Shown here: positions 1-56,450 of the stretch, one piece after another
Numbering within the stretch: the first letter of the stretch is position 1
How the letters are laid out: each line of letters opens with the position of its first letter
IMG/VR virus record: IMGVR_UViG_3300050343_000141
Coordinates: 1 to 56,450 of that record
Source of the DNA: a virus
Strand: one strand, 5' to 3'
DNA length: 56,450 bases
Program-made: the position numbers and the translations under genes
Notes under the pieces: model-generated
Databases searched by the model: none
What the model was told of the DNA's origin: nothing
The model's input: the letters and a program-made list of their open reading frames with translations, nothing else

Positions 1-1565
1 CCTATTTTGATTTGGTTCAGCCTTTCCATGTATGCGGATGTGTCGAGGTTTCCGTCCTCGTCCGTAGCCGCGTCTCTCGCGCCCACTATTTTGGTGTCGA
101 CTTGATTTCTGTCGAAATAGTCATCATTGCCACTGCCTGTAGTACCCAACAGATCCTTCGCCGATACAGACGCTACGCCTGTCTCAGTGATGTTGCGCAA
201 ATTATTAGTAGCGGCTGTACGTGCGCCTTCGCTTGGTGCATACGCGGCTAGCGTAGCCCAAGCCATGGCCTGCTCTTTAGGAGGAAGTCGTTTAATGTCA
301 CGAGATGACGCGATCTGACGTTCTTTAAGCATACCAATGGTTGCCGCTCGATCTTCGGGTGTTATGAAACTAAAGTCCCCAGATGCGATCTGCTCGGGGG
401 TCATGGTCTCTAACGTGTCTGTGATCTTGCGTTGAGTAGCCATGTAGTCAACGGCTGGGTTACCTGTGGGCTTTGGTGCGGCAGGTTCGCCGCCAACGGC
501 AGCTAAATCCGCCTCCGCTGCCGCCAATGCTTCTCTGTTCTTTCGCATTGAAATAGAGTCTTCGGAAACGCCGCGCTCTTCTAGTAACGCAATATTTCCT
601 TGGAGCTTTTCTATTTTACCCGGTAGGGCTGCAATCCTTGATTCTTCGCGTCTTGTGCGACCGTCTTGCTCCATGTCCCCTGCTATTTCTAAACGGCCCC
701 TAGACGCTGGGCGCTCTTCAGAAGGCTGGCCTGCTACTGCAATATTTGGTGCAGTCAATTCCTGTGGGGCAGACATGGGGATAAGCTCGATGCCTAAATC
801 TTTCGCCACCGATTCGATCTGCGCCTGCTGTTCTGATAACTCCATGCCAAAGACTGAAGACATAAAGGCACGGCTGGCTGCTTTACCGCCGGATTTCTCA
901 TTTAGCGCCTCATTTATGCGGGAGACGTTTTGAATTTCAGCTTCTTGTTCGCCATACGTGCTCTCAACTACCGTTTGATACGCGTTATTAGCGAATGCAC
1001 CTTCGGGATTAGCATCGCTCTCAGTCCTTGGACGACCTATCTGTAAAGCGCGCTCTACTTGAGCACGGGTCAGGGGCTGCACAGGATCATCGTCTTCACT
1101 TGTGCCATTCCGAGTAAGGGGCGCAATCGTTCCTTTTTTCGGGCCGTCTGTGTACTCGATCTCAAGTATGTACTGACCATCACTGGTCTTGGAATACCCG
1201 CTAACCTTTTGATTAGAGTCCAATTGACTAAGTTGCTGCATACCCCTAGTAGCAATCATTGAGAACCCATCCGTGAAAGCGATAGCGGCTTCTTCGTTTT
1301 CGGGGTTCTCTATTTGGTCCAGAACATTTGCAGTGAAGTTGCCCCCTGCGTCTAAGACCCCTCGGTCTTGAAGCTCGTTCATTTTGGCCAATGCTTCGGC
1401 AGAATCTAATTCGCTTTGGGCTGTCTCGTTGGACAATCTTTGCCCTTCGGTTTCTAGCGCTCTTCCTTCTGCACCTTCATTCCACTGACGCTTCTCCTCA
1501 CGCAGAGCTTTATTCCTCTGCATGACCCCCATGATGCCTGCTAAGTTGTCGCCTATACCCGCCAT
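1..1565 (-). CDS. Internal virion-type protein, 3' end beyond window
   Basis: Open without a stop from an ATG at 1565 to the left edge (over 520 codons), so the C-terminus is missing. It begins MAGIGDNLAGIMGVMQRNKA and continues with long Glu/Gln/Ala/Arg-rich stretches that look helical or coiled-coil. No signal peptide, membrane segment or catalytic motif was seen. It follows two small Ala/Gln-rich proteins downstream of the head-tail adaptors, the usual place for internal (ejected) virion proteins in podovirus-like phages. If the genome is circular, the fragment at the right edge (56113-56450) could be its C-terminus. Function is inferred from position and composition only. Confidence 0.7.
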   Translation of the reverse strand, partial: MAGIGDNLAGIMGVMQRNKALREEKRQWNEGAEGRALETEGQRLSNETAQSELDSAEALAKMNELQDRGVLDAGGNFTANVLDQIENPENEEAAIAFTDGFSMIATRGMQQLSQLDSNQKVSGYSKTSDGQYILEIEYTDGPKKGTIAPLTRNGTSEDDDPVQPLTRAQVERALQIGRPRTESDANPEGAFANNAYQTVVESTYGEQEAEIQNVSRINEALNEKSGGKAASRAFMSSVFGMELSEQQAQIESVAKDLGIELIPMSAPQELTAPNIAVAGQPSEERPASRGRLEIAGDMEQDGRTRREESRIAALPGKIEKLQGNIALLEERGVSEDSISMRKNREALAAAEADLAAVGGEPAAPKPTGNPAVDYMATQRKITDTLETMTPEQIASGDFSFITPEDRAATIGMLKERQIASSRDIKRLPPKEQAMAWATLAAYAPSEGARTAATNNLRNITETGVASVSAKDLLGTTGSGNDDYFDRNQVDTKIVGARDAATDEDGNLDTSAYMERLNQIKI

Positions 1566-1577
1566 CTGAAGTACTCC

Positions 1578-2267
1578 TTAGAACGCGAACGCCATGATCG
1601 CCATAGCACCAAGCGACCCAAGGGTGCTGTACGTGTTCGCTTTATTGGCTGCTTTGGCCTGATCGTAGGCTGAGTTACGGTTTGCCGCTTGTGCCGCCGC
1701 GCCGCCCAGTTGATCCATAGACGATCGGTTAAGCCCTTGGCCGATATTGATGAGGTCACCTAGCAACGCTGTGTTCTGTTGCTTCTGGGCGAGCTTCGCG
1801 TTGTTGATCTGGTTGATACCACCTAACGTGTTCTGACGTTGCAACGTACGTTGTTGTTGCTGTCGCATGGCTGGCGTAATGTTAGCGCCGTACCGACTAG
1901 CGTTACGGTCCGCAATGCCTTGGGCGACGCCCTGCGTCATAGACACGTCTTCGCGAGCTTGATCGATCAGCGAGGTATCGTTCTGGGCCTTGTCGATTAG
2001 ATCGGTCTCAAAGCCGCCGTAGTTATTAACGAAGTCCATGTACTGCTGACGTGTCATATCAGCGTAGGCTTTCTCTGGGTCGCTGACAGTTGGTAGCTGA
2101 CCGGCGTTATAACCCGGTGTACCCGCAGTCGCACCTGCTGTTCCGGCGACGCCGGGGCCGTTATACCCAGCACCCGTATTCGTCACGCCTGCCGCCGCAT
2201 TTTGATTTGCGGCTGCATTAGCCTGCGCTGTCGCTCTATCAATATCTGGAATGTCTCCGATTGACAT
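1578..2267 (-). CDS. Ala/Asn/Gln-rich virion protein
   Basis: 229 residues starting MSIGDIPDIDRATAQANAAA, with a Gly/Ala/Asn-rich N-terminal third, a Gln/Asn-rich helical middle and a hydrophobic C-terminal tail (about residues 210-229, ending AIMAFAF). The ATG is preceded by a G-rich Shine-Dalgarno on the minus strand. It lies between two other internal-protein-like genes with very short gaps. Low complexity and a hydrophobic tail fit a small protein ejected into the cell envelope with the DNA, but no family was recognised. Confidence 0.7.
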   Translation of the reverse strand: MSIGDIPDIDRATAQANAAANQNAAAGVTNTGAGYNGPGVAGTAGATAGTPGYNAGQLPTVSDPEKAYADMTRQQYMDFVNNYGGFETDLIDKAQNDTSLIDQAREDVSMTQGVAQGIADRNASRYGANITPAMRQQQQRTLQRQNTLGGINQINNAKLAQKQQNTALLGDLINIGQGLNRSSMDQLGGAAAQAANRNSAYDQAKAANKANTYSTLGSLGAMAIMAFAF

Positions 2268-2269
2268 TG

Positions 2270-2872
2270 TTAACCCCCCATTCCGTATTTCCAGCGCTCA
2301 CCAAGGCTGGAAACTTTCTTTCCATTCTCGGCAGGAGTAAAAAAACTACCGCCATCTGTTTGCATGTTGTCGTACCCCTGCATACCAGCGGTCAAAGCAA
2401 GACTCGCAGCAGCGTTAAACTTCGCCGTAGACACCTCTTGATTCGCCTTCGCTTTAGCTAGAGCGGCAGTACTCTCGATCTTGCCGATGTTGTTTAGCGC
2501 TTTTGCCGTGGTGTCTTGTTGCTGACGGGCAGTAGCGAGGACGCCCGACTGCGTCTGGTTCTCGGCTTTCTTTGCCTGCACATTGGCTTGCTGAAGCTGG
2601 CCACCTAGAGCCGCACCAAGGTCACCTGCACGTCCGATGTTCTGCGTGTTGCGGTACTCCGTAGGCGCGCCTGTCAGCGCTTGCATGGTGTCGGCGTTAG
2701 CCTTGCCGCGAGCAATCTCTGAGAAGTTCTGCGTCAGTGACTCGTCGCGCATTTTCTGAAGCAAAGGATCGTAGAGTTCCTTGAAGCGCTTCTGCTCCGC
2801 GACAGCAACGGCGGCGTTCATCTTCTCGCCTTCAGTTGCCTCGTAGTCTGATTTCTTCGGTCCGCTACTCAT
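2270..2872 (-). CDS. Ala/Gln-rich virion protein
   Basis: About 200 residues. The ATG at 2872 (MSSGPKKSDYEATEGEKMNA) is preferred over a TTG five codons upstream because GGGAG lies at the right distance before it. Composition is helical and Ala/Gln/Lys-rich. It overlaps the end of the upstream GNAT-like gene by 8 bases, indicating translational coupling, and is followed 2 bases later by the next gene. No motif was recognised. Position between the adaptors and the large internal protein suggests a virion or ejection protein. Confidence 0.7.
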   Translation of the reverse strand: MSSGPKKSDYEATEGEKMNAAVAVAEQKRFKELYDPLLQKMRDESLTQNFSEIARGKANADTMQALTGAPTEYRNTQNIGRAGDLGAALGGQLQQANVQAKKAENQTQSGVLATARQQQDTTAKALNNIGKIESTAALAKAKANQEVSTAKFNAAASLALTAGMQGYDNMQTDGGSFFTPAENGKKVSSLGERWKYGMGG

Positions 2873-3317
2873 TAATCCGTCTCCCAAAATTCGCTGTCAC
2901 AAGCTCAAACCCCAATTTGTTCTGGAGGTAATCTCCCAGCGGCGGGTACTTAGTTCGTACCTCAAACTTCGTAAACCCCGCTTCTCGGGCTTGGCCCTCA
3001 AAGAACTCAAACCAGCGTACCGCTTCACTACCGCCCTTCTCATGTGCCCATGCAAGCCATATCAAGAAAGTGCGTTCACCGTTGATCGTGTCTGTCTCTC
3101 CCGTAGTGACCACGAAACCTTCTTCCGTGATCCAGAGATGTGCGGCACCGGTCTTGCACGCCACAAACACATCCTCCGGTATAAGATTCAGGTACTCGTT
3201 GTCCCCCAGAATCTCCTCTATACCCTTTCGTACCCAGCCCCACTCGTCTCTTATGTCGACAAGTTGAGGTTCACCAAACGACTTTCCGCGCTCCGTTGCG
3301 GATGGGTAATCCACCAT
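2865..3317 (-). CDS. GNAT-fold-like virion-associated protein
   Basis: 150 residues from the ATG at 3317 (MVDYPSATERGKSFGE). The frame stays open upstream to 3500, but that part lies in the adaptor gene and reads like a shadow. The C-terminal half, with a helix then KFEVRTKYPPLGDYLQNKLGF, resembles the end of a GNAT acyltransferase fold (the L..GF signature). Proteins of this kind sit at the same place in several podovirus-like genomes, where T7 gp13 is the familiar example. The acetyl-CoA loop is not clearly visible, so enzyme activity is doubtful. It overlaps the preceding adaptor gene by 47 bases. Confidence 0.65.
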   Translation of the reverse strand: MVDYPSATERGKSFGEPQLVDIRDEWGWVRKGIEEILGDNEYLNLIPEDVFVACKTGAAHLWITEEGFVVTTGETDTINGERTFLIWLAWAHEKGGSEAVRWFEFFEGQAREAGFTKFEVRTKYPPLGDYLQNKLGFELVTANFGRRINE

Positions 3318-3945
3318 ATTTAGTCTTCCTAGCAATGGGCGTGTCAGCATTTCGACCTCTGACTTCTGCCTCTCTGATTCCATCTTGGAAAAGCGCCCCG
3401 TATACCTTCGCACCGCCCAGATCGGTCCAATCTTTTGAGGGCAGACGAAGTAAACGGAACAGTGCACCGTTAATGATCGCGTCCCGATACTCATCAGCAA
3501 CGCGGTCTTGAATAGAGTTAGCTTTCTGTGATGGCTTTAAGATCACATGGACAATGAGGCCGTTCTTAACCTTGTCCTGCGGCACAGGGCACAGCCAGAA
3601 GGCGTCAGGGCGTATCTGAGCAATCAGCTTGGGTACGCCGCGCTTATCTTTCTCGCGCCAGTTGGGGTAACGCTCTGCCATCAGAGCGGTTCCAGCGAAC
3701 TCGACGTAACGTCCATCTAACAACGCCCACTTGATGCGATGAATAATCGCGTTAGGCGGCGGATCGAGGTCGTACTCGTAGATCCCCGGTATCACTGTCA
3801 TTGGGTCGAGATCTTCGACGTAACAACTAGACTTCTCGCACAGCTCGCGCGCGGCTTGACGGACGTTATGAATAATTAACGAGTCGGGGCACCCCGGCAC
3901 CATTGGAATGATGTCGGGTAGAAAGTCTTCGAATTGGATGGCCAT
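3271..3945 (-). CDS. Head-tail connector / tail adaptor protein
   Basis: 224 residues starting MAIQFEDFLPDIIPMVPGCPD. An N-terminal helical region (VRQAARELCEKSSCYVEDL) is followed by a beta-rich middle (about residues 45-150) and a helical C-terminal part with many basic residues. This matches the overall build of podoviral connector proteins placed between portal and tail nozzle. It starts immediately after the other adaptor (3947-4663), so the two probably form successive rings. The assignment rests on gene order and architecture, without a diagnostic motif. Confidence 0.65.
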   Translation of the reverse strand: MAIQFEDFLPDIIPMVPGCPDSLIIHNVRQAARELCEKSSCYVEDLDPMTVIPGIYEYDLDPPPNAIIHRIKWALLDGRYVEFAGTALMAERYPNWREKDKRGVPKLIAQIRPDAFWLCPVPQDKVKNGLIVHVILKPSQKANSIQDRVADEYRDAIINGALFRLLRLPSKDWTDLGGAKVYGALFQDGIREAEVRGRNADTPIARKTKYGGLPIRNGARKVVW

Positions 3946-3946
3946 A

Positions 3947-4663
3947 TTAGGCGCTCGCCGTCAGGTTGGGGTTGCTCCGCGACTCAAGGTTTGGAGTCGT
4001 GATTACGTCTACCTGACCCTTACCAGTAACCGACGCAGTAAATATCTGATAGTGACTAGACGCCCGTTGCGCGTTACCTGCGTACTCCGCGTCTTTCATG
4101 TAAGCCATGTACAGCACGTAATTCAGAATCGCGTTCTGGTACAAGTCAGGAATAGAAATCGGATCAGACATCTGAGTTACATCGTCAGGGTTAGCTGAGT
4201 AGATGATCTCTATGTGCGGGATCAACGCGCCGGTGTAGTCGTTAGAGATACCGGGGTAAACGTAGAAGTGCTGTGGGTCTTGCTCGTCGTACATGTAGTG
4301 CTTAACGAGATTGCCAAACTCGGACTCCCCCGTTACTTCTGGGTCGTGCCAATCTGGTTGCTGCGCGTCCAAGATTTCTCGGCTGACCAACCGAATGGCC
4401 CTGCCACCAACATTAGCGCTAGCGTCGATCATGTTGCGCACTACGCGTAGCAGTCTAAGAGCACCGGCTGGCAACGACTGCTTGGTGCCGGGGATCATAG
4501 CCATGGTTTCGTTTTTGGAGCTTGCGTCTGGTTTTATCAGGGCAATTTCACGTTGGCCGTCGTTGATCCATCCTATTAACTCGTCGTCAGGCCATCGAAC
4601 AGAGGTTGTGTCCTGTAAGACCGCTCTCGCTTTAGTTACAACACTCCCAACTGTGACTGCCAT
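3947..4663 (-). CDS. Phage adaptor protein (DUF6682-like)
   Basis: 238 residues. The N-terminal segment KARAVLQDTTSVRWPDDELI, then GWINDGQREIALIKPD, is typical of a widespread family of phage adaptors that follow the capsid gene. Later parts carry LPAGALRLLRVVRNM and a DPQHFYVYPG stretch also seen in that family. The role is to join the portal ring to the tail. It has a good Shine-Dalgarno (AGAGGA) and is spaced 2 bases from the next gene. Confidence 0.75.
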   Translation of the reverse strand: MAVTVGSVVTKARAVLQDTTSVRWPDDELIGWINDGQREIALIKPDASSKNETMAMIPGTKQSLPAGALRLLRVVRNMIDASANVGGRAIRLVSREILDAQQPDWHDPEVTGESEFGNLVKHYMYDEQDPQHFYVYPGISNDYTGALIPHIEIIYSANPDDVTQMSDPISIPDLYQNAILNYVLYMAYMKDAEYAGNAQRASSHYQIFTASVTGKGQVDVITTPNLESRSNPNLTASA

Positions 4664-4665
4664 GG

Positions 4666-5079
4666 TTAGTCCTCTTTAGTTAACGCTTCGGCCCATGCCT
4701 CTTCGCGCTCATCTACTTCAACGGACCGCCCAGCCATTTTGTTTACTACAGCGGCTTTGGGGGTTCCGTCTGCGCGCAAATCGTCGGGGTTCGCGCGCTC
4801 AATTATTTTTGCCATGACCACGCTTAGGTCATCGCTCTCTTCTACTACTTCCTGCTCTGGCTCCTTTGGCTCTTCTGCTGGTGCAGGAGGAGTGCCGGAG
4901 TTCAGTTCTGGCTTAGGCGGTGGGTCAACAGGCTTAGGCTCACTGCCCTGCCTTGCCCCTTTACGTAATGCCTCAAGCCCTAAAATATCTGGTAAGTCAC
5001 GGGGTATGCCCGCCTTCAAACGGCATGCGCCGCCATTGGTTAAAGACACGTACAAATCTTTGTCACTAATAATCATCAT
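4666..5079 (-). CDS. Small structural or head-associated protein, Pro/Glu-rich linker
   Basis: 137 residues: a short N-terminal beta-like domain (about 1-45), an acidic Pro/Glu-rich linker (about 46-85), and a C-terminal helical segment with ERANPDDLRADGTPKAAVV followed by EAWAEALTKED. This C-terminal pattern recurs in small proteins next to phage capsid genes. Start could be either of two adjacent ATGs (5079 or 5076). Function unknown, probably a virion or assembly protein. Confidence 0.6.
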   Translation of the reverse strand: MMIISDKDLYVSLTNGGACRLKAGIPRDLPDILGLEALRKGARQGSEPKPVDPPPKPELNSGTPPAPAEEPKEPEQEVVEESDDLSVVMAKIIERANPDDLRADGTPKAAVVNKMAGRSVEVDEREEAWAEALTKED

Positions 5080-5101
5080 GATTTATGTCCTTAGATGCTA
5101 C

Positions 5102-5302
5102 TTACTTCTTCTTCTTTGTACCCATAGGGCGCTTTCTTTTTATGCCTGCTTTTTTGTCTGCCGCTTTTTTAGCTTGTTTCTTCTTTTCTTTTTCTAGCTC
5201 TTTTTTGGCGGTAATCATTTTGCCTACCCCAGTAAGTTTCCACGCAGTTTTAAGCGTAGGGCCGGGCCTCTCTGTCTTTCCGTTCTTTGGTGTATATGGC
5301 AT
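5102..5302 (-). CDS. Lysine-rich small protein downstream of capsid gene
   Basis: 66 residues, very basic, with the C-terminal half almost entirely Lys, Ala and Glu and ending MGTKKKK. The N-terminal third (MPYTPKNGKTERPGPTLKTA) is less biased. It lies after the terminator that follows the capsid gene. Such a charge suggests nucleic-acid binding, or a basic peptide packaged with DNA. No family recognised. Confidence 0.6.
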   Translation of the reverse strand: MPYTPKNGKTERPGPTLKTAWKLTGVGKMITAKKELEKEKKKQAKKAADKKAGIKRKRPMGTKKKK

Positions 5303-5316
5303 ATCGGAATCCTTTA

Positions 5317-5342
5317 GAAAAAAGCCCCTCCGAAGAGGGGCT
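5317..5342 (-). terminator. Rho-independent terminator after capsid gene
   Basis: Read on the minus strand, AGCCCCTC-TTCG-GAGGGGCT forms a perfect 8-bp stem with a UUCG-type loop, followed by a run of T. It starts 8 bases after the capsid stop codon, so it should cap a strong capsid transcript and limit read-through into 5102-5302. Confidence 0.9.
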
Positions 5343-5349
5343 ATCCGTT

Positions 5350-6495
5350 TTACGGTGCTGCTGCGTACTCGTTTCCGTAAGCTGTATCCAAAGCGATAAC
5401 GCCGAAGTCTTGATCGTCTCCGGTGTAGTCTGAGTTGAATACTGGCTTCAAGAAGCCGAAGATCTTGTCGATTGCGATACCGTGCTGGTTACCGTAATCG
5501 AAAGTCTTCTCGACCATGTTTGGCAGACCGATGTCAGCCATGGCCAGAGCTTGTGCACCACAGAACAGTGCGCGAGCGCCCGGTACGCCCCAACCAGCGT
5601 CACTGCCGCCTTCGGTTGAGAATACGTGTCGGAACTCGTGGACCATTACGCCATCAACCATCAGGCTAGTAGTACCAGCGAACAGCTCGTTGCTTGGGCC
5701 ACGAACACCAGCGTTCCGCACGTTAGCGAGGAAGTCAGGGTCGAGCTTCAGCGTAGCCATCTGACGAGGAGTCACAAACATGTGATACACCTCTTGGTTA
5801 CCTGCACCACGCAAGCCACGGATGTAGTTGTCTTTGGCAAATGCCTTAACTTCTACAATGTGCTTGTAACCGATAGTGTCGGTAGCTGTCAGAGCGGTTG
5901 GGTCACCAGCGTCTACACCACCATCGCCCGGCTCAGTAGAGCCAGTAACCATCAAGTGACGGTTTGCAGTAGGTGCAGTAACGGTGTCTGCGAACTCAAG
6001 GTCAGTCAGGTTTTGGCCCGTTGATCCTTTGACGGTACGCTTCGCGCCGTTGGTCTTGTAGTCGTAAGTCACACCAGACATGGTCAAGAACGCGAGCTGG
6101 TCGATACGATCGGCCATAGCGTAAGCGAGCATGTCGCGTGAAGTCTCACGGAAAGTGACTACTGATCGTTGGTCAGCCATGCGGCCAGCCAAGCGGTTAG
6201 CAAATCGAAGCTGGTCGAGCTGAACGACTTCGTCGTACGCGCGCAATGCTTCTTCGTTGCCTTCCAGATCGAAGTCACCGGTGGTGCCGTCTTCTGCCAT
6301 GTCTGCAAGCAGAGTAATGACAGCCCGTGCGCCTTTCTCATTCTTGGTCAGCTCAGTAATGCGCTGAACCATAGAGTTAGGGCCGTTGCCAGCAAATTGG
6401 TTAATGAAAGATGCGTTGCGGGCAACGCGCCAAAAATCTCGACTCCAGACGGTGAGTTCTTCTTCCGTCAGTGCCGCAAAGTTAGTAAGAGCCAT
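5350..6495 (-). CDS. Major capsid protein (N4-gp56 / DUF4043-like)
   Basis: 381 residues starting MALTNFAALTEEELTVWSRD. The N-terminal region (VWSRDFWRVARNASFINQF) and the later QEVYHMFVTPRQMATLKLDP and GARALFCGAQALAMADIG segments match the pattern of the N4-gp56-type major capsid family. The protein assembles the icosahedral head shell. It lies in the order portal, scaffold, small protein, capsid, has a long structured leader upstream and a strong terminator downstream, and so is probably made from an abundant separate transcript. Length is normal for the family. Confidence 0.85.
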   Translation of the reverse strand: MALTNFAALTEEELTVWSRDFWRVARNASFINQFAGNGPNSMVQRITELTKNEKGARAVITLLADMAEDGTTGDFDLEGNEEALRAYDEVVQLDQLRFANRLAGRMADQRSVVTFRETSRDMLAYAMADRIDQLAFLTMSGVTYDYKTNGAKRTVKGSTGQNLTDLEFADTVTAPTANRHLMVTGSTEPGDGGVDAGDPTALTATDTIGYKHIVEVKAFAKDNYIRGLRGAGNQEVYHMFVTPRQMATLKLDPDFLANVRNAGVRGPSNELFAGTTSLMVDGVMVHEFRHVFSTEGGSDAGWGVPGARALFCGAQALAMADIGLPNMVEKTFDYGNQHGIAIDKIFGFLKPVFNSDYTGDDQDFGVIALDTAYGNEYAAAP

Positions 6496-6726
6496 GATTG
6501 GCCTCCAAAAAAGTATGCGTGATTGACAAAAGGCATTTCTGCCTACTCAGCCGACTGTCGTGTTCGGACTAACGATTTGACACTCTTTTAACGAGGTGTG
6601 CCCTCGGCGGGTTTAACGCCTTGCGAGGCGAAGGTGGTGCGTAACGAGCACCAACCGATTGCGTATCGCAGCAATAAGCGAAGTACCTACAATATTAATC
6701 TGCTAATACCATAAGGTAAAGGTTTT
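6496..6726 (-). promoter_or_regulatory. Structured leader and possible promoter of the capsid gene
   Basis: 231 bases with no gene. On the minus strand it holds several short hairpins: GGTAAA..TTTACC near 6715-6731, TGGTGC..GCACCA near 6632-6650, and GGCA..TGCC near 6531-6542. There is also a possible sigma70 promoter TTACCT-N16-TAATAT at 6692-6719. The Shine-Dalgarno GGAGG lies just before the capsid ATG. A long folded leader could serve RNA stability or high expression. The promoter is only a fair match. Confidence 0.4.
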
Positions 6727-6912
6727 TTACCCGTTATTCAGATGCTTACGCTCGTTCACGTTTGGCTTGTACTCCGCCGGTGCCGAACCAGACTCCCTGC
6801 CCGTCTCATGGTAGTGAGCGATGGGTGGATCAGTGATGTCTTTTAACGGTTGGTATCCCTTCGCCTTGCGAGGTGGGACATCGATGTGCCTGTTAGGGGG
6901 TGCGCCTGCCAT
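6727..6912 (-). CDS. Small protein between scaffold and capsid
   Basis: 61 residues starting MAGAPPNRHIDVPPRKAKGY, hydrophilic, rich in Pro, Lys and Asn. A good Shine-Dalgarno (GGAGAAG) precedes the ATG. It lies between the scaffold and the capsid leader. A minor head or assembly protein is possible, but no family was recognised. Confidence 0.65.
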   Translation of the reverse strand: MAGAPPNRHIDVPPRKAKGYQPLKDITDPPIAHYHETGRESGSAPAEYKPNVNERKHLNNG

Positions 6913-6923
6913 GATACTTCTCC

Positions 6924-8030
6924 TTAGTAAAGATCGCCGCGTAGTCGCTTCAGAGTCGCAGCGGGTAACGCGTTGAACTCTTCTTCCGACATATTAGCTA
7001 GGTTGATGGGTTTCTCACCTCTGGAACTAGATGATTCGCCCGGTAGTTCTGGGGGCTGGGCCTTTGCTTGGCTCAATTTCTTAGTTACTTCACCACGTTT
7101 CTTAGCCACTTCGTCCACCTTGGGTGCTTGAGAGTCAGCCAGAGCGGGTTGCTCCTCTGCGCTAATCATCTCGTTAGACTTCACCACGAATGCCGCCGCC
7201 TTAGACAGTGCGTTGACGGGATCTTCGCCTTTGATGATGAACGCGTCGCGCAGTTCGATCACTTCTTGGGTCATCTCTTCGCTGTACTGATCGGAAGTTT
7301 TGTCAAAAACCGGGAAAGTGGCCTCTAATTCCGATGCCGCGCGCTGTAACGTAGTGGCGGTTTGGTTAAAGGAGACAGTTTCAGCCATTTTCTGGCTCAT
7401 CTCCCACTCCAACTGCGTCTTTTCAGCGGTACGGATCTGCTGACGGAGGGCTACAGCCTCTTTCTGCTGGCCATCCAGCACCAGATTCATGTACTCGGCC
7501 TCTTTTTCGTCGAAGTCGTAGGCCTCCGGCGCGTCGGGCGGCGGAGTTTGGGCCAACTTCATGTCCTCTAGCTCTTTCTGGGACGCTTTCAGCTTGTCCA
7601 GCACCTCGTCGAGCCGCGCTTTGGGGATCATGTGGTTCCCTTTAGTGCGTTTCGTCGTCTCTTTCGGCTGCGCATCGGCGACGGTGTCAGTATTACCAGT
7701 TTCGTCGGCCTCTTTTCCGTCGTCGTCAGCTTGTTCCGCCTCTTCGGGAATGCGAGCGGGTGCATCTTCCGCTGGTTCTAGCTCCATGTCCTCGGCAACG
7801 GTCTCTTCGGAGACTTCTTCAGCCGTTTCCACGACCTCTTCCTCCTCCGTTTCCTCAACCTCGTCTTCTGCCACGACTTCTGCGGCAGTCAACTGCGGTT
7901 CGCCGCTGTCAGTTAACCCAAAACTCAGGTCAACCGGACCCTGATCGTCTTCCATTGGGTCAGCACCGGGCATGACGTCGAACATCACGTCGTTGCTCTC
8001 CTGTTCCTGCTTCTTACCTTTCTTAGCCAT
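6924..8030 (-). CDS. Capsid scaffolding protein
   Basis: 368 residues from the ATG at 8030 (MAKKGKKQEQESND), chosen over a TTG two codons upstream because AGGAGA is well placed before it. The N-terminal third is very acidic (long Glu/Asp/Val runs, residues about 25-110). The middle is a charged coiled-coil rich in Lys, Glu and Gln, and the C-terminus is short and basic. This acidic plus coiled-coil build, and the place between portal and capsid genes, are typical of scaffolds that guide procapsid assembly and then leave. No protease motif was seen. Confidence 0.8.
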   Translation of the reverse strand: MAKKGKKQEQESNDVMFDVMPGADPMEDDQGPVDLSFGLTDSGEPQLTAAEVVAEDEVEETEEEEVVETAEEVSEETVAEDMELEPAEDAPARIPEEAEQADDDGKEADETGNTDTVADAQPKETTKRTKGNHMIPKARLDEVLDKLKASQKELEDMKLAQTPPPDAPEAYDFDEKEAEYMNLVLDGQQKEAVALRQQIRTAEKTQLEWEMSQKMAETVSFNQTATTLQRAASELEATFPVFDKTSDQYSEEMTQEVIELRDAFIIKGEDPVNALSKAAAFVVKSNEMISAEEQPALADSQAPKVDEVAKKRGEVTKKLSQAKAQPPELPGESSSSRGEKPINLANMSEEEFNALPAATLKRLRGDLY

Positions 8031-8040
8031 TAGCAATCTC

Positions 8041-10212
8041 CTATTGCACAGTTACTGGGGGTTTTTTCTCTAGATCTTTAGCCATTGCCGCCTGCTTCTT
8101 GGCACTGGTTTGCATCGCGGTAGCCGCTATACGCGTAGCCGCGTTAGTCTCGGACTGCTGCATCGACGTCTGGTTAGACATCTCAGATAGCTGCATGCGC
8201 AGGTTAAGCTCTGCCATACGTTGCTGTAGCTCTGCCTGCATCTTCGCAATCTCAAGCTGCGGCTGAACCTCGCTGATGTCCTGTACTTTGGCGATATTGA
8301 CCGCCGCGTCGGAGCTGATCTTCTTGACCTCTGCATCCAACTTCGCCATCTCCAACTGAATCTGCTGCATCTGAAGCTCCTGCTGTTGCTGCATGGCCTG
8401 CTGTTGCTCTGGTGTCGGTGGCTCTTCGCCCGTGCGTACGCGTACGCGCTTGGCCAGCTCCTGCTTGCGAGCAAGGTGCGAGTACTCGATGACCGCATCG
8501 TCCGGTATGGCAACGCCCGCTTGCCGCAGGTTGAGTGCTTCGGCGAACTGAATTTCGTCAAAGGAATCGCGCGCAGGTGAAGAACTGATGACTACGTCGT
8601 ACTCACCTATCGTCATGTCGTTGATAATCCTGCCCTCTGGCGTCTCTTGGTTTAGCACCATAGGCTCGCGCGGCTGGAGCGGATCGTCTTCGTTGGTAAT
8701 CATGAACACGCGCTCCTCTGTGTAGAACGCCTGTACTAACTCCAATATCTTTATCGCTAGGAACTGCCGCGTCTTGGCGAGGTTGTCCAATGGCACCTGT
8801 ATCAACACCGCGCCACGGTTCTGCTTGGCTTGGATCGCGATGCCTGATACCTCTGGCGAGTCCGACCCCATCATGGAGTCACTGACGCCACTGATAGACT
8901 TAATGTTGTTCTCGGCCTTAGCGCTGATGCGGTCTAGCCCTGTCGGGATACTGTTGGGCTGGATCTTGGTCGGCATGTTAGAGCCACGGTTGTACTCAAC
9001 AACCAGACCCGTAGTAGCGCCGTACTCCTCCAACTCGTCAGGGGTCATGCCCACCAGCGAACCGGTCTCTACCATCCAACCACTATTAGCAGTGGTATTA
9101 ACGATATGCAGCTCTTGGCTGGCGATCTTGTTTAGCTGTTCCTGCGGCGACAGTAGGTTACGTACCATGCCGAACGGTTTGCCGCGTCGGAAGTACGCAA
9201 AGAACGGCACGATGGTGAACGACTTATACGGCGACCAATCGTCATGCAAGCAGACGTGGTCACAGGTGACAGTCCACCGCACTTTCCGCGTGACCTTACT
9301 GATGATCGACAGGTTGTACTTCTTCGCAAATTTTTTCGCCTTGGGGTCGCCCCAGTTTTCTGGAACGGGGCGCTTGTCGCCGGTGTTTGGATCGACGAAC
9401 TCGTCTACCTTACACAGCCGTCGGTGTTGCCGCTCGATGATGCGCAGGCTCTTGATGTTTCGATATTCACCCTCGCTCGGCACGTTGGAGTTTATGAACT
9501 CATCACCCACCGCGTTGTCCCCGAAGGTAGACTCATGGAACTCAATAGAGTCGCGGCCTAGGTGGTTACCGTTCTCGGCGAGGAACCGCAGGTCTTCGGC
9601 CTTCTTCTTGCCGTACACCTCCTCCACCTCATCGATGGTCAACCATTTGGTTTCGAACACCTCGTTCCATGTCTCAGGATTCATCTCCTTGGCATCAGGG
9701 TCGATCAGTATGTCCAGCGGGTCTTTAGCCGTGACACGTACCTCACCCTCTAACGAGTCAGAGAAGTCAATCCGCACATCGAAGTACCCTCTTCCATCCA
9801 GAATCAAGCCATCGCTAAATACCTGCTGCTCCAACCAATCGATCTTGTTGTTGTCAGCAATCTGCATGTACAGCTTGGTCAGCGTGTCAGCCAACTCGTC
9901 CTCTGTGTTGCGGCGCGGCTTGAACCGTACGTCAGCACGGCGGCTCGACTGCTCACCCAACACACTATTTATAGTCGGCAGGATCGTGTTAATAGTCAGC
10001 GCGGGACGGCCCTCACTATGAAGCGACTGCAAGTCTTCCGGTGCCCACTGGTCACCACGGTAGAACTCGTCGCACCGCTGGGCCATGGCAACATATTCAA
10101 GGTGACCTGAGTCACGAGCGCGTACATACCGATCCCAGTTTCTGGCGGCTGTTTCATGCTGCTCGGCCTTGCTCTGGCTCGATAGCGCTTTCGTATAAAT
10201 CTTGCTGGCCAT
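8041..10212 (-). CDS. Portal protein (P22-like)
   Basis: About 723 residues, close to the 725 of P22 gp1. The N-terminal part reads YRGDQWAPEDLQSLHSEGRP then ALTINTILPTINSVLGEQ and DVRFKPRR, the recognisable opening of the P22-type portal family. The C-terminal ~150 residues form a long Gln/Met/Ala-rich helix, matching the barrel of that family. It makes the dodecameric ring through which DNA is packaged and ejected. A GTG at 10221 and an ATG at 10212 are both possible starts. The ATG is preferred. The gene sits directly after TerL. Confidence 0.88.
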   Translation of the reverse strand: MASKIYTKALSSQSKAEQHETAARNWDRYVRARDSGHLEYVAMAQRCDEFYRGDQWAPEDLQSLHSEGRPALTINTILPTINSVLGEQSSRRADVRFKPRRNTEDELADTLTKLYMQIADNNKIDWLEQQVFSDGLILDGRGYFDVRIDFSDSLEGEVRVTAKDPLDILIDPDAKEMNPETWNEVFETKWLTIDEVEEVYGKKKAEDLRFLAENGNHLGRDSIEFHESTFGDNAVGDEFINSNVPSEGEYRNIKSLRIIERQHRRLCKVDEFVDPNTGDKRPVPENWGDPKAKKFAKKYNLSIISKVTRKVRWTVTCDHVCLHDDWSPYKSFTIVPFFAYFRRGKPFGMVRNLLSPQEQLNKIASQELHIVNTTANSGWMVETGSLVGMTPDELEEYGATTGLVVEYNRGSNMPTKIQPNSIPTGLDRISAKAENNIKSISGVSDSMMGSDSPEVSGIAIQAKQNRGAVLIQVPLDNLAKTRQFLAIKILELVQAFYTEERVFMITNEDDPLQPREPMVLNQETPEGRIINDMTIGEYDVVISSSPARDSFDEIQFAEALNLRQAGVAIPDDAVIEYSHLARKQELAKRVRVRTGEEPPTPEQQQAMQQQQELQMQQIQLEMAKLDAEVKKISSDAAVNIAKVQDISEVQPQLEIAKMQAELQQRMAELNLRMQLSEMSNQTSMQQSETNAATRIAATAMQTSAKKQAAMAKDLEKKPPVTVQ

Positions 10213-10213
10213 G

Positions 10214-11839
10214 TTATGCACTCATAGCGGAACGATCCCGCTTCTCTGGTTTCATTAATGAATCTAGCTTGTCTCGCCAGCTAGCGGGTTCGGGAACTGC
10301 GAGCGCGTGGTAGGTGTCCATTTCTGCCAGCATCAGGCCAACCCAAGCTAATGCATCGACCTGATCGTCATGCACGCCCATTGGGAAACGCAGCATCTCT
10401 CCTACAAGATCCGCTGTGAAGTCCGCATCCCTCGGGAATAGGACCATGCCCTGCTGTATTCGGCCTTGTATGGCACGCGCTCGCAGTTCTTTGTCGCGCC
10501 TACCGACGCTCAAATCTTGAATATAGTGTTGGAACGCCTTCCGCTCACGAACGCGTTTCTCCAAGAACGGACCAATGGCCATGGACAGGTGACCCTTCTC
10601 GATGCCCACGGCTCGTGGTGCCCACTGGTCTGCAAAGTCCAATACGTTCTCCACAATCTGGAAGCCGTCGTACTTACCGCGCATGATGTCGACCACGTAC
10701 AGGTTGTCGAACTCATCGACCCCTACCGTGATCCCAACGGTAAAGTCGTTACGGTCACCCTTACCAATCGCCAAGTCCCACGCCTGATAGAACACCATGC
10801 GGCCAAGGTCAGTATCGCTAAGGTTGTAGTACTTAATCTGGTCACGCTTGAAGTAGTCACCTTCCTCCCCAACAGGTTGCTGTTGGTACAGCGCCGCCCA
10901 ATCCCTAGGGCCGACCGCCTTGTTGATTCGCTTCAGCGCATCTATGTCATACCGCGCGGGGTGTAACGCCTCGCCCGCATTCCGATACTCTTCGTCCTCC
11001 TCCGCAATCGCCGGATACGAGATCAGCTCCCACTGGTCGCCACCCTCCTCGGCCTGCGTCAACAAACGACCCGCCAGATCGTCGTCGTGCCATCGGGTCA
11101 TGATGACCAAGACACCGCCGCCGGGTGCGAGACGGGTATACGCCGTAGACGTGTACCAATCCCATGTACTCTCCCTGTTGTACTGACTCTCTGCCTCTTC
11201 TCGGTTCTTTACCGGATCGTCAATAACAAGAACGTGTGCACCACGGCCCGTGATACCACCACCAACACCCGCCGCTACAAAACCCCCGCCCTCAGACGTG
11301 AGCCATGCTTCAGCCGACTGACTCTGTGCGTCTAGTCGGGTTTTGAAGACGTTTTTGTAGCTGGGATCTCGGAGCATGTCTCGGACTTTTCTTGAGAAGC
11401 CCATCGAGAGACTCGCGGAATACGCAACGCTAATAAATTCGTGCGAAGGGTGGTTGCCAAGGTGCCACGCAGGGAACGCAATTGATGCAAGAGTGGATTT
11501 CCCGTGACGCGGTGGGACTTGGAGGATGAGGCGCGGGCCTTTTTTGTCGATGACGTCTTGGCTGAACTTTTCGAGCCTTTTGCAGATGTCGCGGTGGACC
11601 CAGCCCGCTTCGTATTCGGGGTTGACCCTTTCGACGAACGGGAGGAAGCGCTTGCGCGAGAGGAAACGCGCGGCGATTTCTTTTTTGGCTCTTTCTTTGG
11701 CGTCGTCTTCTTTACTGACATGTTCTTCTATCTCCGCTTCTTGTGCTGGCAACTCACATTCCATGCAAATCGTGCCGCCACGGAAGGCGAGTTCAGGTTT
11801 TTCGGTCTCGCACGCCACACATCGGCGATTTTTTATCAT
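10214..11839 (-). CDS. terL: Terminase large subunit
   Basis: 541 residues. The ATPase domain shows a Walker A variant PPRHGKST (about residue 109), Walker B HVLVIDDPV (about 202) and then the nuclease domain with DLAIGKGDRNDFTVGI (about 350) and the late acidic motif HDDQVDALAW. It cuts and pumps DNA into the procapsid. Unusually, residues 7-28 contain CxxC and a second CxxC 15 residues later, a small zinc-ribbon-like extension ahead of the ATPase. It overlaps TerS by 4 bases (ATGA). Confidence 0.93.
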   Translation of the reverse strand: MIKNRRCVACETEKPELAFRGGTICMECELPAQEAEIEEHVSKEDDAKERAKKEIAARFLSRKRFLPFVERVNPEYEAGWVHRDICKRLEKFSQDVIDKKGPRLILQVPPRHGKSTLASIAFPAWHLGNHPSHEFISVAYSASLSMGFSRKVRDMLRDPSYKNVFKTRLDAQSQSAEAWLTSEGGGFVAAGVGGGITGRGAHVLVIDDPVKNREEAESQYNRESTWDWYTSTAYTRLAPGGGVLVIMTRWHDDDLAGRLLTQAEEGGDQWELISYPAIAEEDEEYRNAGEALHPARYDIDALKRINKAVGPRDWAALYQQQPVGEEGDYFKRDQIKYYNLSDTDLGRMVFYQAWDLAIGKGDRNDFTVGITVGVDEFDNLYVVDIMRGKYDGFQIVENVLDFADQWAPRAVGIEKGHLSMAIGPFLEKRVRERKAFQHYIQDLSVGRRDKELRARAIQGRIQQGMVLFPRDADFTADLVGEMLRFPMGVHDDQVDALAWVGLMLAEMDTYHALAVPEPASWRDKLDSLMKPEKRDRSAMSA

Positions 11840-12399
11840 CCGTCTGCATCTTCCGAACGACGGACGACTGCCCCGTCGTTCTCCTTCGTCGGCTCTAGAT
11901 AATTCTGGTCCAGCCCGACCAACTTCAACAGCTCTTCGTCCGACATTCGCTCCAACTGCTTCTGCGACGCGTTGTTAATCTGCACGTTCACCTGCGTACT
12001 AGGAGTGTTGTCGACCAGACCATGCAACTTGACCAAAGAATCCGTCGTGTTTTTCATTTCCGTAGCAGTTGCCGACGCGGTATACGCCTCCATGTACATG
12101 GCGTGCGCGTTTGCCTGCGTAAATTTCACTTCCTCGACGATCTGCTCGCGCATAAACGCCAACGCCTTCTTCGCGGGTTCGGATTTTATGAAAGTAATAG
12201 GGGCTTCACGGGACTTGTAGCCTGCAGCGCGACCGGCTGCGGCGACGGACATGCCAGATCCTACGAGGACGAGCATCCGCTCTTGTTGCTGGGTGAATGA
12301 TTCATGTTGCATGCCCATGTAGGGCATATAAGACTCGAACTCAGACGGTTCCATTTCGCGCAAAACGTCTGGATCGCTGAATTTCACACGTTGGTTCAT
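11836..12399 (-). CDS. terS: Terminase small subunit
   Basis: 187 residues. A helix-turn-helix-like region (QQERMLVLVGSGMSVAAAGR, about 38-58) is followed by central oligomerisation helices and a charged C-terminus. This build, and the ATGA overlap with TerL, identify it as the DNA-recognition subunit of the terminase. It is the first gene of the leftward late block and has a sigma70-like promoter 30-60 bases upstream. Confidence 0.85.
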   Translation of the reverse strand: MNQRVKFSDPDVLREMEPSEFESYMPYMGMQHESFTQQQERMLVLVGSGMSVAAAGRAAGYKSREAPITFIKSEPAKKALAFMREQIVEEVKFTQANAHAMYMEAYTASATATEMKNTTDSLVKLHGLVDNTPSTQVNVQINNASQKQLERMSDEELLKLVGLDQNYLEPTKENDGAVVRRSEDADG

Positions 12400-12429
12400 G
12401 GACCATGAGTCCTGCTAATAGTTTGTGGG

Positions 12430-12458
12430 AGTATATGAACCCCTACATGAATACGCAA
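12430..12458 (-). promoter_or_regulatory. Sigma70-like promoter for the late/head operon
   Basis: On the minus strand TTGCGT, 17 bases, TATACT. The -10 box matches 5 of 6 consensus positions and the -35 box keeps TTG. It lies 31 bases before the TerS start and points into the head genes. Confidence 0.55.
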
Positions 12459-12705
12459 GTCTCTGAAATTATTAGTGGAAAAATTTTTATTTGAAATTTT
12501 TTAGGGGAATCATGTGCTCATTGTCTCCCCCCAGTTCTCGATCAGCCACCCAGCTCCGATCCGAACCAAAAATCCCACATCTCCACATCGAAGCATTGAA
12601 CCTAGTCCAGTAGTAACCCCTTTACATCCAGCAGCCCACCTCGGCCTAACGGCCTCGGCGAACAAAAGGCATATGTAGTTGGTCATTAATACAGCTACTA
12701 AATCA
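12459..12705. other. Divergent intergenic region, no gene
   Basis: This ~250-base stretch lies between the leftward head genes and the rightward early genes. It contains a very AT-rich segment (12478-12513) with A and T runs, then a pyrimidine-rich part and a GGCC-TAAC-GGCC palindrome near 12653-12664. No convincing plus-strand sigma70 promoter was found, although the rightward early operon must start near here. A minus-strand open frame at 12510-12722 was judged spurious. Confidence 0.5.
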
Positions 12706-12721
12706 TACAGGGGTACAACCA

Positions 12722-12799
12722 ATGCAATACGAACTACATCTCGATAATTCAGACATCGAAGTCCTCTTCACTATCCCAACCACGGAGCAATCATCATGA
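12722..12799 (+). CDS. 25-residue micro-protein, first early gene
   Basis: Reads MQYELHLDNSDIEVLFTIPT and six more residues. Its ATG follows the ACAGGGGTACAACCA ribosome-binding sequence that also precedes two later genes, which is the main support for it being translated. Its TGA overlaps the ATG of the next gene (ATGA). Acidic, no known family. It could be a leader peptide coupling translation of the next gene. Confidence 0.5.
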   Translation: MQYELHLDNSDIEVLFTIPTTEQSS

Positions 12800-13059
12800 A
12801 TCGCGACACACTCAAAACTCAAATCGACGCACTCGCAGACAGCATCCAAGCCGTCAAAGACAAGGGTCCATCCATCCAAGAAACCCTAACCAAGCACGCC
12901 TCTAGAGCACAAGCCAAAGCACTATCAGGCTCACTCACAGGCAAAGACCTCACCTTCGCGTCCCTCAAACGCCTAGGCAAATACGCAGTCAACAATCCCG
13001 GAGAAATCCTACTCGGCGGCGTAGCAATCGCAATGTTCGACATCGAAGACATCTCTTAA
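12796..13059 (+). CDS. Early protein, unknown
   Basis: 87 residues: an N-terminal amphipathic helix (MNRDTLKTQIDALADSIQAV), a middle helix, and a hydrophobic patch near the C-terminus (LLGGVAIAMF). Starts in an ATGA overlap with the preceding micro-gene. Followed by a hairpin-plus-RBS cassette repeated later. Function unknown, and the C-terminal patch might peripherally bind membrane. Confidence 0.65.
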   Translation: MNRDTLKTQIDALADSIQAVKDKGPSIQETLTKHASRAQAKALSGSLTGKDLTFASLKRLGKYAVNNPGEILLGGVAIAMFDIEDIS

Positions 13060-13117
13060 ATCCACCAACCGGGGGCTTCGGCTCCCTTTCACCACCTACA
13101 GGGGTACAACCATCATG
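13057..13117 (+). repeat. Intergenic cassette, copy 1 (hairpin plus RBS)
   Basis: From a TAA stop to the next start codon. Contains TAAATCCAC, then GGGGGC-TTCG-GCTCCC (stem 13071-13086, one G-T pair), CTTTCACCACC and ACAGGGGTACAACCATC before ATG. The same unit recurs at 13623-13685. The hairpin may act as a weak terminator or stabiliser and the second half as a ribosome-binding site. Confidence 0.85.
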
Positions 13118-13315
13118 CTTTTTATCGACTATCTAGCAATCGCTGCAGTCATCTCCTTCTTCCTAACGGCAATCTTCCTCGCCATGTATATAGCCAATCG
13201 CTCTTACCTACCCGAACCAGCAACTAAACGCTCGTTCACCTTCGAACCGGACGAAGTCTACTGCGACGTATGTGGCACTCACTACACCACAGACGATCCT
13301 TGCCAATTCCACTAA
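13115..13315 (+). CDS. Membrane protein with cytoplasmic Cys motif
   Basis: 66 residues. Residues 4-28 form one transmembrane helix (DYLAIAAVISFFLTAIFLAM). The tail carries CDVCGTHYTTDDPCQFH, with three Cys and two His able to bind a metal. The gene uses the repeated ACAGGGGTACAACC ribosome-binding cassette. Early expression and membrane location would suit interference with the host envelope or superinfection exclusion, but that is only a guess. Confidence 0.65.
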   Translation: MLFIDYLAIAAVISFFLTAIFLAMYIANRSYLPEPATKRSFTFEPDEVYCDVCGTHYTTDDPCQFH

Positions 13316-13328
13316 CGGAGTATCCGAT

Positions 13329-13625
13329 ATGCAACAGATCTATCCCGAGATTAACAACCACATCCCCAACGCTCACATCGAGCTAGCCCACAAAGACACC
13401 ATCGAGACCTTCTCAGGCTCACAATTACAAAGCTTCATCGTCCAAGACCCAGACATCGCGGACTTCCTATCAGACATCTACTACTGGTCTACACCAACCG
13501 ACTATCTCGACGAGGCTAAACAACAGTTCAACGTCGCATTCGCAAGGCATCACAAGGCTCACATCGCCACCGTTAACTACGATAACAATCTTCATCGCTG
13601 GTGCATCCAAACAGTCACCTTCTAA
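13329..13625 (+). CDS. Early protein, unknown
   Basis: 98 residues from the ATG at 13329 (MQQIYPEINNHIPNAHIELA), preferred over an upstream alternative because it lies outside the preceding gene and has an ACGGAG Shine-Dalgarno. Mixed alpha/beta, rich in His, Asp and Tyr, with no membrane segment. No family recognised. Confidence 0.65.
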   Translation: MQQIYPEINNHIPNAHIELAHKDTIETFSGSQLQSFIVQDPDIADFLSDIYYWSTPTDYLDEAKQQFNVAFARHHKAHIATVNYDNNLHRWCIQTVTF

Positions 13626-13685
13626 ATCCACTAAATACGGGGGCTTCGGCTCCCTTTCACCACCAACAGGGGTACAACCATCGTG
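13623..13685 (+). repeat. Intergenic cassette, copy 2 (hairpin plus RBS)
   Basis: Same order of elements as at 13057-13117: TAAATCCAC, GGGGGC-TTCG-GCTCCC (13639-13654), CTTTCACCACC, ACAGGGGTACAACCATC and a start codon, here GTG. The two copies differ at only a few positions outside the spacer. Confidence 0.85.
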
Positions 13686-13922
13686 AAACTCACATACAAA
13701 CTCGCCATCCTTCAACCAACTGGCCGCATCTCTCAAACTCTCTTCCATCAACCAACCGACGGCTCGCTCAAAGACCACATCGAAAGCCTCATCGCAGACT
13801 ACCGCGAGTACCTTCAGTACGAGGACACGCTCCACTACACCCTCTATCTACGCAAGGCCAACTCTCAAGCCTTCGACATCATCGAGGAAGACACTCATGT
13901 CCTTCAATATCCTCTCTTCTAA
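13683..13922 (+). CDS. Early protein, unknown (GTG start)
   Basis: 79 residues starting at GTG, fixed by the repeated ribosome-binding cassette directly upstream. Sequence begins MKLTYKLAILQPTGRISQTL. Several aromatic and acidic residues, predicted mixed alpha/beta, no membrane segment. No family recognised. Confidence 0.65.
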   Translation: MKLTYKLAILQPTGRISQTLFHQPTDGSLKDHIESLIADYREYLQYEDTLHYTLYLRKANSQAFDIIEEDTHVLQYPLF

Positions 13923-13930
13923 CCAACATC

Positions 13931-13944
13931 GGGGCTTCGGCCCC
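13931..13944 (+). terminator. UUCG hairpin after the first early gene cluster
   Basis: GGGGC-TTCG-GCCCC, a perfect 5-bp stem 8 bases after a stop codon. No long T run follows, so termination may be partial. It marks the start of the long non-coding stretch. Confidence 0.5.
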
Positions 13945-14026
13945 ACTTCCACCCCCAAAACCAACCCCAACCCCCCAGACCCAACCCCAAAAACCAAAAC
14001 ACCAACCCCAAACCCCGACCAAAAGG
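13945..14026. repeat. C/A-only low-complexity tract
   Basis: About 80 bases composed nearly only of C and A, built from irregular ACCCCAA-like units, with almost no G or T on this strand. It ends at a G-rich AAAGGGAGGGGGG segment that could pair with it. Such strand bias can favour unwinding, triplex or unusual single-strand structures. It borders the repeat array downstream. Confidence 0.75.
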
Positions 14027-14050
14027 GAGGGGGGCAGCGTGCGTGTGGAA

Positions 14051-14090
14051 AATTCCAAGCGTGCCAGTGAAATTCCAAGCGTGCCTGTGA
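14051..14090 (+). repeat. Two tandem 20-bp repeats containing TTCCAAGCGTGCC
   Basis: AATTCCAAGCGTGCC followed by AGTGA then the same 15 bases and TGTGA. The 13-base core TTCCAAGCGTGCC recurs at 15585-15597 (non-coding) and 16145-16157 (inside a small secreted-protein gene). Purpose unknown. It could be a protein-binding site. Confidence 0.8.
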
Positions 14091-14133
14091 CAAATCATGG
14101 GCCATGCATCATGTTTCATGTTCAAAAAGGTGT

Positions 14134-14164
14134 ACCCCCACCGCCAAATGGCCTGAGCATGCCA
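14134..14164 (+). repeat. Covarying hairpin element, copy 1
   Basis: ACCCCCACCGCCAAA followed by TGGC-CTGAGCAT-GCCA. A second copy at 19703-19735 has nearly the same 15-base lead, the same loop apart from one base, and a stem changed to TGTC..GACA, so pairing is kept. This supports a selected structure (RNA hairpin or DNA operator). Confidence 0.6.
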
Positions 14165-14261
14165 ATAAACTGTTCATTTATACAGTCGTTATGCGTTTCT
14201 AACCATGAATCATGCTTCCTGTCGCATGTTACGTGTCCCTCTCGCACGTCTAAAACACGTC

Positions 14262-14542
14262 TGTTCCATGTGTTCCAGTGTGTTCCGGGTTAGCCCCAAC
14301 ATGGAACAAATATGGAACATCAACAAAATCAACACGTTACGTGAATCTGTTCCGGGTGTTCCGGGTGTTCCATGTTTTTCGGGTTGACGCGAATATAAAA
14401 CACACAAAAACACAAAAGGCATTTATCTCAATACTACTTTTTAATGGAACATATGGAACATCAATTAAATCAAGCACTTATCTGGGAACAAAAGTGGGAA
14501 CACATGGAACACATGGAACATGCAGGTATCATGCTTGGAACA
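14262..14542. repeat. Array of 15 TGTTCC/GGAACA sites (possible origin or operator array)
   Basis: Plus-strand TGTTCC begins at 14262, 14271, 14281, 14348, 14357 and 14366. The reverse complement GGAACA begins at 14303, 14314, 14446, 14455, 14485, 14497, 14506, 14515 and 14537. Several neighbours are 9 or 10 bases apart, close to one DNA turn. The region is non-coding, AT-rich between sites, and lies in the early region upstream of the replication genes. Iterons of a replication origin or a repressor/activator array are the two likely explanations. Confidence 0.8.
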
Positions 14543-14604
14543 TGCATGTAACTACCAGAAACATGCACCATGAATCATGCCCCACTCACTATAAATCATG
14601 CAAC

Positions 14605-14802
14605 ATGGAGTCATTTATGGCCATTCTCGCATTCTACGAGCACAGCAGCGCCGGGCAACGACGAAAACTCATCTCGCATTCATCGGACTCCGGCTCACCT
14701 GAACCACAACGAAAACTTATATCGGAGGTAAAAGAGCGGTACGGGGTACTTCACCGTAGCGCGACCAAAGCAAAAGAAAGCTCCTCGTCCCTCGTCGCTT
14801 AA
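14605..14802 (+). CDS. Possible small basic protein, uncertain
   Basis: 65 residues from an ATG at 14605 (MESFMAILAFYEHSSAGQRR), containing the repeated segment QRRKLIS twice. The Shine-Dalgarno is poor and it lies at the end of the repeat array, so it may be a chance frame. Listed because it is the only plausible coding stretch in 13.92-14.87 kb. Confidence 0.25.
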   Translation: MESFMAILAFYEHSSAGQRRKLISHSSDSGSPEPQRKLISEVKERYGVLHRSATKAKESSSSLVA

Positions 14803-14867
14803 CAAATAGCAAGTGTGATTGGCAATTCAGTCAGTCACGTCATTATCAAAAGACCTAGGAGGTCATC

Positions 14868-15503
14868 ATGGACAGTACTACCTTTATCACCAACGCGTTT
14901 CAGTCACTCACCGAGCGTTCTGGCAAGAAAGGTGCCGCCGCACGATTCGTTCAGTCTCAAGACGGTGCCACTATCGAAGAACAGTTCGTCAACGCCATCA
15001 TCGCTACCTACTCCGAGCAGGAGTCAGGCGGTGAGTCAACGCACCACATGCTCACGTTACTGGGTCTGTTCCAAGACCTACTCGACAAGTGTTCGTGGAA
15101 CGCTAGACGTCTTACCCGTGCGTTACAGCGCGAGGCAGAGGTCGGCGACATCAACCACATCTACGGTGTCGATACCGTGGAATCTACTTCGGTAGACGTT
15201 GGTGTGTCCTGCGAGTTAGAGCATATCGACGAGATCATCTCTAACGACTACGCTCACCTCACCATTGAGTGGTCACGTCTGTCACAGGTCGTAGCACCTG
15301 ACAGGGACGACGCTCAGTTGTACATGTTCGGTCCATCTCAGTACGACGAGGCCAGCGACCAGTGGGTGCAAGTCCACAAGTGCGAGGACTTCGGCAGTGC
15401 GTTAGCCGCGATGGACTTAGAGGCTGACCGGTTAGCTGAGAAATCACGCCAAGAGGCCAAGCAGAAGCTACTAGCTCTTCGCGAGTTACAAGCCGCCGCT
15501 TAA
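14868..15503 (+). CDS. Early protein, unknown, alone on its transcript
   Basis: 211 residues starting MDSTTFITNAFQSLTERSGK, with a strong AGGAGGT Shine-Dalgarno. Soluble, acidic, mostly helical at the N-terminus (about 1-95) and C-terminus (170-211, Lys/Glu/Ala-rich coil). It is bounded upstream by the repeat array and downstream by a strong terminator, so it appears to be expressed as its own unit, possibly strongly. The proximity to the array could mean it is controlled by it or binds it. No family recognised. Confidence 0.75.
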   Translation: MDSTTFITNAFQSLTERSGKKGAAARFVQSQDGATIEEQFVNAIIATYSEQESGGESTHHMLTLLGLFQDLLDKCSWNARRLTRALQREAEVGDINHIYGVDTVESTSVDVGVSCELEHIDEIISNDYAHLTIEWSRLSQVVAPDRDDAQLYMFGPSQYDEASDQWVQVHKCEDFGSALAAMDLEADRLAEKSRQEAKQKLLALRELQAAA

Positions 15504-15509
15504 CCATCA

Positions 15510-15541
15510 CCCTCGGTGCCTTCGGGCATCGGGGGTTTTTT
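15510..15541 (+). terminator. Strong rho-independent terminator
   Basis: CCCTCGGTGCC-TTCG-GGCATCGGGGG forms an 11-bp stem with two G-T pairs and a UUCG loop, followed by six T. It lies 6 bases after the stop of 14868-15503. Confidence 0.92.
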
Positions 15542-15621
15542 ATGTTTACGATTGAAACCCTAACCCAGCGCGTGCGGAACCCGGTTCCAAGCGTGCCCGC
15601 CTTCTAAACAGGAGAATAAAG

Positions 15622-15918
15622 ATGTTTATAGATTGGAAAATGCAGTCAATTAAGTTCTTAGCCGGTGTCTTCCTAGGTCTGATGACCGTGCAGGTGCTAG
15701 CTCAGGTGGACTACGACCCCTACGAGCGAACTACTAACTACGATGACTACGACAGCGACGTAGAAATAATCGACTACGGCAATGGCGTCACTGACTCATA
15801 CAACTGGGACACCAACGAGTATCAGGACGTGGAAGTCGTCAACGATTTGGGCAACGGTCAGGTGGAGGTGTACAACTACGACACCGGTGAATATCAGGTT
15901 ATAGACACATGTTGTTAA
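15622..15918 (+). CDS. Small secreted acidic protein
   Basis: 98 residues. Signal peptide: basic start, hydrophobic core FLAGVFLGLMTVQVLA, likely cleavage after LA before QVDYDP. The mature part is rich in Asp, Tyr and Asn with two imperfect repeats of NG..(D/E)(S/V)YN(W/Y)DT(N/G)EYQ, and ends in CC. Start at 15622 follows AAACAGGAG. An internal ATG at 15640 is possible. It overlaps the next gene by 10 bases. A periplasmic phage protein in an early block suggests envelope modification or superinfection exclusion, but function is unknown. Confidence 0.7.
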   Translation: MFIDWKMQSIKFLAGVFLGLMTVQVLAQVDYDPYERTTNYDDYDSDVEIIDYGNGVTDSYNWDTNEYQDVEVVNDLGNGQVEVYNYDTGEYQVIDTCC

Positions 15919-16220
15919 CCACGTTCGTCGCTGTAGCTCTGGCTGCAGCGCAAACAACGACACATAGCTATGACTACTGCGCCGTTCTTAGCCTAATCGC
16001 AGAAAAGACCATGGAGCAGAGGCAGAACGGTGTGTCCATGGCCCATCAGCTAGACACACTAACGGGCTACAGCCCCAACGTACAGGAAACAGCTAAAACA
16101 CTCATACTTAACGCATATTCTGTGCAGAAGTTTGAGACAGACTCTTCCAAGCGTGCCGCCGTAAAGACGTTTGGCCAACAGACCATGTCTTCTTGTTACC
16201 AAGTGAGGGTAATCACATGA
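15909..16220 (+). CDS. Small secreted protein, partner of the preceding gene
   Basis: 103 residues. Short N-terminal signal (MLLTTFVAVALAAAQTTTHS). The mature part is helical with Cys at the start (YDYCAVL) and near the end (SSCYQV), able to form a disulfide in the periplasm. Translation is probably coupled: its start lies inside the end of 15622-15918 and its stop overlaps the next ATG. One copy of TTCCAAGCGTGCC lies inside the gene. Confidence 0.65.
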   Translation: MLLTTFVAVALAAAQTTTHSYDYCAVLSLIAEKTMEQRQNGVSMAHQLDTLTGYSPNVQETAKTLILNAYSVQKFETDSSKRAAVKTFGQQTMSSCYQVRVIT

Positions 16221-16433
16221 GCGACGACGTCATTGAACATCACATACTCAAGCGACTGTTGTTGGAGAGCAGTTCCAAGGCACGTGACCTACCTCAGTAG
16301 CTTAGGCAGAGAGTACTTAGAGAGCCTTGGGATCAAATCAGATGCCTTTGCCTTTGCAGTCCAGATCATTACTCCAATAGGTAAAGAATACGAGCCGTCG
16401 TCTTCCGACAACTTTCGTCGTCGTAGATATTAG
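16217..16433 (+). pseudogene. Short early gene with apparent frame break
   Basis: An ATGA-coupled frame from 16217 gives MSDDVIEHHILKRLLLESSS and seven more residues, stopping at 16300. A second frame covering the next 130 bases encodes LSSLGREYLESLGIKSDAFA and a basic tail to 16433, but has no good start of its own. Together they read like one ~70-residue protein interrupted by a frame change near 16280-16295. Alternatively only the 27-residue peptide is made. Confidence 0.4.
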
Positions 16434-16585
16434 CTGCTTAATAACACGACGATAGAACGCACCCGCATTACCTGTAGCTAAACACTACGTATCCTCGTGC
16501 AATAAGTGACAACTTGGACGACAGTATTAGTAATGCCTATACGGTAAGCGTATTATTACCACTAATGAAACAGGAGCCATGTGAC

Positions 16586-16801
16586 ATGGACAAGCAAGAA
16601 GCTTCATCTTCAGTCATCAACGCCCTTAAAACATACATCGGCGTACCTCTGTTCATCATCATCCTATCCATGCTGTTCGCCATCGCAGGTCTATGGGCCT
16701 TCGCGATCATGGCAGGCATCGCATTAGTAGGTGCAATTCCGGCAGCTATTCAGCATCGACGGACCATACAGGAGGCGATCAATGTCAAACAGCAGAGCTG
16801 A
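16586..16801 (+). CDS. Small membrane protein
   Basis: 71 residues from ATG 16586 (MDKQEASSSVINALKTYIGV), chosen because AAACAGGAG lies 9 bases upstream. The hydrophobic span about 18-55 can form two transmembrane helices (PLFIIILSMLFAIAGLWAFA, then AIMAGIALVGAIPAAI), with a basic tail. A holin is a possible role given its build, although early position argues for an envelope-modifying protein. The downstream gene starts inside its 3' end. Confidence 0.65.
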   Translation: MDKQEASSSVINALKTYIGVPLFIIILSMLFAIAGLWAFAIMAGIALVGAIPAAIQHRRTIQEAINVKQQS

Positions 16802-16979
16802 GGAATTCGTCGAAATGACTGCCGGGCAGCCTACCGACGGCAACGGTTCACTCATCGATAGAGAAAAGTGGAGCCAACGCGTGCTGTTCAAGATGTACAT
16901 CAACTACGTCGTAGGTAACGACAAGATCCCATCGTGGCACGACTTCCTCAACTTCGAAGAAGAGATGCGGTCGCTATGA
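16782..16979 (+). CDS. Early protein, unknown
   Basis: 65 residues from ATG 16782 (MSNSRAEEFVEMTAGQPTDG), with CAGGAGG upstream inside the preceding gene. Soluble, with aromatic residues in the second half (FKMYINYVV, WHDFLNF). ATGA overlap with the next gene. Confidence 0.6.
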   Translation: MSNSRAEEFVEMTAGQPTDGNGSLIDREKWSQRVLFKMYINYVVGNDKIPSWHDFLNFEEEMRSL

Positions 16980-17062
16980 GCTGGGACAACGAAATGGTTA
17001 TCGCACTCTTGTGTGTATCAATCATCACCCTCGCCTGTCTCGCTATGACAGGACACCTATAA
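16976..17062 (+). CDS. 28-residue membrane micro-protein
   Basis: Starts in an ATGA overlap and consists of a short polar head (MSWDNEM) followed by one transmembrane helix (VIALLCVSIITLACLAM). Translational coupling and the clean hydrophobic helix support it as real in spite of its length. Confidence 0.5.
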   Translation: MSWDNEMVIALLCVSIITLACLAMTGHL

Positions 17063-17085
17063 CCCTCCAAGAAGGAGCATGAACC

Positions 17086-17514
17086 ATGAACTTAGCAGAA
17101 TTTAAAACCTTCAACTTCACCCGTTCTCCCACCGATCACGTCCAACTTCGTTACAACAACGAGCTTGAGCTGCAGTACTGCGGCGAATCATGCGGCCTAA
17201 TCGTGCCGTGGTTCGTGGAGATCACAGGGCTGATCGACGAAAACGAGCCTGAGTTATCTGGCACTGCAGAACTAATCGAACTCATCGCCAAGTCAATGGA
17301 CGATACCTACGGTCACGGAGGCTTCAATGCGTATCCGTTCACCGGTGACGTCATGTTGTCGGGCGTCTATCGAGCAGACAACGACGAAGATCCACCCCTT
17401 GATCCAATCGTGCAGGCTATCTACGAGAACGTGCACATGTATGTGTACCCGTACGCCATCACTGCATTAGTAGACACCAACAACGGCAATCAGAAGATTG
17501 CGAGGTTCGACTGA
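17086..17514 (+). CDS. Early protein, unknown
   Basis: 142 residues starting MNLAEFKTFNFTRSPTDHVQ, with GGAG 8 bases before the ATG. Soluble, acidic, mixed alpha/beta, with GESCG and a His/Gly-rich TYGHGGFNAYPF segment. No family recognised. It opens a run of three closely spaced small genes. Confidence 0.65.
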   Translation: MNLAEFKTFNFTRSPTDHVQLRYNNELELQYCGESCGLIVPWFVEITGLIDENEPELSGTAELIELIAKSMDDTYGHGGFNAYPFTGDVMLSGVYRADNDEDPPLDPIVQAIYENVHMYVYPYAITALVDTNNGNQKIARFD

Positions 17515-17523
17515 GGGCCAACT

Positions 17524-17703
17524 ATGAGCAAAGAAGAAGAACCGCAAGTAGGCGTCACGCGCGAGCAGTTCTACGAGTGGCTTGATACATGCCCCATAGG
17601 TAACGAATGGGTTTTAGTAGCAGAAGACGATTACGGGTATTGCCGAGTGGTCTTTTGCTTCGATGAAACAGGAGAGGTCTACTTTAACAATGAAGAAGAT
17701 TAA
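17524..17703 (+). CDS. Early protein, unknown, 59 residues
   Basis: Starts MSKEEEPQVGVTREQFYEWL after GAGGGCCA, acidic, with two Cys in the second half. Its end overlaps the start of the zinc-ribbon gene by 14 bases, indicating coupling. No family recognised. Confidence 0.6.
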   Translation: MSKEEEPQVGVTREQFYEWLDTCPIGNEWVLVAEDDYGYCRVVFCFDETGEVYFNNEED

Positions 17704-17869
17704 CTGCACCAAGTGTGCAGCCCTTATCGACGGTTACGTGCCCTTCCCCGTGGAAGATAGCGACGAGCTGCTGTGCCACAACTGCTGGGACATGCATCAA
17801 GAAGTGCAACAAGACTATTACGAACCATCGGAATCAGACGAGTGGGCCTCGTTCGATCCAGATTGTTAA
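17690..17869 (+). CDS. Small zinc-ribbon protein
   Basis: 59 residues: MKKINCTKCAALIDGYVPF, then CHNCWDMH, giving two CxxC pairs about 30 residues apart, a treble-clef or zinc-ribbon layout, followed by an acidic Tyr/Ser-rich tail. Such small phage proteins often bind host transcription or translation factors, but no specific target is evident. AAACAGGAG lies 15 bases upstream. Confidence 0.65.
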   Translation: MKKINCTKCAALIDGYVPFPVEDSDELLCHNCWDMHQEVQQDYYEPSESDEWASFDPDC

Positions 17870-18070
17870 GTATTGACGAAGGTGTGTGCATCCTCACCCC
17901 GCGTTTTTCAGTTCCGCGGAATGTCACCGCTTGCTGGCATTACTTACTCAACCTGATCGTATCGCCCTTTTTGCACACCGGCTTTGTCGTTCGCAGATGT
18001 ACGCTCGGAGAAGTCTCATTCAGAAGGAAGGTTGAAAGCAAGCACTAACATGAAACAGGAGACATGAATC

Positions 18071-18979
18071 ATGCAAAGACCCGACGCGCAGATGGTGCGT
18101 GCAGCACTCAAGTTTGAAGGTAATTGTAAGAAAGACATTGAGCACTCCCTGTCGTTACCTTTCATGTATTTCGCCGACCAAGAACACATGGACGTACCGT
18201 GGCTTCAAGACGCAGAAAAGCACAAAGTTGAAAGGCTAGACATTCTTCCAGACGAGTGGATGTTCAACGAGTTTGTCATGATGTTTAAATCAAGAGGCGT
18301 GCTTACAAGGCATGACTTTACTCACGTTACTAGAAATGACAGCCATCCTATATTCAGCAAAATCTTAGAGGAAAAGCCCGAAGCACGTTCATTAGTGTCT
18401 GTATGGTCTTGGGATCAAAAAATAGAAGACAGCGGTCCTTCTAGCTACATCAAAACACTGTGGGAAGTTTATGACGACGAAATAAGATCTAGCCACTGCA
18501 TTGTTGACTTTGACCCTAAGTATTCGCCAATTAATCTAGATTCAATTGATGAAGAAACAGCCACTCAACATCAACGTCTTTGCACCGAATCAATAGGCAC
18601 CTTTATACAAACCGTGCAGGCCATGCATTTATGGCTCAAAAACTCAGACAAGCACCCTGTCGAAGTCACGCCCGTAAAGAAACCCAAGTTGTCACCGCTT
18701 AACAAAGACAAACCTTGGCGTCGTGCTACCGGTCCACGCATCCTGTTCCTCGATCGGATGCCTACGACACAGGCTGAAAGCACAGGTACGCATGCATCAC
18801 CTAAACCACATCGACGACGTGGCCACTGGCGAGAGCTTAGTCATCCACGTTACCGGCATCACCCGCAGTATCAACAGAGGATATGGGTCAAGCCATCGTT
18901 TATTGGTCCAGAACAGACTGTGTACGAGAGCAATTTGTACAGATTAATCAAACCGTTAGACGAGCTTCTTGCTGCCTAA
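18071..18979 (+). CDS. Phage protein with basic aromatic C-terminal domain, unknown
   Basis: 302 residues. The N-terminal two thirds is soluble and mostly helical (MQRPDAQMVRAALKFEGNCK onward). The C-terminal part has PHRRRGHWRELSHPRYRHHP and then IWVKPSFIGP, a basic, Trp/His-rich pattern that recurs at the end of otherwise unrelated phage and plasmid proteins and could bind nucleic acid. The start follows AAACAGGAG and lies in a CATGAATCATG repeat. Function unknown. Confidence 0.7.
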   Translation: MQRPDAQMVRAALKFEGNCKKDIEHSLSLPFMYFADQEHMDVPWLQDAEKHKVERLDILPDEWMFNEFVMMFKSRGVLTRHDFTHVTRNDSHPIFSKILEEKPEARSLVSVWSWDQKIEDSGPSSYIKTLWEVYDDEIRSSHCIVDFDPKYSPINLDSIDEETATQHQRLCTESIGTFIQTVQAMHLWLKNSDKHPVEVTPVKKPKLSPLNKDKPWRRATGPRILFLDRMPTTQAESTGTHASPKPHRRRGHWRELSHPRYRHHPQYQQRIWVKPSFIGPEQTVYESNLYRLIKPLDELLAA

Positions 18980-19000
18980 CACTATTAGGAGATTTATATT

Positions 19001-19261
19001 ATGGAAATCATCACCATGGGTGCCATCACTGCACTCGCGTTTCTTATCCTGCTGTACAAGCTAGGTATCTACAAGTTCCTACGCTTCGACAGCGTCACTG
19101 ACCTGCTCGTCACCGCAGCATTAGCGATGCTATTTGCAGGCACCATGTCCGGCATGATGATCGCCGCAACTGCAGGCATCTTCGTGTCACTCGCACTGTT
19201 CGCCATGCGCAAGCTGGGCGGTATCCCACAGTTCTCACTCAAAGAGATTTTTCAGTCATGA
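19001..19261 (+). CDS. Multi-span membrane protein (holin-like size)
   Basis: 86 residues with hydrophobic spans at about 5-22 (ITALAFLILLYKL), 33-52 (LLVTAALAMLFAGTMSGMM) and 53-70, and a short charged C-terminus. Size and topology would suit a holin, but no lysis gene was recognised nearby. ATGA overlap with the next gene. Confidence 0.65.
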   Translation: MEIITMGAITALAFLILLYKLGIYKFLRFDSVTDLLVTAALAMLFAGTMSGMMIAATAGIFVSLALFAMRKLGGIPQFSLKEIFQS

Positions 19262-19416
19262 ACGAAGACGACGTGTACGCAGACCCGGAGTACGTGCCAC
19301 CGACGCACGACGAGCAAGACTGTTTCGACGCGTTCAAAGAGCAGCGTGAACGAGAAAGTCGAGACTTACACGTTGACCCACCTAAATCCTATGAGGAGGC
19401 GACCCATGGAGCATGA
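19258..19416 (+). CDS. 52-residue acidic protein
   Basis: Starts in an ATGA overlap, MNEDDVYADPEYVPPTHDEQ, strongly acidic and hydrophilic, and ends inside the start of the next gene. No family recognised. Support is translational coupling and the absence of any alternative frame here. Confidence 0.55.
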   Translation: MNEDDVYADPEYVPPTHDEQDCFDAFKEQRERESRDLHVDPPKSYEEATHGA

Positions 19417-19699
19417 ATCAGTGTTGTTCGAACGTATGCAGAACGCCGATAAAAGCGACATAAATGACGCGTCTAAAGAAATAGCAGAGATGTTAAGGAA
19501 ACGTTCGCAAGATACGTACCCTGCCCTGCTTGGCGTCATGCTCAAGACCATCGCTCAGTTTGTCGAAGCTGGGCCAGATAGTAGAGATGCTATCCACACA
19601 GCGTTAATCGGTATCGACGAAGACACGTACGCAAAGATCGACTTTGAGTTTGTGTCTGCAGAAGAACTTTTAGCTCCAAGCAGCGAGGCACTTCATTAA
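19406..19699 (+). CDS. Early protein, unknown
   Basis: 97 residues from ATG 19406 (MEHESVLFERMQNADKSDIN), with GAGGAGG just upstream. Largely helical and acidic, no membrane segment. It is the last gene before a repeated hairpin and the MoxR operon. Confidence 0.65.
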   Translation: MEHESVLFERMQNADKSDINDASKEIAEMLRKRSQDTYPALLGVMLKTIAQFVEAGPDSRDAIHTALIGIDEDTYAKIDFEFVSAEELLAPSSEALH

Positions 19700-19702
19700 C
19701 GA

Positions 19703-19735
19703 ACCCCCGCCGCCAAACTGTCCTGAGTATGACAG
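19703..19735 (+). repeat. Covarying hairpin element, copy 2, upstream of MoxR gene
   Basis: ACCCCCGCCGCCAAA, then CTGTC-CTGAGTAT-GACAG. Compared with 14134-14164 the lead differs by one base, the loop by one base, and both stem arms have changed together. It lies in the 80-base gap before the MoxR gene, so it may control that operon. Confidence 0.6.
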
Positions 19736-19779
19736 CCAAAACTACTCATCCCTAATTAACTAAACAGGAATCATGAATC

Positions 19780-20778
19780 ATGAGATCTATACGACCACGC
19801 GACTTAATGCTTGAACTCAAAGCCAACGCCCTTGCTGGAGAAAACAGCATGATCTGGGGATCACCCGGTATCGGCAAATCCGAAATTGTCTACCAACTTG
19901 CTCAAGCGTTAGGCGCTGACTTGTACGAGTTACGTGCCAACTTGTTCGATCCCGTCGACGTACGTGGCGGACTCAAAGTAGTCGAGCAGGAAAACGGTAC
20001 GTTCAAAACATGCTACGGCATCCCCGAAGACTATCCACCATCAGAAACCATGAAGCCTGTTGTGTTCTTCATCGACGAACTCACAACTGCATCCAAGGCA
20101 ACGCAAGCAGCGCTACTGCAGTTACTGCTCAACCGACGCATCGGTACGTACAAGCTACCCGCTAATACCGTTATCGTCGCTGCAGGTAACCGTGCTCGTG
20201 ACAGAGCAGCCGTGCACGAGATGCCAATGCCTGTCAAAGATCGTTTCGACCACTTCACTCTTGAACCTAACGCCGACGACTTCTGTGCGCACGCACTGCA
20301 AAACGACGTCGACCCTTCGATCGTGGGTTTCATACGTTACAGACCGCAGTTGCTCAACGATCCAGATGCAGCCAACAACGCATTCCCGACACCTCGTTCG
20401 TGGACACGCCTCAGTAACAAGCTGCCCCACATGCAGGACGAGTTCTACGGTGTTGCATCCAAGGTCGGTGACGGTGCTGCAGGCGAGTACTTAGCGTTCC
20501 GCAAGATGTTTCATCAGTTGCCTGACATCGACAAAGTCATCGCTAATCCCGGCACAGTGTCAGTTCCACTAGAGCCTAGCCAGATCTACGCCGTTGCCAG
20601 TGCGTTAGCAGCGCGGGCCGACGCGACGACAGTCAAGCCAATACTCAAGTACCTGCGCAGACTTGCACCTGAGTACCAAGTAGTAGCCGTGCGAGACATC
20701 ATCGGCAAAGACAAGTCGCTTATCACTAACACCGAGGTCCAATCATGGATCACGGATAACTCATCAGTCGTGCTTTAA
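19780..20778 (+). CDS. MoxR-like AAA+ ATPase
   Basis: 332 residues. Walker A GSPGIGKS (about 27-34), Walker B VVFFIDEL (about 93-100), sensor-type VIVAAGNRARD (about 128-138) and a following PVKDRFDHFTLEP motif are typical of the MoxR subgroup, which acts with VWA-domain partners to remodel or load metal into protein complexes. Here the VWA partner lies two genes downstream. N4-like phages also carry a MoxR/VWA pair. The gene starts in a CATGAATCATG repeat after AAACAGGAA. Confidence 0.85.
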   Translation: MRSIRPRDLMLELKANALAGENSMIWGSPGIGKSEIVYQLAQALGADLYELRANLFDPVDVRGGLKVVEQENGTFKTCYGIPEDYPPSETMKPVVFFIDELTTASKATQAALLQLLLNRRIGTYKLPANTVIVAAGNRARDRAAVHEMPMPVKDRFDHFTLEPNADDFCAHALQNDVDPSIVGFIRYRPQLLNDPDAANNAFPTPRSWTRLSNKLPHMQDEFYGVASKVGDGAAGEYLAFRKMFHQLPDIDKVIANPGTVSVPLEPSQIYAVASALAARADATTVKPILKYLRRLAPEYQVVAVRDIIGKDKSLITNTEVQSWITDNSSVVL

Positions 20779-20789
20779 GGAGATACATC

Positions 20790-21497
20790 ATGGGTACAGT
20801 TCGTTTAACAGACAAAAGAAAAAGTGAGTACAGGGACAAGGCTAAAGAGTTGTTTGTTGTATCTAATCCAAATCCTGAGTTTACTCCCGAAGAAACCATT
20901 TCGATCATGCAGGCTATGGCTAACCACCCATTCCAAGTTGCCTGCCGTAACTTCGTAATGGAGCAAAACGCGCTCTACAACGTCGACGACAGTGACGAGG
21001 ACTCAAAACTACCGTTCAACTTCTCAATGGAGAAAACTAAATTCGATCAAATTGAATGCAGAGTAACCGAAGACGACAACCAAACCATAGCGTGTAAGTT
21101 ACCGACTACGCTTGTGATGTTTGGTGAGTCAGGATGGCGTTACAGTTCACACAAACGTGCGATGGACTTCATACCTGATAAGTTCTTTTCTAACCCAAAA
21201 GATATTCTCATTATGCAAGCGGCTATACGTCGCGTAAATTCCGAACGTAAAGACCAATCACATAAGTTCGACACCTACATATCTAACGTTAAAGCAGCAC
21301 TTACAAACTGCAACACACTAGGTCAGCTAATCAAACTGTGGCCTGCCGCTTCCAAATTAGCCAGTTCAGAAGACCTGTCTCAGTTGCACAAAAAAGAAAC
21401 ACGTACACAACAAGCTAATCGTGTGCGCGAAGAAATCGACCTCGACGTGTCTGCCCTCAATTCAACCGTACTGACTGCTAGCTTACTAGGAGATTAA
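20790..21497 (+). CDS. Unknown protein between MoxR and VWA genes (Nmad5-like layout?)
   Basis: 235 residues starting MGTVRLTDKRKSEYRDKAKE. A central beta-rich region (about 75-125) is followed by helices and a late NCNTLGQLIKLWPAASKLA segment. That ending and the general layout resemble the phage Nmad5 family, predicted from genome context to take part in DNA base modification, but the match is by eye only. Tight spacing (11 and 2 bases) with AGGAGAT sites makes it part of the MoxR/VWA operon. Confidence 0.6.
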   Translation: MGTVRLTDKRKSEYRDKAKELFVVSNPNPEFTPEETISIMQAMANHPFQVACRNFVMEQNALYNVDDSDEDSKLPFNFSMEKTKFDQIECRVTEDDNQTIACKLPTTLVMFGESGWRYSSHKRAMDFIPDKFFSNPKDILIMQAAIRRVNSERKDQSHKFDTYISNVKAALTNCNTLGQLIKLWPAASKLASSEDLSQLHKKETRTQQANRVREEIDLDVSALNSTVLTASLLGD

Positions 21498-21499
21498 CT

Positions 21500-22639
21500 A
21501 TGCCACGGGGCCAAATAACAGACGACGAACGTACTTTAGCTGAAGCAGCAATGACTAAAGCTCGTTCCAACTTAATCATGAACCATCCGTTCTACGGTGT
21601 GCTGGCGCTCAAGCTCAAGCTTATTAACGACGACGACACGCCAACTGCATCCGTCGACGGTGTAAACCTGCGCTACAACAGTCGGTTCATCAACAAACAA
21701 AGTGCAGTCCAAGTGCAAGGCTTGGTCGCTCACGAAGTTATGCACTGTGTGTTCAGCCACATGACCCGCCGTGAGGAACGTGATCCCATGCGCTGGAACA
21801 TTGCTGCCGACCACGCCATCAACCTGCTACTGCTAGATGATGGTTTCATTCTGCCTGACGAGGGTATCCACGACCCGCAGTACAAAGATATGTCCACCGA
21901 GGCTATCTACGCCAACCTGCCTGCAGATGCTGGACCGCAATGTAAGTGGGGTATCGTCTTAGATGCATCCAACGACGACAGCGACGACACAACTGCCAAC
22001 GTGCAGGAGATAGAAACTGATTGGTTGATAACCATGAAGCAGGCAGCAGAGATCGCGAAGCAGGCGGGTAAGATGCCAGCCGGTATCGAGCGACTCATGG
22101 ACAACGTCGAACGTGGCCAGATCGACTTCCGTGACCATCTGTGGCCGTTCTTTCAAGCATCCAACAACGACGATTACAACTGGAAGCGTCCGCACCGTGC
22201 CTACATCAGCGAAGACGAGTACTTCCCATCGTTGTACAGCGAGGCACCGGGTACATACGTCGTTGCAATCGACACCAGTGGCTCTACCCAAGACCAATTA
22301 CAAAAATTTCTATCCGAGATCTGTTCTATTCACGCAGACATGCAGCCAGAACAACTGATCCTTATCCACTGTGACGCAACTGTTCAAAAAGTAGTCACCA
22401 TCGAACCAGACGAAACCATGACCCTAGAGGAACACGGGACAATGGTTGGCGGCGGGGGTACACGTTTCGAACCTGTCTTTGAGTACATCAACGAGCACAA
22501 CATCGACCCAGAATGTGTCGTGTACCTCACCGACGGCGAGTGCGATTGGCCATCAGACGTGCCGCATTATCCTGTGCTGTGGGTCATCACCAACAAAAAT
22601 ATGAAGGCCGAATGGGGTAACTCCACTTATTTGACTTGA
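21500..22639 (+). CDS. VWA-domain putative metallopeptidase (DUF2201-like)
   Basis: 379 residues. The N-terminal domain has the zinc motif HEVMHCVFSH (about 78-87) followed by a WNIAADHAIN segment, as in the putative metallopeptidase family that precedes a VWA-like domain. The C-terminal domain has AIDTSGSTQ (about 255-263), a DxSxS metal-dependent adhesion site, and YLTDGECDWP (about 342-351). Family members pair with MoxR ATPases. The substrate is unknown. It is the third gene of the trio. Confidence 0.85.
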   Translation: MPRGQITDDERTLAEAAMTKARSNLIMNHPFYGVLALKLKLINDDDTPTASVDGVNLRYNSRFINKQSAVQVQGLVAHEVMHCVFSHMTRREERDPMRWNIAADHAINLLLLDDGFILPDEGIHDPQYKDMSTEAIYANLPADAGPQCKWGIVLDASNDDSDDTTANVQEIETDWLITMKQAAEIAKQAGKMPAGIERLMDNVERGQIDFRDHLWPFFQASNNDDYNWKRPHRAYISEDEYFPSLYSEAPGTYVVAIDTSGSTQDQLQKFLSEICSIHADMQPEQLILIHCDATVQKVVTIEPDETMTLEEHGTMVGGGGTRFEPVFEYINEHNIDPECVVYLTDGECDWPSDVPHYPVLWVITNKNMKAEWGNSTYLT

Positions 22640-22662
22640 GTTTTAATATTAGGAGATTGATA

Positions 22663-22896
22663 ATGAATGCAAGCGAGTATCTTCAAGAAGAAGCATCTCT
22701 CGATTCTTTGATTGCCCAAGACTACCGTAGTAAAGACCTCTACCGTTACGTCGCAGTGTGGCTCTACAGCCGCAACCGAGAGCAATTCGAAGAAGTAGCC
22801 AGCGAGTATTTTCACCAAGAAGGTGTCATCAACGTTATGAAAACAGCCATCGACAGTACTAATCAGTTCGAAGCCACACTAAAGGATCTGTTGTGA
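22663..22896 (+). CDS. Small protein upstream of DNA polymerase
   Basis: 77 residues from ATG 22663 (MNASEYLQEEASLDSLIAQD), with AGGAGATTGATA before it. Soluble and helical, no recognised family. Its TGA overlaps the GTG start of the polymerase gene, so polymerase translation may depend on it. Confidence 0.65.
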   Translation: MNASEYLQEEASLDSLIAQDYRSKDLYRYVAVWLYSRNREQFEEVASEYFHQEGVINVMKTAIDSTNQFEATLKDLL

Positions 22897-24707
22897 AGAA
22901 GCTGTTTCTCGATTTTGAGACATTCTTTTCCGTCGCCTGTTCGTTGCGCAAGCTATCGACTACTCAGTACATCCGTCACCCCGAGTTCCTAGTCTGGGGT
23001 GTAGGTGTGCAGTGGGAAGACGAGGAGCATGCGACATGGGTCACGGGTAGCGACTGTGAGTCATACCTAGACAACATCGATTGGGATAACACCGCGCTGG
23101 TGTGCCACAACTCACTCTTCGACGCCCAAGTGCTGCGCTTAGTCTACGGACACGTTGCCGCATACAACTACTGCACTGCTTCTATGAGTCGTGGTGTATG
23201 GCCGACGAGTTCAGCATCACTCAAAAATACTGCAGAACGCTGCTTCCCCGGTGACGACACAATGCGAAAAGGGGAAGAGCTGGTACAAGCCAAGGGAATC
23301 AGTGACTTACCGCCCGACATAGAGGAGTCAATTGCTGGCTACTGCAAACAGGACGTAGCGCTTACCAAGGCTATCTTCGACAAGATCTACCCGCACTTCC
23401 CAGAACCTGAGTTCAACTTAATCGACATGACCATTCGCATGGCCGTCGAGCCATCACTGGCGCTCGATCGCGAACGACTGCAGTCACACCTCGATGAGAT
23501 TACTGCGAAGAATCAACAGGTTATAGCAGACAGCGGTACGACTCGCGAAGTACTGGCCAGCAACGACAAGTTCACAGCTCACATTGAGAGCATGAACATC
23601 GTTGTGCCAACCAAGGTCAGCCCCAACACAGGGAAAACAATCTCTGCGTTCGGCAAGGCAGACAAAGGCTGGCAGCAGCTACGTGCCAAGTACCCAGAAC
23701 ATGAGAACTTATGGTCGGCCCGCATCACTGCTAAGTCTCGCATCGACGAGACTCGTGCGCAGGCGTTCCTTGACGCTGCTGACCCAGACACAGATCTATT
23801 ACCCGTGCCGCTCCGTTACTACGGTGCGCACACAGGACGATTCTCCGGCACCGACGGATTGAATCTACAGAATCTACCCCGTGGCTCTGAGCTACGTAAG
23901 GCTTTGCGAGCGCCCCACGACCAAAGTCTTGTGTACGTAGCCGACTTGAGCAACATCGAGAGCAGAATGCTGGCATGGCTGGCAAATGAAGATGAGCTAC
24001 TTCATAGCTATCGACACGGGGTAGACCTATATTGCGAGTTCGCGTCGCAGATCTACAACCGAGAGATAACCAAAGCAGACGCTACCGAACGGTTCGTCGG
24101 CAAGACCTGCATCCTCGGTCTCGGTTACGGCGTTGGCCATAAAAAGCTAAGAGAAACATTAGCTTCCGGTTCCCAAGGCCCAGTTGTTGAGTTATCAGAC
24201 AGCGAAGCACGCGGCATCGTTCAGTTGTATCGCAACATGTACTGGCGCATACCGGCACTGTGGTCGCAGCTAGAAAATCTTACTGCATCAATGGTGTCGC
24301 ACAGTCACGAACCAACGCCATACAGTTGCTTAATGTTTCAAAATCAATCAGTTAAGTTGCCAAACGAGTTGGCGCTACGCTACCCCAACCTACACATGAG
24401 ACAGGGACAGCTAGCGTACGAGACATCGAAAGGCACCGAGTACACCTACGGCGGACGACTCACAGAAAATATCGTGCAGGCGCTGAGTAGAATCATAATC
24501 ACGGACGCGATGTTACTCATCGAGCAAGAAATACCCGACGCTCGGGTGGCGCTAACCGTCCACGATGAAGTAGTAGTTGTAGCTCCGGCTATTAGTCCCG
24601 GTTATACTCTCGACAGCATCATTGAGATCTTATGCCGGAACCCAGAATGGGCAAAAGAACTTCCGCTCGCTGCTGAAGGCGGCTATGCCGACAACTACTC
24701 GAAATAA
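22893..24707 (+). CDS. DNA polymerase, family A, with 3'-5' exonuclease
   Basis: 604 residues, GTG start. The N-terminal exonuclease domain shows Exo I LFLDFETF (about 4-11), Exo II HNSLFDAQV (about 71-79) and Exo III YCKQDVALT (about 150). The polymerase domain shows motif A ADLSNIESR (about 350), motif B RFVGKTCILGLGYG (about 400) and motif C VHDEV (about 556). All catalytic residues are present. No 5'-nuclease domain. It replicates the phage genome together with the primase-helicase downstream. No purZ/datZ genes are nearby, so nothing points to 2-aminoadenine DNA. Confidence 0.93.
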   Translation: MKKLFLDFETFFSVACSLRKLSTTQYIRHPEFLVWGVGVQWEDEEHATWVTGSDCESYLDNIDWDNTALVCHNSLFDAQVLRLVYGHVAAYNYCTASMSRGVWPTSSASLKNTAERCFPGDDTMRKGEELVQAKGISDLPPDIEESIAGYCKQDVALTKAIFDKIYPHFPEPEFNLIDMTIRMAVEPSLALDRERLQSHLDEITAKNQQVIADSGTTREVLASNDKFTAHIESMNIVVPTKVSPNTGKTISAFGKADKGWQQLRAKYPEHENLWSARITAKSRIDETRAQAFLDAADPDTDLLPVPLRYYGAHTGRFSGTDGLNLQNLPRGSELRKALRAPHDQSLVYVADLSNIESRMLAWLANEDELLHSYRHGVDLYCEFASQIYNREITKADATERFVGKTCILGLGYGVGHKKLRETLASGSQGPVVELSDSEARGIVQLYRNMYWRIPALWSQLENLTASMVSHSHEPTPYSCLMFQNQSVKLPNELALRYPNLHMRQGQLAYETSKGTEYTYGGRLTENIVQALSRIIITDAMLLIEQEIPDARVALTVHDEVVVVAPAISPGYTLDSIIEILCRNPEWAKELPLAAEGGYADNYSK

Positions 24708-24712
24708 GGACT

Positions 24713-24898
24713 ATGTCCAGACTAGTGATTACAAGGAAAGTAGGAGAAAAAATTACTCTGAAATCAGAGGGTCAAACAGTCGCTGACATATCCGTTGGGA
24801 AGGTAGATCGAAACCAAGTTCGAGTCGTCGTTGAAGCCGACGCTGCAGTAGAGATCATTTGGGACGACCCACCTAAAAAGGATAAACATAAAGATTAG
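24713..24898 (+). CDS. csrA: CsrA/RsmA-family RNA-binding protein homologue
   Basis: 61 residues. LVITRKVGEKITL matches the first strand of CsrA, and later ISVGKVDRNQVRVVVEA matches the conserved GxxxNQVRxGVxA core. CsrA dimers bind GGA in mRNA leaders with the first strand (ITR[RK]) and an Arg near position 44. Here the first strand is kept, but the equivalent of HREE is IIWDDPP, so that Arg is missing, and the C-terminus is basic. It may bind RNA differently or antagonise host CsrA. It lies 5 bases after the polymerase gene. Confidence 0.85.
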   Translation: MSRLVITRKVGEKITLKSEGQTVADISVGKVDRNQVRVVVEADAAVEIIWDDPPKKDKHKD

Positions 24899-24911
24899 GG
24901 GCAACTAATTT

Positions 24912-27428
24912 ATGGACATTACGTTCCTTGAGGCAACCACAGGTATACGCCTCTCTAAGCATTATGCTGATAACAAATTTACCGCTTACCCAAATGTAAA
25001 AAACGTAACAAGCCACCTAGAACACGTTACCGATATTGATTCATTACATGCCGCGATCATGGACCATGCATCACGCGGCCACTGCATGCTTAAAAACACT
25101 TTAAAGCGACCGTTGGTTAACGAATCACGACGTTCGATGTGTGACAAGTTTGCGCCAACCCAAATACTTGTACTCGACTTCGACAAGTTCCCGGTAGTGT
25201 CTGAAAGACTAGACTTAGAGACCGCTGTCGATTTCGCACTTAATTCGCTAAGCAAGTTCGGGCTGCATATAACAGACTACGTCGCACAGGCCAGCAGCTC
25301 TTTTAAACTGCGCGGCAACAGATTTTCATTTCATGTGTTCTTTATTCTGTCAGACAAGATTGACCCACGAATTATGAAAACGTGGTTGCAGTACATCAAC
25401 CTGACTATTGAGGAATACAAGAAATCAATTACGCTGTCAGAGAACGGACACTCCCTGTCCTACCCTCTTGACCCAAGCGTTGCAGACAACTCAAAGCTTA
25501 TCTATATAGCACCGCCTACTTTTGCAGACGTACAGAACGATCCGTTTGCAGGCCAACATCAAGATCGCATCATCAAAGTCACAGGTAAGCAGTACAGCAC
25601 GTTTGATTTGGAAGACTACGCTATGGATGCGCAGCTCCCAACAGTTACGAAACTGATTAACGAAATCAAAGACGAGAAACGCGCTGACAAAAAGCTACCC
25701 AAGTCCAAAACTAGAGTTAAGAACCGACGCTTTGGCGATGAAAGCTTTGAAGTGATGGAGAATCCAGAACAGATGCGGATCACCATCGCAGACGACAGTA
25801 GCCTGCCCTACGTCCGATGCAATGTGAACTCTGGTGATTCAGATGCTTACTGGTTTGATGTGTTCAAGCCGATGTTCATGCACAACTTCAAAGACGAACC
25901 GATCTTTATGATCGAAGATGTCGACCCTGAGTTTGCCAACATGGTACTTAGCAAGTACCAGCCATGGATTGCAGAACAGGTAAAAAAGAAAGCGATCGAT
26001 GTGCCGTTAAAGCCGATGTCATTCCGCGACGTTCACACCGATACGTATTTTACTGCGCAGTACAACATGAGTAAGAACTCACTGACAGAGTTACACAATA
26101 TCAACAAAGCTAATCTTGACGGCTTTTACGCATCTCACCAATGTCCAGAACCAGCGTTTATTCCAGATGCAGATTTTAGTTTCGACCCAACCTCGCAAAA
26201 ACCAGCAGTTGATGTAAGCAAAATTCCTTACCGAATCAACCTGTGGGATTCTTCAAAAGCAATGGAACAGCAGGTCAAATGGGAAGGAGAAACGTTAGAG
26301 GTAGGCACCGCTACGCTCGTCAAAGAGAAGTGCCCTGTCATATACCGCGTCATGCATCACATGCTAGGCAACGGTAACGCCGAATTCGAACGTATGATGA
26401 ACTGGCTAGCGCACATCTTCCAGACCAGAGAAAAAGCAGGCACTGCTTGGATTTTGTCCGGTGTACAAGGAACAGGTAAAGGTGTGTTTGCAGATAGGAT
26501 CTTACGACCGCTGTTAGGCGAAAAGTTTGTACCGGTTCGCACACTTGAGAACATGGAAGAACAGTTCAACGACTACATGCGCCAAGCAGTTGTTTGCGTC
26601 GTCGACGAGTTCAACATGCCAGTAGGTAAGTCGGCGCTAACCAAGATGGCCAACAAGCTCAAAAACCTGATTACTGAACGAACTATTACAATCCGTGCAA
26701 TGCGGTCCAATCAAGTAGAGATACCGTCTTTCACATCATTCATATTCAACTCTAACCACGTTGATGCTGTGGCTATCGAGGTATCTGACCGACGGTATAA
26801 CGTGGCACCAAGACAAGAGAAAACACTACTCGAAGTGTGGCCAGAATTTATTGATGACATCGATCGTATAGAACAAGAGCTGCCGTTGTTTGCAGGCGCA
26901 CTAGCTGCATTCAACGTTAATCAACGTATGGTCCGAGTGCCGCTGCAGAACGAAGCCAAGACTGCGATGATTACTGCAGGTCAGTCCGTGCTGGAAGAGT
27001 TTGTCTACGCGTTCCGTTACGGCAAGCTCGATTACTTCCAAAGCATTATGGAGATGTCGATTACTAACATACACGACGCGGGCGCAATAGAATCTGCGCA
27101 ACGTCACGTTAAGAACTGGATGGCTAACGTCGACAATCCAATGCACCTCAAGCAAGAACACATGCGGACTGTCTACCAAGTCTTAACTAACGAAGACATA
27201 TCAGCAGTGAAGTTTGGCAAGCTCCTGACCCGAGTTGGTTACACCAGCCACAAAATTAGAACAGGTAATAGCACAGGAAAAGTCTTTGAAGTGACTTGGG
27301 TGCTTGACGAGTTAACTGTAAAGTCTTGGGAAAAAGAGTATTTTATATCCGACATTGATAAAAAGATGTTGGCAAGCACGCGCGCTATGAGTGATACTAA
27401 TGAGTCTGACACGCACACATCAGGATGA
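24912..27428 (+). CDS. Primase-helicase (prim-pol plus SF3-type helicase)
   Basis: 838 residues. The N-terminal third resembles an archaeo-eukaryotic primase/polymerase domain, with QILVLDFDKFP (about 84-94, DxD) and a later FSFHVFFIL (about 139-147, catalytic His). The C-terminal half is a D5/DUF5906-type SF3 helicase: Walker A GVQGTGKG (about 517-524), Walker B VVCVVDEFN (about 559-567), sensor FIFNSNH (about 611-617). It should unwind the fork and prime synthesis for the family-A polymerase. Similar fused enzymes are found in N4-like and marine phages. Confidence 0.87.
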   Translation: MDITFLEATTGIRLSKHYADNKFTAYPNVKNVTSHLEHVTDIDSLHAAIMDHASRGHCMLKNTLKRPLVNESRRSMCDKFAPTQILVLDFDKFPVVSERLDLETAVDFALNSLSKFGLHITDYVAQASSSFKLRGNRFSFHVFFILSDKIDPRIMKTWLQYINLTIEEYKKSITLSENGHSLSYPLDPSVADNSKLIYIAPPTFADVQNDPFAGQHQDRIIKVTGKQYSTFDLEDYAMDAQLPTVTKLINEIKDEKRADKKLPKSKTRVKNRRFGDESFEVMENPEQMRITIADDSSLPYVRCNVNSGDSDAYWFDVFKPMFMHNFKDEPIFMIEDVDPEFANMVLSKYQPWIAEQVKKKAIDVPLKPMSFRDVHTDTYFTAQYNMSKNSLTELHNINKANLDGFYASHQCPEPAFIPDADFSFDPTSQKPAVDVSKIPYRINLWDSSKAMEQQVKWEGETLEVGTATLVKEKCPVIYRVMHHMLGNGNAEFERMMNWLAHIFQTREKAGTAWILSGVQGTGKGVFADRILRPLLGEKFVPVRTLENMEEQFNDYMRQAVVCVVDEFNMPVGKSALTKMANKLKNLITERTITIRAMRSNQVEIPSFTSFIFNSNHVDAVAIEVSDRRYNVAPRQEKTLLEVWPEFIDDIDRIEQELPLFAGALAAFNVNQRMVRVPLQNEAKTAMITAGQSVLEEFVYAFRYGKLDYFQSIMEMSITNIHDAGAIESAQRHVKNWMANVDNPMHLKQEHMRTVYQVLTNEDISAVKFGKLLTRVGYTSHKIRTGNSTGKVFEVTWVLDELTVKSWEKEYFISDIDKKMLASTRAMSDTNESDTHTSG

Positions 27429-27431
27429 TGC

Positions 27432-28190
27432 ATGCCAATTCAAACCGCTAGTAAGCGCCCAGATTCTCTTAAACCAATGGAACAGCCCGACAAGTTAGGG
27501 CCGATTTCCGCTTGGTCGTATTCCGCACTCAAAGTATTCGAAGACTGCGCCTATCGCTCTTACATCAGTAGAGTCAAAAAGGTACAGGAACCGGGTAGTG
27601 CTGCCATGGATCGAGGTACAACGATTCACGAAGAAGCTGAGCACTACGTCGACGGTTCTGGTGAGTGGAGCGACAACCTCAAGAAGTTTAAGTCCGAGTT
27701 CGAAGACCTGCGGCAACTGTACATCGAAGCCAAGGTAGAGCTAGAAGGCGATTGGGGCTTCACACTAGATTGGAAGCCAACTGGTTGGATGGTCCCCGAC
27801 ACATGGGCACGCATCAAACTAGACGCGCTAGTCCACGAAGACCAAACGTCCGCTCGTGTCATCGACTACAAGACAGGCCGTAAGTTCGGCAACGAGCTTG
27901 GCCACTCACAACAGATGCTGCTGTATGCCATCGCCGCATTCATGCGTTTCGAAGATCTACAGTTCGTTACTGCAGAGCTGTGGTATCTCGACAAAGGCGA
28001 GACGACAATACGTACCTTTACCCGAGAAGAAGCTATGGAGTTTCTACCCGGTTATCACAGTCGCGCAATCCGCATGACTACAGCAGAAGAATTTGATCCG
28101 AACCCAAGCAAATACAACTGCAAGTGGTGCTCCTACAAAGATACGCCGGAGGGCCACGACGGTCCCCAGTGTCAATGGGGCATCGCTTAA
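27432..28190 (+). CDS. PD-(D/E)XK nuclease (RecB/Cas4-like exonuclease)
   Basis: 252 residues. SYSALKVFEDCAYRSYI (about 29-45), GTTIHEEAEHYV (about 62), the acidic LDAL (about 131) and the DYKTG motif (about 145-149), then a Q..LLYA helix, form the PD-(D/E)XK_1 fold of RecB/AddB and Cas4 nucleases. The C-terminal CKWC and a later Cys could hold a metal or Fe-S cluster as in Cas4. Probably a recombination or host-DNA degradation exonuclease working with the neighbouring replication genes. Ends at a terminator. Confidence 0.85.
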   Translation: MPIQTASKRPDSLKPMEQPDKLGPISAWSYSALKVFEDCAYRSYISRVKKVQEPGSAAMDRGTTIHEEAEHYVDGSGEWSDNLKKFKSEFEDLRQLYIEAKVELEGDWGFTLDWKPTGWMVPDTWARIKLDALVHEDQTSARVIDYKTGRKFGNELGHSQQMLLYAIAAFMRFEDLQFVTAELWYLDKGETTIRTFTREEAMEFLPGYHSRAIRMTTAEEFDPNPSKYNCKWCSYKDTPEGHDGPQCQWGIA

Positions 28191-28234
28191 CCCGAGCAAT
28201 TAACCGACTCAAACTCCTAGGCCGGTTACTTTGC

Positions 28235-28270
28235 AACGCCTCCCTTCTGCAGAAGTTGGGGGGCGTTTTT
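28235..28270 (+). terminator. Rho-independent terminator after nuclease gene
   Basis: AACGCCTCCC, a 13-base loop (itself able to pair as TTCTGCAGAA), then GGGGGGCGTT and a T run. A 10-bp stem with one T-G pair. It separates the polymerase operon from the SNF2 operon. Confidence 0.85.
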
Positions 28271-28285
28271 ATTTAAGGAGGCAAT

Positions 28286-28579
28286 ATGCCAAGAGGTAAA
28301 AAATCTGACTACCTGCCTAATCCCTACCATGAAGCATGGTTCAGATCACAGGCAGCAGAATGCGACGTCAGGTTTGAGATCAAGTCTGATCCACCCGAAG
28401 CTGTGTTCTGGGACACCTACGTTCCTAAAAAGAGTGAGATAAAAATACTCACCAAGCTGCCCGCTGACGTCAAGAAGCAAGCGCGCGACGAGTGTTACAA
28501 CGAGATCTATGACCGTGAGATCCGTCCAATGCTAGAGCGCCAAAAAGCTAAACGACGTGCGAAAAGAGTTGTTTCGTAA
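28286..28579 (+). CDS. Small basic protein, unknown
   Basis: 97 residues starting MPRGKKSDYLPNPYHEAWFR, with AAGGAGG before the ATG. Very basic C-terminus (ERQKAKRRAKRVVS), suggesting nucleic-acid binding. It lies between the terminator and a promoter, so it may be expressed by read-through. Confidence 0.65.
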   Translation: MPRGKKSDYLPNPYHEAWFRSQAAECDVRFEIKSDPPEAVFWDTYVPKKSEIKILTKLPADVKKQARDECYNEIYDREIRPMLERQKAKRRAKRVVS

Positions 28580-28598
28580 TCGTAACTGTATTAGTATA

Positions 28599-28627
28599 TT
28601 GATATTGATTGATGCTAATTGTATAAC
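28599..28627 (+). promoter_or_regulatory. Sigma70-like promoter for the SNF2 operon
   Basis: TTGATA, 17 bases, TATAAC, in an AT-rich gap 28 bases before the SNF2 start codon. Five of six matches in each box, the best promoter seen in the window. Confidence 0.7.
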
Positions 28628-28654
28628 TGAAACCTGTTAAATGAGACATGACAC

Positions 28655-30022
28655 ATGCAGATACCTCCGGCTTTCGACCATCAGGTCGCAACGACTAAGT
28701 TCGTTTACGATAACCCACGGGTCTTTATTACAAGTGACCCCGGCACAGGTAAAACACGGTCAATAATTGATGCATTTTCTACGCTACTTGCTGAAAATCC
28801 TGCTGCACGTTTACTTGTGCTGGCTCCGCTTTCAATCGTACAAGCAAGCTGGGGAGACGACATTGAGAAGTTCGCACCCAGCGTAAGCTACTCGATCGCG
28901 TACGCACGTAACCGCGAGAAAGCATTTACCAGCCCTTCCAATGTCATCATCACCAACCACGACGCAGCCAAATGGATGCTAAAGAATCGTTCTGCTTGCG
29001 AGCAGTTCGACATGATTTGCATCGACGAATCTACAGCATTCAAAAACGCTAGTTCGCAGCGCTCAAAGGCATTAGCAAAGGTAATAAATAACTTCGATCG
29101 TCGCGTCGCAATGTCCGGCACACCTAACTCCAACACCGTCTGCGACGTATGGCATCAGATGCTACTGGTAGACGACGGCGAGCGTTTAGGTACGCGGTTC
29201 TACTCGTTCCGTTCCAACGTATGCACTAGCCGCTTCAACGGTTTTGCCAACGAGTGGGCCGATAAGCCCGAAGCACAGGACATGGTTGGTGCTGCTATCA
29301 AAGACGTCAACGTCAGGTATCAGTTAGAAGACTGCATAGACATGCCAGAACAGTCATTCAACACCATGTATGTCGACCTGCCCCAACCTATCCGTAAGCA
29401 GTACGAAACGCTGCTACAAGACTCTGTGTTGTACACAGGCACTGGCACTATCAATGCTGTGCACGCAGGTGCACGCGTCAAGAAGTTGCTGCAGCTCTGC
29501 ACAGGCGCTATCTACGACAACGACGGCAGTGTCCTCAAGATACACGGCGACCGCTACGAGTTAGTCACTGACCTCATCGAGCAACGCGACTGCTCACTAG
29601 TTGCCTTCAACTGGCGACACGAACGCGAAGAGTTAACACGACTCGCCGATAAGCGCGGCATCAAGTACGAAGTGATCGACGGCAGCACGCCTGCAGAAAA
29701 GCGGGCCGACATTGTTGCAAGGTTCCAAGCTGGTCACTTACAGGTGATCTACGCGCACCCGCAGTCAACTAGTCACGGACTCACGCTCACGCGCGCCACC
29801 ACAATCATCTGGGCGTCGCCTACCTATAACAGTGAGCACTACGTTCAGTTCAACCGTCGTATCTATCGCGCCGGGCAAACCAAGAAGACGGAAGTCATCC
29901 GTATCGCCGCTCGTGATACATGGGAGATGGACGTCTACGACAAGCTCGGCACCAAGGTCAGTCGGATGGAAGATCTGTTATCAGTGTTATCAACTATGAA
30001 TGAACTAAGGAAACCAGCATGA
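28655..30022 (+). CDS. SNF2-family helicase
   Basis: 455 residues. Motif I DPGTGKT (about 28-34), motif II CIDEST (about 123-128), motif III SGTPNSN (about 154-160), and late motifs QSTSHGLTLT and QFNRRIYRAGQT (about 398-409) identify a compact SF2/SNF2 translocase without accessory domains. Such phage enzymes accompany replication or recombination genes and may move along dsDNA. The stop overlaps the next start (ATGA). Confidence 0.9.
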   Translation: MQIPPAFDHQVATTKFVYDNPRVFITSDPGTGKTRSIIDAFSTLLAENPAARLLVLAPLSIVQASWGDDIEKFAPSVSYSIAYARNREKAFTSPSNVIITNHDAAKWMLKNRSACEQFDMICIDESTAFKNASSQRSKALAKVINNFDRRVAMSGTPNSNTVCDVWHQMLLVDDGERLGTRFYSFRSNVCTSRFNGFANEWADKPEAQDMVGAAIKDVNVRYQLEDCIDMPEQSFNTMYVDLPQPIRKQYETLLQDSVLYTGTGTINAVHAGARVKKLLQLCTGAIYDNDGSVLKIHGDRYELVTDLIEQRDCSLVAFNWRHEREELTRLADKRGIKYEVIDGSTPAEKRADIVARFQAGHLQVIYAHPQSTSHGLTLTRATTIIWASPTYNSEHYVQFNRRIYRAGQTKKTEVIRIAARDTWEMDVYDKLGTKVSRMEDLLSVLSTMNELRKPA

Positions 30023-30414
30023 ATGCATCAGCAGAAATCAAATCAACTCTCAATGTAGACGACGTTATCAACGCGTTGTCCAAAATCAAAATTACTAAAG
30101 ACGATATTAACAAGCAGCTCAAAGATCTCAACGCAGAGAAAGACGCGTTAGAAAAGAAGCTGTACGAATTAATGGCGACTGCAGGTATTAGCCGCGCTAG
30201 TAATGGCGTAGCAACAGTCTCCATTGGTACGGAGGTAGTCTTCAATGCCACGGATTGGGATGCAGTTTACGCCCACGTCCAAAGCACTGGTGACTTCTCC
30301 ATCATGCACCGACGTCTCAGTAACGCAGCAATACGAGAAATCGCATCTGCTGGCGGCGCTGTGCCCGGTACAGAAGCAGTAGAAATGCAGAAGGTTAACT
30401 TCCGCACCCTATAA
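30019..30414 (+). CDS. Coiled-coil protein coupled to SNF2 gene, unknown
   Basis: 131 residues. Residues about 1-55 form a charged coiled coil (KDDINKQLKDLNAEKDALEK), followed by a compact basic domain with HRRLSNAAIREI. The layout is loosely similar to phage host-nuclease inhibitors such as Gam, but there is no diagnostic motif. Translation is coupled to the SNF2 gene by ATGA. Confidence 0.65.
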   Translation: MNASAEIKSTLNVDDVINALSKIKITKDDINKQLKDLNAEKDALEKKLYELMATAGISRASNGVATVSIGTEVVFNATDWDAVYAHVQSTGDFSIMHRRLSNAAIREIASAGGAVPGTEAVEMQKVNFRTL

Positions 30415-30453
30415 ATCCTTGATTTATCTATCAATATTAGGAACACTATTATT

Positions 30454-31122
30454 ATGAATGATTTAGCTTTAGCAATTACAGGTACAAAACTTCCTGCACA
30501 CCTTAACCTCGACAGCAGCCGTGGCAACGAGTCAGTAGGCTCTCAGCTTACGATCCCTCGTATCAAGCTGATCCAAAAGATGTCTAACGAAGTCGACAAG
30601 AACCACGCTGACTTTGTAAAAAGCGCTGAAGTCGGCATGTTTGTTAACACGCTGACCAAGCAGACCTACGAAGAGATGTACGTCATCAGTCTCAACTTCA
30701 AGGTCCAGTACGCTGTATGGCGCGACATCCAGAAGGGTGGCGGTTTCGGCGGCACGTTCGACAACGAAGCTGACGCGCTTGAGTCTGTCAAGAATCAAGA
30801 CAACTCAGCAGAGTGGGACGTAGTCGAGAACCACTCACACCTCATCGCTGTCGTCGACGAAGAGACCGGCGAGCTGGGTCAGACGCCCGTTATCTTTGAC
30901 TTCACCAAGTCTAAGTTAGCAACGTCTCGTAGCTGGAACAGCAAGCTGTCGCTGCAGTCAGGCGATCGTTTCGCTTCCTTGTGGAAGATTACATCCAAGA
31001 GTACGCAGTCACGTACAGGTCAGCAGTACGAAAACCTAGACGTGGATCTTGTTGGTTGGGCTACCGAAGACAACTACAAGGCTGCAGAAAAAATGTATGA
31101 GACCCACTCCACTATTAGGTAA
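30454..31122 (+). CDS. Possible ssDNA-binding or replication accessory protein
   Basis: 222 residues starting MNDLALAITGTKLPAHLNLD. Beta-rich, with IPRIKLIQKMS, GMFVNTLTKQTYEEMYVISL and KVQYAVWRD segments. Proteins of this pattern are often found beside SNF2 and VRR-NUC genes in phages and may be OB-fold binders. That role is inferred from neighbours, not from a motif. Confidence 0.65.
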   Translation: MNDLALAITGTKLPAHLNLDSSRGNESVGSQLTIPRIKLIQKMSNEVDKNHADFVKSAEVGMFVNTLTKQTYEEMYVISLNFKVQYAVWRDIQKGGGFGGTFDNEADALESVKNQDNSAEWDVVENHSHLIAVVDEETGELGQTPVIFDFTKSKLATSRSWNSKLSLQSGDRFASLWKITSKSTQSRTGQQYENLDVDLVGWATEDNYKAAEKMYETHSTIR

Positions 31123-31128
31123 TGTGTT

Positions 31129-31551
31129 TTGAACGAGCACGGCTTTATACGGGCCGTGCATCGTCACCTCCCCGATAACCTATTTAGTTGGAAGATCCAT
31201 GATAAATTCGCTGGCGGCGTCCCCGACGCAATGTATGTTGGACCCGCTGGCGTACTTTTTGTCGAATACAAATACCTAAAAGACTTCCCCAAACGCCCCG
31301 ATACACCAGTAAAAATCAATGTTTCCCCCTTGCAGGTTGCGTGGATGAAGCAAATGGCCGAGGTGAATCCAAAAAATATCACTTGTGTCATATGTATAGG
31401 GTGTGCTAATAATGCGTTTATTGTATCTATTGATGCATTAAGTAACGCTATTAGCAGCAAAGAAGCACAAAGTATTAGCGTTCCCTTTAGTGAAATAGCT
31501 TCAAAGATCAAGGAATCTACAGGCTATGTGGATCTAATTACTTCTTCTTAG
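31129..31551 (+). CDS. VRR-NUC domain nuclease
   Basis: 140 residues, TTG start. KFAGGVPDAMYVGPAGVLFVEYKYL carries the PD...ExK core (PD about 32-33, EYK about 46-48), followed by SPLQVAWMKQM, the usual Q..W helix. VRR-NUC proteins are structure-specific nucleases, in phages often placed near SNF2 helicases, where they may resolve branched DNA. Last gene of the rightward block. Its 3' end overlaps the converging gene by 14 bases. Confidence 0.85.
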   Translation: MNEHGFIRAVHRHLPDNLFSWKIHDKFAGGVPDAMYVGPAGVLFVEYKYLKDFPKRPDTPVKINVSPLQVAWMKQMAEVNPKNITCVICIGCANNAFIVSIDALSNAISSKEAQSISVPFSEIASKIKESTGYVDLITSS

Positions 31552-31771
31552 AGCGCGGGGGTCCATACCCCCTACCTTTCCCATGTGCAGACTTAGCCGG
31601 GCTTTTTCCGTCTTTCCTAGTGCGATCCCAGCCACCGCCTTTTGGCGGCGCTTTGTTCAACACTTTGACGATCTTGTCTCCACCGCGCTTCTTGCGCGCT
31701 CGTGCTGTCTTAGCATCGGGAGCGTGAATCCCAGTGTTTCTTCCCTCGAAGAAATAGAGAGGGGGAGTCAT
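31538..31771 (-). CDS. Very basic small protein
   Basis: 77 residues from ATG 31771 (MTPPLYFFEGRNTGIHAPDA), chosen because of the ATGA overlap with the upstream gene. The second two thirds is Lys/Arg/Gly-rich and ends PRSKKK, suggesting DNA or RNA binding. A GGGGGT-CCAT-ACCCCC hairpin lies inside the gene. Last gene of the leftward block, convergent with VRR-NUC. Confidence 0.6.
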   Translation of the reverse strand: MTPPLYFFEGRNTGIHAPDAKTARARKKRGGDKIVKVLNKAPPKGGGWDRTRKDGKSPAKSAHGKGRGYGPPRSKKK

Positions 31772-31989
31772 GACGCTTGCGCCATGTTCATGTTGTCTTC
31801 CATCCAATTGACAACATGGTCAGTAGAGAACAAACACTTCTTGCCGTTCTTTACATACGGGATTTCAAATGTACCCCGATAGATTTGTTGATACAGCGTA
31901 CGACGTCTGGTCTTTAGTAAAAGAGCCAGCTCGTCTAAGTCCATAATAGGACCATATTTATCAGCCAGTTGTTGTCTTAGTGTCGTCAT
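31768..31989 (-). CDS. HTH DNA-binding protein (excisionase/MerR-like)
   Basis: 73 residues. MDLDELALLLKTRRRTLYQQ followed by EIPYVKNGKKCLFS and a final helix HVVNWME is the helix-turn-helix plus wing layout of small excisionase-type regulators. Without an integrase in the window, a transcription regulator is more likely than excision. Overlaps both neighbours. Confidence 0.75.
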   Translation of the reverse strand: MTTLRQQLADKYGPIMDLDELALLLKTRRRTLYQQIYRGTFEIPYVKNGKKCLFSTDHVVNWMEDNMNMAQAS

Positions 31990-32224
31990 TAAATTGCGCC
32001 CTATAATATTTAGTGAGACGCGCTAAGTACCAGTTAGACTTTTCAAGGTCCGCCACAGCATTCTGCTTGTAGCGATACCGCCAAAGGTATTTCAACGCAT
32101 TACCTTTCAAATACCCGATAAATTCCTCATCAGACATCGAGGCTTCTATGGCTTCAATACACTCCACCTTACCGTTGTTGTAATGAGGCGGCTGGTTAAC
32201 CATGTCTACTTCATTGTTCGCCAT
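31961..32224 (-). CDS. DUF3310 protein (T7 gp1.7-like)
   Basis: 87 residues. NQPPHYNNGKVECIEAIEAS, then GYLKGNALKYLWRYRYK and DLEKSNWYLARL, are the conserved blocks of DUF3310. In T7 gp1.7 this domain is part of a nucleotide kinase acting on dTMP/dGMP. Here only the domain itself is present, so activity is uncertain. First gene after a minus-strand promoter. Confidence 0.85.
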   Translation of the reverse strand: MANNEVDMVNQPPHYNNGKVECIEAIEASMSDEEFIGYLKGNALKYLWRYRYKQNAVADLEKSNWYLARLTKYYRAQFNDDTKTTTG

Positions 32225-32256
32225 TCGAGCAATCCTAGCTGATATTGGGTGTATTT

Positions 32257-32285
32257 ATATTAGTACATTGATAAACCTATGGCAA
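32257..32285 (-). promoter_or_regulatory. Sigma70-like promoter for the DUF3310/HTH genes
   Basis: On the minus strand TTGCCA, 17 bases, TAATAT, lying 33 bases before the DUF3310 start. The -35 matches 5 of 6. The gap 32225-32348 holds nothing else. Confidence 0.6.
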
Positions 32286-32348
32286 CATTTAACAAAACAG
32301 TAATCGAATTAGCTTGCGTATAGTAGCAAGGAGTGCAACAAATCTCGT

Positions 32349-32906
32349 TTAGAACTCGATAGCCTCAAGCTCACCCACAGTCGTTGCGTCGTTGACGCAC
32401 TGCAGCGCTTCTGCACGACGACGAACACACTCAGTAAGATGATCTAACAAGGCTTTTCCTACTGCCTGTAGTTCTTTCTTGCTCTCAATCATGTGGCATG
32501 CACCATGAACCATGGCTAGCTCTGCAGATTCACCGCCAAGAGATACTGCCATCTGGATGGCCACCTGCGAATCACGGTCTGATGCCAGTGATACCCCGCC
32601 CCACTCAAACCCACCAAGTGACGCTTCTTCATACTGTTTTTGAATACGAGCTTTAGTCAGCTCTTTTCCGAGTTCCATATTAGGCACCCATCTTTTTATT
32701 TTGTAATCAAAATTGTGCCAATCATTTGGCGGCGGGGGCATAGACACAAGCTCCCCTTCTTCAACATAGGCGTACGTGCTAGCGGGTATCTCATCAACAA
32801 TAAGATAGTTGTGCTCGCCTTCTGCAATACTCGCTTCCATGCTTAGCTTGCTACCGGACATGATGCGTAGAAGCTGACCGTCGTCAGTGTATTCAAGAGC
32901 GTTCAT
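32349..32906 (-). CDS. Tail-fibre assembly-like protein (DUF4376-like)
   Basis: 185 residues. A small N-terminal domain, a linker (PPPPNDWHNFDYKIKRW), then KQYEEASLGGFEWGGVSLAS and a helical C-terminus with a Cys/Arg-rich end. The GGFEWGGVSLASD segment resembles the DUF4376 family found beside tail fibre genes. Probable chaperone or minor fibre component. ATGA overlap with the upstream tail-tip fragment. Confidence 0.65.
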   Translation of the reverse strand: MNALEYTDDGQLLRIMSGSKLSMEASIAEGEHNYLIVDEIPASTYAYVEEGELVSMPPPPNDWHNFDYKIKRWVPNMELGKELTKARIQKQYEEASLGGFEWGGVSLASDRDSQVAIQMAVSLGGESAELAMVHGACHMIESKKELQAVGKALLDHLTECVRRRAEALQCVNDATTVGELEAIEF

Positions 32907-33538
32907 TTTTTAATTCCGTGAACAATTATTGATACGCCTTCGAGAGTTTTTATAGATTGTTTTGCGCTTGGTCTCGTAACGTTTTCTGCCAACACAAGCA
33001 AAGCAAAGTACCAACCGCTCAATGAAGTTTCTGTAAACTTCCAACCAACAGATATAGAAACTGGGTTCTGTTGCCGCGCCTGAAATTGAATTTGAGGGGA
33101 GTACCTAACACTAGACGTAAAAGATGTGTTTCTGGCGGCGATTAACCTGTACCCATGTTGGTTCCACTCATCAGAAACTCCGGGGACAATAGGAGCTAAC
33201 ATGCCGCTAGCTTGTATAAATAAAGCGCTGGGGCGACCTTCTGCTAACCATTCAATCCTTGGTGTAACAACGTTACTTCTCCAGTATGAGTTTGCGCTAG
33301 GCACAGTTTCAGCGCCAAGATCCGTAGAACTTACTGCCGACGACACAATGACGGCCTCGTCTTGGATCATCAGGGTCTGTACAGAAAGGTCACGGATATA
33401 CGACCGTGCGTACTTAGGATCAATAACGCGGGGGACTGTACCAATATAAACGCTGTAGAAACTAGTTGACCCAGTACCTGTTGAGTCAAGGAAGCCTCTC
33501 AGGAAAGCAGCTTTAGAATAGCCCACCGGGGACTTCAA
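32903..33538 (-). CDS. C-terminal part of tail-tip protein, frame-shifted
   Basis: 211 codons from a TTG, but probably the continuation of 33513-35459. The C-terminal region contains RSYIRDLSVQTLMIQDEAVI, the kind of repeat at the end of lambda gpJ-like host-specificity proteins. The first residues continue a jelly-roll domain that the upstream frame leaves at VPGGLF. Either one gene with a one-base change near CCCCGGTGGGC (or a +1 shift), or a separate protein. Confidence 0.65.
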   Translation of the reverse strand: MKSPVGYSKAAFLRGFLDSTGTGSTSFYSVYIGTVPRVIDPKYARSYIRDLSVQTLMIQDEAVIVSSAVSSTDLGAETVPSANSYWRSNVVTPRIEWLAEGRPSALFIQASGMLAPIVPGVSDEWNQHGYRLIAARNTSFTSSVRYSPQIQFQARQQNPVSISVGWKFTETSLSGWYFALLVLAENVTRPSAKQSIKTLEGVSIIVHGIKK

Positions 33539-35459
33539 TTATCCCATCAAATCTGTGAATGCCACTAACTTGGTTTGGGCGAGATCCGTTAGCATTTGCC
33601 CAACTGCTGTCAGTCCAATCTATAAACGCGTTGTAAATATTTTGGCCACTAGTGTTAAAAAACCTAAGCCCTGCTTGCCATGGCACCTGAGATGTTTGCC
33701 ACACTTCAACAGATACATAAAAAGTAATCGGGTCATCAAGCGAAGGGCAACGCGCTAAATCTGATTCAATAGAGTCTGCGCTAGAAAGAACAAATCTATT
33801 ATTGTTGGCGTCGTAATAAGAAGCACTACTAGGGTATTCGTTGCCCTGACCAAAATTTTCAGACCAGCGCCAACCGGGGAAAGCACTTTTATCATCGGTA
33901 GTATAATTGTTGTCGTATATACGACCGCCCATGCTATACGGACCGCTTGTGTTTCTTGTGCTAACGGAGGACGCTAACTCACCATTAGGAATTAAGTTAG
34001 ACCCTACGCTAGAAACAATTTGCGATAGCCCACCAGAGTCAAGCAACACAGTACCGTCACTAGCGTAGACAGTTATACCGTAAAGCTTTGCCTGATACGC
34101 ATGCATGATCCCGTTAGCATCAACTGAGAAGTTTCCAACGCGCTCGCCACCTACTACGGTCCAATCTCTCGGCCCTGTTCCCGGCGGCTTATTAATAGTC
34201 CCGATGTTAAACGTACCGCCATAAATATTTGGCGCTGCCAAGGCAACAGTAGCCTCCATATAATCAGCAACAACGGAGCCAGCTATTAGCTCAAGAACGC
34301 TGGCTTTACCCATGTAGGCTTGCTTGATGTAAACGCCTTTGGGTACGAAAATACCGTCGATATAGGTGTCGGTGGTTTGCACAACAAACGGGACGTAGTC
34401 TTCAAGCTGGTTTACGCTTGCGCCTTCTCCTAATGGATAGGTGGTTGGATTAATCACAGCAAACGAATCAGCGGCTACAATAAAACGGGACTTAATATCC
34501 CCATCTACTGGGCCTTGCGCTAGTCCAAAACCAGAAAGATACGTGCCGCCGTTAAAATTTGTCTGAATCTTAACGGTCCACTGCGCTTCAAGATTTTCTG
34601 TTATGGTTTGTAGGTTTTCTATCGCGGCAAAGTTGTTGCCGCTTGTTGCGTAAACAGATTCTATACGCTGAACAAGATTCCCTTTTGGCTCTTCTGTGTC
34701 AGTACTCCAACTTTCGTAGTACCCAGTGAAACCTTCTAGCTGACTAATAAGAGCTATTTCGCCTTGCAGACTCTCAGTTAACTGATCCTCTCCGATCTGT
34801 CCTTCTAACGCATCAAGGATTACTTCTATGTCTGGTTGCGTTTCTGCCCTTAGACCTAGGGGGGCGGGAAAGCCGTACGGTCCTTCTTTACCTTCTAGGT
34901 TTACGTGCCGCGCCCAGTAGTAGACAATTGATCCCGCCCCAACTGGGTCAACGTAGGTAGTACCTACCGAAGATCCAACAAGTACAGCATCAGCAAGCGT
35001 AGGTTGTTGGTCCGCTATTTCTACTCCATTTTCATCTCTTATAGCGCCCGCACGCCAGATCTCAGTGTAAGAGTGCCCACCATAATCATACCGTGCCGAG
35101 TTCCACCATACTGATACGTTGTACATGGCACCTGAGACTCGAAGGCCAGTAGGTGCAGTGGGATCTTCAAGTCCCGGTACGCCGGGGCCATCTGGGTTGC
35201 CGGGGTTAGAGATTCCTCCGCCGCCTCCCCCACCGCCATAGTAAACCTCTACCGCTATCCCACTTTCAATTAGATCGCGGAAGGTTACAGCAGCGTCACG
35301 AGGGTCGCCCTTACGTCCGAGTCTTACCTCTAGGGCTTCGGTTACGCTAGTTAGATATTGACGGAGTGACGCACTAGCATCCGCAGGCGGCTTAGGTATC
35401 CCCGGCAGTTTTGTAGCTTTAGGAGTACGCGGTTTGCGTTGGCCAGTTTGATCGGTCAT
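33513..35459 (-). CDS. Tail-tip / host-specificity protein
   Basis: 648 residues. Starts MTDQTGQRKPRTPKATKLPG, then a Gly-rich linker (about 75-95), a fibronectin III-like domain (PTAPTGLRVSGAMYNVSVWW, about 100-190), a helical stretch and a gpJ-like central domain (AQWTVKIQTNFNGG, then RFIVAADSFAVINP), ending in a carbohydrate-binding-type jelly roll cut off at VPGGLF. Found after the nozzle gene with an ATGA overlap. It should contact the host receptor. Confidence 0.75.
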   Translation of the reverse strand: MTDQTGQRKPRTPKATKLPGIPKPPADASASLRQYLTSVTEALEVRLGRKGDPRDAAVTFRDLIESGIAVEVYYGGGGGGGGISNPGNPDGPGVPGLEDPTAPTGLRVSGAMYNVSVWWNSARYDYGGHSYTEIWRAGAIRDENGVEIADQQPTLADAVLVGSSVGTTYVDPVGAGSIVYYWARHVNLEGKEGPYGFPAPLGLRAETQPDIEVILDALEGQIGEDQLTESLQGEIALISQLEGFTGYYESWSTDTEEPKGNLVQRIESVYATSGNNFAAIENLQTITENLEAQWTVKIQTNFNGGTYLSGFGLAQGPVDGDIKSRFIVAADSFAVINPTTYPLGEGASVNQLEDYVPFVVQTTDTYIDGIFVPKGVYIKQAYMGKASVLELIAGSVVADYMEATVALAAPNIYGGTFNIGTINKPPGTGPRDWTVVGGERVGNFSVDANGIMHAYQAKLYGITVYASDGTVLLDSGGLSQIVSSVGSNLIPNGELASSVSTRNTSGPYSMGGRIYDNNYTTDDKSAFPGWRWSENFGQGNEYPSSASYYDANNNRFVLSSADSIESDLARCPSLDDPITFYVSVEVWQTSQVPWQAGLRFFNTSGQNIYNAFIDWTDSSWANANGSRPNQVSGIHRFDGIIEVPGGLF

Positions 35460-37249
35460 GTGCCGCGAATCTCATCCATAGTAGAAGCAATACAGACTTC
35501 GTCTACTTCGATGGTAGATTCTATTTCTATCTCAAAGTGCTTCCCCGCGTAGGGAGGCATTCTCGTCATCGGCTCTGCAGACGATCCATTTGTTCCGCTA
35601 GTTGCAGGCACGCCAAACGCGTCGTAGGTAATAACCTCTACTTTCCATATCTTGGCTTTGTCGCCCCTTGTCGTCGCCGTAAAGGTAGCGTCGAACAGCA
35701 AAACGTCGTCGACATAAACCGTCGCTGTGACCGGCACACTGTCAACCCAATCTGCGCTAACGGACAGCCACGCCATGCTGGTATGCGCTTCGGCTATAAA
35801 TATCTTAGAGCGCCACTTTGCAGTTTTTGCTGTTTCGCCTATTTGGAATGGGACAATAGTCTGATTATCGATTAGGTATAGATTGCCGTCTTTCAGCTTG
35901 GTGTACCCGCCCCACAAGTTTCCTGCCACTACATTGTCTGTCCACGACAGGGCCGCTTCTGAAGCGCGAGGGTCATACACCCAAGCTATTTGTCCATTTG
36001 GATCGCAGGCAACGTATACCCCTTCCCACAAAAACGCTTTGCATGTGTCAGGAAAGTAGCTTGCGCGCCATGTCTCAATGTCGATTAGCCCTTTCGTGAC
36101 CACCTTACCCTCGCCACCTGACACGGCACACAGCCCGTCAGGTCCGCAGTAAAGCAAGTACTCGCCCATATCTACGACACTAAACTTGTTCGTGCACGCT
36201 TGGGCAAGGTCAACTGTGATTGCCGTCATAGCAGACGGTTCGACACCTGTAACGAAATACGGTTTGCCGTCGGTCAGTGCAACGATGCCATTAGCCGTAG
36301 TGCCGATAGCAACGATGTCGCGCTCAAGGGTTATGCGGTTACCGATAGGCCAAGCATGTGGCAGGTATGGCTCGCTCATGCAGAGGCGTTTGCCTACATG
36401 CCCCGCCATTACGCCGTTTGCTACAGGGATCAAGCCCTGCAACGAACCGTCAGGATACAAATTCCCCCCATCGGGTGGCCCAATCCATGTATCAGAAGGC
36501 AGCACTTCGCCAAGCTCGGCGTCTTGCTTGTCATCTACAAAAGTAACACTTGATTGATACGGCCTCTCGTCAACAAACTGGAAGAACGTAAGTTGAGAGC
36601 CTGTATTAGAGCGGTAAAGTCGGATCTTCCCGCCCGTTAATGGGATTTGTCCGCCGTCCACTCCGCCGTATGCAACACAGGTAACTTCTGCTGTCTGGGT
36701 TGTAGGGGTAAACTCTAGGAGTGGGTTAGACGCGTAGCTTGGTGGGCCTTCCTCCCCAAACTGAGAGACATAGGTATACACCCATGCGTACTCTTCTACA
36801 GGATCAATGTCTTCGTCTAGCTCACCGCCAATAGTTACATCTGGTGCTGACTCTGGCGCAGGAATCCCCAGTTTGTAAGAGTTATTGGGGTAACCATTCT
36901 GGCGACCGCCGCCTGTAATAGAGTCAAACGTGCCGTACTTTGGATAGCCGTCACCCGTCCAATACAGACGATACTGATCGTCGCCGGGGATTGGGCCGGG
37001 CACGACTTTTACATAATCTTGGGGCCACTCTAGCCAGTACTCGTTAGGGCTAGGCGTCTCGTAGTAGTAGATGGACTTTTTGACTGTGTTTACCAGAGTC
37101 CAAACAGAGGCTCCGTTAACTTTGACCGGCTTTAGGTTACCCCTTTCAAAGTCTATGTTCTGTGCGACTTGCCCAAATTGATCCCCTAATAATTTAGGGC
37201 TGAGCGCTGGTGCAATACCAGAAAACCGCGTTCTTTTGAAATAGGCCAT
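35456..37249 (-). CDS. Tail nozzle protein
   Basis: 597 residues, nearly all beta. GVMAGHVGKRLCMSEPYLPH then AWPIGNRITLERDIVAIG and CGPDGLCAVSGG are the typical blade motifs of podoviral nozzle proteins (T7 gp12-like, P22 gp10-related). It forms the lower tail tube sealing DNA. It lies between a DUF6447-like small gene and the tail-tip gene. Confidence 0.82.
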   Translation of the reverse strand: MAYFKRTRFSGIAPALSPKLLGDQFGQVAQNIDFERGNLKPVKVNGASVWTLVNTVKKSIYYYETPSPNEYWLEWPQDYVKVVPGPIPGDDQYRLYWTGDGYPKYGTFDSITGGGRQNGYPNNSYKLGIPAPESAPDVTIGGELDEDIDPVEEYAWVYTYVSQFGEEGPPSYASNPLLEFTPTTQTAEVTCVAYGGVDGGQIPLTGGKIRLYRSNTGSQLTFFQFVDERPYQSSVTFVDDKQDAELGEVLPSDTWIGPPDGGNLYPDGSLQGLIPVANGVMAGHVGKRLCMSEPYLPHAWPIGNRITLERDIVAIGTTANGIVALTDGKPYFVTGVEPSAMTAITVDLAQACTNKFSVVDMGEYLLYCGPDGLCAVSGGEGKVVTKGLIDIETWRASYFPDTCKAFLWEGVYVACDPNGQIAWVYDPRASEAALSWTDNVVAGNLWGGYTKLKDGNLYLIDNQTIVPFQIGETAKTAKWRSKIFIAEAHTSMAWLSVSADWVDSVPVTATVYVDDVLLFDATFTATTRGDKAKIWKVEVITYDAFGVPATSGTNGSSAEPMTRMPPYAGKHFEIEIESTIEVDEVCIASTMDEIRGT

Positions 37250-37255
37250 GCCCCA

Positions 37256-37492
37256 TCACTCCGAAACAATCTCCGCTTCCTCAATAGAAGCCTCGTTATG
37301 TGCCTTCATTTTGGCGCTGATAAGCCCCGCTAACGATGCACAGGACGCGTCATATATAGATAGCTGTGTCCTTGTCTCGTTTAGCTTCTCTTGCGCTTTA
37401 CCAAACAAAAAAATGGCTTGCCGCACGTCATCAGGGAGCGTATCTAGCTCATACGACTCACCATTAATTTCAACTATCTGCTCTTCTGCCAC
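37256..37492 (-). CDS. Small DUF6447-like protein
   Basis: 78 residues: IVEINGESYELDTLPDDVRQ followed by a helix with FLFGKAQEKLNETRTQLSIY and an acidic end. This ingkeY.ldsLp plus coiled-coil pattern is common in small phage and cyanophage proteins called DUF6447. Role unknown. Confidence 0.65.
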   Translation of the reverse strand: MAEEQIVEINGESYELDTLPDDVRQAIFLFGKAQEKLNETRTQLSIYDASCASLAGLISAKMKAHNEASIEEAEIVSE

Positions 37493-37529
37493 TGTATCCT
37501 CCTGATATATCCATAGCTAATAAATTGTA

Positions 37530-37703
37530 TCACTCCTCCCCGTTCACGATAACTATTACTTTTACTTCATCTGAGCATTGGCAGGTCTGAGGGTTCTTTT
37601 TAGCGGCAATTACTTCCTTTAATCGCTCTCCCGTCACAGCGGTGCAGCCCGCCAAGCCAAAGGCAAGGCAGGCCACAGCGACCAAGTGCCACTTACGAGC
37701 CAC
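37530..37703 (-). CDS. Small lipoprotein (o-spanin-like candidate)
   Basis: 57 residues with GTG start overlapping the last codons of the upstream secreted-protein gene. The start MARKWHLVAVACLAFGLAGC is a lipoprotein signal with lipobox LAGC. The short mature part has two further Cys (TCQCSDE). Size and lipobox fit an Rz1-type outer-membrane spanin subunit, but no i-spanin partner or endolysin is adjacent. It might instead act with the secreted protein before it. Confidence 0.6.
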   Translation of the reverse strand: MARKWHLVAVACLAFGLAGCTAVTGERLKEVIAAKKNPQTCQCSDEVKVIVIVNGEE

Positions 37704-39075
37704 TGGTAATCGTCAACGTCTTGTGCTCTTGAGCGTACCCGTAGCTCATCGGCCCGTTCACGATCCGCGTTCCGGCGAAACCAATAACCGGCAAGCCCTG
37801 CAAACTCTTCCCCGCGTTGTCTGCTGGCATAGCGTTTGTAAAGGTGACTCTGGCCGCGCCCGCCTGATACGGGTACGAGATCTTTGTTGCAGAATCTATA
37901 AGCAACGCTGAGTCAGAGTGGAACGCCATAATGCTTACGCTGTCACATAACTCACCTTCGACGCCGGTGCTGTCAGGAACAAACGTACCGGTCCCTGTGT
38001 TGCGGTTCGCACTCCGATCGTACCTAGTTAGATTTACCGATTCACACGCTGTCGTGGTCGCTGAAGAACTGTCGTAAGCCTTTGTAAATGGCGCACTAGC
38101 CGTCTCGGTATTCGTTAAGAAACGTTTAGTAGGCGACATTACAATCCAATCAGTCTCCGCTGCGATTGTGTCTTCCGTCTGAACTTCGTTGTAGATCCAT
38201 TTAATAGTAAGGGCTGCGCTGAGCGCCAATGCCCCGGCGTTTGGCTTACCAGTATAGTCATGCGTTACGCCGTTAACTTTGGCGCTCGTGACCCCTTCAT
38301 CCAGCTCTGGTGCAAGCGTACCGGTTCCGGTGTGGTAATTAGTAGCAGGCTTCGCCCATCCATCGATATGGGTAACCGGCACATTCATCGAGTACGCTTT
38401 ATCAGGATTGATGAAGATCGAGTTACCTGACAAGCCACCGGTCGGCGAGGTCACACTGGTCGCTGTATTAGAAGCCCAGATGCCTGACGTCCACAGCTTC
38501 ATCACTGCATCACAATCTGACAGGTCAATAGACTCATCTACAACCCCTAGCTCAATTACTTCGATATGGCCAAACTGCATGCGAGACAGTGACGGGTTGC
38601 CTTTCTCTGTGTCGTACAGGTAGGGGACAAACGGTTGCCGTCGCAGGGTCGCTCCGTTGAATAGCGTCGTCTGAGTGCCGCTGTAAGCTCCATTCTCTGT
38701 ACCTAATTCTGGAACAGTACACGTCGTGTCTGCTGTCAGCACCGCCGCACCTTCATTCTCTTTGTCAATGGCGAGCGCAAGGATGTCGTCTGGTGGGAGA
38801 TATGCGTTGAACTCAAGAATGACTTCGGAGTTTCTGCCCTCCAAGAAGCGAACTTTGACTGCCTTGTTCTCGTCTGAGCTGGTGTTAATGATGTGAAGGT
38901 AGGTGTTTGAGCCGTTCATCACACTGTAGAACGGATAGATCAAAACCTGTCCGGTGTTGTTGTCGTTGACGTATTGTTGGGCTGACGCTGAAGTTGTTAC
39001 TGCTAGCGCAACGGCTGTTGCAAGGATATTAGGAATGCTAATCCTGCTGGACATACTAGAGACTTGGCCTTTCAT
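37693..39075 (-). CDS. Secreted host-like surface protein
   Basis: 460 residues with a clear Sec signal (ILATAVALAVTTSASA, cleavage before QQYVND). The mature N-terminus (TGQVLIYPFYSVMNGSNTYL, then HIINTSSDENKAVKVRFLEG) resembles a bacterial envelope-protein family of gammaproteobacteria rather than a virion protein. The rest is beta-rich with four later Cys. AGGAGG precedes the ATG. It lies in the late tail operon, directly downstream of tail genes, so it is made late and exported. Probably acquired from a host. It might block re-adsorption or decorate the envelope. Confidence 0.75.
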   Translation of the reverse strand: MKGQVSSMSSRISIPNILATAVALAVTTSASAQQYVNDNNTGQVLIYPFYSVMNGSNTYLHIINTSSDENKAVKVRFLEGRNSEVILEFNAYLPPDDILALAIDKENEGAAVLTADTTCTVPELGTENGAYSGTQTTLFNGATLRRQPFVPYLYDTEKGNPSLSRMQFGHIEVIELGVVDESIDLSDCDAVMKLWTSGIWASNTATSVTSPTGGLSGNSIFINPDKAYSMNVPVTHIDGWAKPATNYHTGTGTLAPELDEGVTSAKVNGVTHDYTGKPNAGALALSAALTIKWIYNEVQTEDTIAAETDWIVMSPTKRFLTNTETASAPFTKAYDSSSATTTACESVNLTRYDRSANRNTGTGTFVPDSTGVEGELCDSVSIMAFHSDSALLIDSATKISYPYQAGAARVTFTNAMPADNAGKSLQGLPVIGFAGTRIVNGPMSYGYAQEHKTLTITSGS

Positions 39076-39107
39076 AAGAATCCTCCTGATTGATAAGGCT
39101 TGGGGTA

Positions 39108-39467
39108 CTAACTTTCCGTGGGTGTGTTTAACTCTTCTGGGTGGGAAAGCACTTCGGGGGTGCCATCTCCTAAACCAACAAAAGCAGCGTTGTCGTCACT
39201 TAAATGTAACTCTCTTTGCTGGTTAAAAAACACTCTCTTTATTACACCTGCTTTTGTGTCTATTAAAAAATAAGCACGGTAGTGGTTGAGGTTGTTCTTT
39301 CTTTGGTGGCTTTCATTGCCTTCTTCGTCAGTGACTGTTTCCCAATCGCCGTAAGAGCTTTTTATAAAGTCGGAGGCAAAAGCTTTCGCTGCCTCTAAGC
39401 TATCTGCTTTTATCTCAGTAGCATAGGGTAGGGTGTGCATCTCCGCTCCAATTAGTATGTAGTCCAT
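39108..39467 (-). CDS. Tail-region protein, unknown
   Basis: 119 residues starting MDYILIGAEMHTLPYATEIK, mixed alpha/beta, soluble. Its start overlaps the stop of the upstream gene. It could be a fibre chaperone by position, but no motif was recognised. Confidence 0.6.
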   Translation of the reverse strand: MDYILIGAEMHTLPYATEIKADSLEAAKAFASDFIKSSYGDWETVTDEEGNESHQRKNNLNHYRAYFLIDTKAGVIKRVFFNQQRELHLSDDNAAFVGLGDGTPEVLSHPEELNTPTES

Positions 39468-40135
39468 TACCTGCTCCTTACGTATAGATTTGAAAAACTA
39501 TTGTAGTAAGTTGTGTTTATGTCAGCGGTATACTGGTGACCACCAATAGTTCCAAATACTTTATGGTAAACAATTAGCGTGAGGTATCTTTGAGAAGAGC
39601 CTGCAGTGAACTGGAAGTTCACATAGCCGTCACCCCAAGCACTGGCCCAATCCGCACCATCGTATATGGTTGTTGGACCCCAACTACCGCTGAACATATA
39701 CCCTTGACTAGCACCAAATAACCAAATGGCTCCGGGTGCCCCTGCGTTAGCTGCAAAGTTTCTGTTTACTTGCCCAGTGAGGGTGTAATTACCGGGGGGT
39801 ACTTGGCCTTGGTATCGCGCTTCAAGCACTGCGTCTCCAGTTGTGTTTCTTGACAGGCTCATAAATGGCTGGGTATTTGACGCAGTAAAATCTCTAACGC
39901 CATAAGAGAAGTTACCTGTGCTGGACCAACACTGGCTTCTGGTCTGTTGAGCGTACTGGTTAAATCCGGTATGCGTAGCATTCATCCCCAGTGCGGTGCC
40001 ACCAAGACCCGCCAGCGATACATCACCGGAAGGATACTTACGGTCACGTAAAGGGGCACCGGCGAGGTTATCTACTCCAAAATTGTCAGTGTCTATCAGT
40101 GCTTCTTTTAGACTAATATTAGTTGTAGGTATCAC
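39467..40135 (-). CDS. Tail fibre or tip beta-protein, unknown
   Basis: 222 residues, Gly/Asn/Thr/Tyr-rich and mostly beta (MIPTTNISLKEALIDTDNFG onward), without signal peptide. It begins in an overlap with the S74 fibre gene. A head-binding or tip protein of the fibre is likely from position. Confidence 0.65.
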   Translation of the reverse strand: MIPTTNISLKEALIDTDNFGVDNLAGAPLRDRKYPSGDVSLAGLGGTALGMNATHTGFNQYAQQTRSQCWSSTGNFSYGVRDFTASNTQPFMSLSRNTTGDAVLEARYQGQVPPGNYTLTGQVNRNFAANAGAPGAIWLFGASQGYMFSGSWGPTTIYDGADWASAWGDGYVNFQFTAGSSQRYLTLIVYHKVFGTIGGHQYTADINTTYYNSFSNLYVRSR

Positions 40136-41628
40136 TTTTTAGCCTCTAATAAAGAAATGCGTTCACGACAATCTTTAAGCTCTTCAATTAAGTAAGCGAC
40201 CAACCCGTTGTAGGCGACAGACTTCATGCCCTCATCATCAGTATGAACAAGATGGGGGAGTACCTGTTCAAGCTCCTGCGCAATCACGCCAGATCCTTTT
40301 TGGCCGGACTCTTTCCAATCCCACTCTCGGCCTTTAATACCGTCGATAAGGCCAACAGGAACTACCGTAATATTGTCTTTGAGTCTTTCGTCAGAGCTAG
40401 CTACAAAATCTGTTCCGTAAAGGGTTCCGCTTTGATTATTCAAACCAGAGGAAGATAAGTACCCGCTGTGGGTGTGACTACTTGACGCGTAACCAGAGTG
40501 AGTGTGACTTGCAGTTGCGTAGACACCGCTGTGATTATGGTTACTGGCCGCGTAGTTGTGGCTATGGCTAGCGTCAGCATAGACACCAGAGTGGTTATGG
40601 TTAGACGCTGCGTATGAACCTGCTACCTGTGCACCTACGTCGGCAGCGCTTAAAGTGACTGCGTTTGTCTTTCCGTTTACGCTAGTAACTGGGGCGGCTG
40701 GCGGCGTGTAGTTACTGGGTAAAGCACCTACGTCTGCGGCGTTTAAGATAACTTCGTTTGTCTTTCCGTTTACGCTAGTAACTGGGGCCGAGTAGTTACT
40801 CGGTAAAGCACCTACGTCTGCGGCGTTTAAGATAACTTCGTCAGTCTTACCGTTAACAGAAGCTACAGGGGCCGAGTAGTTACTTGGCAGAGCACCTACG
40901 TCTTCGGCGTTTAAAATAACTTCGCCGGTCTGACCGTTAACAGAATCGACAGGGGCGGCTGGCGGCGTGTAGTTACTTGGCAGAGCACCTACGTCTGCGG
41001 CGTTTAAAATGACTTCGTCAGTCTTACCGTTAACAGAAGCTACAGGGGCCGAGTAGTTACTTGGCAGAGCGCCTACGTCTGCGGCATTCAAAATAACTTC
41101 GCCGGTCTGACCGTTAACAGAGTCAACGGCACCGCCACCACCACCACCAAGTGCATCTGACTCTTCTTTACTGTAGACGTTAAGGCTAGAGCGCATCCCC
41201 GCCGCATCGTTCTTCTTTATGCCGTTAGCAGATTGCTCACCGCCCGACAGGAACCATGTGTCGGCCATGTTGTTTGCAATGTTATTGGAGAATGTTATGT
41301 TTTTAACAGTGATTTGGCCGAACTTGGCGTTACCGTTATCGTCCCTCAGAGCCAGCGTGTTCGGGGTCCAATCGTTAGTCATCTCAGGTAGGTCACCTCC
41401 CCCGTCAGAAAGGTCATCGATCTGATCCTGTAGTCCAGTATCTCCGTCGGCTCGCGCCTGTGTCTCTGTCGCTAAGTCAGCTTTAATCTGCGTGTCGTCA
41501 TAGCTTTCACCGCCGCCGCCATTACCGCCGCTGCTGCCAGAAGTCACCCACTTCTCACCGTCCCACGTCCAAGCACCGTGATCGGGATTTGTTTCGGGGT
41601 CGGGGAAACCTATAGTTCTAGTACTCAT
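40132..41628 (-). CDS. Tail fibre with self-cleaving S74 chaperone domain (fibre 5)
   Basis: 498 residues. N-terminus SDPETNP..AWTWDGEKWVTS-type attachment region, six repeats of about 25 residues containing VNGxTxEVILNAADVGALPS (about 170-330), then H-x-H-S-G repeats (NHNHSGVY, SHTHSGY) that in T4-type fibres bind metal, and a C-terminal intramolecular chaperone: SSDERLKDNITVV, then GVIAQELEQVLPHLV. S74 domains trimerise the fibre and then cleave themselves at the Ser before Asp. It is the only fibre of the array with an intact frame. ATGA overlap with fibre 4. Confidence 0.85.
   Translation of the reverse strand: MSTRTIGFPDPETNPDHGAWTWDGEKWVTSGSSGGNGGGGESYDDTQIKADLATETQARADGDTGLQDQIDDLSDGGGDLPEMTNDWTPNTLALRDDNGNAKFGQITVKNITFSNNIANNMADTWFLSGGEQSANGIKKNDAAGMRSSLNVYSKEESDALGGGGGGAVDSVNGQTGEVILNAADVGALPSNYSAPVASVNGKTDEVILNAADVGALPSNYTPPAAPVDSVNGQTGEVILNAEDVGALPSNYSAPVASVNGKTDEVILNAADVGALPSNYSAPVTSVNGKTNEVILNAADVGALPSNYTPPAAPVTSVNGKTNAVTLSAADVGAQVAGSYAASNHNHSGVYADASHSHNYAASNHNHSGVYATASHTHSGYASSSHTHSGYLSSSGLNNQSGTLYGTDFVASSDERLKDNITVVPVGLIDGIKGREWDWKESGQKGSGVIAQELEQVLPHLVHTDDEGMKSVAYNGLVAYLIEELKDCRERISLLEAKK
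40650..41130 (-). repeat. In-frame tandem repeats in the S74 fibre gene
   Basis: Six imperfect DNA repeats of about 65-85 bases encode the VNGxTxEVILNAADVGAL units. Copies differ by synonymous and a few coding changes, which allows shortening or lengthening of the shaft by recombination. Confidence 0.8.
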
Positions 41629-42467
41629 TCTGAATCCTCCGCTGGCATGGTTGCTATTTCATTTTCAAACTTTTCTATTAATCCGCCGATAGCATTACCA
41701 ATAGAATCGCGTAAACCCTCTAAAGTAGTTTCATCTTTAGTAGCGTTGCGTAGGGTAGAGAGTGTGCTGATTAAGCCCTTAGCGTCGATGACAGGTGAGC
41801 CGTCTTGAGTCATACGGGTGCTGGTTACGGTGCCAGAGAAATAACCGTTTTTGAATTTGTAACTGGTATTGCCTAAGTCTACTTTTCCGGTTGAGAACGC
41901 TCCGGTGGAGTCCATTGGCAGAAGGTAATTTGTGGTGAAGTGAATCCCTGAGTACCCGTTGCGATTTATCTCTCGGGCGTCCACGGAGCCAGAGAACTGG
42001 GCGTCTCCATCTTCGTCGATGGTCATTCTTACTGCGCTGGTACTGCCGCTACTACTTGTAGTGACTTCGAATGAGGCTGTGTCTACCCTCAATGGGTGGT
42101 AAGTCTGATTAGCCCTGTCAAAACTGATAATGCGGCTCGTTAAGTCTAAAGGTTCCAACTCAAGGGCTATCATCGATGGATTCCAAACAGACAGGGGCTT
42201 TGGAGGGGTGTCAGTACCGATGCCGACCCTGCCTGCGGCGTCGATTGTGAGTCGGTCTTGTGAGCCTGCGCGTAGTTTTAAATACTCTCCCTCAAGGGCC
42301 AATGGAACAGAGGCAGAAACAGCATCATCATAAGCAGATATTCTAGCGACATCCTCTGCTGTCAGTTGATTCATTGCTATGTTCAAATCCGTGCCAACAC
42401 GAACCTGAAGTTTACCTACCGGGTCATCCGTGCCGATGCCGACTTTGCCTTGAGCATTTATTCTCAT
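41625..42467 (-). CDS. Tail fibre 4, C-terminal part in second frame
   Basis: Begins at an internal Met (MRINAQGKVGIGTDDPVGKL), but the frame is open upstream and encodes RFNARSQLKFQTPQNHGYIA before that, so it is the continuation of 42536-42883. It contains several VGIGTDTP units and a shared C-terminal block LRNATKDETTLEGLRDSIGN then LIEKFENEIATMPAEDSE. The stop overlaps the fibre-5 ATG. Confidence 0.65.
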   Translation of the reverse strand: MRINAQGKVGIGTDDPVGKLQVRVGTDLNIAMNQLTAEDVARISAYDDAVSASVPLALEGEYLKLRAGSQDRLTIDAAGRVGIGTDTPPKPLSVWNPSMIALELEPLDLTSRIISFDRANQTYHPLRVDTASFEVTTSSSGSTSAVRMTIDEDGDAQFSGSVDAREINRNGYSGIHFTTNYLLPMDSTGAFSTGKVDLGNTSYKFKNGYFSGTVTSTRMTQDGSPVIDAKGLISTLSTLRNATKDETTLEGLRDSIGNAIGGLIEKFENEIATMPAEDSE

Positions 42468-42535
42468 AAATTCTTGAGTGTTGTTTGTCCCACCAAGGAA
42501 TCGAATATTGGACGCACCAGTCGTTCTTGCGGCAA

Positions 42536-42883
42536 TTAACAGATCGCCATTAACGCCTCCAGCGCCATTATTTGCCGTAGCAATATATCCGTGGTTTTGT
42601 GGCGTCTGGAACTTGAGCTGACTACGCGCATTAAATCTAATCCGATATCTGAATTAGAACCTAAATTCACATCACCAATAATATTCATTTTACTTTCGGG
42701 GGTATCTGTCCCCACGCCGACATTTCCATCTGAATAGTAGATGTCATTGCCGTTCTGTTCCCATAAGGAGGAGCCACCAGAACCACCACCAGACTCCCAC
42801 TTGTAGATTGGAGTGCCATTTGGTGTTGTGCCATCTGCCTCCCAGCCCTTCTGTTCTGGATTCGGTACTACTTTAGTATTCAT
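42536..42883 (-). CDS. Tail fibre 4, N-terminal part
   Basis: Starts MNTKVVPNPEQKGWEADGTT at ATG 42883, then a Gly/Ser linker, LWEQNGNDIYYSDGNVGVGT and IGDVNLGSNSDIGLDLMR. After that the frame loses similarity to fibres while another frame picks it up, so a one-base change near 42640 probably breaks the gene. Same opening pattern as fibre 3. Confidence 0.6.
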   Translation of the reverse strand: MNTKVVPNPEQKGWEADGTTPNGTPIYKWESGGGSGGSSLWEQNGNDIYYSDGNVGVGTDTPESKMNIIGDVNLGSNSDIGLDLMRVVSSSSRRHKTTDILLRQIMALEALMAIC

Positions 42884-43682
42884 TCTGAATCCCCTGCTGG
42901 CTGGTTGACACTTCTGGTTCTGGTGCTGGCATGGTTGCTTGCTCAAAGCCTTCTACCAATTCATCAATGGCCGAGCGCAGTGACTCACGGATGTCCTGTG
43001 TCTCATCCATGGTTGCTTTGCGTAGGGCAGCTGAGTAATAAATGTCATCGCCATTCTGTTCCCAGAGGCCACCACCGGAGCCACTTGAGCCAGCGGGGAA
43101 CTCTAGCCACACAGCGCCGTCAAAGATGAATACCTCTGCGGTATTGCTGTTAAGCCACTGCATCCCTTCAATCGGGTCAACAGGCTCGGCAGCCGATATG
43201 ACCATGCCCGCGCCAGAGGCAATCTGCGGCACAAAGTTGAAGTCAACAGAGTTGCCGTTGGAGGGGAACGTCCCGAATGCACTAATAGTGTCAACAACGA
43301 AATCGCAGACATCTCCCGTCACGGTCTTGCTGATAACCCTGTACTCGGCACCGCCCGATGGTGCCTGCACGACAATCACGTCTCCCTCGGTCATCAGCTC
43401 AAAGCTGTGCTCATATCCGCTGGTGTCGTTCTTGTGCAGCGTCAGGGTTGTCGCCATAATCCAGTTGGCGTTCCTAGTGGTAAACGCGCCCGAGGTGGCA
43501 GACGAAGAGTTATAGCTCCAGCTTCCATAAAGCAGGGATGGCGCATCACTTTCCGGCAGCACAATCTCAGACCACGACGTGTCCTGACGAGCGTACTGCT
43601 TCCCATCAGATGGGGCCTCGTCAATGGCACCGCCGAGATCAAGGCCATCGATCTGACCCTTGTAGGGCCGCGTCACCATCAA
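42873..43682 (-). CDS. Tail fibre 3, C-terminal part in second frame
   Basis: The frame from 43682 reads on from fibre 3: QIDGLDLGGAIDEAPSDGKQ, YARQDTSWSEIVLPES, a long beta domain, SGGGLWEQNGDDIYYS and the shared end LRKATMDETQDIRESLRSAI. Its last residues run past the next ATG in this frame, while another frame ends PAGDSE just at the ATGA overlap, as other paralogues do, so a second small change near the end is possible. Confidence 0.65.
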   Translation of the reverse strand: MMVTRPYKGQIDGLDLGGAIDEAPSDGKQYARQDTSWSEIVLPESDAPSLLYGSWSYNSSSATSGAFTTRNANWIMATTLTLHKNDTSGYEHSFELMTEGDVIVVQAPSGGAEYRVISKTVTGDVCDFVVDTISAFGTFPSNGNSVDFNFVPQIASGAGMVISAAEPVDPIEGMQWLNSNTAEVFIFDGAVWLEFPAGSSGSGGGLWEQNGDDIYYSAALRKATMDETQDIRESLRSAIDELVEGFEQATMPAPEPEVSTSQQGIQNEY

Positions 43683-43986
43683 TGCGGGCCTGCGTCTCAG
43701 TGGCTAGGTCTGCCGTTATCTGCGTGTCGTCGTAACTCTCACCATCGCCGCCGCTGTTGCTGCTTGTCTCAAACCAGTAAGCGCCGTCAAAACAATACAA
43801 CCCTTCGCTACCAGACTTAGAGCAGTACCAAAGGTCGCCTTCAGATGCGCCAGTGGGTGCGGCGTCCTGTATCAGTACAGGGTTACCCGAACCGCCGCCG
43901 TAAGAACCCCCCGTAGAAACCCAAGCACCTATTTCTGCGTTCCACTCCCACCCTTCACGGGGCAAGTCGATTGATACAGTATTCAT
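43639..43986 (-). CDS. Tail fibre 3, N-terminal part
   Basis: MNTVSIDLPREGWEWNAEIG opens an attachment region with Gly/Ser linkers and YDDTQITADLATETQARIDG, as in fibre 5. The frame then stops soon after LQG, where removing one G from CAAGGGTCAG would continue as QIDGLDLGG. ATGA overlap with the end of fibre 2. Confidence 0.6.
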   Translation of the reverse strand: MNTVSIDLPREGWEWNAEIGAWVSTGGSYGGGSGNPVLIQDAAPTGASEGDLWYCSKSGSEGLYCFDGAYWFETSSNSGGDGESYDDTQITADLATETQARIDGDAALQGSDRWP

Positions 43987-44426
43987 TCTCCTGCCTCCGA
44001 TGTTGGCATAGCGGCTATTTGTTGCTCAAAGCCTTCTATAAGCTCTTCGATAGCAGAGCGCAGTGACTCACGGATGTCTTTTGTCTCATCCATAGTGGCT
44101 CTGTGTAGGGTAGATAGAGTAGTGACTAGATCACGGGTTCTAGTCAACGGTGATCCGTTAGCGTATACGGTGCCGCTAAAGTGACCGTCTTTAAATTTAT
44201 AATTTAGATGGCCGAGGTTTACATTTCCCACCTGTTGACGAGCCACCATCATCACACGGCAGAATGTTGTCTGGAAATTGCCCACCTCCGAGACGAATGC
44301 CAACATATGGGGAGTATATTGATCTATTGTCAATGGTTGTTGTACCGGCATTTTTGCCTGCAACAAAAGTGTCGCTGAAGGTGCCGTCATCAGCAGTAAC
44401 GGAGCCAGAGAACTGGGCGTCTCCAT
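43983..44426 (-). CDS. Tail fibre 2, C-terminal part in second frame
   Basis: Real coding similarity begins around GNVNLGHLNYKFKDGHFSGT (about 44225 leftwards) and ends with LHRATMDETKDIRESLRSAI and an AGE-TGA overlap with fibre 3. The first ~65 codons of this open frame overlap fibre 2 in another frame and are probably not translated as such. Confidence 0.55.
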   Translation of the reverse strand: METPSSLAPLLLMTAPSATLLLQAKMPVQQPLTIDQYTPHMLAFVSEVGNFQTTFCRVMMVARQQVGNVNLGHLNYKFKDGHFSGTVYANGSPLTRTRDLVTTLSTLHRATMDETKDIRESLRSAIEELIEGFEQQIAAMPTSEAGE

Positions 44427-45156
44427 CGGCGTCTATTGCGAGTCGTTTCTGTCCGTTGGTGTAAAAAGCACATCCAGTAAACCCAGAAAACCTAGTCCAG
44501 TAATTGGTTGATGTGTCCAGAGTCAATCCATAGTAGGCAATATCCTCTCCGGTGTCAGCCTCGACAAACGTAGCAGAGGAAAGCGAAAAGTGATTACCTG
44601 ACACCTCTGGTGTCTCTACTGAGCCAGCAGTAACGGTGCCAGAAAAATTGGAATTTCCTGAGTTGTCGATTGTGATAGCAGGAGTGCCTTGCTTGGAAAT
44701 GTAAAAGTTTCCAGCGTTGCGAACATCTAGCTCGGCAGTGTTTGGGGATTGACTAAAATTTACTTTTATAAGCTGACTATCTTCCCCACGGAACGTAGCG
44801 GCCTCGTTGCTACCTCTCACTTCAAGCAAACTTGGGTCATTTGTCCCGATGCCGACATTTCCTGCGGTGTCGATTGTGAGTCTACGTTCACCAGAGGTGT
44901 GCATTCTGACCTCATGGTCAGATGTCGTTCCGATGTATAAACCTCCGTCGGCCCCGTCTGGCCCAACCAGAGAACTAACATTACCTCTATTCTGAGAAAT
45001 ATAAACTGGGGCAGAGACATCGCTTATTGTGAGTTTTTGAGATGGGTCACTTGTCCCCACGCCGACTTTTCCTGTCTCATCAATCGTTACAGCAGTGCCA
45101 TCAGCCTTATCATCGATGCCTCTAGAGAACTTGTTTTGCGTCTTAGTAAAGCTCAT
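44197..45156 (-). CDS. Tail fibre 2, main part
   Basis: 319 codons. MSFTKTQNKFSRGIDDKADG then repeated VGVGTSDPSQKLTISD / VGIGTNDPSLLEVRG units and SGSVTADDGTF. Ends in GGSSTGGKCKPRP, where fibre 4 has STGKVDLGNTSYKFKNGYFS. Removal of one G in GGTGGGAAATG restores that reading. Starts in an ATGA overlap with the end block of fibre 1. Confidence 0.65.
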   Translation of the reverse strand: MSFTKTQNKFSRGIDDKADGTAVTIDETGKVGVGTSDPSQKLTISDVSAPVYISQNRGNVSSLVGPDGADGGLYIGTTSDHEVRMHTSGERRLTIDTAGNVGIGTNDPSLLEVRGSNEAATFRGEDSQLIKVNFSQSPNTAELDVRNAGNFYISKQGTPAITIDNSGNSNFSGTVTAGSVETPEVSGNHFSLSSATFVEADTGEDIAYYGLTLDTSTNYWTRFSGFTGCAFYTNGQKRLAIDADGDAQFSGSVTADDGTFSDTFVAGKNAGTTTIDNRSIYSPYVGIRLGGGQFPDNILPCDDGGSSTGGKCKPRPSKL

Positions 45157-45310
45157 GACTCGTCTCCTGCTGGCATCGTGGCTATCTCAGCCTCAAACTT
45201 CTCAATCAGCCCACCGATAGCGTTGCCAATAGAGTCTCTCAAGTCTCGTCCGTTGCTCAAGGGTGGCGTCTCGTCTTGGACTACGCGAGTGCCGTACGGA
45301 GCCAGCAATG
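45153..45310 (-). pseudogene. Displaced C-terminal block of fibre 1
   Basis: A frame without its own start encodes VVQDETPPLSNGRDLRDSIG, then LIEKFEAEIATMPAGDES and a TGA overlapping the fibre-2 ATG. It matches the end of fibres 2-4 but is out of frame with the large fibre-1 reading frame, which stops at 45311. Confidence 0.6.
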
Positions 45311-48292
45311 TTACCAACCGCGTAGTTGGTTCGAGTAGGGTGCGTGTCTATTATAAGACCGGTATTTGATGTTCCCGTTTTGTTCTGTCCCTATGGTGTA
45401 CTTGGTGGGGTCAGGGGCATAAAGTTTAATTGGGTTATCAACGGTGTTTAAGGTTATGGAGCCAGAGAAGTGGGCGTCTTTAAACTTGTAGGTGCTACTG
45501 CCTAGACTGACGGTGCCATCTACCGGGCCGCCATCGTTGTTAAGGGGGAGTAAAGCAGTGTCAGCCGAAGATGACCCAAAGAAACCTACGCCACAATGGT
45601 GAGAGGCTGCTCTCCATATACCCCAAGTGCCTACATTGACCCCACCTGCTTCAATAGTAACGGAGTTGGCAGTAACGGTGCCAAAGAAATTACCGTCACC
45701 CCTTGCATCGACTGAAAAACAAGAAGCCCCTCCAGCATTTTGTGCATCAATTATTAGGTCAGCAGTTGCGCCATATTTCGGTCGTATAGATCCAGAACTC
45801 ACGGAGCCAGAGAACACGGCGTTTCCATCCTTCTTTAAACTTAGACTTGCAGTGCTTGCACTTGTGTGTCTAAAAATAATATCCCCATTCGTATCGTCTA
45901 AATTCCAAATGGTTACGGGCTTGTTAACGCCGTGAGCCATGATGTAATTTGCAGAACTATTGGATTCAATTTGAATTCCTTGGTCGCTGGTAGCGCCACG
46001 AGAAAACCAAGCACGGCCAGCCACCTGCAACTTATCCCCAGCGGTTCGTGTCTCCATCCACTCGGCTACTAAGTCTTCTGTAGGCTCCTGCTCAAAGGCT
46101 CCCTTTGTCACGATAGGCCATGAGGCTTTCTTGGCCTTGGTCTTCCACTCTGCCAGTTGCTCCTTGGCCGATAGGTCAAAGGTGACTGACACAGGGGTCA
46201 TGCCGATGCCGACTAAGCCTGACTCGTTTATAAATAATGCTGAATTGTTATTCCCCATGTTAAAACTATGGGTCAACGCTTGCACCGCATAAGGCACATA
46301 CGAAGATGCTGTTCTGTCATAACTCCTAATAAAGTTATTGTCACTCGACGGCAAGAACTCAAATACGCCGCCGTTAGCATTGGCAACAGATAAATCACCT
46401 TTCGGGTCATCTGTGCCGATGCCGACGCTCCCCATAAAGACAGCATCACCATTAGCTTGGAGTTGGTCGACAACGACCTTTGTTCCTTCACCAGCATACT
46501 CAAGGTTGACGCCGTTAAGCTCCCAGTGCGAGCCGTTAGTCAGCTCGACAATGAAGTCGATAGAGTCGTCAGCCTGTGGGACTTCTGTAAAAGTGATCGT
46601 TGAGCCTGTCGTGGTGAAAGCCACGCCGGGTTCTTGGATAACGCCGTTAACACTTACCAGCAGGTTAGTAGCACCCAGTGGCTCACGGGCATCACCACCA
46701 AGGGTAAGGTCAAACGTATCAGCAGTGCCGTCAGGTGTCAGCTTGTCATAGGCAAGGTTGATGCTGCCTGCGCCGCCTGTGCCGCCACCACCCTCACCAC
46801 CTGTTACCTCTACCCAAGTACCGTTAGCTCTGCCGTATACAAGCCCACTTGTAGGGGCTTCTTCTACTGGGAACTCGATAGCCGAGATAGAATCATCTAC
46901 ATAGGTTTCTGTGGCATATCCCGTTAGGTCGGCAGGCGGAATAGCCGAGATAGAATCGTCTACGTAGGTTTCTGTGGCGTACCCTGTAAGGTCAACGTCC
47001 TCTGGGATGGATTCCAGTTGCTCGTAAAACCAACGGTTGACCTCAAGCTGATTGTTAAGCTCTGGTATTTCTCTAGTGCTTTTAAACCGACCCTTCGAAT
47101 CTCGAAAAGCAATGTCCGAATTAGTCAGTACAAGGTCGGTAGTTACAGGTGCCCAACCATCTTTGTAGACCATCCATGAGTCAGTTGAGCTAGGTTTTTG
47201 AACGTAGTTAGATAAGTCAACGGACGCGCCGTTATCGTCGCCATTACCGTCGCCGCCCTTGCTAGGAGTGCTGACCTCAAACCAATACCCTTCGCCGCCG
47301 TTAGGATCGTCAGAAAAACAGAAGAAACCCTCCGAGCCTACGAGCGAGCAAAACCAGAGGTCGCCTTCCGTCGCGTTCTCAGGAGCGGTGTCTGAAATAA
47401 TGGCCGCGTTACCGTCGCCGCCACCTGCAATTACCTCGGCCCAAGCGCCATCTTGTCTCGCGTATTGCTTACCGTCGCTGTCGGCATCCGTAAGATAGTC
47501 ACCGGCAGGCTGATAGTCAGTCGGATCGAAATCGGTAATATCTGCGACAACATGCGTATGGTCTTCTGGCGGAAACTCAGTTGGTTTACCCGTGATCGAG
47601 TCCCAATCAGGATCTACAACGTCAGGGATTACAACCTCTGCCCAATCTTCTGACTGCCTACCGTAAAGTTTTCCGTCATCAGGTGCGTCAACAAACCCGC
47701 CGTCTTCGGTTATGGCGTCCTCGATCGCGTCGATCCTGTCGCCTAACTCGTCAAACTCTGGGTGCGTGTGGTCCGATGGAGGGAATTCAGTCGGTTTACC
47801 CGTCACTTCATCCCAGCTAGGGGGCACAACTTCTGGGAAAGCTACCTCAGACCAAGCCCCGTCTTGCCTTGTGTACTGTTTACCGTCGCTGTTAGCGTCC
47901 GTAAGGTATTGCTCATGCGTGTGATACTCGGGCGGAAACGTATCGGGAATCCCCTCAATACTGTCCCAATCCGGTGCTCCATCTTGTATTGCACGCGTTA
48001 ATAGCTCTGCAGTTAGACGCAGCTCACAATTTGACCCTACGCGCCAACTCTGTTGGGCGGTCCCTTCTTTACCGCGAATTACTGTTAACTCGTTTTGCGC
48101 AGAGTTTATGCTAGTTACTTCGCAGATTTCTGTTTGATCTGGTTTAGCCGTATCTGTCAACGTACAGTAGGTGTATTCCCCCGGCCCCAAAGTTGGAAAA
48201 CGGCTGACGTCTTCTACAACAATAACCGTAATCCCTGTCGCCACAGACACCGCTACTTTAGTTTTTACATTATTTGTAAATTTAACTGTCAT
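45311..48292 (-). CDS. Tail fibre 1 (large, attaches to tail)
   Basis: 993 residues. The N-terminal ~105 residues (MTVKFTNNVKTKVAVSVATG, then YTYCTLTDTAKPDQTEICEV) look like a tail-attachment domain. The shaft has repeated SDGKQYTRQDGAWSEV and WDxITGKPTEFPPxDHTH units, a Gly-rich linker, a beta domain near GSINLAYDKLTPDGT and VGIGTDDP units, as in the smaller fibres. It ends at YSNQLRGW, without the C-terminal block present in its paralogues, which is found displaced just downstream. Confidence 0.75.
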   Translation of the reverse strand: MTVKFTNNVKTKVAVSVATGITVIVVEDVSRFPTLGPGEYTYCTLTDTAKPDQTEICEVTSINSAQNELTVIRGKEGTAQQSWRVGSNCELRLTAELLTRAIQDGAPDWDSIEGIPDTFPPEYHTHEQYLTDANSDGKQYTRQDGAWSEVAFPEVVPPSWDEVTGKPTEFPPSDHTHPEFDELGDRIDAIEDAITEDGGFVDAPDDGKLYGRQSEDWAEVVIPDVVDPDWDSITGKPTEFPPEDHTHVVADITDFDPTDYQPAGDYLTDADSDGKQYARQDGAWAEVIAGGGDGNAAIISDTAPENATEGDLWFCSLVGSEGFFCFSDDPNGGEGYWFEVSTPSKGGDGNGDDNGASVDLSNYVQKPSSTDSWMVYKDGWAPVTTDLVLTNSDIAFRDSKGRFKSTREIPELNNQLEVNRWFYEQLESIPEDVDLTGYATETYVDDSISAIPPADLTGYATETYVDDSISAIEFPVEEAPTSGLVYGRANGTWVEVTGGEGGGGTGGAGSINLAYDKLTPDGTADTFDLTLGGDAREPLGATNLLVSVNGVIQEPGVAFTTTGSTITFTEVPQADDSIDFIVELTNGSHWELNGVNLEYAGEGTKVVVDQLQANGDAVFMGSVGIGTDDPKGDLSVANANGGVFEFLPSSDNNFIRSYDRTASSYVPYAVQALTHSFNMGNNNSALFINESGLVGIGMTPVSVTFDLSAKEQLAEWKTKAKKASWPIVTKGAFEQEPTEDLVAEWMETRTAGDKLQVAGRAWFSRGATSDQGIQIESNSSANYIMAHGVNKPVTIWNLDDTNGDIIFRHTSASTASLSLKKDGNAVFSGSVSSGSIRPKYGATADLIIDAQNAGGASCFSVDARGDGNFFGTVTANSVTIEAGGVNVGTWGIWRAASHHCGVGFFGSSSADTALLPLNNDGGPVDGTVSLGSSTYKFKDAHFSGSITLNTVDNPIKLYAPDPTKYTIGTEQNGNIKYRSYNRHAPYSNQLRGW

Positions 48293-48297
48293 GGCGG

Positions 48298-48498
48298 CTA
48301 CCCGTTAAAAGTCCATTCATTGATCGCGCGGCTATTAAACACCGACGTACCCTCATCACTGTCAGGGCGTTGGCTCTCCCAATCCCAATTGCTATTGAGG
48401 GTAAAAGTAGCGCGCATGTTGACGTGTGATATTCGTGCTTTTAGGTCAAGGGCGGAAAAGAGCGCCCGCATTTTCTGTATGAGGACATCGCTATGCAT
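48298..48498 (-). CDS. Small tail-region protein, unknown
   Basis: 66 residues from ATG 48498 (MHSDVLIQKMRALFSALDLK), preferred to a TTG one codon upstream. It lies between the BppU-like protein and fibre 1 with short overlaps. Mixed composition, ending NSRAINEWTFNG. Possibly a small adaptor for fibres. Confidence 0.55.
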   Translation of the reverse strand: MHSDVLIQKMRALFSALDLKARISHVNMRATFTLNSNWDWESQRPDSDEGTSVFNSRAINEWTFNG

Positions 48499-48871
48499 CA
48501 AACTTCTCGCGAATCTTCATCTTCAAAAGGTCATAAACCGTGTGCTTTGCACCGCCAAACTCGTTAATAACTTCGAATTCAGCTTCAAAAAGGCCCGCTC
48601 TATCGAGTGTCCCAGCAGGAAAGATCGTGGTGCATCTACCGTCTTCGGGGGGAACCAGCACAGTCATAGGTAAAGTGTGCTCTAGCTCGCCGCCCTGCTC
48701 TCGGATGAGCATATTTACAAAGCGATCATTGAGATCTATAGGCATCCATGTCTCAGGATTGTCTTCGTCGAGACGCTTACCCGGCGCGGCTGTATTAGAG
48801 TCTCGTAGCGTCACTGTCAGTTCGGGAAGATTGTCCCCACTGACCAAATTAATGGTTCCCAAATACGCCAT
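48491..48871 (-). CDS. BppU-like Ig-fold tail adaptor
   Basis: 126 residues. GTINLVSGDNLPELTVTLRD, then PIDLNDRFVNMLIREQGG and an acidic/beta end follow the layout of the BppU N-terminal domain, an Ig-like fold that links receptor-binding proteins to baseplates. Position right before the fibre array supports a fibre-anchoring role. Confidence 0.65.
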   Translation of the reverse strand: MAYLGTINLVSGDNLPELTVTLRDSNTAAPGKRLDEDNPETWMPIDLNDRFVNMLIREQGGELEHTLPMTVLVPPEDGRCTTIFPAGTLDRAGLFEAEFEVINEFGGAKHTVYDLLKMKIREKFDA

Positions 48872-48924
48872 TTTCAGTGCCCTCGGTTTGCAATATATTA
48901 GCGTAGGTCATAGTTTTAAGCGAG

Positions 48925-51900
48925 TCACTTTAAGATGCTGTAACCCGGTACTAATCTGTCACCTACGGTCTTCCCAACGTTCCATCCGTTACGCATAGCA
49001 AGATCGATTGTTTCTGCTGTCGGGCCAAGAAGGGATGAGAAAGGAGAACCGCCCCAATCCGCTTTATTATTGGCCATCTGCAGCATTGAGAACGGCCCCA
49101 AAAACCCTGACCGGTCTGTGATTTCAAACATATACTCGCCCCAATCCATTCGCTCGGACCGGAAGTACTGCTCTTTCGGGTCGATGCCGGGTAATAGCCA
49201 CGCTAATCCATACTTAGCGTACTCACGCGCCTCGCCCCCAAGCATCGCTAAAGGCATCGTGGCGACTGCGGTGAGCATAAGTAACGACCCCACGGCTTTG
49301 CCCTGCTCTTTACCTTGAAGTTCTTTGTTTCGCTGACGGCCCTCACGGAGCACACCACCCATAATTGTCTTCCAGTAAGCGTAGAAGTAGCTCTTCAACT
49401 GCCAGATCAAAGCGAAGTGCGGATCAGAGGCCCATACAGGACGCTCTGCTGCGTTTGGCCGCATGACTGAGGACTCGACAAAGCGCTGTAGGGCGTTCTG
49501 GACCTTACGGCCTGTCTCGTCGTTGAACTTCTGGCCGCTGCTGTACCACGTCTGGACCTCTTTGGCGGTAAGGCCAAGGTCGCTCAAGTAGCGAGCGGAT
49601 AGCTCGTTCCCACCTAACGCTCGCTCCGAATGTCGCAAGATAAAGGTGTTGCCCATACGGGCCGCAAACTCACGGGAAAACTTAGTAAACCAATCCAGAC
49701 CGATATAGCGGAAGAACGTATCCGACATGCTTCGGATAGCGGGGTCCATGTAGTCCTGCTCGGCCTGTGTAACCCAAGCGTTAGCAACGGTTTCACTGCT
49801 GTTGACGCCGACGTCGCGCGCAAACTGGATCGCTTCTTCTCGGTTTGTGAACGTCGCTATCAGCTCTTTGAACCCCGACGACAAACCGCCGAGTTCTTTC
49901 GCATTGATGATAGGCCCGGCAAGGTCGGGCAACGACGCAATTGCGGCGAAAGGCAGAATCGTAATGAACTGTATGAACTGGCCCCAACTGTTGACGGTTC
50001 TCCACAGAGGAGACATGGCAGTATCTTGATACCCAAGGTACGCCTTTAATATTTTCTCTACTTCTGCCCTCTTCTCTGCCGGTAGCGAGTCCAGCATTGC
50101 TCCAACTTTCGCTCCGCCGTTAGTCGCCCTGCTCCACTCAACGTGTTTAATCATCCTGTTCATATAGGTGACAAACGCAAGATCGGGGTCTTGTAAGAAC
50201 CCTGCGTCTAGTAATAAGTTCTTATCAATCTCGTCTGTTAGCAGTCGTTCCTTCGCAGCACCTTTTGCTACCGAGTCGAATAGCTCGTCAGGATCTGGAG
50301 CACCGTCCACAGGATCGTTATCTACGACACCATCTTCGTTTAGGAACCGCGTGAGGGCGCGCTTCATCTGTCGCTCTTTTCGAGGGTTCCACGGTTTGCC
50401 TTTATTCGCGGCGTCCTTCCTCAGAATGTCTAAGAACTCATCCGGCTTGTTCGACACTTCCATCATGTCTAACACTACGGGGAAGAAGTTCTTGCGCTGC
50501 TTAATCTCTAAGCCGCTAAGCCCTACGTATTCTTTGTAGAACGCGTCGAGGTAGTCTCTGACTTTGCGCTCAATGCTGTCTGGGGCAAAGTCCTTGGTAT
50601 CGATAGAGTCATCAAGCGCGAGAATCAGCGCCTCACGGACTGCCTCATCATTAAGATTGCCAACGTCATCCTCAAAACGGTTTTTCCAAATGTTTGAGGT
50701 TAGGTTTTTTCTGCGCAGGAACCCTGTCTCACCACTTCTGCCTTGCGATTGCACATAAAAAAGGTCGGCGAACTTATCGCCAGCTAATGAACGCAACCGA
50801 CTATCCGCAGTGAAGAACACAGTTCTTACTACTCCAATAGCATCTGCAAGAATCTTGCGCTTGTACATGCGGCCTGTTGCGTCAGACCTTGGCACGCCGT
50901 CAAGATACTCTTTGACCTGCTCCTTAAACGTTGACGCGATACCAGTGCGGATTGGGTTAGAGTCTTTGACAGATTCAATAACGCCGTCCATATATGCGTC
51001 GAACGTAGTATCGAGTAGTCGATCTACCCCAAGACGTATCTTACTCTGCGCGGCCTGCTTAACCTTTCTCCACGCGGCCTTCAGCTTCGCCACTACTTTC
51101 TTAAAATGAGAGTCGGCGGCGTTCTTAGCCTGCTTACCAACTTTGTCGCGCGCCCACAGAGCTACTTGATCCGCGTACCACTCGTCAAAGGCTTTGCCCT
51201 TGTCGTTGTTGTAGGTATCCATGTAGTTCTTGTACAACGGGTCTTTCGCGAAGGCGGCTTCCAACCTTTTTCGCACTTGCTGGTTGAGCAACGCCTTTTG
51301 CTTTTCCATGTGCATGATGGCGTGACCATATTCATGGCCTAACACCATGGCATCTACAGCGATATTCCCAGAGTCGTTTATGAATATGAGCTTGGAATCT
51401 GGTACGAAGGTGCCGCCAAACTTAATCTCGCCCTGCTGTCGCTGTCGGTCTTCTAAGTAAGTCCAGATGTCTGCCGCTACTGTATCGCCGTAACGGTTCT
51501 TGGTCTGACGGTACGTTAGCTTCGACAGCTCTGCTAAAGACAGCACTGTGTAATCAGCAAGATCTGGGTAGGCTTCCACCAACGCGTCGCGGATAGCCTT
51601 CATTATGGGGTTGGTCTGTCTACGCTTTGGCGGAGTGAGATTAGCGTTCTCGCCCAGCTTCTTTTTCCTGTCGTACTTAACATCTGGTTTGGCTTGCGCT
51701 TTAGCCTGTGTTTTAGGCGCAGCCTTCGCTTCAGCAGCTTTCTGAGGCGTCGCCATCATCTGCTCGTACTCAGTCATCTCGTCAATTACAGCGGTGGGCT
51801 TGGCCTCAACAGGTTTATTGTCGGGCTGTTTGATCTCATAACGCTGTTCGACTTTTGGCTCTGGTAGCTTGTTCTTCTTTTTCTGAGCGGCTTCGTGTTT

Positions 51901-54900
51901 CTCTTTCTTTCTTTTGTGCTCTGCGTTTCTTTTTCTAAACTCGGCCATGCGCTCGTTGTACTGCGCTGATTTCTTTTCTTTAGACTTTCCAGTTAGTTCT
52001 TTAAACCGCTCGTCTACAGTCTTGCCTTCGCGATTCTTTTTAGTGCTGAACGGTCGACCAATATTCGTTTCTTTCAACGACCCATCTTCTTGGACCTCAT
52101 ATCGTTTCCCGTTTATAACTTGCATTGGGAGGCCGTTAACGTTGACGTAAATGTCGTCTTGCGTTTCTAAAGTAGAGGGGACCGCCTCTTGCTGGTCTAT
52201 TTCTTTACCCCTGTTTAACTGCTCTCTCTTGAGGGAGGCTAGCTCTTTTTCTAGTTCGGCTCTTTCGTCTGGGTCAGTTGTTTGCTCTATGAGACCGGGC
52301 ACGTAAGGCTCGCTAGTAACGTCTGCTTCTTGGATACCCGTAGCGCCTAACCACTTCATACTGGTTTTGACTTTATCAATGCCCTCTTCTAGCTTTGCTA
52401 CTACGTCTGCGTCTGGATTGGCTTTTCGTTCCTCTTCAACTAGACGCCTTTCTAGTTCTGCAAGCCGTCCTTTTCTCGCTTGCGCAGCACCTACTAGTCC
52501 TGATTTTTGAACATTGTTGCTACTCTCTATCGCCCCACTCTCAGGAGCAGGCGCAGAAGCCTCCGTAACTTGTGTCTCGGTGTAGCCTTCCAGCTCTTCA
52601 ATGCGAGCATCTATTTCCTGTGGGGTAGACAACGGGATCTGCTTCAAATCGATTCCGTTGTTATCGGTCTCGCGCGCTGCTCTACCTACTGCCTCGACGC
52701 CGCCTGTTCTCGTCAAAGAAGCATAAGTGGTTTCCCACTTAGCTTTTAGATCTTGGTTTTTAAAACGGCCTTTACTGTCTAGCGCTGCTTCGTTAGACCC
52801 GAACAAATCTTCCCTACCGACAATCTGTTCGCCTTCTAAATCAGACAGCATTTGTTGATGAGACTTCTCTTGTTTTCTGGCTTTTCTGGATTCTTTTTTG
52901 AGATCGCTATTCTTTGGCAAATTAAGCGCGGTGACGGTGTAACCCTCTATCACTAAATCAGCCAAAATTTCTAAGGCGGCGTCGCGGTCAGCATTTAAGT
53001 CCGTAACCGACGACTTCTTCTGGCGAACTAACTGCCGACCTGAGTTAATTAGGTCATAGAATGCGGCTGACACTTTTCTACCATCAGGACGCGTAATGAC
53101 AATGTTATGAGATTCTAGATCTCGTCTATTAGCTGACTTAAACGCTTCTACTAAAAACTCTTTCAGCGGCATACGGGGTGACTTGTTGACATCTTTCGTC
53201 GCGCTAAGGACGCGAGTCTGCGTGTACAAGTCTTCAAAATAACGAACGCTTAGTTGGAGCTTGCCATCTTTGTTCGGCGTGATCTCAACCTCGACGTTGG
53301 GATTGTCTGCGTATTTCAACGCGTTCGACATTAGAGATTTGTTATACCGCTCTATATCTGCTGGTTCGCCGAACTTCAGGATGTACTGTTCTTTGACCTC
53401 TTTATAATCGTCTCCGTTGTATCCGTTCTCTGGGTCGCGCGGGGTGTAGGCACCCATGTCAACGACTTCACCTTCTGCTTCTGAATACTGCTGGTTGCCT
53501 TTGGAATCAAATGATTCGTCTAGTTCGTTTTCACCTGTTCCTTCGTAATCATCATCCGCGTTTTCTACATCAGCATTCTCTTCAAATGCGTATGTATCAC
53601 TTGACTCAGCGTTGTCATCACGAGGTACATACCCCAGCTCTTTGGGGTCGTCGTAGATCATGTCGTCGTACTGCGGGCCGCGCTCGGCGTCGTACTTCTT
53701 CTTTCGCTCTTCCATCGCCTGATCTAGCATCACGATGTCAAAACTACCGCCTTCGGGCGCAAAGCCTTTCGCTGCTTGGACCGCATCAGCTACAGAGTCA
53801 GGGGTAGTTATCTCCTCAGAGATAATGTTGCCGTCTTTATCTTTGGCACGGACAACTTGACCGGGGCCATCGGTAGGCTTCTCGTTGGTAGCATAACCAA
53901 GAGCCGCGCCTACAGCGCCATCAGACCCGCCTGCCGCGACAACCTCCGCAACAACCTCTTGGCTGGTGGACGCAATCGTCCCTCGACCGGGTATGTACGC
54001 GGTGTAGTACATCTTGCCGGTCTGTTTATCGCGCTTCTTGCCATCCTTGCCGAAGACCTCTTGACCCTGCTCCCCAGCTACCCATACAGATACCTTGTCG
54101 CTCGACTCGTCAAACATGGCACGCACTTGCGCGTTAATGTCAGCCGTAGACTCTGGGGTGGTCACATTCGGATCGTTCTCGCCGACTCCGAACTGTTCTT
54201 CGTCAATACGCTCGTTGACCTGCTGGTCTATACCCTCGCGCAGATACCCTTCCGCCTTGGTCATTACATTGCCAAGACCTCGATAAGCGGCTCCCGCGCC
54301 AGCGCCTGCTCCACCAGCGCCGCCTCCTCCAAAGAACCCCATGAAGGCTGACTCAGCAATACGCATCTGGCCTTCTTGCCACGTATAGCTATCGTCCATC
54401 TCCATTCTGTTAGCAACGCTAATACCTTCTTGCGCAACTTCAGTTATTCCTTCAACAGCGCCCTGCTCCAAGAAGCCGCGACTGATGTTCCCGGCCAGAT
54501 CTTTGAACATGCTGTTACTAGTCGCGCGCGTGTTAGCTACGCGGCCAATCATCTTGAGCAGATACGCTTCGCTCGCTACACCGATTACAGCTTGTGGAGC
54601 GGCCACTGCAGCGGCACGAAGTGCAGTCCCCCTGTCTAGCTCTTGGCCCGCGTCTAAGGCTTCAGACAGGTTTCCACCTGCCATGGGCACGTATTCCGCA
54701 GCTCCTGCGCCTAAAAACCCGCCCATTTTGGCGTCGCGCCCGCGCATAGTTGACCGTGTGTACTTGTAGAACTCTTCGGCCAAGTCTTTCTCATCGGGTG
54801 TAGCCGTACCTGCGGCTGACCGACGCATAGAATCTTTTACAATTCGCTCTGCAACGCTTCGTGCAGACTTGCCTAGAACGGCCTTGCCTGCGACTGTTGC

Positions 54901-55755
54901 AACACTACCGACGCCGAAACCTACGATAGAGGTAACCGCGCTTGGAACTATCTGCCCAGACTTCGCAACTTGGGTAACAAAACCAGTAAAGGTCGGCTCT
55001 TCTAGGAACTCCTCAAAAGTCTCAAGTCCTGCGAGTGGCGCAGAAGCAGCTTCATCTCGCAACCTAGCAACGCGAACATTTCTGGCGGCGGCTTCTTCAT
55101 CACCGATAAGAGTGTTGCCAAGGGCTTTGAAGTATTCGAGATCTGACTCAAGGCCGCGCGCGCCTGCCTCCATACCACTTTTAAAGATTCCCGAAATACT
55201 GGTATCGGACGCGCCGGGGTTATAACTAGTAGCAAACGGGTCATTAATATCAGCGGTTATTCTGCTGTTAATGTCATTGTTTACAGGGTTGTTTGGTGTG
55301 GGGAGTTGGAACCCACTGTCACTCTGACCACCCATAGGCTGTCGTATGGTTTGAGGCTGAGGTGCCTGACGCTGTGATGGTTGAGGCTGCGGTGTCTGAC
55401 GCTGTACAGCAGGAGCCTCCTCAGAAATCATACTGACCAACGCTTGGTCTAAGTCTTCGTCCTCTTGCGGCTCTATCTCAGAAGGTGCTTGCTCTCTGTC
55501 GGGCACTGATACTTCAGCAAGCCGTTGGCTCATGTCGGGAGTGGCGTAGTCTTCCTCTGTCTGACGCGCCATCTGAGAAGCCGCTGGCTCTCTGCCGATA
55601 CTCGCCGGTGCTTGCTCTGCAGTTACTTCTGCTTCAGCAAGCAGATTAGTTACCGCTTGGTCTAGCTCTGGCTCTTCTTGCGGTTCCTCTTGCGGCCTCT
55701 TGCGGCTCTTCTTGCGGCTCTTCTTGCGGCTCTTCTTGCGGTTCCTCTTCAGCAA
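48925..55755 (-). CDS. Giant internal virion protein with HExxH metallopeptidase
   Basis: 2276 codons in this frame, and about 2,390 residues if joined to 55646-56113. After a repeat-rich low-complexity start come Gly/Ala-rich and hydrophobic segments (about 265-310 and 475-500), long charged linkers, a zinc-peptidase motif HEYGHAIMHME (about 1474-1484), helical domains, and hydrophobic stretches near 1925-1950 (FITILPFAAIASLPDL) and 2155 (LLMLTAVATMPLAML). The C-terminal part resembles the large polyvalent proteins that phages inject with their DNA. The first ~20 codons here are an out-of-frame reading of EEPQ repeats. Confidence 0.82.
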   Translation of the reverse strand: MLKRNRKKSRKKSRKKSRKRPQEEPQEEPELDQAVTNLLAEAEVTAEQAPASIGREPAASQMARQTEEDYATPDMSQRLAEVSVPDREQAPSEIEPQEDEDLDQALVSMISEEAPAVQRQTPQPQPSQRQAPQPQTIRQPMGGQSDSGFQLPTPNNPVNNDINSRITADINDPFATSYNPGASDTSISGIFKSGMEAGARGLESDLEYFKALGNTLIGDEEAAARNVRVARLRDEAASAPLAGLETFEEFLEEPTFTGFVTQVAKSGQIVPSAVTSIVGFGVGSVATVAGKAVLGKSARSVAERIVKDSMRRSAAGTATPDEKDLAEEFYKYTRSTMRGRDAKMGGFLGAGAAEYVPMAGGNLSEALDAGQELDRGTALRAAAVAAPQAVIGVASEAYLLKMIGRVANTRATSNSMFKDLAGNISRGFLEQGAVEGITEVAQEGISVANRMEMDDSYTWQEGQMRIAESAFMGFFGGGGAGGAGAGAGAAYRGLGNVMTKAEGYLREGIDQQVNERIDEEQFGVGENDPNVTTPESTADINAQVRAMFDESSDKVSVWVAGEQGQEVFGKDGKKRDKQTGKMYYTAYIPGRGTIASTSQEVVAEVVAAGGSDGAVGAALGYATNEKPTDGPGQVVRAKDKDGNIISEEITTPDSVADAVQAAKGFAPEGGSFDIVMLDQAMEERKKKYDAERGPQYDDMIYDDPKELGYVPRDDNAESSDTYAFEENADVENADDDYEGTGENELDESFDSKGNQQYSEAEGEVVDMGAYTPRDPENGYNGDDYKEVKEQYILKFGEPADIERYNKSLMSNALKYADNPNVEVEITPNKDGKLQLSVRYFEDLYTQTRVLSATKDVNKSPRMPLKEFLVEAFKSANRRDLESHNIVITRPDGRKVSAAFYDLINSGRQLVRQKKSSVTDLNADRDAALEILADLVIEGYTVTALNLPKNSDLKKESRKARKQEKSHQQMLSDLEGEQIVGREDLFGSNEAALDSKGRFKNQDLKAKWETTYASLTRTGGVEAVGRAARETDNNGIDLKQIPLSTPQEIDARIEELEGYTETQVTEASAPAPESGAIESSNNVQKSGLVGAAQARKGRLAELERRLVEEERKANPDADVVAKLEEGIDKVKTSMKWLGATGIQEADVTSEPYVPGLIEQTTDPDERAELEKELASLKREQLNRGKEIDQQEAVPSTLETQDDIYVNVNGLPMQVINGKRYEVQEDGSLKETNIGRPFSTKKNREGKTVDERFKELTGKSKEKKSAQYNERMAEFRKRNAEHKRKKEKHEAAQKKKNKLPEPKVEQRYEIKQPDNKPVEAKPTAVIDEMTEYEQMMATPQKAAEAKAAPKTQAKAQAKPDVKYDRKKKLGENANLTPPKRRQTNPIMKAIRDALVEAYPDLADYTVLSLAELSKLTYRQTKNRYGDTVAADIWTYLEDRQRQQGEIKFGGTFVPDSKLIFINDSGNIAVDAMVLGHEYGHAIMHMEKQKALLNQQVRKRLEAAFAKDPLYKNYMDTYNNDKGKAFDEWYADQVALWARDKVGKQAKNAADSHFKKVVAKLKAAWRKVKQAAQSKIRLGVDRLLDTTFDAYMDGVIESVKDSNPIRTGIASTFKEQVKEYLDGVPRSDATGRMYKRKILADAIGVVRTVFFTADSRLRSLAGDKFADLFYVQSQGRSGETGFLRRKNLTSNIWKNRFEDDVGNLNDEAVREALILALDDSIDTKDFAPDSIERKVRDYLDAFYKEYVGLSGLEIKQRKNFFPVVLDMMEVSNKPDEFLDILRKDAANKGKPWNPRKERQMKRALTRFLNEDGVVDNDPVDGAPDPDELFDSVAKGAAKERLLTDEIDKNLLLDAGFLQDPDLAFVTYMNRMIKHVEWSRATNGGAKVGAMLDSLPAEKRAEVEKILKAYLGYQDTAMSPLWRTVNSWGQFIQFITILPFAAIASLPDLAGPIINAKELGGLSSGFKELIATFTNREEAIQFARDVGVNSSETVANAWVTQAEQDYMDPAIRSMSDTFFRYIGLDWFTKFSREFAARMGNTFILRHSERALGGNELSARYLSDLGLTAKEVQTWYSSGQKFNDETGRKVQNALQRFVESSVMRPNAAERPVWASDPHFALIWQLKSYFYAYWKTIMGGVLREGRQRNKELQGKEQGKAVGSLLMLTAVATMPLAMLGGEAREYAKYGLAWLLPGIDPKEQYFRSERMDWGEYMFEITDRSGFLGPFSMLQMANNKADWGGSPFSSLLGPTAETIDLAMRNGWNVGKTVGDRLVPGYSILK

Positions 55756-55835
55756 GCAGATTAGTTACCGCTTGATCTAACTCTGGCTCTTCTTGCGGTT
55801 CTTCTTGCGGCTCTTCTTGCGGCTCTTCCGCCGAA
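55633..55835 (-). repeat. Tandem 12-bp repeats and 115-bp direct duplication with a 2-bp deletion
   Basis: Units of GAAGAGCCGCAA (plus-strand form TTGCGGCTCTTC) code for EEPQ. A larger block starting TTCAGCAAGCAGATTAGTTA occurs at 55633 and again at 55748, 115 bases apart. One unit, GCGGCCTCTT at 55692-55701, has 10 bases instead of 12, which moves the reading frame. Restoring 2 bases makes the duplication 117 bases, a multiple of 3. Confidence 0.85.
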
Positions 55836-56113
55836 AGATCAAATCTTTCTCTTAACACATCAACGTCTATACGGAGGCGTCTTGCTATTTCAGCTTGAGG
55901 GACACCTTCTCCTAGAGCAAAGTTAACAAGTCCGGCAACATACTCTGGGTTCTCTACTTCAACGCCAGCGTCCCACCTATCGCCCAACGACTGCTCGTTA
56001 TGGGCCAGCAGCTCATCGACTGAGATACCAAAATGATCGGCAACTTTTTTTCTAGAGTCCCCAGACTGTATTTTGTAATACCTTGGGACATCTCTCGGAT
56101 CGCTTACCGCCAT
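55646..56113 (-). CDS. LysM-containing N-terminus of the giant virion protein
   Basis: 155 codons. Residues about 10-40 (YYKIQSGDSRKKVADHFGIS, then VDELLAHNEQS) are a LysM peptidoglycan-binding domain. A helical PQAEIARRLRIDVDVLRERF and acidic EEPQ repeats follow. At the 10-base repeat unit the frame turns into AARGTARRARARPSGN and stops, whereas a two-base correction would continue into ELDQAVTNLLAEAEV of the giant protein. LysM would help position the protein in the cell wall during DNA ejection. ATG overlaps the stop of 56113-56450. Confidence 0.75.
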   Translation of the reverse strand: MAVSDPRDVPRYYKIQSGDSRKKVADHFGISVDELLAHNEQSLGDRWDAGVEVENPEYVAGLVNFALGEGVPQAEIARRLRIDVDVLRERFDLSAEEPQEEPQEEPQEEPELDQAVTNLLAEEEPQEEPQEEPQEEPQEAARGTARRARARPSGN

Positions 56114-56450
56114 TAAGAATCACCGACCGTCGGCATCCGCTCTACCACTGCATTCCACCCTTCGCTTGTGCCCAACCGTCTGCGCACATCTCTTATGTCC
56201 ACATCAGAGCCTTTCTTTTTCCCATCAGGCCCAAAAAATTGAATGCTTTCAATGTCACCGGTCTTAGGGTTGACTACTTTTCTGAAGCCGCCGAAGTCGA
56301 TGCTAGAGGTATCGTTCAACGCGTCCTCAGTAAACAAGCCAATAAAGCCGTCCCACCACCCTTCTTTTGTGTTTACGCTGTCAGTTAGCGCCTCTCTTAT
56401 GACGCTCGCGATCTCTGTATTGATAGCATTTGCCCCGCCAGAACCCGGTT
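56113..56450 (-). CDS. C-terminal part of a virion protein, 5' end beyond window
   Basis: 112 codons are open to the right edge, so the N-terminus is missing. It includes KEGWWDGFIGLFTEDALNDT then GFRKVVNPKTGDIESIQFFG and ends RMPTVGDS with TAATG coupling to the LysM protein. If the genome closes on itself, it is the natural C-terminus of the gene at 1-1565. The exact join is one base out of frame. Confidence 0.6.
   Translation of the reverse strand, partial: PGSGGANAINTEIASVIREALTDSVNTKEGWWDGFIGLFTEDALNDTSSIDFGGFRKVVNPKTGDIESIQFFGPDGKKKGSDVDIRDVRRRLGTSEGWNAVVERMPTVGDS

Follow-up and report, generated by a model that had tools for sequence, protein, structure and literature searches.

The locus at positions 14262-14542 of a viral genome raises two questions: why 15 exact copies of one hexamer, TGTTCC or its reverse complement GGAACA, are gathered within 281 bp, and which protein might read them. 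The DNA analysed, hereafter called the window, comprises the 56450 bases of an IMG/VR virus record. An initial annotation had proposed that cooperative protein binding at these sites marks either a replication origin or a master operator. Our comparisons with other phages suggest that the array is very probably the replication origin of this phage, with TGTTCC iterons that would be bound by the C-terminal winged-helix-like domain of its own helicase-primase.

Sites and setting of the array

Six of the 15 sites are on the + strand and nine on the − strand. As had been claimed, a cluster of this size in both orientations is far above chance, with dinucleotide-preserving shuffles (n = 2000) giving a mean of 0.34 sites and a maximum of 3 in 281 bp. 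When the entire window is shuffled (20 times), the top count reached by any hexamer in a 281-bp stretch is 4-5, compared to the 15 observed. The initial annotation had asked for a count over the whole genome, and this also favours its claim, since only 26 scattered copies occur outside the array for a whole-window expectation of 28. The proposed spacing of 9-10 bp is likewise correct (9, 10, 9, 9, 9, 9, and 9 bp), and intervals of 11 and 12 bp are also present. The 56,450-nt window yielded no second array of this kind; the next densest hexamer reaches 10 copies near position 55676, within a coding repeat. The open reading frame at 48925-55755 (2276 aa), which probably encodes a repetitive virion protein, has approximately 10 copies of GCAAGA/CGCAAG near that position.

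From left to right, the array reads +++, −−, +++, a 74-bp spacer, −−, and then −, −−−, −. Eight sites are located to the left of the spacer and seven to the right. Because all six + sites fall on the left and seven of the nine − sites on the right, the sites mostly face inward. In this region, A/T content measured over 50 bp is highest in the stretch that starts at 14420. Two further elements were identified with the consensus sequence for IHF, which we take to be WATCAANNNNTTR. The features of the array and of its candidate initiator gene are as follows.

14262-14286, + strand: outer left triplet of TGTTCC iterons (starts 14262, 14271, and 14281; spacing 9 and 10 bp)
14303-14319, − strand: reversed iteron pair in the left half (GGAACA starts 14303 and 14314)
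14327-14339, + strand: match AATCAACACGTTA to the presumed IHF consensus, between iteron groups; putative DNA-bending site
14348-14371, + strand: inner left triplet of TGTTCC iterons (starts 14348, 14357, and 14366; spacing 9 and 9 bp)
14372-14445, no strand: A/T-rich spacer of 74 bp (70% A/T compared to 50% for the window); predicted melting region
14446-14460, − strand: inner right GGAACA iterons (starts 14446 and 14455; spacing 9 bp)
14468-14480, + strand: match AATCAAGCACTTA to the presumed IHF consensus; its − strand carries TAAGTNNTTGATT, an element shared with other arrays, 20 bp before the next TGTTCC
14485-14542, − strand: outer right GGAACA iterons (starts 14485, 14497, 14506, 14515, and 14537)
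24912-27428, + strand: DUF5906 AAA+/SF3 helicase-primase of 838 aa, recognized by Pfam, phrog, PDB, and Foldseek matches; putative initiator
27081-27311, + strand: winged-helix-like C-terminal domain of that protein (residues about 724-800); candidate iteron reader

The array occupies a divergent region that separates leftward from rightward operons. Genes to the left of approximately 12.4 kb run leftward and include a large-terminase homologue (10214-11839, relatives up to 68% identity) located 2.4 kb from the array. The rightward genes (14868-31551) include those for a MoxR-type AAA protein, a DUF2201 protein, a PD-(D/E)XK nuclease, an SNF2-type helicase, DNA polymerase A (22893), and the DUF5906 protein (24912-27428). 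The interval 13840-14867 is crossed only by overlapping mechanical ORFs. GC skew, which had been suggested as a check for an origin at this place, does not turn at the array and gives no origin signal.

Several other features of this region were noted. The window's extreme of GC skew (approximately −0.40) covers 13001-14000, and the strand is very C-rich at 13940-14020, just left of the array. A tandem 20-mer, AAATTCCAAGCGTGCC(A/T)GTG, is present in two copies with 95% identity at 14050-14089. The 14-mer ACCATGAATCATGC is identical on both sides of the array and has a third, diverged copy (14202-14215, 14567-14580, and 14588-14601), and the window contains only four copies of CATGAATCATG; the 14-mer copies that flank the array are perhaps sites of another protein. 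Among the rightward genes, those for the MoxR-type AAA ATPase and the DUF2201 (metallopeptidase plus VWA-like) protein (19780-22639) are common to the window and five other phages with TGTTCC arrays (L025, L060, L076, L081, and L087), in which a DUF3150-type gene joins them. The nucleotide modification associated domain Nmad5 is weakly matched by the product of 20790-21497 (E = 4.3e-6), and a role in DNA modification is possible.

Comparable arrays in other phages

A nucleotide search of phage records with 3 kb around the array gave no match, and blastn with the array returned only weak matches of 27-30 bp, in Phocaeicola phages. Literature searches for TGTTCC as an origin repeat yielded nothing relevant. 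The loci fetched with a terminase alignment include about two dozen relatives that share 54-68% identity over the segment listed. Of these, all nine with at least 3.19 kb of upstream DNA carry 8-13 copies of a single hexamer as a mixed array, positioned 1.9-4.5 kb upstream of the terminase gene, and a tenth relative with 2.6 kb of upstream DNA carries 12 copies. The words used are TGTGCA, ATGTGT, TGTGTA, GTTCCA, TGTAAC, TGTACC, and TGTTAC, but never TGTTCC. Conservation of the array, which had been named as a check, therefore holds for its position and layout and not for the TGTTCC word, suggesting that architecture and place are inherited while the word changes. All three relative contigs longer than 40 kb encode the window's helicase-primase, at 44, 42, and 36% identity.

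Pattern searches revealed TGTTCC arrays beyond these relatives. Three TGTTCC sites at 9-bp steps occur in at least 119 viral stretches, some of which have the +++ ... −−− layout of the window; matches of this first scan with one orientation, many of which may be coding repeats, were excluded. A pattern of two facing TGTTCC pairs is present in 91 viral and 44 bacterial-genome stretches, compared to 10 viral stretches for the same pattern with reversed letters. Several of these 10 control matches are also arranged as +++−−−, which indicates that other words exist. The resulting collection of mixed TGTTCC arrays comprises 145 loci with the window counted, or 113 when made non-redundant. Because the loci were picked by pattern, the 9-bp spacing and the gap are partly imposed, whereas the number of sites per side, the 10.5-bp period, and the A/T content of the spacer are not. 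The commonest split is six sites and six (16 of 98 arrays), a period of 10.5 bp is evident in same-strand distances above 24 bp (R = 0.39, n = 657), and the spacer is richer in A/T than its own locus in 89 of 98 arrays.

The presumed IHF element recurs in this collection. The sequence TAAGTNNTTG, which reads as the IHF consensus when its neighbouring bases are included, is present in 25 of the 113 arrays, in most cases 20-22 bp ahead of an iteron, compared to 3 of 112 background stretches. The consensus that we assume for IHF has 34 sites in the 113 arrays, compared to 3.45 in shuffles. IHF may act at these sites.

The protein cluster present at the largest number of loci (57 of 145) is the one that holds the product of 24912-27428. 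Its genes are located a median of 16 bp from the TGTTCC array, which is 3ˊ of the gene in 51 of 61 cases (genes of 200 aa or more). Among 56 cluster proteins, Pfam matches are to DUF5906 (33), VapE (29), Pox_D5 (12), DUF927 (11), and D5_N (10), where one protein may match several of these families. A DUF5906/VapE/D5/DUF927-type helicase is encoded elsewhere in the record in 15 of 24 long contigs that lack a cluster helicase at the locus. Eleven of these 15 are of the DUF927 type, one of which also matches DUF5906 weakly, and they are often distant from the array, as in the window. Searches with DUF5906 and VapE alone missed the helicases of marine relatives, which are of the DUF927 type. No such helicase was recognized in the other nine long contigs, the larger of which are L163, L164, L196, and L197.

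Individual loci in the collection deserve mention. The arrays in L163 (9391-9631 of a 61-kb contig) and L258 (766-1006, Glaciimonas immobilis) have a left half like that of the window (+++−−++) in a region with integrase genes, and no helicase-primase was recognized nearby. A +++−−− TGTTCC array adjoining a DUF5906/D5_N protein is present in L257 (1756-1887), an archaeal MAG labelled Candidatus Bathyarchaeota, which represents either an archaeal virus or a mis-binned contig.

A candidate initiator and its C-terminal domain

The initial annotation had seen no obvious iteron-binding protein in the window and had suggested a new binder. This view is not supported, because the product of 24912-27428 belongs to the helicase-primase group that includes the iteron-binding proteins P4 alpha, SaPI Rep, and Cch2. 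It matches PF19263 (5.1e-19), phrog_24712 (1.2e-154), and the helicase region of NrS-1 in PDB (1.2e-28), and Foldseek retrieves NrS-1 (1.1e-15) and SaPI5 PriRep1 (9.6e-11). The helicase core, with Walker A and B sequences (GVQGTGKG and VVDEF) in the alignment, is well modelled and resembles NrS-1, SaPI5 PriRep1, poxvirus D5/E5, and papillomavirus E1. The N-terminal half is poorly modelled, and no primase Pfam family was matched. In both models, the C-terminal domain has the order helix-helix-helix-strand-strand, with a weak fold match to winged helices (best Foldseek E = 0.014). Scans with the single helicase protein or the 14868 product found no relative, and relatives were reached only via alignments and DNA patterns.

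The association was also examined from the helicase side, with loci fetched by helicase alignments only and thus independently of TGTTCC. Although the query alignment A2 was derived from loci with TGTTCC arrays, very few of the loci that it fetched use this word. An array was defined as a hexamer repeated six times or more within 330 bp, with copies in both orientations, and was sought in 1 kb around or past the end of the helicase match. By this definition, DUF5906 loci have an array in 67 of 69 non-redundant cases, compared to two in coding stretches of the same loci, and VapE loci have one in 42 of 67 cases, compared to none in coding control stretches. Among the 58 DUF5906 arrays with at least eight sites, 19 are split 6+6 and 18 are split 6+5 or 5+6. 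The spacer has a median length of 81.5 bp and is richer in A/T than its locus in only 27 of the 58 arrays, a set that contains many high-GC phages. The iteron words vary among these loci and include TGTTCC, GTTCCA, TGTGCA, GTGCGG, ATCCAC, ACTACG, and others. Overall, the same layout with differing words looks to be present in many unrelated phages and to be common in tailed phages.

Variation in the word makes it possible to ask which part of the helicase it follows. Among DUF5906 loci (1596 pairs), identity of the helicase C-terminus correlates with iteron similarity (rho = 0.42), and identity of the core does so less (0.26). The partial correlation for the C-terminus given the core is 0.35, compared to label permutations with a mean of 0, a standard deviation of 0.044, and a maximum of 0.12; the pairs are non-independent, and label permutation copes with this only partly and ignores the tree. 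The partial correlation for the core given the C-terminus is 0.03, and a sliding window places the peak of the word correlation at the final 80 residues of the helicase. At the level of sequence comparison, similarity of the C-terminus predicts similarity of the iterons and the core adds nothing. This agrees with published iteron binding by the C-terminal parts of Cch2 and SaPI Rep (PMC7581432). A residue-level specificity code was not reached with the window and three close homologues. The helix ISAVKFGKLL of the window is identical in the most distant of these, L554 (word TGTTAC), and at the same position L553 (word GTTCCA) resembles L552 (word TGTGCA).

Known replicons, alternatives, and implications

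The array is likely best read as an origin of the SaPI/PICI/P4 kind, with the product of 24912-27428 as its putative initiator. PICI origins consist of two sets of short iterons around an A/T-rich region and have a cognate AAA+ helicase that is often fused to a primase (PMC6092414), and SaPI Rep reportedly seems to bind as a pair of hexamers (PMC7581432). Similarly, the window has two sets of one short iteron flanking a 74-bp A/T-rich spacer, and the top fold matches of its protein include the SaPI5 primase-helicase. However, its hexamer is TGTTCC in 15 sites, two of them reversed, and the array is not immediately 3ˊ of the initiator gene but 10.4 kb away in a divergent region. In addition, the window, at 56 kb, encodes a terminase and PolA of its own and represents a tailed phage rather than a helper-dependent satellite. 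The locus would therefore work like PICI origins without being one.

Other systems share some of these features. The annotated P4 iterons (TGTTCACC) have five letters, TGTTC, in common with the word of the window, neighbouring iterons are 9 bp apart, and crr is directly 3ˊ of the alpha gene. P4 nevertheless needs two separate sites (ori with 6 iterons, and crr with 10 iterons in two 120-bp repeats) where the window has one array, and P4 alpha differs from the window's protein in having a Toprim primase (PMC4234260). The NrS-1 primase-polymerase-helicase is the closest solved relative of the window's helicase. Directly 3ˊ of the NrS-1 primase gene are 13 sites with a different iteron, AAGTGT, and no published iteron origin for this phage was found in the literature searched. 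Its genome is smaller (37 kb) and is said to lack a conventional replicative polymerase (PMC8775771). In Stenotrophomonas phage S1, a DUF5906-type gene annotated only as DNA primase is followed directly by 12 copies of GTGCGG arranged 6+6, and thus both the word and the adjacency to the helicase gene differ from the window. The SCCmec protein Cch2 is a D5-type helicase whose isolated C-terminal domain binds its iterons (PMC7581432), although its putative origin has only three direct AAGTG iterons and is not from a phage.

No clear array is present in KPP25 or phiA008, so that these two relatives, the closest homologues in culture, speak neither for nor against the rule. Near the gene, Vibrio 1.017.O, Pseudoalteromonas PH1, and Paracoccus KLEP18-1 have at most weak arrays. 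Pseudomonas phage KPP25 (NC_024123.1) carries 16-18 copies of overlapping hexamers such as CCCAGC/GCTGGG within 300 bp at approximately 29863-30280, in DNA annotated as coding.

If the array is an origin of this type, the C-terminal winged-helix-like domain would bind the TGTTCC iterons, and one helicase hexamer would assemble on each of the two iteron sets that face the spacer. The 74-bp A/T-rich spacer would then melt, aided by IHF-type bending at two sites, and the two helicase rings would depart in opposite directions, priming synthesis for the family A polymerase (22893). We infer iteron binding, spacer melting, double-hexamer loading, the action of IHF, and initiation at the array itself from the comparisons described above. 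Several observations speak against this reading. The helicase gene is 10.4 kb from the array rather than adjacent as in PICIs, the 15 sites with two reversed are not a clean 6+6, GC skew does not turn at the array, the C-terminal domain matches winged helices only weakly, some TGTTCC arrays are in contigs with no recognized helicase of this class, and the spacers of the DUF5906 set exceed their loci in A/T content in fewer than half of the arrays.

It is unlikely that the array is an origin at which another phage or host protein binds TGTTCC and the helicase is merely recruited. Such a binder could account for the occurrence of TGTTCC arrays with several helicase families (DUF5906, VapE, D5, and DUF927) and for the arrays without a recognized helicase. 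However, the word differs between close relatives, which a host protein is not expected to follow, and it tracks the C-terminus of the helicase. Binding of iterons by the isolated Cch2 domain also argues for the helicase itself as the reader.

The operator half of the original proposal, unlike the origin half that the phage comparison strongly supports, finds no support. A regulator that binds cooperatively and controls both the divergent early (14868) and late (12399) operons is quite improbable, even though the array lies in the intergenic region between them and a small HTH_17 protein is encoded at 31768-31989. In other phages the arrays are found at the 3ˊ end of a helicase-primase gene rather than in its promoter, and the layout is kept along with the helicase even where the word differs. 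In addition, the 14868 product has no detectable relatives. Origin function and some autoregulation are not mutually exclusive.

Iteron-like arrays occur at partition sites too, and the terminase gene is 2.4 kb away, but a centromere-like partition site or a packaging site is very improbable here. No partition gene was recognized among the window proteins scanned with Pfam, which lie outside the late region, and the arrays of other phages mostly adjoin a helicase gene rather than that of the terminase. Chance or low-complexity expansion, which the resemblance of some triplets to short tandem expansions (TGTTCCGGG twice in succession) might suggest, is refuted by the two orientations, the 10.5-bp phasing, the conservation in many phages, and the absence of such arrays from shuffles.

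The preferred reading, an origin recognized by the phage's helicase-primase, fits a broader pattern that we put forward tentatively. AAA+ helicase-primases of phages and satellites may share a general loading code, in which 12 sites, six facing six and phased by the helical turn, would provide one site per subunit of two head-to-head hexamers, with a word drifting in step with the initiator's C-terminal domain. The comparative rule of two facing sets of about six sites, with a word swapped along with the C-terminal domain, goes beyond the literature that we found; older papers on SaPI and P4 origins fall outside of it, and priority is uncertain. If such a code is true, then a change of word would allow phages to keep mutually exclusive origins, and sequence alone would suffice to locate origins in genomes.

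Origins are known for only a minority of phages. If a helicase-primase gene together with a two-orientation hexamer array marks the origin, then origins would be predictable across hundreds of uncultured phages, including those whose array is far from the helicase gene. Our data suggest that this layout is common to PICIs and many tailed phages, a point relevant to the source of satellite replicons. The 6+6 count is a testable structural prediction for the loading of two helicase rings, and the covariation of the word with the C-terminal domain offers a route to study how origin specificity changes.
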